This document shows, piece after piece, positions 1 through 64,000 of a DNA stretch of 64,000 nt (position 1 is the stretch's first letter; each line of letters opens with the position of its first letter). The position numbers and the translations under genes are program-made. The stretch is from Ectocarpus siliculosus (Eukaryota; Sar; Phaeophyceae; Ectocarpales; Ectocarpaceae), in NCBI GenBank assembly GCA_000310025.1, contig FN648602.1, positions 2,152-66,151 of the forward strand. Reading direction: 5' to 3'. The notes under the pieces are model-generated. The model was not told the DNA's origin. It searched no databases and saw only the letters and a list, made by a program, of their open reading frames with translations.

Positions 1-700
1 TTGAGTTCCTCGAGGACGGTACATAGGCTGCGCGTAGAAGTAGAGAGGGGTGTCTCTTCTTGTGCCCCTGCGCGCGGGGACGTTTCTAGTGTTGTGGTCT
101 GCGGGTGTTCGATTGTGTCGGTTGTTTTTGCTTGTCTTGTGATGGAGAGAGTGAGAAGGCGGGTTATGGTGATATCTCGGTGTGCGTTTTGTGGCATATG
201 CTGTGTCTCTTGTAGCGACCATTCTCTTGGTTTTATGGTGTCTACTCTTGTGAGTTACATGTGGTGGCGCTTCGTGTTGTAGCCTGTCATCTGGAGAGGG
301 TGGAGGGTGGCGATGATGACTCATGTGTCGCGTTTTTTTTTTTGCCATGGGGGGAGTTGAGCGCGCATTTCCGCTACGGACTCCATTGTACTTGCGGGTA
401 TGTTTCTATTGCTGCATGAGTTTGTTGCCTTTTTGCCGACATACCTTTCGCGCTGTGCGTCGGTCTACTGTAGAGAGGCACATACTGCATCGAGAAGAGT
501 CGCTGTCGCTTTTTTTGTAATTTACAAGCATGTATGTGTGGATTCGCGGGAAAAGGAAGAACTCTATATCCATCTCTTACTGTCCTCGACCACGACGGCT
601 GTGAGGTGCCGGGGGCGGGGGCGGGTACGACCTTCGCGTTGTCGGCCTTAGCGAACGAACGTGACTGGCTAACTATCTCGTACATTCACCGAGCCTGCCA
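1..700. other. No recognisable gene
   Basis: Mixed GT-rich and GC-rich sequence. Short open frames exist on both strands, but none shows a domain, a codon pattern or a convincing splice structure. Nothing is supported here. Confidence 0.5.
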
Positions 701-713
701 GTCGAAGTGCTCA

Positions 714-1215
714 GAGCACCTTGGCAATCTCACGCTCGCGAACTAGCCTTGCCAAACACATCGTAGGCAATGAGCCTTGCCAATATCCGGGTCGAGCTTG
801 CAATCCCACTTTCGCGAACAAGCTTGCCAATCGCCAATCGCACGCTCGCGAACTAGCCTTGCCAATCTCATGTTCGCGAACAACCTTGGCAAGCACATCG
901 TAGGCAATGAGCCTTGCCAATCACACGTTCCCGAACTAGCGTTGCCAATCTCAAGTTCGAAAACGACCTTGCCAATCGCCAATCGCACGCTGGCTATAAC
1001 TAGCCTTGCCAATCTCAAGTTCGAAAACGACCTTGCCAAGCACATCGTTGGCAATGAGCCTTGCCAATCACACGTTCCCGCACTAGCCTTGCCAATCTCA
1101 AGTTCGAAAACGACCTTGCCAATCGCCAATCGCACGCTGGCTATAACTAGCCTTGCCAATCTCACGTACGCGAACGAGCTTGGCAAGCACATCCTAGGCA
1201 ATGAGTTTGCCAAAC
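714..1215. repeat. Minisatellite built on GCCTTGCCAA units
   Basis: Roughly 30-bp modules carrying ACTAGCCTTGCCAA, AATCTCAAGTTCGAAAACG and CAATCGCACGCT alternate for about 500 bp. A higher-order unit of about 147 bp is visible, starting near 935 and again near 1082. Several modules contain the palindrome TTCGCGAA or its variants. The open frames on both strands here are products of the repeat and are not taken as genes. Confidence 0.85.
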
Positions 1216-1306
1216 CGTTCTTCTGTCAGGGGTTGCCAAGGTTGGTGAAGGGACGGAGGTAGGACAACCCAACGGACTCTTCAGGGGCTCGACCTTGCCG
1301 ATGACC

Positions 1307-1319
1307 CCCCCCCCCCCTT
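1307..1319. repeat. Poly-C run
   Basis: A run of about 13 C residues sits in the spacer between two minisatellites. It is likely to be length-variable. Confidence 0.7.
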
Positions 1320-1358
1320 GCCGAAAAGTCCCCAAGGGGGTTCGACCTCCACCTGGAT

Positions 1359-1728
1359 CCATGGACACTCCATGGAGACTCCATGGTTATCCATGGATAT
1401 CTCCAGGGAGACTCCATGGTTGACCACGGAGTGTCCATGGAGTCTCCGTGGAGTCTCCATGGTCAACCATGGAGTGTCCATGGAGTGTCCATGGAGTCTC
1501 CATGGTTAACCATGGAGAGTCTCCATGGTGACTCCACGAACATACATGGTTAACCACGGAGTGTCCATGGGGATCACCATGGAGACTCCATTTTAACCAT
1601 GGAGACTCCATGGTAATCTCCATGGAGTCTCCATGGAGTCTCCACGGAGTCTCCATGGAGTCTCCATGGTAATCTCCATGGAGAATCCATGGACACTCCA
1701 TGGTTAACCATGGAGACTCCATGGAGAC
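1359..1728. repeat. CCATGG palindromic minisatellite
   Basis: More than 20 copies of CCATGG, or one-base variants such as CCACGG, are spaced about 12-16 bp apart by GAGACT, GAGTGT, TTAACC and TCCA linkers. Because CCATGG, GGAGACTCC-type and GGTTAACC modules are self-complementary or paired with their complements, the array can fold on itself in many registers. All six frames are open in places, which explains the ORFs over it. Confidence 0.9.
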
Positions 1729-1744
1729 AATTACGATCATGTAT

Positions 1745-1948
1745 ATGATTGGATGGGATGGTGTGGGCCGTCTGATTCCACCACCGTGCCTCGTGCGGGG
1801 TGCCCTGTCTATCCCATCTTCCCGTACCATTAATCCAGTCGTCGATGTTATCGAGAGTAGCACAAGCCTCCACTTGTTGCAGAATCGGGTCGTCGTCTTC
1901 CATTAGCTCGTCTAGGATGACAGCCAGGGTTGCTTCGTCGAAGGGCAT
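1745..1948 (-). CDS. Possible 5' exon, unrecognised protein
   Basis: A minus-strand frame beginning at an ATG at 1948 reads an acidic, leucine-rich stretch (DEATLAVILDELMEDDDPIL) followed by a Trp-containing segment, then runs into the CCATGG minisatellite. The composition resembles real protein more than the surrounding repeat translations do. The frame has no natural end before the satellite, and I recognise no domain. It may be a surviving first exon of a transposase-like or host gene truncated by the repeat. Low confidence. Confidence 0.25.
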
Positions 1949-2049
1949 CTTCCAGGAGTAGTGTGCCGAACCATATGCGGTACGTGACACATGGGGGCAG
2001 CGAAGGTGTAAATTGAATGATGAGGACGTCAGAGATCCTACCACTCACA

Positions 2050-2600
2050 AGCCTATCTATGCTGGTGCTTGTTAGGCTCAACACAATGCGATGAGGTAGC
2101 AGCAAGCGTGGTGTTCGGGATCTTCAGCTTCAAGCTACGTCGCCTACTGCTGTTAAACAAACCCAAATACAGGTGGCAGGGGAATGGGCTCAGCAACGCC
2201 ACTCTAGCACCTCTGGAGTCCAACGGTCACCCTCACCCTACAACAGCACAAGACTGCGTTCCTGGCCTAACTTTGCTCTAGACGAGACCGCTTCCAGAAG
2301 GCCACACTGCCCGCTGCAGCGCTGCCGGTACAAACAGGAGGCCCTGGACTGTCAGCTGTCATACCAGACCACGCACACACTCAGCACAGTACCTCTTCCA
2401 TTACAGCACGCTTACCTTCGCCTTGCACACGATTCGAGGGACTCGCTACACAGTCCAAGTCAAGGGCGGTGCAAGCATGCGCGCCACAATCCGTTGTGCG
2501 CGAGTTCCTACTTCTAGGCTGCCGATTCTCGTGTGTGTCCTTGTGTGACGTGGTCGCTGTGTCTCATGGGTTTGTATGGACGAATGACCGAAAAAAAAGG
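2050..2600. other. No recognisable gene
   Basis: Unremarkable sequence between the possible exon and the YR-retrotransposon fossil. I see no domain-bearing frame. Confidence 0.4.
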
Positions 2601-2629
2601 AGAACCGAAACCGAAAAAACAGCGGAATT

Positions 2630-3475
2630 CCACTCTGAATTCCGCTTTAGAGACGGGGAAGTACTGGCAGATGAATTTTCTCGGCTACGTCAGACAACGA
2701 TTGCGCAACCGCGCGTGGAGTAGAGACGATCCCAGTATCATCGTCCTGGAACTGCTCGGCGTAGTACATAGGGGTCTAGTCTCCGACATCTTGGCGCGCA
2801 GACCGTCGGGCAATCAATTGCGCTCCGGGTTTCAATCTTGGTGCACGGTTCGAGAGATAACGCCCAAGCCGCGGGTTTTTCATCGCCGGCGTTTCAGACG
2901 ATTGCAGGATATGGGAGCCGACTGATTTTTCAGCATGGTGTATTGAGTTAGGGAGCAACTCCGACAGTCCGATTTCAGGGAAGCTCGCAGCGGTGCAGCT
3001 TTACCACAGGGTGGAAGCGTCTGTTGAGCTTTACATACATCTCGTCGCCGTTGCTAAAGTGCGCATTGCGGCGTATCTCAAGGAACCATATAGCTCTACG
3101 TACCCTGCGTCGTGTACGCCTGCCAGTATGTATCTTGGTGCGTGTTGCGTGACGCGGAATGCAGGACCCCGAGTTGGGGAGCAGGAGGACGGGTCTTTCA
3201 CATGGCTGTGTCTTGGTCTCAGTTTCGTCTTTATTACTCGATCTGACGAGGTTTTCGCGAACGACGCTGGTGTAGCTCACGCATGTCACTATGTTACACC
3301 GGGAGACGTAGCTCTGTTTTCGGGCTACAAGAAACTCGTTTCCCGAAACTACCGCAAGCCTGATCGGCGAAAGCTCCGTTTTCGACGCCGCAAGGGCGTT
3401 CAGGATGAAAGAGGGAACATTCGCGTGCGGACGCGGGATTCCGTTAGGGGACCGCAGTCGGGTTTAGAGTGAGTG
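2630..3475 (+). mobile_element. YR retrotransposon fossil (RNase H to recombinase part)
   Basis: Plus-strand translations match the protein of the young element at 54.4-63.2 kb in order: an RNase H piece (RDDPSIIVLELLGVV), then the N-terminal part of the tyrosine recombinase (YHRVEA, WLCLGLSFVFITRSDEVFA, VRTRDSVRGPQSG). The catalytic C-terminal half of the recombinase, the reverse transcriptase proper and the terminal repeats are not recognisable nearby. The copy is clearly broken, with several interruptions, and its divergence from the young copy suggests it is old. Family: Ngaro/PAT-like. Parentage is seen directly in the sequence; age is inferred. Confidence 0.75.
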
Positions 3476-5140
3476 GCGCAGCGTCGCTCCTGTCGCGGGC
3501 TTGTTATCGTTTCACACTGCGCGCCACTTTCGTCTTTCCCTGAGAAGGGAGGGGCGGTACGGGTGGTGACGTACAGTGGAGAGCTAAGGGCGCAAAGAGA
3601 CGTCGTCGCCGAGTGAGTCTAGGCAAGACCCCCGACACTATGCATTACAATCGCCACGTATCATAGTCGCTGCGGCTTTGGCTTTGGGCGGGAACATGTC
3701 TGAGCGCGTAGTTCAGATAGAAGGGAAATGGTTTTAGGGTGTATCCACAAGGTACGCTCAGAGCAATGTGGAGGACTCGCGAACGGTGCCGTGAAAAATG
3801 ACGAATGGAAGCAGGTCTGAAGTGAAACAGCCGAGGGAAAGTACGATATGAGGCGAGAGGCTGACTTTACGGGGCAGCAATAGTGCTGACGGCACGCGGG
3901 CCGTAGTCTGGAGTGGACCTCGACTTGGTTGTAGCTGAATGGTCGAGCACCACTTGGGGACTTGGTTACTCAAGACCCCTACGTGCAGCAGCAGTAGCCG
4001 GTCTTCCTCGCTGGATACAGGAGCTTTGCGTGCGGAAAGAGAGAAAGAGACCACTGTTGACGGGAAATCAGGCGCGAGGATTGCGCGTGGCTTTTCAACG
4101 CCTGTTTCTACCTCTCCTCTTGCTCTAACGTTGTTGGTGATATTGAGAAAATTACGAAGTACAGAAGTACATATACCAGCAATGGCCCTTCACTGATCAT
4201 TACCGGTATACACCGAAAATAGAGTAGTTGACGCAGCTACACGACTGACAAACTTACAGTCTACAAGGGTGCCTGCCCTACCGTCTGCCGTACCGGCCGT
4301 GGCGTGACGACCAGTCACCCCTCTATGACTCTCTGTGGCCACCACCCTGTTGCGGGCTGCTCGCATGTTCCATAAGTGGCGATCGGTTGAGATAGCTGCT
4401 GCGTCTACAGAAGGACCTTGCTGTATTTTACTGAACTTTTGTCTATGCTTTCGGAAACGAATTGACGCCGAAACGGAACCCAAAGCCAAAGGATTAAGCA
4501 GTTGCAAAAAAGGCAAGGCCCCCGATGACGTCGTCTCGTGGCGTTAAACGTGCCTCTAGATCCAGGGCCCGTAATTTGCTTGCCGTCATCGTTCTGGCGA
4601 TCACCCTGGAAAAACATTTTAGAGAAGAACAGTGGTTGGTTGTTCAACACACTCGGAAGTATTTGCCGCAACAACCATCATGGCTTCTCTCAGTGACACA
4701 TCCTCGCCCGGAAGCGATTACAATTCGGGCACACAGACATCGACAACGCTGAGGGTGCACACGTCAAACAAAGTGAAGGAGAAGGATGTCAGGGATACAC
4801 TTGCTCACACACCCAATATACACTTGCTCACAGAGTAGACTTTCAGCTGAAATTAATTATGCCCTTTGCCCGTAACCACCTACAACGCCCAACAACTTAC
4901 ACTCACGCTTCAAGCAACAATCTCGTATTGGTTAGGCCTACAATCGGCAGGATCGGCCATGAAATTCGCTGTGGTTCGTCTTCGCACCCGTTCAGGCTTC
5001 TGGCTTCCTCCGGCCAGACAAGAGCGAGGTTTTGGGTCCCGCTAAATTTAAGTATGAATAGCAGAGTCTCTTCTCCACGCAAGCCAGTGGTCTAGAGCAA
5101 CAATACCTTTGAAACACCTTCAATAACGGATATTGTTTTG
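3476..5140. other. No recognisable gene
   Basis: About 1.7 kb between the YR fossil and the sulfotransferase gene. Several frames of 65-110 codons exist on both strands, but none has a recognisable domain. A Ser/Thr-rich frame starting at an ATG at 4680 could be a short exon; I cannot support it. The 3' untranslated region of the sulfotransferase gene probably reaches into the right-hand end. Confidence 0.4.
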
Positions 5141-5147
5141 CGGTTTC

Positions 5148-7126
5148 TCAAAGCAGTACACCAAGTCGCGCTAGAAGTACCCCAGGCAGCCACACTAGAA
5201 GAATGGAGTCCATCTGTTTGCGTATCTCCGGAGAAACCTCGGCCTCCCAGGTCCTGTTTGAAGACGCCTCTAGTCCTCCATCGTGAGTATCGCGCTTGAC
5301 CTCCTGCGGTCCGTCTGTCAGGGTCGTGTTCAAGTCCTTGATCCAGCTTGCGGGCAGCGTGAAGCCCGCGAGCAATGCCCAACGGTGATGCCATGCTAGC
5401 GGATCTCTCATAGCATCTTCATACCAGAACATTTCACTTCGGTCAAACAACTGCCCATCGAACAAGATGTGCCGAATCGTGGTGTACTGGCAGAGTTGCG
5501 GAAGTATGAGCAACACGGCCTCCTCCAAAGACTTGCCCTCCAAAAGCTGACCGACCTCGGTTGTTCGGTATTCTTTGACGTAAAAGTAGGTGCTGACAGC
5601 CACCGCACGAGGGTCCCTTATCACCGCGAACTGGAGAGAATCATCTAGTAGGCAACAACGCAGAAAGGTCGGGATGTTCGAGAGAAACCATGTGGTTAGG
5701 CTTACGTTGGGCGATAAAAGGGGAATATGATGGTAATTGGGTGTGGTCGACCCGTACCTGAATACTCGCACGACGCTTCTTTCATACAGAGCCACACATC
5801 TGCAGCATTTTCCACAGGTCGTCCATTGACGGTCCCGCATCCCTGCCCCACATGGAAGATCCCCCTAGCGTGTTTCCAGGGGCAGGACCCGGGAACAGGA
5901 AATTGGTGCTTGTAACGAGCCGAGGCGGCAACTTCTACCCTGCCGAATCAACCAAGTTGCGGCCGGCCAAGAAGAAAATGTCAAAATGGGGTCGAGGCTC
6001 CAAGTACGAAATTCGTCACCATCGTCGAGCATGGGTCATTCGTAGAGTTAAAGTGTAGGATCCACGGCTGACGTGTGTTTCTTAGGAGATTTCTCATATT
6101 CATCGCGAAACGTGAACTTTCGTACCGGCGAGTCTGAACTAGTACACACCACCGATACCCAGCGATGTTTGTTAACAATACACCGTCTGCTTTGGAACAG
6201 GCATCATATCGGCTAGTGACCCCAAAACTAACCCTAACCCCAAGCCCACACGATACGTGCTACGTTGACCCTGGATGGCTAAATTCTAAGTTCTAGATGG
6301 ACATGCCGGTGGTGCGGGAGATTGAACTACTGTACGCGGCCCAATGCCGACCTGCTCCCAAGCGTGCTCACCTACTAATCCCCTCACATGAGCAAAGCTC
6401 ATCGCTTCGAGCCAAGCCCGGCTCGAACACCATTAGCATGTTGGTATGCCTTCTGTCGAGGTATTCGACGCTGCATGTCTCCACCCCGTACATGTCTTGC
6501 AAATGCTCACACGTCTTCGTCAGGATGCCAGTTGCCCAGGACCACGATATTGAGGTACCGCTCTTGGGCTCGCTTCGACGTTATGGAAACAAAACAGACG
6601 AGGGAGAATAATGCCCGAGCTGATGAATGTTGAACAGGTATTCCATGGTGGAGTGGAGTAGTGTGTCGTTGCGTTGACACCGAGGGCGCGTATGTACCCG
6701 GAGTATGCGAGAGGAGTTCGACAGTCTAAAGGGTGATCGCCGTAAACACAAAAGGCGAGATCTCGGAAAGTAGGAGTTTCTCTTCACACTGACCCATCTA
6801 TGCCACGACCTGCACCCTTTCGTCCTGGTACCAAAACCTTTGGCGATTCGACAGGGTGTACGGAGAGCCAGGGGTGGACACAAAAAACATACACAGTACC
6901 GTACTACCCACCCACGGAGCTCAATTTGGGATGACTGCTTGAGCTTTCCATCGGGTGCCTCTTCCAGTCTCGCAAACAGCCCTTCACACGGTAGGCATTG
7001 ACCTGTCTCTAATGTCTCAGGCGATCTGGTGTGGGCGATATTCTCCGAGTATAATGCAAGCCCGCTGGCAACATAAGCCCCTAGCAGAGCCAATTGCAGG
7101 ATACTGTAGTACAGGTTATCCAGCAT
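5148..7126 (-). CDS. Membrane-anchored sulfotransferase, four exons
   Basis: The product is predicted to transfer sulfate from PAPS to an acceptor, probably a glycan or other luminal substrate in the Golgi. Minus-strand exons are 7126-6912, 6572-6372, 5939-5758 and 5644-5148 (TGA), about 364 residues. All three introns are GT-AG (donors GTGGGT, GTGAGC, GTACGG) and the phases join exactly, with no stop. Residues about 5-26 form one hydrophobic segment, a type II signal anchor, followed by a Cys-containing stem. EPKSGTS at about 73-79 fits the 5'-phosphosulfate loop, and FAVIRDPRAVAVS at about 205-217 fits the 3'-phosphate-binding motif of the PAPS sulfotransferase fold. The C-terminus (SPEIRKQMDSI, LPGVLLARLG) is also family-like. 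The start is chosen because the ATG immediately precedes the anchor. The acceptor cannot be deduced. This is the only clearly intact host-type gene in the window. Confidence 0.87.
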
Positions 7127-7129
7127 GAT

Positions 7130-8880
7130 GGCACCTGACTAGTCAACAGCAGATGCAGGGACAGTATCCGACAAAAAACAGGACCAGAAGGAAAGAGCTC
7201 AAGGTTAAACAAGAAAACGAGTTTCGGTCGCGCAACCGAGAGGAATATGTGGCTACTACGCGCGCGACAACACTCCTCCTCTCGGTCACGATTTGTAAGT
7301 TCGGTAACGATTGGTACGGAACCAGCGAACACGGCAATACGTTGGATGGCAACACCTCACACGGCAGTGCACCGCACACGGCAGTGCACCGTAATTGTGC
7401 CAGGGTCTTGTTCAGTGACGCCCGTACGATACGTCCCACAACAAACCACCTACGTTAAGAGCTACACATCGAAATACAGTCAATCACTTGATCACTGCCC
7501 TCCCTTACTAAGGTAAGTGAGGACTTGACACACCAAACAGTGAACCTGCGAGACGACGAATTATTTTGAGTTAGGCTGTTTCTTTATTTCTTTACAGCGG
7601 GACTCCTAACCCAAAATACATCAAACTCCAGAATCTGCAAAACTCCGGCTTCTATGGTTATTTAGCCGGATTTGTCAATTTGGGCGGAATCCAGCAAGGT
7701 GCCCAGCCCATTTTCAGGTCTCAAACGATTCATCGCTGGGGCACCCAGTCAACAAAATCGGTGAGCGCGACCTGAGGTTTTGACGCATCGCCCTCGTCAA
7801 GGGCTCCGAACAAACCCTACGTTGCAAATGGTCGCTCGGCACGCATGCGTAAATTTCGCTTCAAACCAAGCATGGAGACGCTGAAATGGGCCAAATAGAC
7901 ACCAGACAGCAACGCGAGCTGCGTTTTGTTAGAGACGAGAGGACACCACAATTGATTCCTCGCTCCCGAAGCCACCAATCGAACCCAGACGGGCCGGAAT
8001 GTGCTTTCTGTTCCTTGCTCTCTGCCTAGTAGATTTTCTCAGCAGCTCGTGCCCTCAATCGACGGAGAGATGCATGCGCGTGGCGTCCGTTGCTATTTCA
8101 AACTGTGATTTTCTTCTGTTCTGCTCCACTTACGAATAGACCAAGGTCATTTTCTACGGTGTCTTTTTTAGCGAAAGAAGACCGACAAAAAAAAACAACC
8201 CCTTCTTAGCCTCGCCATCCTGTCATTGTTCGAGGAACGTTTGGACAGGGTGGGGCTGCGAAGATATGCATGTTTTTGTCACAACCACATGCCGCTTACT
8301 TGCAAAGTTGAATCTCTCGACTGTCGACATCTCAGGTTCGAGCGCATGTGTGCATGCATACACGTTGTACGGCACCGCCGTACGAGCGCCTCTGTTCCGT
8401 AACATTCTACGGCATTACGCGTTCGAGCACGTACGTGCCTGTATACATGAAGTGCTTCGAACTACGACATTCCGCATCGCCGTGCAATTGAAGGATGTTG
8501 CAGAACGCCCTACATGCAGCGCACGTTTACATCGTTTTACAACGAGCGCATATATCCACGTATGTGTGCATGCATGTGCATCTGTGTGTACGTTTTCGGG
8601 CAGACGGTTGCTGTCTCGACGGTTGATCTGGTCAACCTGAACACCTGTACCAAAGGTGTCCCGGAATACCTCCATCTCATGTCTGTTCCAACAGCTGTAC
8701 AACCCTAGCATAAAAATATCCCTCGTCAGCCAACCTTTCCACCTCCTCCGTCCCATGATACATGCCGTGGTTTGCACGGGGGCGAGTATTACGGAACACG
8801 AAATAGACCAGTCCATGACTTCTCACCTTCCTTTCCTACTTGCGTCACCCCCGGGGAGCCCGACACCAACGTCCCGAAAA
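7130..8880. other. No recognisable gene
   Basis: Upstream flank of the sulfotransferase gene, so its promoter should lie near 7130-7500, although I see no decisive element. The rest is AT-rich and low-information, with purine runs near 8170-8200. No domain-bearing frame is seen. Confidence 0.4.
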
Positions 8881-8888
8881 CCTTACAG
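8832..8888. repeat. Short interspersed repeat, copy 1
   Basis: A sequence of pattern TTGCGTC(A/G)CCCCCGGG, then ACC(A/C/T)ACGTCCCGAA, then CTTACA recurs at 22850-22907 and 23785-23848. This copy abuts the outer edge of the left inverted-repeat arm, so one of the two may have inserted into the other. Confidence 0.55.
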
Positions 8889-10738
8889 GATGGTCGTCGT
8901 GACGTGATACATTTCTTGTTATTAGTATGGAAACAAATAAAAAAAAGATGGCTCGATTTTTTAATTTCTACAGCAGTATGGACCAGACGCCGACTTTACA
9001 TAGAGGTCGTACGAGTGTCGACTTAGTTGACGCCGACTTTACATAGAAGTCGTACGAGTGTCGACTTAGTTGTGCTGTCACAGCATCTTCCACGCACTTC
9101 TGCCAGTGCTGGTTTGTTGATTGGAGTCTTGTAGGTCGAGATACAGCAGTGGGATTCTCGGGTTGTGGAAGCAAAAGTGAACCAGAGCAAAAGATTTCAT
9201 GCATAGCTCGATTACTGCTGCTGTGTTTTTGCTACAGCAGTATGGACTAGACGCCGCACGACGTCCGCGTGCTACAAGTACCGCAACGACCTAACGGGAC
9301 GTGATACATTTCTTGTTATTAGTATGCAAACAAATAAAAAAAAGATGGCTCGATTTTTGAATTTCTACAGCAGTATGGACCAGACGCCGACTGTACATAG
9401 AAGTCGTACGAGTGTCGACTTAGTTGTGCTGTCACAGCATCTTCCACGCACTTCTGCCAGTGCTGGTTTGTTGATTGGAGTCTGGTAGGTCGAGATACAG
9501 CCGTGAGATTCTCGGGTTGTGGAGGCAAAAGTGAACCAGAGCAAAAAATTGCATGCATAGCTCGATTACTGCTGTGTTTTGCTAAGGCAGTATGGACTAG
9601 ACGCCGAACGACGTCCGCGTACTAAGGCAACCACCTAACTGGATGGGATACTTCCTGTCACGTTGAACCATAGTACAATGCGATGCAAACATCCGTTCGT
9701 GTGTCGCGCAGCTGCCACATGTGTCGACGACACGTACACGTAGAGCTCTCGTCATGTTGTCGTTACCGCGCAGGAGGACCCCTCGGAGATCTTCCACATG
9801 GTGCTACAACGACAGCAGTACTACTGTACATAGATGTCGTAGGAGAGTGGAGTTGTGCTGTCACGGCATCTCCCACGCACTCTCCTACCGGTGCTTGTGT
9901 CGATTGGAGTCTTGTAGGCCGAAATACAAGAGTGGGTTGGACTCCCGGGTTGTGGAAGCAAACCTGCCTGCAACAACAGAGAAGGCGGTGTTCTATTTAC
10001 TATAGAATAATAGAGTATCCCGCTCAACATTATTTTTTTTCGCGGCATGTGGTCGCATATTTCTTTGCCACTGCCGAAAAAGACCGCTGGATCTTTACGC
10101 AGTCCATCTTTTGCATTTCTCATTTTACACTGAACGACGCAGGACAGGTCGACCTTCATCGTTGTTGTTGTCTCCACATTAAAAACCGTTCCGACATCCT
10201 CCTCGATACTTGTGGACTACCTGTTCGAAATTGTGGGAATCCCTTCATTCTGAGAGAGAGAGCCACAGGTCGCCATCCGGCCTTTTCTTTTTTGGTATGC
10301 ACTTTTCGATCCACGACGCAAACAAACGTCGACGTCTCCGTTTTTTTCTTGTTCCCTTCGCACTCCATCCTTGCGGGGGTTTTCACCCCGAGTTCGAACG
10401 TGGGGTGCAATTTCCTCTCTTCGTACCTTCCTCGTCGGCCTTCTCCGTCGTTGTGTACATAATGTATACCTCGATTTTTCGGCTTTTCGATTCCGATAGA
10501 CAAGCCTACGGACTGACATGTTCCTTTCACCCCCGACGGGACCGCGCGCTCGTCGAGTGCCGAAATTTTTCATCACTTCCTGGCCTCTCCCAACACCGTC
10601 CCTTCTTCCCGCCCCTACAAATCCTCTCCCCTTCTTCTTCTTTCCGTCCTCCCGGACACTCACCACCATCCGTCCTGGACGTTGGCCCACAGCCCCATTG
10701 GGGGGCGGGGGGCCAATCCTTAACCCTAGTTTTATATA
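8882..10738 (+). repeat. Left arm of long inverted repeat (about 1.85 kb)
   Basis: This segment recurs in reverse orientation at 44743-46443. The outer edge begins CTTACAGGATGGTCGTC and the inner edge ends near CCTAGTTTTATAT. In a 240-bp stretch next to the inner edge I count about six differences, so the arms are roughly 97% identical there. The arm holds a tandem duplication and diverged internal copies of its own core. Open frames run through it, including a Pro/Ser-rich one at 10210-10755, but the frames show no domain. It may be a dispersed repeat present twice, or the ends of one large element. Confidence 0.85.
8903..9690 (+). repeat. Tandem duplication, period about 394 bp, in left arm
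   Basis: The block starting ACGTGATACATTTCTTGTTA at 8903 is repeated from about 9299, with a few base changes. A more diverged relative of its core (TGTGCTGTCAC...GGCATC) follows near 9850. The right arm has only one copy of the block, so the duplication happened after the arms separated or was lost on the right. Confidence 0.8.
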
Positions 10739-10989
10739 TGTTTCGTTGTATGTAGCTCTGTTCGGGGAACTCGGATGCAAGATCCGATCTGGAGAATACT
10801 GGGTGGGGGGGGGTATGCTATTAGGGGTCCAAGTGCGGGGGGCCCTCGAGAGAGAGCCCGCGGATGTGTTCAGTTGTGTGTTCTGTGTCTGCAAGGGATA
10901 CAGTGCATATTGTGCTGAAAGGAGCACTGTGTGTGATAATCAAGGTTCTAATCATCTGCATCGGTGCCTGGGTTACCTTAGTCCCCAGA

Positions 10990-13564
10990 TCAACTCTTAT
11001 TACCATGGGTGGGCACGGTAGCCTCCGTGGGAAAGCACCGGGGCCTCAAACACGATATAATCGTTTTGATAGACGATCGATGTCGGAGAGGGCGGCCGCT
11101 ACGGAAAGGGCAGGAGCAAATGCGGAGAAGCAAGTTACAGCGGCGGAGAGGGCTGCGGAAAATATGAGAAAGACGCTTGCACCGGCGATGGATAAGATAG
11201 CTGCGTTGGAGAAGTTTTATGCTGGAAAGGCAGCAGATGGTCAAGCTGGGAAGGAAGCCGGGGTTCACGCTGGGAAGGCAGCGGAGGAATTGTCCGGGAG
11301 GTTAGATAGGGGCGGAAGGCCCAAGCACATCGATAATTTTCAGAGAGAGAGAGGAAGAAGCCCCATGTGTGGTACGGCGGACACCAGCAGCAGGTGACGA
11401 GAGGAGTGCAGCCGAGCAGCCGCCACAGCCACGTCCTTACAGGGCACAGCCAGTACCAGCATCAGCAGCAGCTGGTGTCCAACGACTGCCCACGCCCTCC
11501 CGCTGCTCCGCCTCCCGAGCAGCAGCAGCACAGTACTAATGTTGCTGCAGTACGTCTTTTCGACTACGGCAGAAATGCCGCTGGCCTCAGCCTCAAACCT
11601 CTGTCCCACAGGGGTCACCTGTTCCCACGTACAACAGTTGTGGACGCCTTGGGCACGTCGCTAACATCTGCATGGCGCCTCGCTATTACGGAGAATGCAG
11701 CTGCTGTGGAGAGAAAGGTCATGTATATCAGTATTGCAAGTTCAACCACCAGCAGCAGTAGCAGTGGCAGTGCGTGCAGCAGGGGTTCATGCCACCGCAA
11801 CCGGTACAGCAGCAACATCTACAGTCCTGCAATGGTGCTCCTGGTGCAGATCAAGCTATTGCCCGCAGGCCGTTTCAGCAGCAGCGGAGGAACGGTGGCT
11901 TTGGCGTCGGGTTTGTGTTCCAGCAGCAGCAGCAACAGCAGCAGAAGCCAGGCATGGTGCATTGCAGTGCTGGTGGAAGCGCTGATGGATTTCAGCAGCA
12001 GCAGCGGCAACAGCAGCTGGCGACCGGCTCCACCGGCGGTGTGGTTGGACAGGTGAGTTGTGGGGTGTTTGTTGGCGAGAAGGGGGTGGGGGCTGCTGCC
12101 CGTTCGTTTGCGGCGTCTTTGCCGGCAAAAGCCCCCAAGAACGTAGCTTCTCCCAACGCAGTTACGCACCCGGCCGTTCATTCTCCCCCGCGACCCACGA
12201 CATCACGTGTAGCGGCTGCAGTAGTGCGGGAACGCGACGCACTGGACCTCATGGAGGCGGGATATAGCAGCAGGCGTGTAGCGGAGAAATGCGAGCTTGG
12301 ATCGTATCACGTTCTAGTTTCGCCGTCCACGGAATCGCACCAACCCAAACAATCGACGCTGAAGCAGCAGCCAGCAGCCTCACTTGTGCCATCACCCACA
12401 GCAGACCATGTCGATGAGACCCGTCCTACCGCCCCATCTTCAACGGTTGGGGTTTGTGGAACGACATCCGCACCGGCGGCTGCGGTGGCAGGAGCAACGC
12501 CGCCTGGTATTACGGCGGCAGCGACTGCGACAGATGCGGCGGCGGTGGTATGTGAAGAACAGTCAGAGGAAGCGGCAAGAGCGACGGAAGCAGCAGTGTT
12601 GTTCCTAGAGGAGCCTGTCGTCAGCAGCAGCAGAGTCGACAGCAGCGGCCGAAAGCACTGGAGCCTCTTCCGATCTTGGGCAGGGGAGGCGGCTAAGGTG
12701 CATTCGCCGGCAGCGGCGCGGCGGTGGCCAGACCTGCAGCAGCGGTGGAGACGACGGCATCTACGGTTTCAAGAGGGGCGCGTCGTACCTTTTGACCCGG
12801 GAAGATTGTTTTCGCAGGAGGTGCGTGAGAAGGGAGAAGACACATTAGCGGTGGTATGGAGGCGGAGCAGCAATGGCCGCCGCAGTAGCAGCGGTGACGG
12901 CGGAGATGGTGCAGCCTGGGATGGAGCGTCAACGCATCCCTTTGACGGAGGGAAGCGGTCCCGGTGGAGGCGAGCGACGAGGGGGCCGTGCTGGGAGTGG
13001 ATCTCCAATTCGATCGAGGTACAGATGCATGGGCACATACCAGCGGGTGATGCTTCGCACCAAGCGGCACCACCGGAAGCGGAGGCGGCGGCGCGGACGG
13101 CTTCGGCCAGAGCGCCGTCCCGGGTATCAGCACCAGCGGGAGCGGCGACGGCATTTGTGGCTTCGGCCAGAGCTCCGGGGGGGGCGGCAACGGCGACGGC
13201 GGTGACGGTAATAGCGGCCGCAGCAGCGGCGGCGGCGGCGGCGGCGGCAGCGACGGCAGCGGCGGCTTCGGCAGCAGCGAAGGCGGGAGAGGCGCCACCG
13301 GTTATGGCAGCAGTTTGGGGGGGAGAGTCTACCCTTGTCTGCTTCCCCCCCCGCCAACCCCTCCCGTGCCCCCAACAGCGCCACAACGGCAGCGAGCCCC
13401 GGCGACGTACGCGCAAGCTAACGCGGGGCGGGCGCAGCACAATTCGGGGAGTAGCAGCGAAGCAGAAGAAGGATATTTGGCTCCGGTGGACACCCTCGAA
13501 TCGACCGAGCAGGGCGACGAAACGGTGGCAACGACAACCTCACCATGTTTGCGCCAAATTGTAG
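10990..13564 (+). mobile_element. Gag-like retroelement fossil 1
   Basis: Plus-strand frames show, in order, an Ala/Glu-rich coiled-coil segment (near 11090-11300), zinc-knuckle-like sequence (CSCCGEKGHVYQYC near 11690), long Gln-rich stretches coded by CAG repeats, and a Gly/Ala/Asp-rich tail coded by GGC/GAC triplets. A tail motif (HPFDGGKRS) has close relatives in the second copy at 24.3-26.2 kb. The pattern fits a nucleic-acid-binding gag-like protein. No reverse transcriptase, protease or integrase is recognisable nearby, so the family is uncertain. The copy is broken, with several interruptions. Its age is unknown, but it is diverged from copy 2. Confidence 0.55.
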
Positions 13565-14800
13565 CCCATATGAAACGTTACCGACTTTTTTGTTTTGTGT
13601 GTAGGCATTGGTATGTTAACTTAACGTTGTTTTGTTCTTTATGGTTTCTTATTTAAGTTTTTGTTGCTCCATGTCGACCGCATCCTTCCCGTTGCACAGA
13701 AGACGGGAAATTCATCCAGGAATCGCCTCGGAGAGAAAATGCGATGATGTGTACGGTGTTCCTTTTTGTGTTTGAGTATGTTTTTTTTCTGGATTTTGAC
13801 TTGTTGTATATTGGACCCGAACTTGTGTGACTTGCGGAATTAAATGAAAACTGCCACAATCTGCTGTTTGTACTACCTCCGTCCAAAACCATGGGGGGGG
13901 ATTTGTGTACCATGTTTCTAGCCGCAGTACCAGCAGAGCAGAGTGCTTCCGTGGAGTTCTGTTCAAGTTGGATTTGTTTCGTTACGATGTACTTTGCGTA
14001 TTCTTGGTTCTGTTGTGTGTTGCGCAAAGAATCATGATTCCAGACGCAACAGCAGCGAATGCATATATGTGTTCTTGTGTATGCAGGGCATGTTTCAGCT
14101 GGGGGGCTGTTTCGTACACTTTGATGTTTTGAGATCCTTTGTTGGTTGAAAGGGAGGAGAAGAAAGCGCAGGCAGGCAGATCTACACGCATGTTATGGGG
14201 AAATGTTCCAACTGGGGGGCTGTTACGTATTGATATTGGTATTGATATTGTTGTCTTGTGCCAAAACCAGTGAGAGAAGGGTGGCACTGAATATATTCGT
14301 ATGTTTCGGGAGATGCTGCAGCAGGAGGGCTGTTTGCATGCATGCCTAATTCATGTTTTCTATCGTCTCTTGGACAACAGCTGAGACACCGATTCCCATG
14401 TTCGCTCTGTTAGTCCTTGGACGCTATATTGGAGGAAGGATTTGACATGTTTTGACGAGTAGTGTTTGGGGCCATTGTGCTTTCCGAATGCTCGTTTTGA
14501 TTGGTCGAGAAGTTGAAACTTTGCGTTGTTTGAGGATGTTGTGTCAACTCTTTTGAAGCTGTTTTTTAAGATAAATTTGTCCGTCACCGTTCCGACCCTT
14601 TTCTGATGTATGTAGCGCAGATATTTGTTGGGTACTCTTCTGAGGATGCTCATTTTGTTTTGACAGTTTGAGAATACATTGGGTTCATGGATAAACTGAT
14701 GGAGACGCTTTGTGTTTTGTGCGTTGCCAATTTGTTCGTAGAGGATGTTCATTGTTTTCTTTCGATTGGTCTTGACAAATATTTTTGTGGCCTACGGAGG
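13560..14800. repeat. Downstream region shared by the two gag-like fossils, copy 1
   Basis: Non-coding sequence with blocks matching 26.2-27.9 kb: an AA(A/T)CCATGGGGGGGG-like block at about 13890, GTATATTGGAGGAAGGATTTG-like sequence near 14430, and repeated G-run/CTGTT motifs near 14098, 14212 and 14325. The G-runs resemble polypurine tracts next to an LTR start. I could not find a matching pair of LTRs. Confidence 0.55.
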
Positions 14801-16030
14801 GAGACTTCCCGCACAACACGTTCCTAACGTGTCTCTGCTACTAAAACACAAAATCTCCCGAATACTACCAGACGGGACGAAACTGTTGCACCGTACAATA
14901 GCAGTCTCGGACGATTAAGCCTCCCAATGGTACGCACTACCATTCAGAAAACACCCCAATGGTTCGCCATACTTCTACGTGGCAACGGTTGCACCAAATG
15001 CGGTCCATGTACACAAAATCAATCCTGCGGCTCGCTCGTGGACCGTAGGGGTTGTCGATTGGTGGATGCTTTATATCATCTGTATCATCACGATACATAC
15101 GGCGGAACCTACACACCAACGCTCGAAAATAGGGGTCCATGCGGGTGCGGTGGGTGCCAACAGACAAATCGTGCTAGACGGAACTAAGTGCGATTCCGGG
15201 GTATATGTGTATGTATCATGTCGCCTGTTTTTGCGCTTCGGGACATATTTCGCCGGCATAAGTCAATCTTTTCTCACGGTTCTTTCTCATGGGCACGCAC
15301 GAGGGTCGTCGGTACATTACCGCGCACCCCGGAGGACCGCAACCCACCCTTGGCGCGTGTGCTTAGCGCCCAAAGTTATAAAAAATACTGGCTCTATACC
15401 CCGGGGACCCGTTCCGCGGGAAGAAAGCCTTCCCAAGAAATACAAAACCAATTACTGCTTTCGAAGAAACAGAAGAATCACAGCACACAAGTCCCACAGA
15501 GCATTGGCAGCACCACGGTACTACCGTAAAACACAAGAGCAAGTGGTCAACGCAACGGATTAGAGCAGCAGCAGTAGGACCTACATCAAAGACGCCACTA
15601 AAATACACAAGAATTAACGTACATGCGAACAGCAGTCGCATCAGCAGGAGGACGACAGCAGGAGGACTTGCAAGAAAGACGCCGCTGCAGCACACACGAA
15701 CTCGCGTACATGCGAACAGCAGTCTGTGGGAAACAAAAAAATACACCGTCCATGGAGCAAGTTCCGCGCAAATTCTGCACGTTTGTATTGATTTCCTCAA
15801 GAGAGCTTTAAGTCCTGGAATTCGTTATTAATTCTTTACGTTCTAGAGCAATAGATCGTGACACCATTTGTTGAATGCCGAGGATCTACTGCCGTGTCTT
15901 TGCAGGCAGGAGGTTGGTCCCCATTTGTCGGATCACCGATGATGCAATCCGCGGTGGTAGTAATAGCGGTCAGTCAGGAACACAGGAAGGCATCACAACA
16001 TACAAAGCGAAGTGTGTAGTACGTTCAAAA
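14800..16030. other. No recognisable gene; diverged repeats
   Basis: The segment 15190-15425 is a diverged relative (roughly 70% by eye) of 23105-23325; both carry GTCGGTACATTA and CCCCGGGGAC. Near 15587-15725 a unit of about 85 bp ending CGTACATGCGAACAGCAGTC occurs twice. No domain-bearing frame is seen. Confidence 0.5.
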
Positions 16031-17262
16031 AGGGCAGGTTTGTTTAAGGCGCAGAGGAAACAAACCGAGGTTTATTGAAACAGCTCGAATTGCCATACTG
16101 TTCATACTGGGGTACCGGGAACGTATTGCCTACCACTGCGGGGCCCCCTCGGCCGAGAGGAGGAGTCGCATGTGTTACCATTCTGTTCAAGCCTCGTGCC
16201 AGAGAGAGGGTACCGCAGAGACAACTAGCGAGGTGGTCACATAGAAGGGTTCTAGTGGTGTGCCACCATCTGGAGCTGACAGGAAGTGGAGTATTTTCTT
16301 CCAGTTGAGAAATCGGGCTACCCGAGCTACAGCAGTCGTAACTGAGAGCCCGGGGTCCGGAGATGACGAGAGCGGAGAGGAGAGCAAGGACGCCAGGCGC
16401 CGGCGGGCGTGGCATACAGGGCGCAACGCTGGGCGGTACGTGTGGTGATGTGATGACAATGTGGGAGAGAGATGATGTGGGAGGGAGAGCAAAACCCACA
16501 GGTGTTATGGTGTTTCAAGGAGAGACAACCCCAGAGGAGTTTTCTGCACGTTTGCATGGGGAGAGAGATCCCACTGCTGCTGGGTTGATTCGGTGGCGTA
16601 CACAATCACCCCTGTCGCACGTGATTCAATGACAACACACATCAACCGGGTTTATTGGACAAGGTTGGTGGGCCTGCTTCCACAGCGCTGGCTGTCACGG
16701 CTGTTGCCACCGTACGAAGTTTACGCAGTCATCTGGATTGTATAAGCATACACTCTGCAAATACAGCAGTTGTTCCGCATCGATGCGGGAGAGAAAATTA
16801 ACTGTGGGTTCTATGGCGTTATGTTCACCATGTTGAACGTGGTTTCAATACCGGCTCCGCATCTAACGAGTGTGTGGTGGCCACAGCCAAGTAAGACAAT
16901 ACCCACAAACTATTGTTGTTTGTCGATACGCGATGGAAGTACATACACGAATGCTGGATCACATGGTGTGCTGTACACGAGTGTGTGTCACAGGGGATAA
17001 TCTGGATTCAGATTTACGTTGCAGTCGTTGAAATTCTTACAAAATTACAATATGCACAATTGTTGGAGACTTGCCGTGATAATCGAGGCCCGATTCCACG
17101 GAATGCGTTAAAGTCCTCCCAGAGTACATACAATTGCACTGAGAAAGTTGCTGGACAGCATCAAGCATTCCTTGATGCCAGCACGTTGTTGATTTAATAG
17201 CGGTCAGTCGATCGCGGTATGAACATGAGTATGCATACAACAAGTATTAAATACCGAAAGGT

Positions 17263-17287
17263 TAGGGTTAGGGTTAGGGTTAGGGTT
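17263..17287 (+). repeat. Interstitial telomere-like TTAGGG array
   Basis: Four perfect GGGTTA units occur inside the satellite-bearing part of element 2. The G-rich strand can form a G-quadruplex. It may record capture of telomeric repeat or simply share its sequence. If TTAGGG is the host telomere, it fits many algae, fungi and animals. Confidence 0.85.
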
Positions 17288-17309
17288 AAATACCGAAACA
17301 ACACACATA

Positions 17310-19900
17310 AATAGTCTGTGGCGGCCGTGGTTGGTGGGCTTGTTTTCACAACAGTGCTACCTGCCAGGGTTGTTGCATGGGGCGATTCACGCAGATTTGT
17401 TTATGCTGGTACCGATCGTGTGTGACGGCCGTGGTTGGTGAGCTTCTGTTACCTACCACACCCCGAAATAGACCTTGTACCAGGTAGGCTTCTATTTCTG
17501 CTGCTACATGGACGAGTATACTGCCGTCGGTAAGGGTGATCGGTCGCTGGATTTCTCGCACTATTGCCAAAGACCGAGCCTATTGACAGATTACGTGTGC
17601 AACCTATTGCAAATAGAAATCCCTGTCGAATTTCACGATAGATATCGTTGGCAACAACAGACTTCGAAGGCTTCCTTCCGGTAGACATTGCTGGCAGTAT
17701 TAGTAGACAAGTTCTCGTGCAAGTGGATATCCTTTACGACCTTGAGGACACATCGCCCTAATTAACGACTATTATTGATGTTGCGTTTCGATATCTATCG
17801 GTAGCCCGCTCAAGAATCTATTGCAGTAAACGATGTATATCGATGACATGTCATGAACCCATTGGCAATGGCTTCCGAGAAAACCGTTGAACGTCTGTTG
17901 CTATGCACAATTCGTATCAATAGGAACCATCGCAAATCTGTTACGGTTGACAACAGATATCGACAGAACCTTTTCAATAATTTGTTGTCCTTGACAAGGG
18001 AGGTCGAAAGGAACTTTCAAAATCTGCTGTTTTTGACAATGGATATCGGGACAAACCTCTCAAAATCTATGGTCCCCGACAAGGGATGTCGGTATTTGAT
18101 GTTGTCACTCGTGGTCCATTGTAGCAACCTACCAGGGTTGTCGCATGAGGGGATTCATCAGATCAGTTAATGCCGGGACCAAACACATCAATCTTGTCTG
18201 GCGGCCGTAGCTGGTGAGCTTCACTTTGTACAGTGTTACCTACCAAGGTTGTGGCATGGGGAGATTATACCAGGGTTGCCGCATGCGGCGATTCTCGCCG
18301 GTTTGGGTATGCCGGGACCAAACACACCAATCGTATTTGGCGGCGGTGGCTGGTGAACTTCATTTTGGAACAGTGCTACTTGTCAGGGTTGTCGCATCGG
18401 GCGGATCACGCAGATTTGGTTATGCCGGAACCAAGCACATAAATCGTGTTTGGCGATCGTGGTTGGTAGCTTCTTGTTTCTGATTATGGTTATCTACAAG
18501 GGTGTCGCATTTGGCGATTCACGCAGATCAGTTTATGCCGGGACCAAACACCTGACTCGTGTCCGGCGGCCGTGGTCGGTGAGATCCGGAACAGTGCTAC
18601 GTACGAGAATCGTCGCAGATTGACGCAGATTTGTCTATGCCGGCACCGGACGCATCAATCGTGTTTGACAGTCCAGGTCGGTGGGCTTCGTATTGACCAG
18701 TGCTAACTAGCAGGGGTTCCGCAGTGGGCGACTCACGCAGATATATTTCTGCCGGGATCGTGATTGGCGACCGTGGTTGGTAGGCTTGTGTTTCCGCAGC
18801 AGTACATACCAGAGTGTCGCATCGTACGGTCTACGCAGCCCACTTTTTCGCGGGGACCACAAATATCACTTGTGCTTGGCGGTCATAAACGGGGTATCAC
18901 AGATGTCGCTTTGCACGGTTCACGCAGCCATGAATGCATCACAAGGAATGAAAATGTAAGTTGGCGACGGAACTAACACGTCTAGAATGTTTTGCAGATA
19001 GGGTGGGAGCGTTAGGTTTTCGAAGCGCTGTCAACTGCGATGGTCGCGCTTTGGCGATTCACGTAGTCTTACCATCCATCCATATTGTGCTCGGTCAGTG
19101 TCTGCCGGGAACAGACACATCAATCGTGGCTGGCGGTGGTGTGGTAGTTGTTGCAACGATGTTGCCTACCGAGGCCGTCGCATTCGTGTGATTCCCGCAG
19201 ACATGTCGATCAGAACTTGGTTGCCAGTATCTGCTTGGACCACTCAATATCACGTGTCCCAGTCATATCATGGTGGTTTTCTGCGAGTGGTGATGGAGCT
19301 TCGGTTGCAAAACGCTGTCTAATGCGGTCAACGCATTCGCACAACATCCGGCAGTCATGGCAATCAAAATACGTTTTCAACATTGCCACTGCCAATCGCA
19401 TGAACTTGTGATTGGCGACCATGGATTGTAGGCTTGGCTTTGAACAGTGCTGACAGGGTTTTCGTAGTGGGCGATATACGCGGATATACTATGCCGACAA
19501 CCAGAGACATCAGTCGTGAATGGCGGCCGTGAGTGTGGGCGTGTTCCTAGCAAAAACAGTGCTTCCGGCGGTTGTCGCATTCGAGCGATTATCACTGTCC
19601 AGTAGAATGGTGTGGATTTGTCAGTATCCGCTAGGAAAAAGAAACCACCATTTGTTGTTGGTTCTGTGGTAAGGCCGCCTGATTCACACAGTAGTGCCGT
19701 TCCTGCGGCCGCCGAGTTTGAGCGATTACGCGGTTGGTCATGTATATCGTGCAGATGATACGTAATCGGTATGCGCCGGGGCGAAACACATCAATCGTGT
19801 TTTGGCGGCCTGGCTTGGGGGGGCATATTTCAACAGCACTACCCACTTTCACCACAGAGTCGGCATTCGTGCGATGTACTTACGAAATACTTTCATGCCA
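17310..19900 (+). repeat. Diverged hairpin satellite in element 2
   Basis: Units of about 100-140 bp carry GGCGGCCGTGGTTGGTGGGCTT, CAGTGCTACCTACCAGGGTTG and CGATTCACGCAGAT followed by a stem such as CCAAACAC...GTGTTTGG. At least twelve units are recognisable, for example near 17321, 17423, 18199, 18340, 18451, 18564, 18672, 18765, 19128, 19412 and 19520. They are the reverse complement of the young satellite at 60.2-62.1 kb, and much more diverged. Confidence 0.8.
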
Positions 19901-21038
19901 ATTTTTCCGCTATTCGCGTGGACGAAACGCATCAACTCGGTTTCGAATTGTTCTGTTGCTTGTTGTGGAAGGGAGCGCTTGCACACTCGGAAGATGGCGA
20001 TTGAATCGAGGTCACGCCTGGGCCGGGCGGCAGGACACGGGCGGACCGGTGCGCGGGGATGGCGGTCGGCAACGCCAGGTGTTCCCTTTCAGAAGCCATG
20101 ACAGCGGATATGTCCGCCAGGTGCCCCACGCCGCAACCACGCCGCGACCGTCTTCATGGGAGCCAGGGCTTACGCCCGCTCCGGGAGCAGCAAGGCGCCC
20201 GTGCCGTGCACGGTCTTCTCCGCGGACCGCAGACCGCGGCCCAGGGGTGGCGGTGGAATCAAAAGGATGCTATCGAAGGGGTCGCCGAGAGCAGAGTGAA
20301 TTGGAACACACGCCGAATGAGGGCGGCCCGACGGCATTGCAACAAAGGCTGCAGCGATATATAAGGCACAAGCGAACTCAGACCTGATGGACGACGTCAT
20401 CGGGTCCTTAATCGCGGAGCGGGGCAGCTGGTCGATGCGGCGGCGGTGTGCAGGAAGCCACCCGTATCACCGCCGGGTGCCGATTATTCCTACCGTCGTC
20501 ACGCCGGAGTGGTCCGGGTCCTCCTCGTACATCGCGGCAGACGATCCAAGAATCGGGATGAGGTTAACGACCCATGATCGGGATACAGAGCAGACGGCGG
20601 AGCAGTTGCTCTGGTGGTGGCGTCGTTGTCATGTTGTGCAACGTTGCCCGATGACGCGCAGTTAACATCCTGTCTTAATTACAGGTTGTGCAGTGCAAGC
20701 TCTGAAGTATGACCAAGCCCGCGAAGCTTCGAGGCAAATACTTACGAAATAGGGATGAATCCCAGAAACTATTGCGCGCTGCACCCTTCAGCTAAGGATT
20801 TGGGAATTTGCTGTATACGGCTGTTGGGGGCAACCTATTGGAACGAGTATTCCGGAGAGCGGGAAGATGAAGTCAGAGGAATGTGTAGGAGGCGCCCAAA
20901 GTAGAGGCCTCGCAAGGGGTGTCCCGTTCGGTACGACATAGCAAGTCGGGAGGCAATCGGGGGAAAGCACTGTGTGCGGTAGGTAGGCAATAACAGGAGC
21001 TAATCCCACTGCACGAGTAGTGTCATGATGACCTCGAT

Positions 21039-21301
21039 GCTGGCGAAGAAAATGGTAGGGTACAATTTAAGGACTTGGTCATCTGAGACTACTGTGTGCA
21101 GTAAGATTGGTTCCCTCCACCGCAGGAGAGAGCACCCTCAGTTGCTGTGTGGAGGGAGAGAGAGACAGTATTTATTGGGAGAGAGGCAGCGGCACGATAG
21201 AAAGGCCGCAGAAACGTGTCTGCGGGAAACGCGCTCTCTGCCAGTTTGGTATCTCTCTCTTCCCTCGGGCTTTAAAAATTAAATGCAATTCGAACGAATA
21301 C
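21039..21301 (+). repeat. B-type terminal repeat of element 2
   Basis: It matches the reverse complement of the B repeats at 52105-52378 and 52759-53032, beginning GGCGAAGAAAATGGTAGGGT. It lies where B1 should be at the 3' end of the element, and no second copy follows. Confidence 0.8.
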
Positions 21302-22260
21302 AATAATAGTGGAGTTCCGCTGGAGTTATTGGTTGTGTGAACGTTTCGCCCGTCATTCCGAATATTCATTTCGGAGTGAACATTTCCAGATTGTTGGTGA
21401 ACCTTCCGCCCTTCCTTGAGGTTTTGAATATCACACAGAATGAGGAATACGTTGTTTGTGAATAATGCCGCTTCCATACATTGGTAGCTGAAAAGAAATG
21501 CTAATGCAGCCAGTCCCGGGTAACAGAAGGGGTATAGGAGGTAGCTGCTCAGAAGAGTGCGCCGATGGGTATGCGTACACATGTTACAAAGCATGAAGCT
21601 ACTGGATCATGGAAAGAAAGAAAAAACATATATCGTGTATTAGATTGCTCCGGGAAATATTCCTGATTGATTTTTTGAGTGGTGAACCTTTCGCCCTTGC
21701 GTTGGATCTTTACAGGTCACGCATAATATATACTTCGTAATATGTTTTCGGTTGTACGGTTTCTATGTACATAGATTGATACTTCAGAGTAGATCAAATG
21801 AACTTCTTGATGCAGTCAGCCTGAGGTAACAGAAGAGCTATGCATACAGGTACCTGTTGTGAAGACTCCGCTGATGGGTATACGCGTTCTAAACCCACCC
21901 ATGAGCTGGACTGGATCATCTGAAGAAAAACGTCCAAAATCATAACACGACCGTTCCTCCTCTTGTAGATTCCTCGGAAAAAATAATCACATTGAATCTT
22001 TCTTCATCAACGGTCCTTCTGAATGGGTATAGGTACGTTAATCTATATCCAAAATCACATTTGAGCTTAAGTCCTATTATTGGAATTCGTTGAATATTTC
22101 ATAATAATTGGAATTCGTTGAATCTTTAACTCTGTTCGTTTGCGTGTGTAAACTAATGATTGAATCGTTAATTGCATATTAGCCGCCAAGGCCGCGGCTG
22201 AAATTAAGCGCTAATGCAGCCAGTCCCGGGTAACAGAAGGGGTATAGGAGGTAGCTGTTC
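21302..22260. other. AT-rich stretch with direct repeats, no gene seen
   Basis: A 63-bp sequence starting GCTAATGCAGCCAGTCCCGG is found at 21500-21562 and again at 22210-22272 with one clear difference. A more diverged third relative lies near 21815. The stretch between is AT-rich and has no domain-bearing frame. The direct repeats could bound a small inserted element. Confidence 0.6.
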
Positions 22261-22284
22261 AGAAGAGTGCGCAACGTCCACCAG

Positions 22285-22826
22285 TGTTCGACATTCAACT
22301 ACCTGGTCACGGTTGCACCAACGACAGCCACAATAACAACAACCAAGGCGACCGTGATGACCAAAACAACGACAACAACCCTTCCAGTGGCTCTGGCAGC
22401 AACGGGTCCTGACAAATTGTCAACGAAATTGGTGATGGTGCATGTCTACTGCGATGTATCGCCCGTCGCGTCTTCCATGATCCTAGCATGCACTCTTCGG
22501 TCCGAGGGCAACTCATCGGCCACATAACCTTCATATCCCCATCCCAGGCTCAGGTCAAAATACCTTCTTCCAGAGCATCTCAGGGAGAATAAATTCAGAA
22601 CACGTTCAAATGGCCGGTCATCCTCAGCGAACCTATCAAAATTGTCGCACACTACCTTCAACTCATGGCACACCCAACCACCTACGGAACGGGAATAGAG
22701 ATTCTAGCTGCCCAACAGCAGTTGTACAACATTAACATCAAAATTACATTCGTTGGTCAACCGATGATACGTGCGATTTATTATGCGGCCACCAGCACTA
22801 CCGCACGCTACGATACAACCCCATAA
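22285..22826 (+). pseudogene. OTU-type cysteine protease domain, broken
   Basis: One plus-strand frame carries an Asn/Asp-rich leader (NDSHNNNNQGDRDDQNND), then NEIGDGACLLRCIARRVFHD near 22422. This fits the OTU catalytic block (GDG-x-C with the nucleophilic Cys), followed by a family-like HSSVRGQL helix. Further on, in the same frame, VAHYLQLM and YGTGIEILAAQQQLYNINI fit the later OTU strands, where WGT-x-xE-x-x-A is usual. OTU proteases cleave ubiquitin or its relatives; they occur as host genes and as passengers of mobile elements. The frame is interrupted about twice, so it looks like a relic unless introns explain it. The usual catalytic His block near the C-terminus is not obvious. Whether it was host or element-borne cannot be decided. 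Confidence 0.55.
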
Positions 22827-22849
22827 TTAATTTTCATTTCCTCTTGCGT

Positions 22850-22907
22850 CGCCCCCGGGAGGCCATTGCACCTACATCCCGAACGGGAGCCTTACATATA
22901 TATACGA
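22850..22907. repeat. Short interspersed repeat, copy 2
   Basis: Same pattern as at 8832: TTGCGTCGCCCCCGGGAGG, then ACATCCCGAACGGGAGCC, ending CTTACATATATAT. Confidence 0.55.
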
Positions 22908-23403
22908 TTTGAAATCGCAGATTTCCGGCAAATCTCAGCAACTGCAGACCTTCCATATTGTTCACCAATTTTCCTTTTTGCAGCTACCACCACAACCAAC
23001 AACAACCTGTCTGTCTGGACCTCACTTCGACCTCAACTCTAACTAACTGCTGCCCTAAACACCGGCGACTCTACCACGTGCCCCACCAACCCGGCGCAAA
23101 AACAATATGTACATATATATTGGGTCACTTTTTACGCTTCGGTGTTTCTTTATCTCGCGGCAGCGAGTCTATTATCCCAATTCCTTCTCAGGGGCAAGCA
23201 GGAGCCTCGTCGGTACATTAACGCCCGTGCCCGGAGCTCGGCAGGCCTCCGTTGCGCGTGTGGTTGACGGCCAAAGCTGCGAAAACTGGCTCAAACCCCG
23301 GGGACGCGTTCCGCGCTGACAAAGGCTGGCGAACCAATTTTGAAACCTATCAAACCCATCGAACACGACGGTTTGAATATTTTCCTCTTGCTTCTCCACT
23401 TTC

Positions 23404-23434
23404 ATTCGTTCATTCATTCATTCATTCATTCGAT
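23404..23434. repeat. TTCA microsatellite
   Basis: About six to seven tandem TTCA units. Confidence 0.8.
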
Positions 23435-23784
23435 GATTCATGGCTGTCACTCTTCGAGTCATCGCATTGTCCAACAGCAGTACCTACGTTCAATACACTT
23501 CGCAGAGGGCCAAGTGCAGACAAGTCTGAAAGCATGCATCCAGCCGCAGTGTTAAACATGTCCAATTTGTGGTGTTGTTTCGGCTTCAAATTCGGTTGGT
23601 TCTCATCGGAAATCTGCCATCATCAATCAAAGACATCATGGAAGTCTGAGTTTTCGCTGCCAAAATATTGTCCGCTCGAGCTGGCTCCAATGTAGAATAC
23701 CAAGGTGCGCAATGTTTTGTGCGGAAATACAAGCAAGCGTTGTACGACACACAGTCCCTCTACGGGCAATGCGCATGCATGTGG

Positions 23785-23848
23785 TCTTGCGTCATCTGAG
23801 GGAGGGTAGACACCCACGTCCCGAAGGGAGACCTTGTATATGTATATA
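23785..23848. repeat. Short interspersed repeat, copy 3
   Basis: CACCCACGTCCCGAAGGGAG followed by CCTTGTATATGTATATATT; the most diverged of the three copies at its left end. Confidence 0.5.
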
Positions 23849-23960
23849 TTATGAACGATGAACGGCTCCTGTCAGAACGTTTTTTTCTGAGGATGACGCT
23901 ATGGATGAACGACTGTTGTTGCCATCATGCCTTGGCATCCGGCGTACGACACAATAATAC

Positions 23961-24032
23961 CATGTATGTATGTATGTATGTATGTATGTATGTATGTATG
24001 TATGTATGTGTGTATCTATGTATGTCTGTACA
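23961..24032. repeat. ATGT microsatellite
   Basis: About eleven perfect ATGT units followed by several interrupted ones; probably polymorphic in length. Confidence 0.9.
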
Positions 24033-24639
24033 TATGCCTGACCGTCGGGGGGGTCTTTTAACATTCTTTGTGTTTTCACGAAAAAATCGCCCCCCTCACA
24101 GAGTCTCTCCCCATCAACATCAACCAACTTCGGTTTCAACCAGCGAAGGCGAACCTTTCTCGACTACGAACTGTTCGGGCGTCCAGAGCAAACCCTTTCG
24201 CCGATTGAGTATTTCTTCGTTCTTTTTGTCTTTTGTTCCTGCCGTTTTGCAGATCGTGGGGATTTCATAATTTTTACATTTGGTTGAGCCTACAACCTTC
24301 ACGGCATTGACATTATCACATTTGGTTGCTGCAAGTGGCGGTCCTTTCCGCGGCCAGTGCGTGTCAACCGTTTGTTGAATATTGAATTTTCGGGAAATTC
24401 ATGTTTTGTCACCCTCACTGTCGAGAGTCCCCACCCTCACTCTCTGGGTTCATCCGCCTGGTGGGCACATTTTCGGGTTTGTTTGTTTACTTCTCTCCAA
24501 GTCGGCGTCCTTTTCTCAAGGTCTTCATTGTTCACATTCATTCTCTCCGGCTTTTACGCCACGCAGTGTTCATTTCCCCGCACCTGTCTGTGTGGACCCA
24601 GCCCTGCGTCTTCTGTTCGGTTAAAACACTACACTGGGG

Positions 24640-26211
24640 AGCTTCAAATGGACATCGGTGGAAGCCCGGTCGTACAGCAGCAGGTGGTGGTAGAGAGCGA
24701 GTACCGCTCCGATTGTGGCGACCTGATTCACGTTGGCGGCGAGGTGGTGGCAGAGAGGGGGTACCGCTCTGATTTCGTCGACATGGTTCACGCTGGCGGC
24801 GCTGTAGACGGTGATGATGACGGATGGTTTAGATGGAATGATTCTGTCGACATGGTTCACGCTGGTGGCAGTGTCTGCGGTGATGTTTTCCCCGCCGCTG
24901 GGGCGGGGGAAATGTCCGGAGCGCCTGCGTTGGCGGCAGGAGCGGCGCGTCGGCATCCGCTCCAGCGGCAACGGCGGCGACCTCTGGCGGCAGTGTCCCC
25001 CCGCGGCGGCGACAGGGGGCATGACCCGAGTCCCCGCGGTGGCAGCGCGAGCGGCGGCATCGGCGGCAGCTCCAGCGGCGACGGCGGCGACCTACGGCGG
25101 CGGTAGTGTTGTCGCCGCGACGGCGGCGGGGGAAATTGCCGGGGTCCCTGCAGTGGTGGCAGGAGCGGCGGCATCGGCAGCAACTCCAGAGGCGACGGCG
25201 ACGACCTACGGTGGCGGTAGTGTTTCCCTCGTAGCGACGGCGGGGGAAGCGCCCGGAGGGCGCGCGGCGGCAGCTGGAGCGGCAGCATTGGCGGCAGTTC
25301 CAGCGGCGACGGCGACGGCGGCGGTGCCCGGTGACACTGTTATCTCCGCGACGGTGGCGGGTAGAACGACCGGAGCGCCCGCGTTGGTGGTTTGTTGGGT
25401 CGGCATCGACGGTGGTTCCAGCGGCGACGGCGGCGGCACCCGACGGTGTTGTTTCTCCCGCTGCGGCGGCGGGGAGAATGGCTCGAGAGCCCGCGCAGGT
25501 GGCTACAATGGTGGCATCGGCGGCTGGAGTGGCGACATCGGTGACGGCGTGACGGCACCACCAGCGATCGCGGCGAGGGGCGTGGCCGGAGTCCCCGCGG
25601 CGGCATCGGCGGCTGGAGTGGCGACATCGGTGACGGCATCACCCGCGACCGCGGCGACGGCACCGGCCGCTACGATGGTGACCGTCGGTGACGTTTCCCC
25701 CACCATTTCGGTTGGGGGGGCGTCCAGCAACGGAGAAGCGGTTGTCAACGGCATCGACGACGGCAGCGATGACGGCGGTTGGACCGCCGGTGAGGTTGAT
25801 GACTGCTGGGATGACAGCGCCTGTGGCAAGAGGGGGGCGTCCACGCACCCTTTCGATCCCGGCACCGTGTGTTCGGGGGTGCGCGGCGGCAACTATCCCG
25901 GGGTGGACGACCTGGTCGATGGCTCCAGCAGCAGTAGCAGCATGAGCAGCAGCGGCAGCAGTAGCAACGACGACGCAGAGGGGATGGATGCGGCCTGGTT
26001 TGGGGCACTGCTGCGCCTCTTCGACCCGGGGAAGCTGTGCCGGCTGAAGTTTGGGAGAGTGGGGCCGGTGATGGGGGTGGACACCCCGTTCGACCGTGGA
26101 AAGATGTCACGGGGGCAACGGCCGGGGAGCCCGTGTTCGCGATCGGAGCAACGACAGGAGGATCATGAAGCGGGGAAGGGAGGTCGGAGGACCGGGCGTG
26201 TCCAACAATGA
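24640..26211 (+). mobile_element. Gag-like retroelement fossil 2
   Basis: Ala/Gly/Asp-rich translation from GGCGGCGAC-type triplet repeats, with repeated modules (GDLIHVGGEV, DFVDMVHAGGAV) at the left and (H/T)PFD-x-G-(K/T) motifs at about 25845, 26030 and 26090. The latter match the tail of fossil 1. Both copies are followed by the same type of downstream sequence. No enzyme domain is recognisable. The triplet-repeat composition lets several frames stay open, so the true frame is uncertain. Broken; age not estimated. Confidence 0.45.
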
Positions 26212-27960
26212 CGGCAAGCAAGCGCGACTTCCTCTGGTGTCTTAAACTCGCCAAGGCACGTGATGTTTGTTTGCGTATTGTTATCATTTTTCTGAAAATT
26301 GTTTTGTGCAGGATGTTGTTCTTGTGTTTTGATCTTCAGATACAATGCTGCACTTTTCATCGTTGTTTGAGTGTCTGCGAATCATTTTTCCTATCGATGG
26401 CACATTTGCAGGTTTGGATTTGCTTTTGTTTTGTTCTGTAGAGATGCCCACCCGCGTTTTACCTTGCAGGGACACTAATTTCCACGGCCAAATGGCAGGG
26501 AATTTCCATGGCTGATTATTGTTGTTTTTCTGGGAGACAAATGGAATGTTGCGGCCGGGGGGCTGTTGTTTGCCAAGACATTATCTCAAATGGCGGTGGT
26601 AGTATTATTTCTGCGTACGGTTTGTTCCACTTTGGTTTTTGCTTGTTTGTTGGGATAACATTCTCTGTGGTAGTTACCGCTATGTTTTTCTTACGGTACT
26701 GTATATATGTAGTAGGCGTTGGCTTGGCGTTCGACGTGCTGGGTAAAGACGTTGGGGGGCACGCACCGTTTCTCTGTCCCCCCGATGTACCGGTACCCGA
26801 CGAGTCAATCCTTGCGGAATACCAATTTTCCTTTCCAAGTAAGCCTGTACGGCAGGCTGGTATGCGCTGGACGTGTGACGCTTTTTCTTTGATATATTTT
26901 GTTTTCTTGTTTCGATTTGGAGTTGATGTTCGATGAAGAATTAGCATGCTGGATTTTGCGGAATCACGCCTGATTGTCGTACTGCTGTCGAAAATCATGG
27001 GGGGGGGGGTGTGATACCATGCTGTCCGCCGCAGCACAACAAGCAGTGTTTCTGATATCGGGTTTGGTAGTTCATGTTGAGATTTTCCGTGTTTTCCCTG
27101 GGGATTTTATATGGAATTGATGTTGGCTAATGGGTTTTGGGTAGTTCACGTTTGGATCGTTTTCCGCGTTTTACCTGCGGAGTTGACATGGAATTGAATA
27201 TTGAACGGGATTTTCGTTGCGTAAATATGAGATGTCCCAGCAGGGGGGCTGTTGGATGGATCAGCTGAGATGGAGGATTCGAAGGCGCATCAGTTTTGAT
27301 GAACGTTTACTAGACGCTTGTTTCCGAACGCGTTTGTTTGGGATGACTTCCTCGGTTTGTTCGCGGACTTTGCTTTGTACTGGTATGTCTGTGTATTGGA
27401 GGAAGGATTTGGCATGTTTCGGTAAGTCATGGTTGAAGCTTTTGTGCTTCCGAAGGTTACTTGAACCGGTCATTGAGTTGAAGATGATTTCTATCTGAGG
27501 AATTTGTTCTGGGTAGTTGGGGCACGTTTTCCCGGAGTTACCCGTCCCCGTTCTGACGCAACTCCGATGTAATGTTGATCTTTGCTTGGTACTTTTGCAA
27601 GGGTAATTGTTTGCGTTTGACTGCTTGAGAATTTAGAGCATTTTCTCAAGAGGGTGATTTGCTGATTGACAGACCTTTTAGGGGATAGCAATTCGACATC
27701 AGAATCATCAGAAGATTTGAAAGATTTCGTAGAATGTGTTTTATTGGGAGGTCAACAGTGTTCGACAGATTTCGTAGAACGCTGTTTTATTGGGAAATTG
27801 TTTGAATTGGAATGAATGGTGGATGATTCCCGTTTGGATGCGTAGTTTGATTTATCGCCGTTTTACCTGGTAATGATAGTCGTCACGGGGGTTTCGTAGA
27901 TCGTATCTCGTACAGAGCAGGGGGGCTGTTTGGGGTGCTCGGCAGAGTATACTGTCTACG
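26212..27960. repeat. Downstream region shared by the two gag-like fossils, copy 2
   Basis: Matches 13.6-14.8 kb in blocks: the ATCATGGGGGGGGG block near 26994, TATTGGAGGAAGGATTTGGC near 27396, and G-run/CTGTT motifs near 26556, 27243 and 27918. This copy is longer. No gene is seen. Confidence 0.55.
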
Positions 27961-29410
27961 GGGACTCCGGGGGTACGCGGATGAAGTGTGTTGATTGTTG
28001 TTGTTGTCTTCACATTAAAAACCTTTCCGATCTCTCTCTACCCAGTACCTTCGTATGCCCGTACTGATCCAACACTCGACGTGGTCGATTCCCGTGGTCA
28101 CAGGTTAACTTACGCTAAAAAGGTACACTCAAATAAACTGGCCCCGAGCGGTCCGCAAGTCAATAGAAATCAACGACAGATATTCTGGAATCCTCCACTC
28201 CCTCTGCGCGCTATGCAGGGTATCAACTGAGACTAGCAGTCACTTGATGGGCATGCTGCATGGAGATGGTGTTGCCTACCGCATGTCTCTTACTCTCTAA
28301 TCAACCAAAGGTCTTGAGTCAACCTTCTTTCTCTTTCGGCCTCTGACGGGCTACCGCACCCAAACATGACATACCGCTGGCGGGGGATACAGACACGCAT
28401 CCATACGTGCGAAGGACGGTTTGTGCTGTAGGTAACATACATACGCAGTATGTACAGATGCACGACGTATGTACGGATGGATGTGATATTTCGGCAGGAT
28501 GTGATCTGTCTGCAGGCAGGTTGATGCGGTACACCACTGTCATCTGTTGAACAAGCGTGGTAAAAGGTGCACTATACTGCTGTTGTGCCAATGTTCTCGA
28601 CATTTGTGGATTTCGACGCGCCGAAATCTTTAATCGGATTAGAACGGGCAACAAAACCCAACGAAAGGCAAAAAAAAGGCTGAAAGCATACTAAAATCAA
28701 GATGTACGCGACCTTCGGTGATCGCGCCGCACTGAGGCAAGATTTGTTACGCCGCCTCAAGATTTGTCGGAAGGCTCGTTTCGACAGATCTTGGGTCAAG
28801 ATTTGTTCGAAAGGGCAGATTTCGGGCCTCGAGAAATCTTGGCCAAGATATATCGGAAGATTTCGCTCCCATAAATCGTGAAACTGGCAGATCTTGGCCA
28901 AGATCAAGATTTATCGACAAGATTTTGTTCCTGTAATAAATCGGGGTCTGACTGATGATACTGCGGTACATAATGCGGATCTGATCCGTACCAGTATTTT
29001 GTACTGGGGCGCGAGCGAGCGAGTGTACTACGCGCAACCTGGCGGGTAATGATGGGGCAGTCAGTCATGGATAGATACGGTCACTTGCGAGGGTTGAATG
29101 AAAGTACAAGACGTTCAAATATTTTCGGTCGGTGTGTCGCAATCAGTTGCTGCAAATGTATTCATTCCAAACGAAGAAAAAAATGCAGCCCACAGCAAAG
29201 TTCCAACATTTACTGGGGACCTTCTGAATCATATACCCCGAATGTAAAGCTACTCCTGGATGGTATTTATTATGCACGCGCCAGGAAAAATGCAGGCTAC
29301 CCTCTGCCTGTAGTACGTTTGCCAGCTTCGTGCCCTTGGTATGCTGTGCACAGTCTTTTGCATGCACCACCCTAAGGCGAGGGCGCTTGGCCTGAACCTG
29401 GAGGCCTTGT
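27960..29410. other. No recognisable gene
   Basis: It begins with a short block (TGTTGTTGTCTTCACATTAAAAACC near 27996) that also occurs in the inverted-repeat arms near 10160 and 45520. It includes the dispersed repeat at 28710-28949. No domain-bearing frame is seen. Confidence 0.45.
28710..28949 (+). repeat. Dispersed AAGATTT-rich repeat, copy 1
   Basis: About 240 bp, recurring in the same orientation at 50662-50898 with roughly a dozen differences. The unit contains many CAAGATTTGT-type modules and the perfect palindrome GATCTTGGCCAAGATC. A more diverged relative lies near 49865-49960. It looks like a small non-coding mobile element. Confidence 0.8.
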
Positions 29411-29810
29411 ACATATATTTTTGGGAAAACGACACAACAGGGTATACCCTGGTCGAAAAGCGACACACCTGGGTACACAGTCATTAACAGCAGTAAATGC
29501 ATTCATATGATTGGTCAGCGCCCAATTTCACCCCGGTACGTCCGAAAAGGCGCAGGGTATACCCTGCTGTGTCTACTTTTCTCACCAACTGTACCCTGTT
29601 TTCGGAAGTGTACCCTGACCTGACGGGAAATAAGACCCATTCATCAATCATTTCTCCCGCAGGAATCTTCCCAACTCCTTTTCCTCTCCAACCATGGGGT
29701 ACCAAACGGCGAATCTTCCCACCCAATAACAACCATGGCAACGCGGCAGGAATCAGTTTCCGCCCCTGCCAAACAACACCAACCATCAACTCTTCCGCTC
29801 TAAATCAACA

Positions 29811-30560
29811 ATGGCCGGGCACTAACCCAGCACAGCAGTTGTTCCGTTTGGAAACATGCACACGCGCACAATACCCCGTGCACCACTGCTTGCTGCAGTC
29901 TATATGCGACATGCACGGGTCACGCTACGAAAGCGAGACCGATCTAGCATGGTTGACATGCACATATATATATTTATGCATGTATGTCCACAGCACTACA
30001 CGGGTAACGTTGGGCGCCGCCACTCCCTTCTGCCTGTGCCGTGTGTGCGTGGGTGTGCTGTCTGTTGTGTCTCAATTGCGATGTGTTTCTTGCTTGAACT
30101 ACTACTCCTACTGCTGTAACAGCAGCGGTCGCGCTTACCAGCCGACCAAGCCGACCAACCAATCAATGTATGTAGTAACAAGACGTCAGGCTTCAGCGGG
30201 ATGAGCCGATGAAATACACCGCGAGCACAGGGAGGGTGATTGAGTTGGACGACACAGTCCTGCTGCCAGAGTTGTTAGCACTCGCTCCTCCTTCCATGAT
30301 TGATGTCAAGGGCGTGTCTGTGTGTGGTGTTGCTGCCTCTCTCCTCCGCCCGCTCAGCGCAGCGCCACACATCATGGGCACATACATGCATATATATGCA
30401 TGTCAACCATGCTGGATTGGTCTCGCTTTCGTAGCGTGACCCGTGCATGTCGCATATAGATAGACTGCAGCAAGCAGTGGTGCACGGGGTATTGTACACG
30501 TACGTGTGTGCATGTTTCCAAACGGAACAACTGCTGTGCTGGGGTAGTGCCCGGCCATTG
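29811..30560. repeat. Inner inverted repeat inside the fold-back transposon
   Basis: Left arm 29811-29993 begins ATGGCCGGGC and right arm about 30374-30560 ends GCCCGGCCAT. Both contain the block TGCTGCAGTCTATATGCGAC or its complement, with a few changes. The loop of about 380 bp has no recognised gene. The unit may be a smaller fold-back element that inserted into, or was captured by, the larger one. Confidence 0.75.
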
Positions 30561-30561
30561 A

Positions 30562-31353
30562 CGTGTTTGCGCATACAACGAAATTTGCTATACTGATGCC
30601 ATGTAATTTCTTTAAAAAATAAAGTCTTTCCACCGTGCGCAAAAAAAAAAACCGGAAGACGAAGACAGATGATCCGCATTTGGCCGTGTAATCTCGCCGC
30701 GCACATACATACATGCAGCCGTGGAGTTCGAAGGGGCCAGGAAAGATGTGCACATACATGTGCACCTAATATTTGAAAATTGAAGCGATAGTCACACCAC
30801 GCCCTGTCCTCCGAGATGTCGGCGATGCACAAATCCCTCCCCCTCACTGTCCTGATGACCGTGCGATCTACCCGTACTGTCTCCACCTGCAGCGCTATGA
30901 GCGCAGCGCACAACTCGAGCTCTTCCGTTTCGTGCTCATCTTCTTCCTCGCTGTGCCAACCAACAGCAGCAGGACAGCTGCGCACAAGAGGCAAAGCTGC
31001 TCGTGCATCAGTTCTCCGGGCCTCATGGCGCCGTAGCGGCGTTTAAGGTTGACATCCCGGATCGGCCTCCTGGTTCTATCCATGACTTGTGTATAGGGGC
31101 ATGGGGCGGGCACTGGCTGCGCGTCTCGTAGCCCGCTGCCGTCTCGTGCCGTCTCGTGCCACAACGGCGCAGCAAGCGGCCCAAACTGACGTGGACCAAC
31201 CAGCGCGCGTGGTCGTTCGGGCGGCAAATTTTGCTTGCAAATTTCTCTAAATAGCGAAATCTCAAGACATATTTAGGCAGAAGTCGCGTCGGAGGAACTT
31301 TAGATACCCCGAACTGGTCGTTACGAGCCAAATTTTGTTCTGCGCAAACACGT
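30562..31353 (-). other. Internal segment of fold-back transposon, possible captured sequence
   Basis: A GC-richer segment with a minus-strand frame near 31045-30763 (HSEEEDEHETEELELCAALI). It does not resemble a transposase that I recognise. It could be a captured host exon, as Mutator-like elements often carry, or simply filler. Confidence 0.3.
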
Positions 31354-31753
31354 CATTGTTGATTTAGAGCGGAAGAGTTGATGGTTGGTGCTGTTTGGCA
31401 GGGGCGGAAACTGATTCCTGCCGCGTTGCCATGGTTGTTGTTGGGTGGGAAGATTCGCCGTTTGGTACCCCATGGTTGGAGAGGAAAAGGAGTTGGGAAG
31501 ATTCCTGCGGGGGAAATAATTGATGAATGGGTCTTATTTCCCGTCAGGTCAGGGTACACTTCCGAAAACAGGGTACAGTTGGTGAGAAAAGTAGACACAG
31601 CAGGGTATACCCTGCGCCTTTTCGGACGTACTCGGGTGAAATTGGGCGCTGACCAATCATATGAATGCATTTACTGCTGTTAATGACTGTGTACCCAGGT
31701 GTGTCGCTTTTCGACCAGGGTATACCCTGTTGTGTCGTTTTCCCTATATTTTT

Positions 31754-34150
31754 CCCTTCTTTCTTCGTTTCTCGGGCAACAGCATATTTTATTTTCGTTT
31801 TGTAGTTTTACACGAAAATATATGTATCGATACTTTCCGTACGGAATGAGGATTGATTGGTGGCGCGCGTGTCGGTTGGTTTGAACGAATGCTTTGCACA
31901 AGAAGTTTGCATTACCCACGAAATGAAATGGTCGAGAGGTCCCGCACATGGAATGATTGACAGCATCGATCTTAGCCGTGCAGCACACGTTTGTCATTCT
32001 CGCAGACCTACTCATCCTGTATCGGTGGCCGGGAGGCCGATTCTTTACCCTAGTTCTTATTTACACTTTGTGCGCGCGGGATTTCTTCGACAGTGGTGGA
32101 GGCCGGCCGGAGATGATACCGGTGACAATGTCCAATCTCTTGGTAGAAAAATTCTGTCTACATTAACATTACCACAATTGAACACAATGCTGGCGGATCA
32201 ATGGTATCCACCTACTACTTCCGCGCGGGGATAACAGAAACACGGACAAACACCACAGGCACACGTCGCAGGTGTACAGTCCACACCACCTGATATAGCA
32301 CGAAATCACACCAAATTCCTTTTCACCTCTCGTGTCCCTGGCCCTAACCGTGCGCGAACAACGGAATTAAGGGAAAAAATCCATCGGCCTGTGCGCCTTC
32401 CATATCTTGCTACAATACCTGTGTTCCGTGTTTTGTCTTTTAGTAATGCACCCGCCGACTGCCTTTGTTTAATGGGAAAAAGGTATTCTCGCCCCGGGTC
32501 GCGTCCGGATGGATAATCTGTTTCTGCGGTTTACAAGCGAACACCGCGTATAACAGTATACAGGCAACCACTATTGGAGAATATCTGTTGCACTGCGTGC
32601 GATACAATATGTATGTATGTATGGTTGTCGGAAAGCCTCCGGTTTCGAACGGTGCGCTAGCCTAGGATCGGTACTTAATAACGGCGGCTCCTCGCCGCGG
32701 TGGCGCCCTCCGGAACTACAGCGCAAGATTTCGTACGTCGGTCCGCTGTAAAGTATTATGGTGCTATTGTATATGTGCAGCGAACATGGTTATATTCATC
32801 CTGCGATACATGGACTGGTAGACCATAGATGCCCACAACTACTTTAACCACTTCACACTGGGCAGACGGAACGCTGCAGCAGCTCACTGCTGCACGTAGG
32901 CCTCCGTCCCGATCGTTCAGCGTTGCCCCGGCCCTGCCTGAAAGGCGTCACTCTACAAGTAGACGACAATTTCATCACTTCATCATCCAATCTTAGTGAT
33001 TTCCATCCATCCGTCGCTCCGCCAGACTCAACGGAACAAATGATATGGTACACGCCAGACCCACGAAGTAAAGTCCTGGGGGACCACAGCAAGGGAGGTA
33101 ACATATTCGTTCCCTACATACTTGTAGCGTGTTGCGGTCGTACCTGCCCAACAGGTGGCTTTCAGGAACTGTGTTTTTGTTGCCACCGTTGTTATTGCCA
33201 AGTGAGAAGAGGAGATGAGAATGATGAGGGGTGGCTGCACAAAACTTGCCGTGACATTTATTCTTCGCGCTCATACATTCTTCTGCCCTGGACGATGGCC
33301 GTGAGGATGGTTGTTTTTTTCTTGGGGTAACGGAAAACGTACCCCGGTGCGTGCCTTTCGTCCCACCGAGAGCGAAAACTCCCGTCCAGTCCCGGAGCGG
33401 TGCGGCCCTCCAGGTCTGGACTCTTCCTTCCATCTCTGTGGTGCTATTCATTGCCGGGTGTTGGTCGTGGTTTGTCAGACTATTGCGTACTTACTTGCAG
33501 TTTGAGTAATTACCATCCGAAGAAAACGCTCCGAAAAAGGTTCCGAGTCGGTCGCTACAATTGTTTTTTTTGTTTTTTTTAATCTTCACTTCAAATCAGC
33601 GATCACAGCACTAGTGCCGTTTACTCCAACCCGTGGTCACACAGAAGAGCTTCTCTCTACCCTCCCCTCCTGCGGTACTTTGCCTTCGATATTTACTGCG
33701 AGAAGAGTTCAGCACTCTCTTCCCTCTGTGTACACACGAACTAGCGCTATCCACTAGACCAGGAGCGGAAGCGAGAGAAAAACTCACTTTGTAAAAGGGC
33801 CGTTTTATACATTCCAATTTTTTGTTCAAATGTACAAATATTGGCAATTTTTTAATGTACCGGGACAGAGGTTTTGGAGTTTAATTACGCGGGCGAAGCC
33901 CGCGAAAAATTTTGAAACCCCTATTTTCTTCCGCAGAGGAGGGCTGCACCCTTTGCAACGAGTCGTCGTTGTTTAACCATCGTTTCCTCCGATTTCCGTT
34001 TCAACCGTTGGCGCACGTTGTGTCTGTACTTGTGGTGAATGGTAGGTGGGGCAATCATGTTGGCTTGGCCGTGAGATATTTCATTACTTTCTCCAATAAT
34101 TCGAGTTTTCGGTTGCATATTGTGTTATTGTCTATAAAATAGTAGCTACC
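31754..34150. other. No recognisable gene
   Basis: AT-rich tracts alternate with moderate-GC stretches. Frames of 60-150 codons at 31857-32234 and 32923-33451 have no recognisable domain. Near 33720-33770 a box A-like sequence (TGGTCTAGTGGATAGCG, minus strand) lies beside GTTTTATACATTCCAA, which also follows the tRNA-like unit at 49.4 kb. Confidence 0.4.
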
Positions 34151-34617
34151 AGGCACACCGCGATGGAGGACAGGGACCACGCCAGGGCGGCAGAGTCGTC
34201 GCTACCAGCAAAGAAAGAACCAACAGCAGATTTTCCGCTTTTTCCGCTCAGAAAGCATTCTGTCGATACTGAAAAATGTATAGAGTCTTACCACATGATA
34301 CAATCGTGCGGACGTTTGCTTGCCATGGACGCATGTTTGTTGTGGCAATAGATCTATTTCCAATCTTCATCTTGCACAGACCAACGAAGAACAGCATACC
34401 ATCTTCCTTTGCAGCAGGACGACAGTAATACTCCATTTACACACAGAAATTTACAACATACATCGCACTTGTGTAGACCTTCAACGCGACGACCGTGTTG
34501 TTGGCAGTTGCTGGAATACCACTGTAGTACAAGAAAGAGCAAAAAAAGGAAGAACAAACCACAGCAAAAAAATGGCGCCATAGAAACAAACGTGTGCCCC
34601 CCGACCTTGCCGTTACA
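34150..34617. other. Downstream flank of companion gene
   Basis: Holds a short plus-strand frame with an ATG at 34163 (about 62 codons) but no domain. I see no terminal inverted repeat that would mark the edge of a transposon carrying the two genes to the right. Confidence 0.35.
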
Positions 34618-35685
34618 CTACGTTGGGTTGCAACCAGAACATGTGCAACGATCGAAAGGGTTCTTCCTATTGTTCGGGTGGTCCGGCTGTCTACGAAGGT
34701 CGTTGGCCACCGAGCAAACCCTTTTCCCATATCTTCCCCCACCATGGTGAAACTCCTTCCAGCGCACCGCGAATGGGTTGTGACCACAGTCTCTGCACGA
34801 TACCACTCGAGGAGACGGAGCTGCTACCGCTGGCGTTGGTACAGGTGGTATGGGATGCCACACCTGTGCCGCGGCAGCCTTCCCCATGCCCGTTCCAAAA
34901 GTAGGAACGACCCCGTGGAGAACGCTGCAAGCTACTGCTGGTACCACGAAGGCTCCGTCCCCCTTCCGAGGCCTAGCAGTTTCCGTCGTCACAGAACTAC
35001 TCCCCCCAATACCTGTCGCGCTGCTGCTTCCCGTGTCTTCTGGGCGGGTTCCTGCAGCACCGACACCGGTGTCACCAACGTCGGTGTCTCCACCAACCCC
35101 ATAATTTACACCGACGTCGATCAGCGACTCGCCATCACTCACGCTGCCTCGCTCATCGCGTTCGTCGTGTTCGGGTCCTCCGGTAGCCGAAGGGGCAGGC
35201 CGTGGTAAAGTTGAACGCCCGTTGTGCACCAGCGGGAAGGAAAACGTTTGTCCCGTTATCGTCATGCCGACAGCTGCCCGCTCCGCCGTGCTTGGCTCTG
35301 AAAGTCGGACGCGATTTTTCTCGTACATCGCTGAAAGACGGTCTTTGTTCTGCTCCACCGTACGCGCGGTGTTGACTTCCTTCCTCGACTCGGTCCACCA
35401 GCTCTGAAGGTCGAAAGGCGCCTTCCGGTTGATCTTCTTGTTGGCATCGCCACTGACTTCCAAGCGCCCGGCCACCTCGTTCCTCTCGATTTCGCCGACG
35501 TCCTCGTTCCACTTTGCCGCAAAGGCATCGAAGTTGATACTTTGGGTACCACGGCGGTGGCCAGCAACCTGCTGCCTTACCTCCGGGGAAACCAAGAACT
35601 GAAAGACCTCGCGATCGAACTTGTCCTTCTCTGCCTGAGTTATGACGGCAGTCGTCATTCGCTCTCCTGGGGTCGCACCTTGCAT
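34618..35685 (-). CDS. Hypothetical companion protein with C-terminal Cys/His-rich motif
   Basis: A single-exon minus-strand frame of about 355 residues from an ATG at 35685 (a second ATG at 35658 is equally likely; the frame stays open further upstream). Residues about 15-140 are charged and helical, with Trp-containing motifs (NFDAFAAKWNEDVGEIER, PFDLQSWWTESRKEV). A long Gly/Ser/Thr/Val/Asp-rich linker follows. The last 60 residues hold CRDCGH, a Trp/His segment, a lone Cys and CTCSGC, which could bind zinc. The gene lies 610 bp downstream of the transposase-exonuclease gene on the same strand, so the two may be partners in one element. I do not recognise the family with certainty. I am moderately sure it is a real gene, because a 388-codon frame with a structured end is unlikely by chance. 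Confidence 0.6.
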   Translation of the reverse strand: MQGATPGERMTTAVITQAEKDKFDREVFQFLVSPEVRQQVAGHRRGTQSINFDAFAAKWNEDVGEIERNEVAGRLEVSGDANKKINRKAPFDLQSWWTESRKEVNTARTVEQNKDRLSAMYEKNRVRLSEPSTAERAAVGMTITGQTFSFPLVHNGRSTLPRPAPSATGGPEHDERDERGSVSDGESLIDVGVNYGVGGDTDVGDTGVGAAGTRPEDTGSSSATGIGGSSSVTTETARPRKGDGAFVVPAVACSVLHGVVPTFGTGMGKAAAAQVWHPIPPVPTPAVAAPSPRVVSCRDCGHNPFAVRWKEFHHGGGRYGKRVCSVANDLRRQPDHPNNRKNPFDRCTCSGCNPT

Positions 35686-35689
35686 CCGA

Positions 35690-36295
35690 GCGAAGAAACT
35701 AGGTCGAACAGAACACGAACCAAAGTAGATCGGGGAGGTTCCAACAGAAGAGCAGAAAATGAGCGTGCGATGTAATCGGTACATAGGTATGAACCTTCCG
35801 CCCCTGGGGGCGAGGGTCGAGACAAGACCTTAGAGTGGAATACCTGGACACTCCATACCGTGACGTTTACTCTCAATGACATGTACGTACGATAATGTGC
35901 TCCAATGGCTTTCGACATTTCCAAAGAAAAACAAAAAATGGTAAGGTAAGAGCACAATTACAAAAAACATTCCGGACGTCAACCCTTCATTTACTAACTC
36001 TGGGTTGCTAATCAAGAATCAAGCGCTTTTTATTCCAGTGGAAGGAAATACCCCCAAAAAAATGGACTCACCGCTCATTTGGAGTGCACCCATCGACAGT
36101 CCCCCACCTCGCCTTGGGTGCATCCCTGCGTTCGTCCTCTTCGGCATCGGCTGCCCCCTCGTCTTCCGATCCATCGCCATCGTCCAAAGGAAATACCTCG
36201 GACAGTCCATCCAACTCCTTGCGCGCTTGCGCAGGGTCCCGCGACATGACGAGGCCGGCGGACTCCCCGGTGTCGCGGAAGTTTGATGAAGATTC
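35690..36295. other. Spacer between the two minus-strand genes
   Basis: About 610 bp, probably holding the end of the transposase-exonuclease transcript and the promoter of the companion gene. I see no other frame with a domain. Confidence 0.45.
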
Positions 36296-39200
36296 CTAGC
36301 CAGGGTACAGAGGCTCGTCGTCGTACCACCCCTTAGTGATGGCTTGGATGTCCTCAACTTCCCAGTGGCTGTAGTAGCCGAGCAGGTCGGGGTCCATACC
36401 CCTATGCAAACCTGCACCCCGAAGCAAGAGAAACAGCAACAGCGGTCACGTTACATTGCATTCATGCAGTCATCCCCAAACCACTCCCGCCGCGGTTGCT
36501 CTACATATTTCAACGCAAAGAAGGTTTGCGCGAGTACTCCTTCGACATACCGGCCATGCGATGGTTCCGCCTGTAGTTGTGTAGCAGCATGGTGAAATGC
36601 GCCATCAGAGCAGAGGCGTGGTAGGATCCCATCAGCAGCCGCAGCAGTTGGTGGAAGTTTTCGATGCGGTTCGTGCCTTTGATTGACCGAATCAAATTTA
36701 GCCCGTCCTTCGTGCGCCCCGTGATCTCGAACAACGTTACAAGGTCTGGGTTTGGGTCATGCAAGCACCCCTTCTCGATGTGGGTGCGGAGCAGCTTCGT
36801 GGCCTTGTGCATGCGGTCCGTGAATAGCGTTTCGCCTGGTCAAGAGAACAATTTACACGCGAAAAACACAAGGAGGACAAGTCGTCATCCTACAGGTAGC
36901 AAAGCGTAAGCAGTCAGACGCTTGACTAGCACACGACTACCGCCAGTGGGTCGATGCAATATAAGCAACAACAGTAGTACCTGTGACGTCACGAACGTTC
37001 TTGAAAGTCTCGACCAGGTTGTCAAATCGCGGTAGGAGAATATCCGGAGAAGGCACTATCCGTGGCACATGTTTCAAGAGGTGACTCGCGTACTTTGCCC
37101 GCATGTCGGAAGCGATCTCCTGGTCGTTCCACGAAGGATTCCGCAGCTTCCATACGCTCCTCACGTCGTCCATGGCTTCCGGACAAGGTATTGCGAAAGT
37201 ATCCCGTGCAGCAGCGCAAAAGGGGCCATATGCCCCGTTATTTTTCGACCCACAGCTGATGAACCGATTCTCCGCATGATACAGGTCAAGCTTGACCAAA
37301 CACTTGCCTAGGGTCCTCGAAGTACCGGCTTTGGCGGCGCTACCGACGACACCCACCCCCACCGTACCAGATGAAGGTGCCGGCTCTCCTGCTCGCCCTC
37401 CAGACCCAGGAGTTGATGTCGAACCAGTTCTGGTGGCACCAGTAGCACCACCACACCCCGCGACGCCCGACGAGGACGCCGACCCTCCCACCTGTTCTTC
37501 AAGCCCAGGTGTCGAAGCCGAACTAGTTGCTGTGGTACCAGCATTTCCACCCCCGACGATGTCGGCGTCAGTCGGCAGTCTGGAGTTAATCTGACCAGGA
37601 AAACAAGCGAAGTGCATGAGGTTTCAGGTGACGGGAAAAGTGTCATTTGAAAGATGAATCGAAAATCATTCTCAGCCCGTGACAGACCATTTTTTGATCA
37701 TGTATATAATCAATGAACAACCTGCACTAAACAACAGTCCTGAGCACCCAACTCACCGCATCCCACAGAACGAGAGCCCCAAGCTCAAGCTCGTCTAGCG
37801 CTTGCACTTGGCCGCCACCCTCGCCAGGGTGAAGCACGAATGCTCCAGGAACGTGCTTCACTGTCAACCTCACCACCATCCGTGTAGCACCCCCCGTTAC
37901 ATGCCCAATCGTCAGGCCAGTGCTTCCCCACGTGCCGTCCTGAGAATATTCTTCGACGGTCCCCTCCGCCACACAACGTGTGTTCGTACTCGTGTACAGG
38001 CGTAGATGGGTGTTGGCAGGGAGCGACAGCACATCCGGTCGGCATTCCGTCAGGATGGGGTCCATTCTCGCCCAAATACGGTAAAAGAGGAGAACACCCG
38101 CATAGGAGTCAAGCCCCGCATACTTCTCCTGCCACAAGACGGTTGGAACACAGCGATATGATTGAGCAATCAGAGACAACCGCATTTGAAGTGCAAGAAA
38201 AGCTGACAAAAAGAGGCAATCAGGAAAAAAAAAAATGGGAGCGCTGTATACAAATTCGACCGATCACGCTCCTCGTACCTGGTCCTTCGTTAAAGTTGTC
38301 TCCCAATTGCTGGTGCGAACTGCGTCCTTCGCCAATCGTCGATGGAGTAGTTCTGCGGTCAGCGCTTGGAGCGAGCGTGCTCCGTTTTTGACGTGGAGAT
38401 GGACTCCTGCAAGCTGGCCAATATCGACCGGCTTAGTACCATGAACACCGTAGCTGTTGAAAAGGTGTGTGAGGTCACCGCGAACCGACACCCCAGCCTA
38501 GTACCGAAGACAGTATAGAGCATAGGGAATAATAAAATCAAGAACAAAACATCGGCAATTGATGGCTCGAACACAAAACAAGACAGGAACAATCTACCTG
38601 CGCCGGGGTCCCTACTCTGGCTGCGTCCACGCCGCCGGTACAAAACCTACGCATTCGTCAAGGCTACCATCAGTTCATCAGCAAACCAAGCTTACCAGCT
38701 GAATGGTGTCGTTGACCAGCAGTTCTTTGAGAGCTGTGGGCAGGATCCCTCGTCGGCGCTCTTCATACTTGAGGTGGAAAAGGACCGTGTAGCCGTCGCG
38801 TGCTGACAACTGTACGAGTGCAACTTGGCGACGAGGCCCGGATGGGCGCACACTCCACTCAATGTCGAATCCGAGCACCGCAGGAGCCGATGCCCGAGCG
38901 CGCCTCAACAGCTGAAGGCAAATTCTGCTGGAGAGCTCGCAGTTCTCGCTGGCCACGCGCACCAATATCGGTGAGGCTCCGGCAGGGAACTCGAGATTTG
39001 GAAGCTGCCGCTCAGCTTCTTCAGCAAAGTATGTTGACAACGCAAAGTCTGGCACATGTTGAGATGCTGGTCCAAGAGTTGACTGGATGATGTTCCCGTC
39101 TCCGCAGCACAAATCCGTCCAATACACCTGCGAAACGCCGGCGAGAACGCAAGATCCTTTGATTGAGTCGTGTTCACAAATTTGAACAAGCGTTCTTAGT

Positions 39201-41565
39201 GGCCATTTCGATACCGGTACCAATAACACTCTCCATACACCCGGCAAGAGATACCGGGGGTTCAGATCACCGACCACGGAACCCGACAGAATCGACGTAC
39301 CTGGATGGGGCGGAATCCCTGAGTCAAGTACCGGTTGGCGAGCGCCTTCAGATGAGGAGCGATCTCGCCCAGAGATGCCACGCCCACTTGCCGTTTGGGG
39401 CGCTATTTGGGGCAATACAGAGATAGCAGAAGGGGTGGTAACCAGGAAGTTGTAATCATGCCACAGACTTTGTGCATGCTGCAGCATCATTAGGTACAGT
39501 GTGGATTCACAAATAATGAGTCAACTAGGTCCAGTGAAAAGCCCCATCGCAGACTCCGAATCGCAGCCCCTCACCTGCATCACCACTTGGCCGTACTCGT
39601 TGATGATGGTGTAAACTCCATGGAAACTTTTTCGTGGCTCACTCTGATGGCCTTCACAACCTTGTGCGATTCGTCACCCGCCAAGTTCGTGCCATCCACT
39701 AACTGCTGTTGCCGGTGGTACCAATGCTCCCTTCCCTCCATCACAATTTCGCACGCACTCTTCAAGATAGCAGCGCTCGGCGGGCGGCCGTTGTATCCGC
39801 CTTGGTCACTGAACGAACCAAATCGCGGGGGCTTCTGTAGCAACTCGTTCTCCTTCGGGACAACAGATGGCTGATTCTGTCTTCTCCTCCTGTCCATGCG
39901 GGCGTAGTATCTGCGTCGAATTCGTTCGGGACAAGGATTAGCATCCAATACTTGCAGTCGGGCGACTTCGAATGGTATTTAGAATGGTTGTCATGCACTC
40001 GCACCTCTCCATACATTTTTATTTGATCAAGACAGCAGTGTACTTGCGGGCGAAATGCTCGCATGCAAACTACCTCCTCACCTTAGCTGCATCTTCATGA
40101 AGTGTTTGATGTGATTCTCTTTCAAATGATCTGCGAGGGTCTTCATCCCGATGGGGCTCACAAGACTCTGCTCGATCCGAGTCACAAGCTTTGTGTCGAG
40201 GGCTGAACGTCGCAGGATCACCGCTGGAAACAACTCCACCAGGTCACGCGGAAGCTGCTTGAGGACGCCTGGGTGCCACGGAGCAAACTTGTAACCGTCG
40301 GCGACTCTACTGCCTGCTTTCCCTTTTCCTTTACCATTGGATTTGTTTTTGCAGCTCTTGCAGGCGTGTTGTTTGCCTATGATGTGGTAGTTGAAGTGCT
40401 CGCCATGGACGGTTCGGCTTTGTGGGTCCCATCCATCACAAACCACCTGCCAGGCGGGGACCCGGGAATCAACGAATATCGGCTTTGATAAACTTGAAAA
40501 GCTGTAAATGTTGCAGCTTGATATGCTATAGATGTTGCAGCAACACTGCTGTTGTAGACCTGCTACGGGTATAGGGGTTAAGTCGCAGACAGCAGCGGCC
40601 CAGTGGACCGTACATGTACGTAAACTACATAGACTATTTTCCGTAGATGCAGACAAGTTTCATCTAACACAGCAGTAAACGCATGAATATGTACAAATAC
40701 TCACATCGCTACAATTGCCGCAGCGCGGGCAAGGGGGCGCCTTGATGGTCTTGTCGAGCAATTCCCAAATGCACACGAACACGGGAGTAAGGTAGTGAGT
40801 CTCGAGGTCCGGCACGGCGGAGAGCAGCGGATCGTCCGGGAAGAACCATGGGGAACCACGATCCAGAGTTCCCGTCACACCCTGCTTTTGGGAGCCATGG
40901 CCCACCCGTTTGCTGATGCTGTCGACCCTCCGCTTCACCGTCCTGATAAACTTGGCCATGGCACTGCTCGGGGGCACATCTTGGAGTTCTTCACATGAAC
41001 CTGCAGCGTGTGCTACTGCTGCTGTTGGCCCTGCTGTTGGCCCTGCTGCTGGCCCTGCTGTGGGAGCTGGTGCAGCTGGAGGCGGAATTCCTCCGCTGCT
41101 AGGCTGCGACGAGGCGGATGCTGCTGCACAATCAGCGGACCCAGAGCGTCCACGCGACTCTCGCCCCGCCGACAGGCTAGCCATTCCCTCCTCAGCATGT
41201 ACATCGCAAAACTTCCTGCTGTCGCTGCTGTCCTCTTGGCTGTGTCTCGGATGCCTGTCGCAGCCGCCGACTGCGCATCTTCCGGTTTGGACAGGGCGTA
41301 CCACCATACCAGGGGCAACCTCGGCAACAGACACCCCACCGGCAACAGACACTCCACCTCGCATACTCCCGCCGTGGACTCCCCCCTCCGGTAATGGCGA
41401 GTTCGCCGTCGGACCATGTTGTCGTGCCCAGGGGTTGGCCATTTGCTGTGGCCCAAGATTGGGCTGTCGCGGTCCCTTAGGTCCAGTCCTCTTCGCATTT
41501 TCTTTCGTTGTCAACGACCCTGGCGGTCGACCTTTCCTCTTCGTGTTGCTTGAACTAGCTGACAT
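36296..41565 (-). CDS. Transposase-like protein with inserted DEDDy 3'-5' exonuclease, ten exons
   Basis: Minus-strand exons: 41565-40705, 40482-40082, 39910-39575, 39402-39301, 39127-38696, 38497-38279, 38128-37757, 37590-36981, 36835-36551, 36411-36296 (TAG). All introns are GT-AG; every junction is in phase except for one base missing inside exon 3. The product is about 1244 residues. Order: AT-hook (KRKGRPPGS, about 9-17); low-complexity linker; FPDDPLL and two CxxC pairs (about 279/282, 328/331), resembling DUF6729; AGDESHK (Asp about 500) and YTIINEYGQV; LKALANRYLTQGF; VYWTDLCC (Asp about 571); an exonuclease with GFDIEW (about 654), VRGDLTHLFNSYG, KYAGLDSYA (about 785-793); a Gly/Ser linker; LDLYHAENRF (Asp about 1009); GTNRIENFHQLLR (Glu about 1170). 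I read the non-exonuclease acidic motifs as a DDE/RNase H-like transposase core: inference. The frame break near 39624-39633 may be a mutation or an assembly error. It may be a mobile or a domesticated gene. Confidence 0.82.
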
Positions 41566-44500
41566 ATCGCGTGTGCAGATGGCATATCGTGTGTGCAGAG
41601 AGGAGCCCCGCGTGTGTGCCGTGGCCTGGCCTTGCGTGTGGTGGTGTGTAACGTCGCTGCGGTCTCTCTGCTGCTGTCTGCTCTGCTCTCAAAGAGCGGC
41701 GGGATTAACCCTACTAACTTGGATTTAGACAAGACGCCAAGTAGGCGCCAAGTTAAATGGAGACAACTGATTGGCGGACGCCAAGTTAAATCTGTCCCGG
41801 TGGCTTTTTTTGCTGCCCAAATTTTCCGAAACTCCGGAACTTGTACAGAGGCGTTTGTCCAAATAGTCTATTTTCGAAAAATCCGGAACGAACCTGGACC
41901 CGAAAATTTGTACCCAGTAGCTTCCAAATTTCCAAATTTTCAAGCATACCGGCGGCATCGGTCCTACAACCCCCAGTCAAGGGTGCCACAGGCCGTACCA
42001 CAAGGGCTAAGCAACAGCAGATCTAGCTGAGATGTTGTCTGGGCTATGGCGGACGGCAGCAAACGTGGTGTGACCCCTGTTGCGGTGTTTTTTTCTCGAC
42101 GGGGCAGCGCGCGCCTGCCTCTGTCCGATCGAGAGGAAATGCTCCTAACGAGGTGCACGTAGCAGCTATCTCACCGCGACAGCAGGGCTGAGCACAGGGG
42201 TGGTCATGTCGATGGTCGTTCATGGCCTTGTTCCCAAGACGCAGCAGGCTGCTGTCGTGCCGCGGCGCCTAAATGGGGACGAGCACACACTTCCGTGCTT
42301 CCTTGCGGACATCTGTAGGCGGCGACACTCTCGAGGATGGAGGTACGCATCGATGAACGAGTACGCGTTCAACTGGAGCAGCTGGCACATACCCTGAGCA
42401 CAAGGACGAGTCTACCAGGCAAGTGGGAAGAGATTGAGGCAGACGGGCATGCCCTGTTCGTCTCCAGTAACCCGTTCGCGCTTTGGTTCCCCGCCCTCTG
42501 CTATTATTCTACTGCTGCTGTGACCCGCTCTTTTTCCTGTCTTGTGTGGTGAACCGATACGCATATCTGCTCTTGTTTATGCATACACCATGCGTGTATC
42601 CTTTGAGTACCCGCCCGCTGTCACGCTGGCTGGAAATGACAACCTCTTCTACTCGAGGCTCAACCTTTGTACAAGTACCTTGGTCCATCAGTTTTTCGGT
42701 GTCTTACTGCTGTAGTTCTTTTAGACTCCATGTATTTCTGTATTCGGTGTTGTTGCTCATCGAACACGGCTGGCTGTGCTGTGCTGTGGCATCGCATCAT
42801 GTGCAGGAACATGCGACGGCATTGGCGCGCTGTCGAAGATTCGTTCGCCTTGCCTACTTGTGGCGGACATGGTCGAGAGCTTCATACTTCGACCTCACAC
42901 CGTACTATTGGCGTTGCGGAGGAGCTGACCTTCGTGTCCCGTGGCACCAACGACGAAACCGTTCTATGCACGCCTAGCAGGCGGACCTACTGCTGCTTGC
43001 TGTGGAGGTATGTGCGGTACATCTACAATCTACACACACATGTGACACCTCTTCAGCCAACTGTTATTAGCGTTTCTGTAAATGAACGCGTGAAATTGCC
43101 CGTAACAGCAGCAAAAGGGTCAGTTGGGTCTGTATTGGCGTGGGCACAGCACCAGCAGTTTCGCAGCGTTCGTTTGCGGCGATGTACTGTAGATTCGGAC
43201 CACGCCACTGGTTGTAGTTCTAGATCTCTCCTGGACTGCTTGTAGCCCGTTGAGTCGACTCCAGAGGCGGAGCTTGCGTTGGAGCTGCAACCTAGGTAGG
43301 GGTGAAAGTAATGCGTATTTCGGCAAACCCTGTGGAGCATTGTCGGAAGGAAGGGGTTTGAAGCAGACAACCAACTTGACTGAGGTGCCCCGTCCGGAAC
43401 CCAATTTGTTTCGCGGTGTTTCGGTACTGGTTTGTGCTGTTTAATTTGACTCGTGGGTTATCTTTCGACCTGAGTCACAAACCCAAAGAAGATGAGAATT
43501 CAATCATGTCTGCAAGGGCTTCAACCCTTCCCTTCCAACGCCTGCACACCACCCTGGACCCACCTACAACAACAGATACCGGCTATTCCCGCGTGTGCCT
43601 CCCGAGACCGCCTTTCGAAAAAAAGGCCGAAAACGCCGTAGCGTTTCCATTCGGGATTTGGTTTAAGTACCTGGTACTACTTTGAGTAACGTATGGTGCA
43701 GGACATGAAGTGGGACGGGGGGTGCTTCCCGAGACGCTACGCTAACTGAAGAGAAACAGTAACAACGAGGTGTCGCCGTCATCCCCCCAACCCTCTTCAC
43801 CCATCCCTTCCCCCAGCCGTGGGCCTCCTGCGAGCATTTCTTTTGTTATTGCGACATTAATTTGTTCGGAACAAATGTTGACAATGCTCCTTTCGTGCGG
43901 TGGGTCCTGGGTTGTGAGTTGGATACATGGCATCAGCTAACCGGAACCCAACTGTTGTGTTGTAATCTTGCCCCTGCGAATTTTGTCGTCATCTAATGCT
44001 TAAGGCGAGCATCCAACGATGCGTTGCCGACTAAACATCAAGAACACTGGCATGGATAAGCGAGCGGGGTCCGGCGAAGTCGACACGCGCATGACGATGA
44101 CGATACTGCTGGACGAACAGCGTGGATACCGTCCGGACACAACCTGGTCCGGGCTAGGAAATGATTTGGTCGGGCGGGCGGGCAATGTTGCGTGGACGTG
44201 CTGCCTCGAGGAGACTGTAGATTTGGGATCGTGGGCAGGGGGTAGAGGAGCCCTCGCTTGGGCTGGGTCGGTGACGGCGGAGGGCGACAGGTGCTTGTGT
44301 ATTTGCTGTGCGGGGGGGGGTGTTGTTGTCTAGGTTGGGACCAAGGGAGTCATCAGCGAGAGGGAGGCCGTGGACGAACGAGGGATTGTTGGGTCGGGTT
44401 GCGCCATTTCGACAAGCACACACTGGCCGCTACACGGACAAGGGCAGCGAGAACGTTTCGGTAGGCGGTCTTCCATTTGGAGTTGATTTTTGTTTGCTGT

Positions 44501-44740
44501 CTTCTTCATGGAGAGGTGCTGTGTAAGGTTTTCTTATGTCTAACACCAGCCCCTATCAAAAACGCTGAAGGAGTACGTGGCAGACAAATATCCCCCTGCG
44601 ATGTGCGCTTGCAGCCTTTGCGCTTGGTGTCTTTGCTTGGTATATTGTTGTTCCTGTTCTCAGTGTGCTGCTGCAAAGCACCGCGTAGAGGTGCTTGCCT
44701 GTACGACGGAGTTGTGACTTGGTGTGCTCTTTCAATAAAT
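41566..44740. other. No recognisable gene
   Basis: The left end should contain the promoter of the transposase-exonuclease gene. At 41720-41790 the block GCGCCAAGTTAAAT and relatives occur twice, and 41810-41950 is rich in CCAAATTT and GGAAC modules. Plus-strand frames at 42337-42552 (charged, helical start) and 43505-43684 could be exons but show no domain. G-rich sequence lies at 44310-44330. Confidence 0.4.
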
Positions 44741-44742
44741 AT

Positions 44743-46443
44743 AAGACTAGGGTTAAGGATTGGCCCCCCGCCCCCCAATGGGGCTGTGGGCCAACGTCCA
44801 GGACGGATGGTGGTGAGTGTCCGGGAGGACGGAAAGAAGAAGAAGGGGAGAGGATTTGTAAGGGCGGGAAGAAGGGACGGTGTTGGGAGAGGCAAGGAAG
44901 TGATGAAGAATTTCGGCACTCGACGAGCGCGCGGTCCCGTCGGGGGTGAAAGGAACATGTCAGTCCGTAGTCTTGTCTATCGGAATCGAAAAGCCGAAAA
45001 ATCGAGGTATACATTATGTACACAACGACGGAGAAGGCCGACGAGGAAGGTATGAAGAGAGGAAATTGCACCCCACGTTCGAACTCGGGGTGAAACCCCC
45101 CGCAAGGATGGAGTGCGAAGGGAACAAAAAAAACCCGGAGACGTCGACGTTTGTTTGCGTCGTGGAGCGATCCTTCTGTATATCGCAGGTACTCACCAAC
45201 GCAAAACGGGGAGGTAAAATACCCATCGTGAAAGTCAAAGCGCAGGTCATAGCTGCATATTACGCATGCGCGGAGAATTTACCACACGGAGACTTATCAA
45301 CAAGAAGTTTGAAGGCCGGCTGAGAAGGTTTGAAGACACAAACACTTACGCGGCGACGATGGCAAGCGCAACGTCAAAACTTCACAACAACAAGAAGAAA
45401 AGTGCATACAAAAAAAGAAAAGGCCGGATGGCGACCTATGGCTCTCTCTCTCAGAATGAAGGGATTCCCACAATTTCCAACAGGTAGTCCACAAGTATCG
45501 AGGAGGACGTCGGGACGGTTTTTAATGTGGAGACAACAACAACAACAACAACGATGAAGGTTGACCCGTCCTGCGTCGTTCAGTGTAGAATGATAAATGC
45601 AAAAGATGTACTGCGTAAAGATCCAGCGGTGTTTTTCGGCAGTGACAAAGAAATATGCGACCACATGCCGCGAAAAAAAATAAAGTTGAGCGGGATACTC
45701 TATTATTCTATAGTAAATAGAACACCGCCTTCTCTGTTGTTGCAGGCAGGTTTGCTTCCACAACCCGGGAACCCAACCCACTCTTGTATTTCGGCCTACA
45801 AGACTCCAATCGACACAAGCACCGGTAGGAGAGTGCGTGGGAGATGCCGTGACAGCACAACTCCACTCTCCTACGACATCTATGTACAGTAGCTGCTGTC
45901 GTTGTAGCACCATGTGGAAGATCTCCGAGGGGTCCTCCTGCGCGGTAACGACAACATGGCGAGAGCTCTACGTGTACGTGTCGTCGACACATGTGGCAGC
46001 CGCGCGACACACGAACGGATGTTTGCATCGCACTGAACTATGCTTCGCCGTGGCAGGAAGTATCCCATCCCGTTAGGTCGCTGCGGTACTTGTAGCACGC
46101 GGACGTCGTTCGGCGTCTAGTCCATACTGCTGTAGCAAAAACACAGCAGCAGTAATCGAGCTATGCATGAAATAGTTTGCTCTGGTTCACTTTTGCCTCC
46201 ACAACCCGAGAATCCCACTGCTGTATCTTGACCTACAAGACTCCAATCAACAAACCAGCACTGGCAGAAGTGCGTGGAAGATGCTGTGACAGCACAACTA
46301 AGTCGACACTCGTACGACTTCCATGTAAAGTCGGCGTCTGGTCCATACTGCTGTAGAAATTCAAAAATCGAGCCATCTTTTTTTTGTTTTTTTCCATACT
46401 AATAACAAGAAATCTATCACGTCACGACGACCATCCTGTAAGT
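44743..46443 (-). repeat. Right arm of long inverted repeat (about 1.7 kb)
   Basis: Reverse complement of 8882-10738, from CTAGGGTTAAGGATTGG at the inner edge to GACGACCATCCTGTAAG at the outer edge. Compared with the left arm it lacks the 394-bp duplication and carries about 230 bp of extra sequence near 45170-45400. The distance between the two outer edges is 37.6 kb. No target-site duplication is visible at the outer edges. Confidence 0.85.
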
Positions 46444-49440
46444 ATATATATAACATGATAATAGGTTGTGCGGATCCCATGCAGATCACGAGCGTTCCTG
46501 GTGATGTCGTGATAGCACACCCCCCACACTAAATTTAGGTTTGAAGGGGTTATTGTTGCGGAATGAGGACTGCCACTCTACGGAGGAGAATGAAACGATG
46601 AAGATGCCGGGAGAAATGCCTCGGGCATTGGCCAGCCGCGTACGAAAAAAACTATAATGCCCCAGGGCGAACTTAAAGTTTTGAGCTTCGGCGAGTTTTT
46701 TGGGGGGGAGATTACCATGGAGGGGGGTGTTCTGTACGGTAAGTGACGTGCTAGCCCGCACGAAATAGCTCAAGCTCCCGTGGGGAGGTGGCGTTTGTAG
46801 TTTACACACCACGAACAACAAAATGTTGGGGATCTTATTCACGTGGAAGAATGCGTTTGGCCCTTCAAGCAAAGTGCAGCATACCATGACCACCGGAGCA
46901 TGATTAGTGCGATCTCCATTCTCTTCCTGAAAATCACGCACGTGGCAGGTCGCCCCAAAGAAGGAGCCTACGTGACAACGACATACACAAGGAACCACAC
47001 ACATCTCCACGTTGACTGGCCCTTCGTCAAGCGTGCTACTACACGAAAAAAAAAAAAAGCCGGGCATGGGTGTCAGGCCGAAGTGTATTTTGGAGCATCG
47101 GCTCAGCTCTCTTTCCTGTTACCCCCAGTACGAACGAACGCGTGCCACAAAAATATTTGCACCTGTGTCAGCAAGGTGCCATTCAATTCTCACGCAATGC
47201 TTGTTTCCTGAAGAGAACCTTTGCTACAAATATTTATTGCGTATAGCACGACGACGCAAATTACGAATGAATGCTTTGCTTCGTCTTTGAAAACAAGTAC
47301 ATACGCCACCGTTTTACGAGTGGCTAGGAACAAGAAAAAAAAAGGTGTAGTTGCCACCGTACCGTCCCCGCCGTCCTTTCAAACCAGCAGTGGCCATGTG
47401 CGTGGGCCTTCCAGGAACCACACCGACATGCATAACCAAGCACGAATGCGAGGGACGCCAAAACCCGAACGTATCGAAAACACGTTGTGCTAAACGAATG
47501 CGTCCCAGAAAATATTTCGCCATCATGCAAGCACGCCACCTAGATCACCCCTAGAACAACAAGCCCCCCTTATATCCCCCCACGCAATTCCTGCTCGCTC
47601 ACATCCCTCCCTCATGCTGCGAGATATCCCCCCACCGCTCCGTCCACCTGCGCCATTTTTTACCATCGAAAAAATACGTGAGAAGGGCGATCGGGGGGAG
47701 GTCAGGTGGGTAAAACAGGCACGGCAACTTTGCTGCTGTACAACTTTGTGTTTCTTTCTGGTGCCCCGATCTGCCACTTCGTTTCGCAAGCACTGATGGG
47801 ACAGCTCAGAAAAGGTGTTCCTTCTTACTGATACAAGCGGAGAATGACACTAAGATGTGATGGTGCAACCTCATTCTGTTGCAGGAAGAAAATCAAAGGG
47901 GTTGCCTGAATCGATTTTGGCTTTCGGGGAGAGGTTTGGTTACACTTTGATAGTTGGGGCATCACCTTCACTATTTCGTTCTTGACAGTAGTAGTCGGTG
48001 ACCCATTTCTCCGCGCTGTATCCTGGTTGTCGAGCTCTTCTTTCGCGCCAGCTGCGTCTCTTGCTCTCGGCAAGGTCTTTCTTCTACCAGTCGTCTACTC
48101 GGTCACGCGAGGAACGTAATTTTTTTCATCTTCTTCTAGCTTCATGAGGTGCGGTCGCCGGCTGCAGCGGCATTTCGCCTTGATGGCGTAAAAAAGAAGT
48201 GGCAACGGTGCGGGACGCTCAGTCAAATATTGCATAGTAGCAGAGTCGCACCCCAGAAATCTGGCGAGTGCAGGCGAGCAGAGAACGGTAGGTCTAGGTA
48301 AACACGTACCAGTTTTTTCTCGCGTCCTGGTCAGGCATGTTCGGTGTCGGCAACGGTCGGAGGGGTGATGGGGCGTATTCCGACAAAAGCATTGTACTCG
48401 TACAATACAATCCACACTCTGTCTCACAAGGACCGCTGGCAGAATGGCTGTTGCTGTACTTCTAGACGAACACGCCACAACGCATGAATGAGCGCAAAAA
48501 ATGGTGCACATGGTATGCGTGTCACTACAAAAGATTAACGATATACCACTGCTGCCGACTTGACCGACGGATTACAGCAGGTTTCGGCGATACTACTGCT
48601 GTATCCGCGACAGGCAGAAAGTAGACGGCGTGTAGTCTAGATTGTACGTAGAATACAAGTACTCTCGGCATGTATTTGCCCACACGTACAAAATGTACAG
48701 ACATGCAGCGGTGGATCACAAAGTAGGTACAGCACCTCCGTGGCACCAGCATGTTTTGATATGTATGTATGCTACAGACTCAAGAGGACACATGTGGGTG
48801 CAGCAGCTTGTACCATGAATACCACCCGGCACATGCTTCGACTTGCAGTGCGAGACAAAGAGTTGGGAGTAGCGCGGGTGCGAGCGAGTGCGGTGAGACA
48901 AAAGAGAGGGGACGAGAGCGACACACACACACACACACCAGGCGGCGTAGACAGAAAACTCGCTTCCCACAGACCTGTTAGTGTAACCTCGAGGCCCGAG
49001 ACATGATGGCTTCTCCTTTCAACAACCTGGCTGGCGTTATCCAGCAAGTAGGACATGCTCTCGGTATCGTGTTGCTTCGCGCTTCGCCTTGGCCCGGGGT
49101 GTTGCCTGGCGCCGAGCAGGGAAAACTGCATGCGGCTGGACCTACAGCAGCGCCATTAACCGCCCTGTCTGCTGAATCCAGCCGAGACTTGCCCTTGGTG
49201 ACCACCAACCCTATCTATGTTGGGCCCTACCATGGTATCGCGCGTGTGGGGTCGTTGTCTGTGGAGTGCGGGGTGTGGTTGAAGGGGCATGCCCTCTCGC
49301 CATCACATGCGGCAAGATTTATTTGGAAAGTTGCCTGCAGCGTATATAAAATGAGCCGTTCGGTTCCAAATATTTGGCGCCAACAATTTGGAAATTTTTG
49401 AACAAAAATTTGGAATGTATAAAACGCCCCTAAGAAAAGC
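46444..49440. other. No recognisable gene
   Basis: Frames of up to 193 codons occur, for example on the minus strand at 46486-47067 and the plus strand at 49003-49401, but none shows a domain or a convincing splice structure. A short CA microsatellite is present near 48917-48939. Confidence 0.4.
48917..48939. repeat. CA microsatellite
   Basis: About ten CA dinucleotides in a row. Confidence 0.75.
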
Positions 49441-49444
49441 TCGC

Positions 49445-49516
49445 TTTCGCCGGGATTCGAACCCCTGACCTGACCTCTAGAAGGTTTCGCGGATACCAAC
49501 TAGACCACCGGGGCGA
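49445..49516 (-). ncRNA. tRNA-like Pol III unit, probably SINE head or tRNA relic
   Basis: On the minus strand, box A (TGGTCTAGTTGG) and a perfect box B (GGTTCGAATCC) lie at the normal tRNA spacing. The acceptor stem pairs poorly and the two outer pairs of the T stem fail, so I do not believe it is a working tRNA. Its anticodon loop would read TTCTAGA. An AT-rich body with GTTTTATACATTCCAA follows it directly, and the same motif occurs near 33800. That suggests a tRNA-derived short interspersed element. Confidence 0.55.
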
Positions 49517-49519
49517 CCG

Positions 49520-50660
49520 GAACAATATGTACTAATGAAAGCCCCCCCTACCCCTAGTGGGCGGGTGGAACACAATCAGAAGGGAGATCAAGGCACGAGG
49601 AGAAGAGGTGGAAAAAATTTGGTATCGTGGCACAATTTGACGGATCTGTACATTAATCGTGAATAGGAAGGCGCAAGACGGAGATGTTTTGTGGATGATG
49701 CAGGTAAGGTGAGAATACGAAAACAACCTCCGTACGTGGGGACCTTGGTACCGGCCAAAGATGGTATTATCCGTTGAGACAGATTTGACGCTCATTCCGC
49801 CCTGACGGGTTTAGGTGTCGAGCATGTGGTGCACGTAAGACCCTTCTTTATGGAAACATCATCTTGCAACTATATCTTGGCATTTTGACCCAAGATTTGC
49901 TCACAATATATCTCCGCGAAGATTTGCAGTATCGCGATTTATGGGGGAAATATCTTGAATGTTGAAAAAGCGCCGTGCGTGTTGTTCCTCTCTTCTGCTT
50001 GAAGTTGATAAAGGCACAACGGCCACTTGGTCCACAGAAAATGCCGAGGTGTGGCGAAAAGCGAGCATGACGCAGTTGTAGAAGGGGCGTCCCCCCCTGA
50101 GCTGTATTGCCTCAACACTGTAGGTGGATACTAGCGATGGGCGCCTACCCGGGGTGCAAAATAGGAGCCGTTTGCCCACGAGCTCATGTCAAGCGGAGAA
50201 ACAAAAATGTTTCATTGCTGTCCAACTGACAAGAAAGTGCATCAACCCGAGGACGATGACACCCATGCACGTATCTCACTATGTGGCAGGCGTACCGAGG
50301 TAAAACCTCCGGCGCTGTCATCTGCACTCACGGATATGGCTCGGGTGCAAACGGTTTGGGTGTGGGGTGATTCGATGAAGAGACAGAAGCGTCGCACACG
50401 ACAGAGCAGTGTTGGCAAAACGTTCCTCCTGCTCTATTTTTCCACTTCAAAATAAAGTACTCTTTGAACGGTCCCTCCACAGACTGGTGATGACGCACGT
50501 GGAACGAGTCAGGGCAAATATGCATTGTTTTCGACCGCCTTGGTTGTTTTCGTTCGCTGTCGGCGCCCGTGGCGCCGACACAGTGACGCCAGGGTGCGTT
50601 AGAGACCCTTGGGAGTGTGACACGTGCAGATTTCATGGCGTCATGGACGATTAGGTTGAC
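49520..50660. other. No recognisable gene
   Basis: Contains a diverged relative (49865-49960) of the AAGATTT-rich repeat. Frames of up to 118 codons lack domains. Confidence 0.4.
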
Positions 50661-50661
50661 T

Positions 50662-50898
50662 GACCTTCGGTGATCGCGCCGCACCCAGGCAATATTTGTT
50701 ACGCCGCCTCAAGATTTGTCGGAAGGCTCCTTTCGACAGATCTTGGGTCAAGATTTGTCCGAAAGGGCAGAATTCGGGCCTCGAAAAATCTTGGCGAAGA
50801 TATATCGGAAGATTTCGCTCCCATAAATCGTGAAACTGGCAGATCTTGGCCAAGATCAAGATTTATCGACAAGATTTTGTTCCCATAAATCGGGGTCT
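50662..50898 (+). repeat. Dispersed AAGATTT-rich repeat, copy 2
   Basis: Same orientation as 28710-28949, sharing the GATCTTGGCCAAGATC palindrome and the terminal block ATAAATCGGGGTCT. Confidence 0.8.
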
Positions 50899-50899
50899 A

Positions 50900-51300
50900 A
50901 TGTCAGGAATGATGGATTAACGACGTGAAAGAAGTTGTTGTTATTATGAGGTGGAGTAGACGAACGTGAAGCGCAAGTGAGCTGTCTGTCGCTTTGTCCG
51001 GGTCCACTCGACCCCACGGCGCACGGTACACGCGCAAGTCCCAGATGAAATACAGTGATCTGACCTATAAACGAAGGGGTGAGGCCCCCCCGGTGTAAGA
51101 CGACGTTTGGATCTTGAAAGGGTTACGCATGTCGATTGACGAAAAAACATCGTGTAAATTAATTGCTCGCAAACCGTTGTCGACCGGTCACTTTACTTGA
51201 AAATAGACTAGGTAAAACATTCAAAAATATATCACGTTTTTTTTGCTGTTGTTGTGTAACTGGGCGGAGTCTTTGGCGGATATTTGACGCTCACACTGCC
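50900..51300. other. No recognisable gene
   Basis: AT-rich flank of the YR retrotransposon cluster; nothing supported. Confidence 0.4.
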
Positions 51301-51329
51301 GCCTGCTCTCCCGCGCGCACCGGTAGATG

Positions 51330-52104
51330 GAGTCGTGGATGATCATCGCCCAGCGCTCGAAGGGTTCTTGCTATCGGTGTATGGGCAGTTGCGATCGTGG
51401 CAGCCCGACGGAGAGTTGAAGGCGTAGCAGTAGCCGCGTAACTGTTGTCTGTCTGCCGGCCGCGGACCCCCGAGATTTCTTGGACGGCGATAGCCCCCGG
51501 CCCGTATCGGGCGACAGTAGACTGCCGTGCCAACCCCGGCCGTGCTGATGAAGCCAGAGGTCGTCTTCCACTCGATCATCACCACCGGCAGAAAGTCGTC
51601 GATGGCGTTTGGCGGCGTGAAGTTGGTCATCTTGAAGGTGATCGTGGCGTCGAACCATGTCACCGCGAAGAGTTTCAAATCGTCGTTGATGAACGACGCG
51701 AGCCGGAGTTTGCTCACGGGGTTCCGCATCTCGCCGCGGTGCTCTCGGCAGTACTCGTTGACCATGTCTATTCCGGCTTTGAACGAGTCTTCGAGAATGC
51801 CCACGTGTTGGAGACACTCGCGTTCGGTGATGCCCTTTGTCAGGACGGTCGGGATGGTCGTGAGGAGTATTTACAGCGACTCCTCCAGGGGGACCTCGGC
51901 ATCCGGATGGTCAGTTCTCCAGCGGTAGTCTTCAACCCTGAAGTTGGAGAGCGTGTAAAGCGACGCCGCGACTGTCTTGGTTACGAGAACACCGTTGCGG
52001 AGCAGGGTTTGCCACCCCGTCTGCGTCAGTATAGAAACCGCCGGAGCTCGACCGAGAACGAGCCATGGTATAACCTGGCGTATGTCCCCCCACATACGTG
52101 CCCT
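51330..52104 (-). mobile_element. Ngaro-like YR retrotransposon gag fossil (element 4)
   Basis: The minus-strand translation matches the gag of the young element: ASFINDDLKLFAVTWFDATI parallels its MAGLVNDDLNCWAGELFDAA, and a CCCH-type finger (CYAFNSPSGC, then CPY) lies near the end. Element 3 begins at 52105 inside this gag, so element 4 was the earlier resident. The rest of it would lie to the right of the window or is lost. Broken. Confidence 0.7.
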
Positions 52105-52378
52105 TTTATTGTTTTCTTTCGAATTGCATTTATTAATATTTTCTACCGCCCGAGGGAAGAGAGAGATACCAAACTGGCAGAGAGCACATTTCCCGCAGAC
52201 ACGTTTCTGCGGCCTTTCTATCGTGCCTCTGCCTCTCTCCCAATAAAGACTGTCTCTCTCTTCCCTCCAAACAGCAACTGAGGGTGCCCTCTCCTGCGGT
52301 GGAGGGAACCAATCTTACTGCACACAGTAGTCTCAGATGACCAAGTCCCTAAAATGGTACCCTACCATTTTCTTCGCC
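52105..52378 (-). repeat. B2 repeat of element 3
   Basis: 274 bp, nearly identical to 52759-53032, starting TTTATTGTTTTCTTTCG and ending CCATTTTCTTCGCC. Confidence 0.85.
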
Positions 52379-52465
52379 TCACATACATACAGCTATAAGT
52401 TCTACCGGATACTTAATCGTCCTCTCCTTTCCCCCACCTTCGAAAGAAAAGGGGTGGGTGGGTGG

Positions 52466-52758
52466 GAAAAGACTCCACTTCCTGTCAGCTCCAGAGGCTG
52501 GCACACCGCTAGAAGCCTTCTATGTGACCACCTCGCTAGTTGTCTCTGCGATACTCTCTCTCTGGCACGCTAAGACTCTGTGGACACAAGGCTTGAACAG
52601 AATGGTAACATATGCGACTCCTCCTCTCGACCGAGGGGGCCCCGCAGTACGCAATGCGTTCCGGGTACCCCAATAAACAGTATGGCAATTCGAGTTGTTT
52701 GAATAAACCTCGGTTTGTTTTGTCTACGCCTTTGTCTACGCCTTAAACAAACCTGCCC
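52466..52758 (-). repeat. A2 repeat of element 3
   Basis: Matches the A repeat of element 2 (16032-16301, opposite orientation) and lies between B1 and B2, as expected for split direct repeats. Confidence 0.75.
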
Positions 52759-53032
52759 TTTATTGTTTTCTTTCGAATTGCATTCATTAATATTTTCTAC
52801 CGCCCGAGGGAAGAGAGAGATACCAAACTGGCAGAGAGCACATTTCCCGCAGACACGTTTCTGCGGCCTTTCTATCGTGCCTCTGCCTCTCTCCCAATAA
52901 AGACTGTCTCTCTCTTCCCTCCAAACAGCAACTGAGGGTGCCCTCTCCTGCGGTGGAGGGAACCAATCTTACTGCACACAGTAGTCTCAGATGACCAAGT
53001 CCCTAAAATGGTACCCTACCATTTTCTTCGCC
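52759..53032 (-). repeat. B1 repeat of element 3
   Basis: Partner of 52105-52378; it directly follows the recombinase-end sequence of element 3. Confidence 0.85.
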
Positions 53033-54423
53033 AACATCGAGGTCATCATGACACTACTCGTGCAGTGGGATTAGCTCCTGTTACTGCCTACCTACCGCAC
53101 ACAGTGCTTTCCCCCGATTGCCTCCCGACTCGCTATGTCGTACCGAACGGGACACCCCTTGCGAGTCCTCTACTGTGGGCGGCTCCTACACATTCCTCTG
53201 ACTTCATCTTCCCGCCCTTCGGGATACTCGTTCCAATGTGTTGCCCCCAACAGCCATATACAGCAAATTCCCAAATCCTTAGCTAAATTTGCAGCGCGCG
53301 TTAGTTTCTGGGATTCACCCCTATTTGGTAACTATTTGCCTCGAAGCTCCTCGGGCTTGGGCATACTTCATAACTTGCACTGCACAACCTTTAACTAAGA
53401 CAGGATGTTTAACGGCGCGTCATCGGGCAACGTTGCACAACATGACAACGACGCCACCACCAGAGCAACTGCTCCGCCGTCTGCTCTATATCCCGATCAT
53501 GGGTCGTTAACCTCATCCCGATTCTTGGGTCGCCTGATGCGATGCACGAGGAGAACCCTGACCACTCCGGCGTGACGACGGCAGGAATAATCGGCACCCG
53601 GCGGTGATACGGGTGGCTTCCTACACACTGCCGCCGCATCGACCAGCTGCCCCGCTCCGCGATTGAGGACCCGATGAGGTCGTCCATCAGGTCTGAGTTC
53701 GCTTGTGCCTTAATCGCTGCAGCCCTTGTTACCATGCCGTTGGGCCGCCCTCATTCGGCCGTGTGTTTTAATTCACTCAGCTCTCGGCGACCCCTTCAAT
53801 AACATCCTTTTGATTCCACCGCCGCCCCTGGGCCGCGGTCTGCGGTCCGCGGAGGAGACCGTGCACGGCACGGGCGCCTTGCTGCTCCCCGAGCGGGCGA
53901 AAGCCCTGGCTCCCATGAAGACGGTCGCGGCGTGGTCGCGGCGTGGGGCACCCGGCGGACCTATCCGCCGTCATGGCTTCTGAAAGGAAACACCTGGCGT
54001 TGCCGGCCACGATCCCCACGCACCGGTCCGCCCGCGTCCTGCCGCCCTGCCCAGGCGTGACCTCGATTCAATCGCCATCTGCGAGTGTGCAAGCGCTCCC
54101 TTTCACAACAAGCAACAGAGCAAAACGAAACCGAGTTGATGCGTTTCGTCCACGCGAATAGCGGAAAAATTGGCATTTAAATATTTCGTGCGTACATCGC
54201 ACGAATGCCGACTGTGTAAATGTGGGTAGTGCTGTTGAAATAAGCCCCCCCAAACCAGGCCACCAAAACACGATTGATGTGTTTCGCCCCAGCACATACC
54301 TATTGCACATCATCTGCATGATATACATAATCAACCGCGTAACCGCACAAACTCGGCGGCCACAGGAACGGCACTACTGTATGAAACAGGCGGCCCTACC
54401 ACAGAACCAACAACGAATGTTGG

Positions 54424-54623
54424 TTTATTGTTTTCCTTTCGAATTGCCTTCATCATTATTTTTCCACGGCCGAAGGAAAGAGAGAGGTGCCAACTGCTTC
54501 TCTCTCTTTCCTCCGAGCGGCAACCACAAATTCTCTTTTTCTCGGTGCAGGGGCTAATCTTACTGCCCGCAGTAGTCTCAGATGACCAAGTCCCCAAAAT
54601 GGTACCCTACCATTTTCTTCGCC
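54424..54623 (-). repeat. B2 repeat of element 1
   Basis: 200 bp, differing from B1 by one substitution. Confidence 0.9.
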
Positions 54624-54686
54624 CGTTAGCAACTGCAACGGTCCTTGCCTCCCCCCACCTTCGAAAGGAAAGGGGTGGGTGGGCGG

Positions 54687-54981
54687 GAAAGACCAAACTT
54701 GTTTGCCGCTCCTCCAGCTGGCAAACCACTCGAAGCCCTCACAGTGTCCACCTCGCTCCTTGTCTCTGCGTTGCTCTCTCTAGACTAGTCCTCGTAAGAC
54801 TTTGTGTGAACACCTAGCTTCGATAGAGTGCCGAGGTGGTGGCTACTCCCCTGCTCCCGCTTGGGAGGGGACCCCGTATTTCCGTAGCAATTTATGCATA
54901 CCCTAACAACGACGTTACAAATTCGACTACTTTTCAATAAACCTTGATTTGTTTCCGTCTGCTCCTACAACAAATCTCCCC
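54687..54981 (-). repeat. A2 repeat of element 1
   Basis: 295 bp, matching A1 at 62954-63247 apart from one T in a short run. Confidence 0.92.
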
Positions 54982-55181
54982 TTTATTGTTTTCCTTTCGA
55001 ATTGCCTTCATCATTATTTTTCCACGGCCGAAGGAAAGAGAGAGGTGCCAACTGCTTCTCTCTCTTTCCTCCGAGCGGCAACCACAAATTCTCTTTTTCT
55101 CGGTGCAGGGGCTCATCTTACTGCCCGCAGTAGTCTCAGATGACCAAGTCCCCAAAATGGTACCCTACCATTTTCTTCGCC
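54982..55181 (-). repeat. B1 repeat of element 1
   Basis: Directly abuts A2 and lies just downstream of the recombinase stop. Confidence 0.9.
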
Positions 55182-55202
55182 AACCTCGAGGTCATCCTGC
55201 TA

Positions 55203-56231
55203 CTACTCGTTCGGTGATATTAGCCTCCTCTTATGCCTACCCCACACCGTGCCTTCTCCTGGCTGCCGCTCGACTCCCTTATCCTTGTCCCCAAGTATAC
55301 GTGACACCATTCGCGAGTCTTCCGTGTTGTCTACTGTATACGGTTTGTACGCATCAGACTTCCACCTTCCTGCTCTCTGGATTACTCTTTCCGAAACATT
55401 GCCTCCAGCCGCCAAGGTGGAAGCCCCTCCAATTCGGAGCGAATGTAACGCAAAGTCTTTTGGATTTCGCCCTGACTTCTCGACAATCTCTCTCAACGCC
55501 CGAAGGGCTTGGTCATACTTCAGAACCTTCACTGCACGGCCGCTACGGTATGATGATAGCGGCGCATCATCGGGTAACGTTGCATGACATGACAACAGCT
55601 CCAACATCAGCGCAACTGCTCCGCCGTCTGCTCTGTACCCCGATTGTGGGCCGTTAATCTCATCCCGTGTACGAGCCCTGACCGACCCCGTCTGGTCCTG
55701 GTCACCCTTGTGTCCTCTAAAGTGCACCTCTATCTTATCCGGCTCTCGCCATCGGACATACTCCAACTGTTCCTCCCCAGAGAAAAACGCAACATCCCGT
55801 CTCGTGAGACAATGTACTGGATGCCCGACCCCGGAACTGTCAGCAAACATTTCGTCCGACCGAGTGATCAAGAAATAGCTTAAGCTCAAACATAACCACA
55901 TCACGCGTCCTCCTATTCCCCAAGTGGGAATCATGCTCTCACCCCCTCGCAACATCCTCCAAGTGATCGGCAATCGAACTCGTTGACGTACCCCGGCGAC
56001 CGCGTGGGACCTAGAAATGCCCCGAAGTGCACACTTCAGCAACGGCGACGACGTGACTATCTCTACATGTGCTTCCACCCTGTGGTGGTACTGCACCGCT
56101 GCCAACTTCCCCGATATAGTCCCGGCCTGGTTTCCTTCCGACTCGAAACACCACGCCGCAAAGTCAATCAAGGCCCACACCATCTCTGTGTGCGGTGACT
56201 CTGCGCTCAAGAACTTTTCGTAACCCATCAT
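55203..56231 (-). CDS. Tyrosine recombinase of element 1
   Basis: A frame of 342 residues with a SAM-like N-terminal region and a catalytic C-terminal half. The HSLRIGGAS block supplies the His-x-x-Arg pair and GRWKSDAYKPY carries the likely nucleophilic Tyr, as in the phage-integrase fold. In this class the enzyme inserts a circular DNA copy into the genome without a target duplication. It overlaps the end of the RT/RNase H region by a few bases. The N-terminal half matches the fossil at 2.6-3.5 kb. Confidence 0.88.
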   Translation of the reverse strand: MMGYEKFLSAESPHTEMVWALIDFAAWCFESEGNQAGTISGKLAAVQYHHRVEAHVEIVTSSPLLKCALRGISRSHAVAGVRQRVRLPITWRMLRGGESMIPTWGIGGRVMWLCLSLSYFLITRSDEMFADSSGVGHPVHCLTRRDVAFFSGEEQLEYVRWREPDKIEVHFRGHKGDQDQTGSVRARTRDEINGPQSGYRADGGAVALMLELLSCHATLPDDAPLSSYRSGRAVKVLKYDQALRALREIVEKSGRNPKDFALHSLRIGGASTLAAGGNVSERVIQRAGRWKSDAYKPYTVDNTEDSRMVSRILGDKDKGVERQPGEGTVWGRHKRRLISPNE

Positions 56232-58404
56232 CCTGCGAAAGACACACCAAGACCGGAAACCTGACGCGTAATTGCGTTGAGACGAATTCGCAACTGATCG
56301 TCCGATGAGCTTGAGGCCAAGACCGCGGAAGTAATGTCCGTGGCTTCTTGGCCCAAGAGTTGTTCCTGCCAGCGAATATCGGGCCGGTAGGCGTGCAAGT
56401 TAACAGCGATTTCATCACGCGTCCATCTCGAAATACCGTCAGCCAAAGTATTATGCACGCCTCGGATATGCTTGGCCCGAAACCGCCAACCGCTGCGCAT
56501 CTCTAAGCACCCTAGCATACGCATAAGTGCTCCCGATCTAGGCTCTTGCGCCCCCCTGCATTTGTTGACCCAGTGTACAGCACTCATGTTATCTCCCCTC
56601 ATCAAGATACTCTGCCCCGGGTACTCTGGCCGCGTCCCGGCGTGAACAGTCAACGCCCACGCCGTCAGCACCATGCCTAGCAGCTCGAACACGTTCACCG
56701 ACAAATCGTCCCTAGATTCCACGCGGGTGCGAAGGCAAACTCGAACGTCTTCTTCGTAATCTACCCGCCACCATTGGCCCGTCTCCAAGCAATATCCTCC
56801 CATGCCATCCCCGCTCGCATCACTTACTAGAGTCAGGGAAGGCGGCTGCATAAAACAAGAGAACAGGGGAGCTCCCAATCTAGTGACACCATCGGCTCCC
56901 GTGGCCATCTCTACGACGAGTCGCCAAAAACCTAAATCATCGTGGAACTCCGGACCCAACTCCACGCGCCCATACCGTTTCGTGCGACGGTCAACAACCC
57001 CTGACGTGGTTGTGTCTTTCGCCGTGAGTGGCGCTAGCTTCAGCTGGTTCAGAATTCGGCACACGAAAAACTTGCCAGGCCGGATTACCTCACACAAGTG
57101 TAACAGCTTGCCTAGCAAAGATCGTACATCCTTGACTGACGCCGACTGTCGGTCTGTTGGCCACTCTGCCAGGAGCTCTCGCAGCTGTGCTATTTTCGCT
57201 AGTGGAACCGAAATAGTCATGGCCACTGTGTCTATCATCCAGCCCAACATCTCCACGCGCGTATCCCATGGGGTGGTTTTCTCCTGAGCAAACAGCGGGG
57301 GCTCTCCGGAGTCACGGTTACCGAACAAACGAAAGCTGTCAGATGCGAACGATTGGGACGCTCGAATGCATCGCTTTCCACCTAGGAAACTCTCCAACTC
57401 GACATATAACGCGTCATCGACATATGTCCTCACCCAAAACTTGTCCCGGAGCCTCCCTCCGGAACCCGGGGGAAAAACGCACTCGGGAGGCAACTTGGCA
57501 CGGACCTCGTGTTCTCTTGCCGGCACTACATGTACGTGACTTGTGGCTTCGCGTCCCTCACGCGTGATTTCAGCACTCGAAAAAGACGTGTTGTTGTGTG
57601 CGTGTTCCACAGCTGCTGCACATACACCCCACAACGATGGCGAACTAGTCCACCCAAATTGCAGGCATCGATCTATTATTACAGAGTTCTCGAACATATA
57701 ACTGAAAACCGGTGACTTTTTCACCTCCACCGGCACCTGACGGTATGCACTCTTAGTTCCATCTTTGCTAGCAGTATGCGGGGAGGAACCGCAACATCAC
57801 GCACGCCCAGCTTATGCAAATATAAAATGCGCCAGATGACCTCCCGAAGGACATGTCCGGTCTTACATTCCGGAATTGCTGACGTGTCGGTGTCGTCGTT
57901 GACGCCTCGCCCGGCGACAGCGTTGGTCAAATCGTGACATATTCTGACCTTCGACGCCGACGCAGCAACTGTTATCGGTGACACGCGAATGCCCGGAATG
58001 CGACTAGCCGCCTCCCGCGGAAATACAAACGCTCGACCGGCCAGAACGTCCTCCACAATTTTTTTCCTGATCTCCACCGAGAATCTACTAGTCGAACTGT
58101 GGTTTCCGTACTCTATGGCAGCCCGCATTTCTCCTTGTCCGGTGACCGCTACAGGGGCTCCCTCGCTGACAATTTGAATCAACAGATCGATATTTGGAAA
58201 TTCCTTCACGGTACCGAACCACCGCCGAACTTGTGCGGCTTCAACTCGCGGGCAAGGCAGTGTACGCAATGTTTCAAGCATGCATTCGAAATGCCCATCA
58301 TTCCTGCCAAGCCATTCCAAATTCAAATCTGCTAAAGTGCCTAATGATCTTCGGATGGATTGAGAGTCGGTGGCCTGTGCTAACTGCTGTAATGCCACGC
58401 GCAT
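56228..58404 (-). CDS. Reverse transcriptase-RNase H region of element 1
   Basis: It contains a conserved upstream RT block (ILAGRAFVFP-like and VRICHDLTN segments), the catalytic RT box VRTYVDDALYVE, a connection region with SLLGKLLHLCEVIRPGK, and RNase H motifs (LVSDASGDGMGGY, NVFELLGMVL, MRGDNMSAVHWVNK, HNTLADGISRW). The enzyme copies element RNA into DNA. No DNA methyltransferase domain is visible between RNase H and the recombinase. The region is interrupted about once. Confidence 0.85.
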
Positions 58405-58538
58405 TCATCAAGGCTCTCAATCCCACCTTGCTGTCTCCTCGGCGCCGTCCTCGTCGGCTCCATCACAGCACCCTCGGCGGAAGGCGCGCGCGGGTAGCTC
58501 GTCGAGGTTGGCCCTGTCGCATGACAGAGCCCGTGTCC

Positions 58539-60030
58539 CTAGTGGCTCTTGGCTCCGCCTCCACCGCGGCCGCCGCCACCGTTAGAAGATCTGTTGCGGA
58601 CTCCCCCGCGATCGGTACTACTGCCGCTGGTGCCGTCGCCCCGGCCCCCTTTGCTCCCCCCGCCACTGCCGTAAGCATCCTTGCCGCGACCCCCAGCCCG
58701 TTTGCCACCGCGTTTGTTAGGATCGATAGCATGGACCCATCGGCAATCGCGGGCCGATCGACGGCATCCTTCCTCCGAGTTGAAGGCGAAGCAATACTGA
58801 TTCCCGCCCTTCCTCGCGGCTGTCGCGGCCTTTGACTTGCCCGAACCTGATGTGGACGACTGCCGCTGCTGTGGCTGGTTGGATAAGTTGCGGAGGCCGC
58901 CAGCGTTGACGTATGCCGTTAGGTCGGGCCACGCCGGCGTGACGACGGCGGGAAATTGGGCGGCGGTCGGCGGTGACACATGTATTTTGGCGAACGTCGT
59001 CGCCGCGTCGAAAAGCTCCCCCGCCCAGCAATTGAGGTCATCGTTGACCAGTCCGGCCATCATGTCGTAGTTTTCGGCGCTGCGCAGCTTGCTGCGAAAC
59101 TCGTTGCAGTGCCGTCGCAACATCTTCAGCCCTCGGTCCAGGCCTTTGACCAGGACCTCTACGCGTTGGAGGCCCTCGTCGGACATGACGCCCTTCGATA
59201 TTATCGTCTGGATGGCTTCGATCAAAATCTCAAGGTGCTCTGGGCAGGGAGATCCCTTCCCCGCTGGTGTCGTCCCCGTTCGGCACAAACATACGCATAT
59301 CGAAGTCGGACAGATTGTTCAGCATCTCCACCACCGGAGCTGACACGTGAGCTACACTTCGCAGGGCGGCCTGCATGTTCGTCTTCGACATTCCGACGAA
59401 CGGAGGCCGCTCCGTGGTGATGAGCCAGGGCTTGATGGCGGCGGGGTTGCGCCACGCTTTCAGGTCCTCCTTGAAAGCGACCTGCTGAATGTGTCCGGAT
59501 GAAACGTTCATCGTCACCGTCGCTCGTCCCGCTCCCGCTGACGGCGCAACCGTCCCCACAATGGCCACCTCGCCGTTCTCCGCGCGAGCTCCCGCTCCCG
59601 CGGCGCCCGCCTCCGGCGGATCGGAATCGGGACCCCGACGGACAACGTCGTCGATCTCGGCCTGGAGCTGTTGGATCGCGCCGTTCCTGCTGGCGACGAC
59701 TTCCTGGAGGTGTTCGATGACGTCGTCGCGTTCCGCGGTCTGGCGCCGTAGCTCCTCCAACTCACGGCGGAAACCGTCCATAGTGGCGCGGTCAGTGCCT
59801 CCGTCGCCCCCGTCTCTGGGGGACGACCGTGCCCGTGACGGGCGGCCCGCTCCCCGCTCAGGCGTACGCACTACCGCCCGGGAAGGCCGCCGTGACATGG
59901 AGCGCCCATTGGACTTTGCTGCCGCCGCGGCCGTCGACGTAGACCGCCCAGCAGACCTGGCCGCCCCCCGCGCACCAGTCCGCCCTCTTCCTGCCGTTCG
60001 CCCTTGGCGCGACCTCGTTTCAATAGCCAT
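58539..60030 (-). CDS. Gag-like region of element 1
   Basis: The N-terminus is Arg/Ser/Ala-rich and basic (MAIETRSRQGRTAGRGRTG), followed by a coiled coil (ELEELRRQTAERDDVIEHLQ), a globular middle, and a CCCH finger of spacing C-x8-C-x5-C-x3-H (CFAFNSEEGC...C...H) before a Gly-rich tail. It probably packages element RNA. The region is interrupted about once. The same gag is recognisable in elements 2, 3 and 4. Confidence 0.78.
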
Positions 60031-60179
60031 CTAAAGCGGTTACAACATGCACGACCCGCGGTTTCGGAATGCTCAACATTTTGTTGCCTCACAAAATGAC
60101 TGGTGAACGTGTGTGTACATGCAGTTGTTTCGACACATGCTCGACTGCGAGAATCGCCCAAGGCGACACCTCGAGGGGT

Positions 60180-62120
60180 ACTGCTGTTGTGGCAACAAGC
60201 TCACCAACCACGTCCGTCACACACCATTGATGTGTGTGGTTCCGGCATATACCCTGTCTGCGTGGATCGCTCCTCAAGCGACAACCCTGGTGCGTAATGC
60301 TGTTAACAACAAGCCTACCAACCACATGCGACACACACTATTTATGTGTGTGGGTTCCGGCCACAGGTACTCTGTATTTATGCGTGAATCGCTCCTCGAG
60401 CAACAACCTTGATAAGTAGCGCTGTTTAACAAACAAGCCTACCCACCACGGCCGCCACACACTATCTATGTGTGTGGTCCCGGCATTTATGCCCTCTCTA
60501 CACAAGCGTGAATTGCCTCGCAGGCAACAACCCCGGTAAATGGCACAGTTGGAACAACGAGCCCCCGCCCACGGCCGCCACACACTATTTATGTGTGTGG
60601 TTCCGGCATGTGTACTCTGTATTTATGCGTGAATCGCTCCTCGAGCAACAACCTTGGTAAGTAGCGCTGTTTAACAAACAAGCCTACCCACCACGGCCGC
60701 CACACACTATTGATGTGTGTGGTCCCGGCATTCATGCCCTCTGTGCACAAGCGTGAATTGCCTCTCGAGCAACAACCTTGGAGAGTAGCGCTGTTCGAAC
60801 AACAAGCCCACCCACCACGGCCGCCACACACTATTGATGTGTGTGGCCCCGGCATATGTACTCTGTATTTATGCGTGGATCGCTCCTCGAGCAACAACCC
60901 TGGTAAGTAGCGCTGTTTAACAAACAAGTCACCCACCACGGCCGCCACACACTATTTATGTGTGTGGTCCCGGCATATGTACTCTGTATTTATGCGTGAA
61001 TTGCTCCTCGAGCAACAACCCTGGTAAGTAGCGCTGTTTACCAACAAGCCTACCAACCACGGCCGCCACACACTATCTATGTGTGTGGTTCCGGCATTTC
61101 TGTATTTATGCGTGGATCGCTCCTCGAGCAACAACCTTGGTAAGTAGTGCTGTTGGAACAACAAGCCCACCCACCACGGCCGCCACACACTATTGATGTG
61201 TGTGGTCCCGGCATTTGTACTCTCTGTATTTATGCGTGGATCGCTCCTCGAGCAACAACCTTGGTAAGTAGCGCTGTTTAACAAACAAGTCTACCCACCA
61301 CGGCCGCCACACACTATTTATGTGTGTGGTCCCGGCATTCGTACTCTCTGTATTTATGCGTGGATCGCTCCTCGAGCAACAACCTTGGTAAGTAGTGCTG
61401 TTGGAACAACAAGCCCACCCACCACGGCCGCCACACACTATTTATGTGTGTGGTCCCGGCATATGTACTCTGTATTTATGCGTGGATCGCTCCTCGAGCA
61501 ACAACCCTGGTAAGTAGCGCTGTTTAACAAACAAGTCTACCCACCACGGCCGCCACACACTATTTATGTGTGTGGTCCCGGCATATGTACTCTGTATGTT
61601 ATGCGTGAATCGCTTCCAAGCAACCACCTTGATAAGTAGTGCTGTTACCAAACAAGCCTGCCACCCACGGCCGCCACCCACTATTTATGTGTGTGGTTCC
61701 GGTGTATGTACTCTGTTGTTAGGCGTGAATCGCTCCTTGAGCAACAACCCTGGTAAGTAGCGATGTTTAACAAACAAGCCTGCCACCCACGGCCGCCACC
61801 ACTCTGGATGTGTGTGGATCCGGTACAGTATGTGCACTCTGTATGTACGCGCCACACCCTATGTATGCGTGTGGTTCCGGCATGGATCTCGGTGTCGTGA
61901 ATTATATGTGGCACTATTGATAATCAAACGTTTCCACCATCACAGCCGCCGCGCACTATTTGTGTGTGTGGACCCTGCATTGCCCGAGTTTAACATCCCT
62001 TACTAGGTATGTATCACTGTTGACAATCGCTCCCCCCCTCCCTTACCACCGCCGCCAAACACTTTTTATGTGTTTTGGTTGCGGCAGATTTGTATCTGCG
62101 TGAATTGCGCTAGACGACAA
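60180..62120 (-). repeat. Hairpin satellite in 5' region of element 1, period about 122 bp
   Basis: About 15 units, with GGCCGCC landmarks near 60451, 60571, 60696, 60821, 60941, 61061, 61179, 61301, 61425, 61548 and 61671. Each unit holds the near-perfect hairpin CCACACAC-TATTTAT-GTGTGTGG flanked by GCCG and CCGGC, then TTTATGCGTGGATCGCTCCT, GAGCAACAACC and GGTAAGTAGCGCTGTT. Units are very similar to one another in the middle and diverge towards the right end. It lies between A1 and gag, the same place as in element 2. Confidence 0.9.
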
Positions 62121-62953
62121 CCCCGGTAAGCGGCGCGTATCTGAGACCAAATGTGAACCAGATGATTCCATGTTACGCATTGTACTGCTACTCAGAGCCT
62201 CTGTGAGTCGGATTCATGACTTCCAGCATAATGCATATGCATATTGTATGCACATCCACAACGACCATCAATTGGTTTTACCAAACAGCAATTGGTTTGT
62301 ATACGTGCGCTGCTGGGCTGTGATCATTTCATGCATGCAATTATGTCGTATGCCAGATGATCCGTATATCTCAGCTGATATGTCTCGGCATGGTATCAGT
62401 ACACAGCAGCCCATCATCCAGCATGCCGCACCGAACCAAGGACCCTGGTGATACAGTAGCGTACTTTGAACAAGTAAACAACCAAAAAAAAAATGGTTTC
62501 CATGTGTTGCCTCGTGATATTTCGGTGTGTTGCCCTCGTAATTGACATCCATCTCAGCTTGCATGCACTGTGCCGTGTATCCGCGACCATCTCTGCGCCG
62601 TAATGGCTACGTGCCTGCGAGGACACCGGTCGCGTTTTGTACGTCAGCTGGCGAATTGGCGTGTGCCTCCATGTATGCACCCATGCTCAAATTAAAATTC
62701 CCGCCGCCTGCGATCACCCCAGCAACCCAACGGCAGAGGTGGAACAATCGCGACTGGATCGCTACCAGTATTACACCCAACGTGCATCGGATCCTATCGA
62801 CCCACACATATCGACCCACTCGTACCGTTCAGTGGTGTGCACACGCGTCGGTACTCCCGGCGTTCCTCTAGCACCGCGATGGAGCAGCGCTCTCCCTCGT
62901 ACAACTGCTGCTGCTGTTGGGCGGCCCTCTCGGGTCCCCACGGCTCGCTGATT
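62120..62953. other. Unknown sequence between satellite and A1 of element 1
   Basis: About 830 bp with no domain-bearing frame. Element 2 has a similar-sized unknown stretch (16.3-17.3 kb) in the same place, but I see no clear match between the two. Confidence 0.4.
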
Positions 62954-63247
62954 GAAAGACCAAACTTGTTTGCCGCTCCTCCAGCTGGCAAACCACTCGA
63001 AGCCCTCACAGTGTCCACCTCGCTCCTTGTCTCTGCGTTGCTCTCTCTAGACTAGTCCTCGTAAGACTTTGTGTGAACACCTAGCTTCGATAGAGTGCCG
63101 AGGTGGTGGCTACTCCCCTGCTCCCGCTTGGGAGGGGACCCCGTATTTCCGTAGCAATTTATGCATACCCTAACAACGACGTTACAAATTCGACTACTTT
63201 CAATAAACCTTGATTTGTTTCCGTCTGCTCCTACAACAAATCTCCCC
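62954..63247 (-). repeat. A1 repeat of element 1
   Basis: 294 bp at the 5' end of element 1, partner of A2 at 54687-54981. Confidence 0.92.
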
Positions 63248-64000
63248 TTGTTTTGTCCTGGCGGATACTGACAAATCCACACCATGTTCATGATTCTACT
63301 GGATAGTGAGAATCGCTCGAATGCGACAACCGCGGGAAGCACTGTTGTTGCTAGGAACACGCCCACACCCACGGCCGCCATTCACGACTCATGTGTTTGG
63401 TTGTCGGCATAATATATCCGCGTGAATCGCCCACTGCGAAAACCCTGTCAGCACTGTTCGAAACCAAGCCTACAAATCATGGTCGCCAATCACAAATTCA
63501 TGTGATTCGCAGCGGCAATGTTGAAAACATATTGTGATTGCCATGATTGCGGGATGTTTTGCGAATGCGCTGGCCGCATTAGACAGCGTGTTGCAACCGG
63601 AGCTCCATCACCACTCGCAGAAATCACCATGATATGTCTGGGACACGTTAGATTGGGTGGTCTAAGCAGATACTGGCAACCAAGTTCTGATCGACATGTC
63701 TGCAGGAATCACACGAATGCGACGGCCTCGGTAGGCAACATCGTTGCAACAACTACCGCACCACCGCCAGCCACGATTGATGTGTCTTGTTCCGGTAGAC
63801 ACTGACCGAGCACAATATGAATGGATGGTAAGACTGCGTGAATCGTCAAAGCGCGACCATCGCAGTTGGCATCGCTTCGAAAACCTAACGCTCCCACCCC
63901 ATCTGCAAAACATTGTAGACGTGTTTAGTTCCGTCGCCTACTTAAATTTTATTCCTCGTCATGCATTCATGGCTGCGTGAACCGTGCAAAGCGACATCTG
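63248..64000 (-). mobile_element. Element 3, 5' satellite part, continued beyond element 1
   Basis: Matches the reverse of 18.9-19.65 kb in element 2, from GTCCTGGCGGATACTGACAA near 63254 to the window end (TGCATTCATGGCTGCGTGAA near 63962, paired with 18920-18945). Joined with the sequence left of 54424, it gives the same order as uninterrupted element 2, so the two parts belong to one element split by element 1. It runs off the window. Confidence 0.75.

Follow-up and report, generated by a model that had tools for sequence, protein, structure and literature searches.

A decayed gene of very probable Dada transposon origin in Ectocarpus siliculosus, with a WRN-like exonuclease domain between its proposed catalytic residues

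The minus-strand gene described here is very probably what is left of an exonuclease-bearing Dada DNA transposon of the type reported as Dada-1_ES, a copy now decayed. It lies in a 64-kb window of Ectocarpus siliculosus DNA, the window being the whole stretch that was analysed, and it was assigned to Dada by comparison with the published description of the superfamily (PMC3706591, in its available text) and not by protein alignment. A preliminary description of the same DNA had suggested that this gene would represent a distinct type of transposition machine; the architecture of an exonuclease within a transposase is, however, already known, having been published in 2013 for the Dada elements of Ectocarpus and Laccaria, where a DEDDy exonuclease is encoded between the second catalytic D and the DxxH motif (PMC3706591).

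As defined by Kojima and Jurka in the available text of that paper, the Dada superfamily has a DDE transposase with DxxH after the second D, a CCCC zinc finger in the N-terminal part and a CCHC finger in the C-terminal part, and introns in all members but those of Perkinsus marinus (PMC3706591). Its elements insert into snRNA or tRNA genes and make target duplications of 6–7 bp; Dada-U6 and Dada-U1 are described with short sub-terminal inverted repeats and no terminal ones (PMC3706591). The casposon paper, in its available text, cites Dada for its target sites alone (PMC4046053).

Results

Gene model and the end of the gene

The gene model is based on splice signals and homology (Table 1). Between an ATG at 41565 and a TAG at 36298–36296, on the minus strand, ten exons join in phase except for one base, just as the preliminary description had it, and the nine introns between them, of 139–258 bases, are all GT–AG. 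The length of this reading is 1232 positions, one of them an X at the frame break, and not the approximately 1244 residues given earlier. All seven of the motifs named before are present and in the same order: AGDESHK (residue 486), YWTDLCC (557), GFDIEW (641), GDLTHLF (706), YAGLDSYA (775), LDLYHAENRF (997) and TNRIENFHQ (1154).

Where we part from the preliminary description is in the 3' end, which it had placed at the TAG: the gene probably continues to 34618, with the TAG probably interrupting it prematurely. Past the stop, the frame is open for another 74 residues up to a donor, GTGAGT, at 36071; an acceptor with its last base at 35699 fits this donor in phase and opens an exon of 359 residues that carries a zinc finger, and with the intron between exons 10 and 11, again GT–AG with matching phase, the count of GT–AG introns comes to ten out of ten. 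The 74 open residues alone would be weak evidence, since stop-to-stop runs of at least 73 codons make up 429 of the 3694 in the window. Runs of at least 356 codons, in contrast, number 5 of 3694, and exon 11 sits in an open frame of 403; it is the open frame up to the donor, the phase-matched acceptor and the rarity of an open frame as long as exon 11 that make the TAG probably premature. In exon 3, the odd base breaks the reading frame by one position within a run of A. Together with the probable premature stop, this break gives the copy, as assembled, two disabling lesions, although either of them could be a sequencing error.

Table 1. Positions of the gene and its exons in the window, with the motifs that each exon encodes
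Feature	Position	Strand	Basis
Exon 1: KRKGRPPG, AT-hook-like; EsV-1-7-like motif, residues 97–128; C285 of the CCCC finger	40705..41565	-	
Exon 2: CCCC-finger cysteines C290, C316 and C319; the larger part of the best DUF6729 stretch (residues 340–427)	40082..40446	-	PF20499, E = 6e-10
Exon 3: GDESHK, with D488 as candidate first acid of the triad; frame break of one base at ~39632–39628	39575..39910	-	
Exon 4: proposed core, part between first and second acid	39301..39402	-	
Exon 5: YWTD, with D560 as candidate second acid of the triad; after it the exonuclease begins, ExoI being GFDIEW	38696..39127	-	
Exon 6: ExoII, GDLTHLF	38279..38497	-	
Exon 7: ExoIII, YAGLDSYA (Y-x3-D), then a further segment	37757..38128	-	
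Exon 8: linker of low complexity, followed by LDLYHAENRF with the DxxH motif	36981..37590	-	
Exon 9: TNRIENFHQ, with E1158 as candidate catalytic Glu	36551..36835	-	
Exon 10: contains the in-frame TAG (36298–36296); reads on to the GTGAGT donor	36072..36411	-	
Probable exon 11: C-terminal region, C-x2-C...H...C zinc finger CRDCGHNPFAVRWKEFHHGGGRYGKRVC	34618..35698	-	
Gene of very probable Dada-type transposase, longest supported extent, 11 exons	34618..41565	-	Exon model, motif order, Dada description (PMC3706591, available text)

The exonuclease module

The middle of the protein matches PF01612 (DNA_pol_A_exo1) in Pfam with E = 1e-12, and a PDB sequence search with the same part gave four matches at E up to 0.1, namely three WRN proteins (2e6l with E = 1.2e-20, 2fbt and 9hzg) and exonuclease 3'-5' domain-containing protein 2 (6k17). 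The four catalytic residues of a DEDDy exonuclease are kept, within GFDIEW, GDLTHLF and YAGLDSYA, the last having the Y-x3-D form of ExoIII. Because the matches in Pfam and PDB are accompanied by the ExoI, ExoII and Y-x3-D ExoIII motifs, we consider the exonuclease real and, as claimed before, complete; by homology, the module would be a 3'–5' exonuclease. For the term "proofreading", which had also been applied to it, we found no evidence. The module is located after the second proposed acid, D560, and before the DxxH motif. WRN carries a RecQ helicase, and three pieces of the protein scanned against Pfam at E up to 10 gave no helicase match. A single-sequence AlphaFold2 model of the final 97 residues encoded by exon 7, made without relatives, had a mean pLDDT of 43 and is unreliable.

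The proposed transposase core

On the two sides of the exonuclease are the residues of a candidate catalytic triad, which in order are D488, D560, then the exonuclease, D998-x-x-H (in LDLYH) and E1158; the spacing from D488 to D560 is 72 and that from DxxH to E1158 is 160. The best reading of this arrangement is a putative DDE-type transposase with the DEDDy exonuclease lodged in its core, the DDE and DxxH assignment being made by motif and spacing. The profile searches that had been proposed as a check bore out DUF6729 and the exonuclease and left the core unmatched: with the exonuclease taken out, it has no Pfam or NCBIfam match and hence no match to a transposase profile, and the segment following the exonuclease matches no Pfam family. 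Two Pfam matches below the cut-off, EBNA2_Core and CHX17_C (E = 0.27 each), were taken as chance.

Zinc fingers and other N-terminal features

The N-terminal part of the protein is homologous to DUF6729 (PF20499; Pfam, E = 6e-10), and the preliminary description was right in naming this family; searched by name, DUF6729 gave no match in the literature. The cysteines that had been reported as two CxxC pairs correspond to a CCCC finger, C285/C290/C316/C319, with 26 between the cysteine pairs. At the other end of the protein, in probable exon 11 and 3' of the in-frame TAG, is a CCHC finger of the form C-x2-C-x12/13-H-x9/10-C.

Exon 1 has, in addition, one copy of an EsV-1-7-like cysteine motif, GRCAVGGCDRHPRHSQEDSSDSRKFCDVHAEEGM, scoring 22.4 bits, which is below the Pfam cut-off of 25. 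EsV-1-7 domains have proliferated in brown algae, and one is located N-terminally on the Tc1/mariner transposase TcMar-2_Ec32, according to the available text of a survey of Ectocarpus transposable elements (PMC12477816); the motif in exon 1 thus points to a brown-algal origin of the gene. This survey was the only paper on EsV-1-7 together with a transposase that our literature search found, and in its available text Dada occurs once, in a table. If it holds in other copies, an EsV-1-7-like motif on a Dada transposase would be a modest new detail.

Copies, element ends, target and relatives

The window contains one copy of the gene; the Dada row for Ectocarpus in the survey's table reads 1, 15, 1, which we take as families, copies and intact copies (PMC12477816, available text). 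The terminal repeats that the preliminary description had wished to see were not found in the window. The sole candidate, ACCGGGACAGA, is a pair of 11 nt in the flanks of the gene (33859–33869 and 41791–41801) and the longest exact inverted match between them; when stretches of equal size were drawn at random from the window and paired, 94 of 388 such pairs had an inverted match of this length or longer, and two further A-rich 11-nt pairs exist between the same flanks, so that ACCGGGACAGA was rejected as the element ends, being at chance level. In the 40 bases outside this pair, a search for a target duplication found three A/T-rich 6-mers shared by the flanks and nothing longer. Another short sequence, CGCCAAGTTAAAT, has exact copies at 41746 and 41779 only, both on the 5' side, and the 14 matches obtained with up to 3 mismatches allowed are no more than chance would give.

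For an snRNA or tRNA target, the whole window has neither an Rfam match at gathering score nor a tRNA by ARAGORN, results that are to be read with the reservation that gene halves can escape detection; Rfam at E up to 10 gave, for 30500–45000, one chance-level match to an lncRNA only (E = 5.3). Protein scans, reaching close relatives only, found 0 relatives in viral contigs and 0 in prokaryote contigs, which is unsurprising because the element is eukaryotic and the scans were limited to close relatives.

Discussion

Of the explanations that compete with a decayed Dada copy, the one that fares best, though improbable, is domestication: a Dada transposon would have become a host gene, retained as a nuclease after its mobility was lost. 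The single copy in the window and the failure to find element ends or a target duplication there are in line with it, and a domesticated Dada, dDada, does exist in cyprinoid fish (PMC8869645, available text). A conserved host gene would, however, not be expected to have a broken frame and an in-frame stop, assembly errors aside, and all motif acids are kept in our gene, whereas in dDada the two D are often mutated and DxxH has become DxxQ (PMC8869645, available text). Somewhat less probable again is a transposase of another DxxH superfamily, such as MuDR, hAT or Kolobok and especially KolobokD, that gained its exonuclease independently. The core, without a Pfam or NCBIfam match, speaks for none of these superfamilies and equally gives no positive support for Dada; but KolobokD, a different superfamily, is described with a DEDDh exonuclease resembling TREX and ERI1 (PMC9587614, available text) in place of the WRN-like DEDDy type found here, and both the placement of the exonuclease and the two types of zinc finger fit the description of Dada (PMC3706591, available text). 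Finally, a chance or artefactual join, of unrelated exons or of a transposase remnant with a cellular WRN-like exonuclease gene nested within it or next to it, is hardly credible: the model was indeed built from splice signals and homology, but ten of ten introns are GT–AG with agreeing phases, the second acid and ExoI share one open frame in exon 5, and the identical order has been published for two other genomes (PMC3706591, available text).

As a decayed Dada copy, our preferred reading, the gene would descend from a mobile element whose protein may have worked in three parts. The CCCC and CCHC fingers, perhaps with the EsV-1-7-like motif, would bind the element ends and the target; a split RNase H-like DDE core would cut the element ends and join them into the target; and the WRN-like 3'–5' exonuclease could trim the 3' ends that excision or integration exposes. 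It is the core of DDE transposases that cuts the element ends and joins their 3'-hydroxyls to target DNA, and the hAT transposases have an insertion domain between the second D and the E, the place that the exonuclease takes between the proposed acids of the present gene. In the hAT transposase Hermes, the RNase H-like core holds a large inserted helical domain (PMC3985635, available text).

A role of the exonuclease in processing 3' ends after cleavage was put forward in 2013, as a conjecture of one sentence (PMC3706591, available text). A broader idea, tentative and in our estimate rather doubtful, is that brown-algal Dada is a lineage that added two modules, one being an EsV-1-7 finger that recognizes DNA and the other a 3'–5' exonuclease that trims the cleaved 3' ends. 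If true, the trimming could alter which bases of the target get duplicated or rewritten, and a hint toward such an effect on the target comes from Dada-tA, for which a replaced target sequence was reported (PMC3706591, available text). On a more practical side, our findings suggest that DUF6729 beside a WRN-like exonuclease is a marker of a described transposon superfamily, and such proteins therefore need not pass for host repair enzymes.

Comparison with known systems

The closest likeness is to Dada-1_ES of Ectocarpus siliculosus itself and to the Dada of Laccaria bicolor, of which Table 1 of the original paper has the families Dada-1_LB and Dada-2_LB, the exonuclease being ascribed to the Laccaria Dada without a family name. 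In common with the present gene are the DEDDy exonuclease, placed after the second D and ahead of DxxH, as well as DDE with DxxH, a CCCC finger before and a CCHC finger after, and introns (PMC3706591, available text). The copy studied here differs from them in carrying two lesions, and it has an EsV-1-7-like motif, whereas the available text of PMC3706591 mentions none for Dada.

In the zebrafish element Dada-U6_DR, the order of motifs and the types of finger are again those of our gene, and the spacing of the acids is comparable: 72 between the first and second D here versus 68 there, and 160 from DxxH to E here, which lies within the 176 that separate the second D from E in Dada-U6_DR (PMC3706591, available text). 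In the CCCC finger, the cysteines of the first pair are five apart and those of the second pair three apart in both proteins, the gap between the pairs being 26 versus 35, while the later part of the CCHC finger, C-x12/13-H-x9/10-C here, is C-x9-H-x8-C in the zebrafish element (PMC3706591, available text). Dada-U6_DR inserts into U6 genes, and the available text names an exonuclease for the Dada of Laccaria and Ectocarpus only (PMC3706591).

Outside the superfamily, the WRN proteins (2e6l, 2fbt and 9hzg) have the exonuclease domain with motifs ExoI–III in common with our gene but are without a transposase core, and TcMar-2_Ec32 is, like the present gene, a brown-algal transposase with an EsV-1-7 feature in its N-terminal part but belongs to the Tc1/mariner superfamily (PMC12477816, available text).

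Repeats and candidate mobile elements

Self-comparison of the window revealed several repeats, listed below with two segments of the Dada transposase. The 391-nt arms are 98% complementary and separated by 1540 nt, and the pair looks like the long terminal inverted repeats of a DNA transposon. Two of the inverted repeats lie close to the decayed Dada-type transposase gene: one copy of the repeat at 8882-10737 and 44739-46442 is ~3 kb from the gene, and one arm of the 35-nt match is ~0.8 kb past its 3' end.

Features of the window
Feature	Positions	Strand	Remark
Inverted repeat, 391-nt arms	29423-29813, 31354-31744		self-comparison
Repeat, two inverted copies	8882-10737, 44739-46442		identity ~87-97% in pieces
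1.7-kb repeat, inverted copies	19633-21306, 52760-54437		92% identity
Inverted match, 35 nt	33796-33830, 49397-49431		94%
Open frames, retrotransposon-like motifs	55203-60030	-	motifs read by eye
Tandem-like array	60178-61851		self-matches; offsets multiples of ~120 bases, over 1.6 kb
Segment C-terminal to exonuclease, ~90 residues	37757-38047	-	Dada exon 7
EsV-1-7-like cysteine motif	41182-41277	-	Dada exon 1, transposase N-terminus; Pfam match under cut-off

By eye, the motifs of the open frames resemble those of gag-like, reverse transcriptase/RNase H and tyrosine recombinase proteins, and are suggestive of a DIRS/Ngaro-type retrotransposon; Pfam identified none of these domains there at E up to 0.01, the sole match being SlyX, under the cut-off.

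Segments of the Dada transposase

The segment that follows the exonuclease, the WRN-like DEDDy domain within the transposase core, had no matches in a Pfam search, and its predicted structure is unreliable (mean pLDDT 43); it is perhaps a second small inserted domain. At the N-terminus, the EsV-1-7-like motif, if confirmed, would make Dada a second transposase superfamily with an EsV-1-7 domain, besides Tc1/mariner, for which one is reported in Ectocarpus (PMC12477816).
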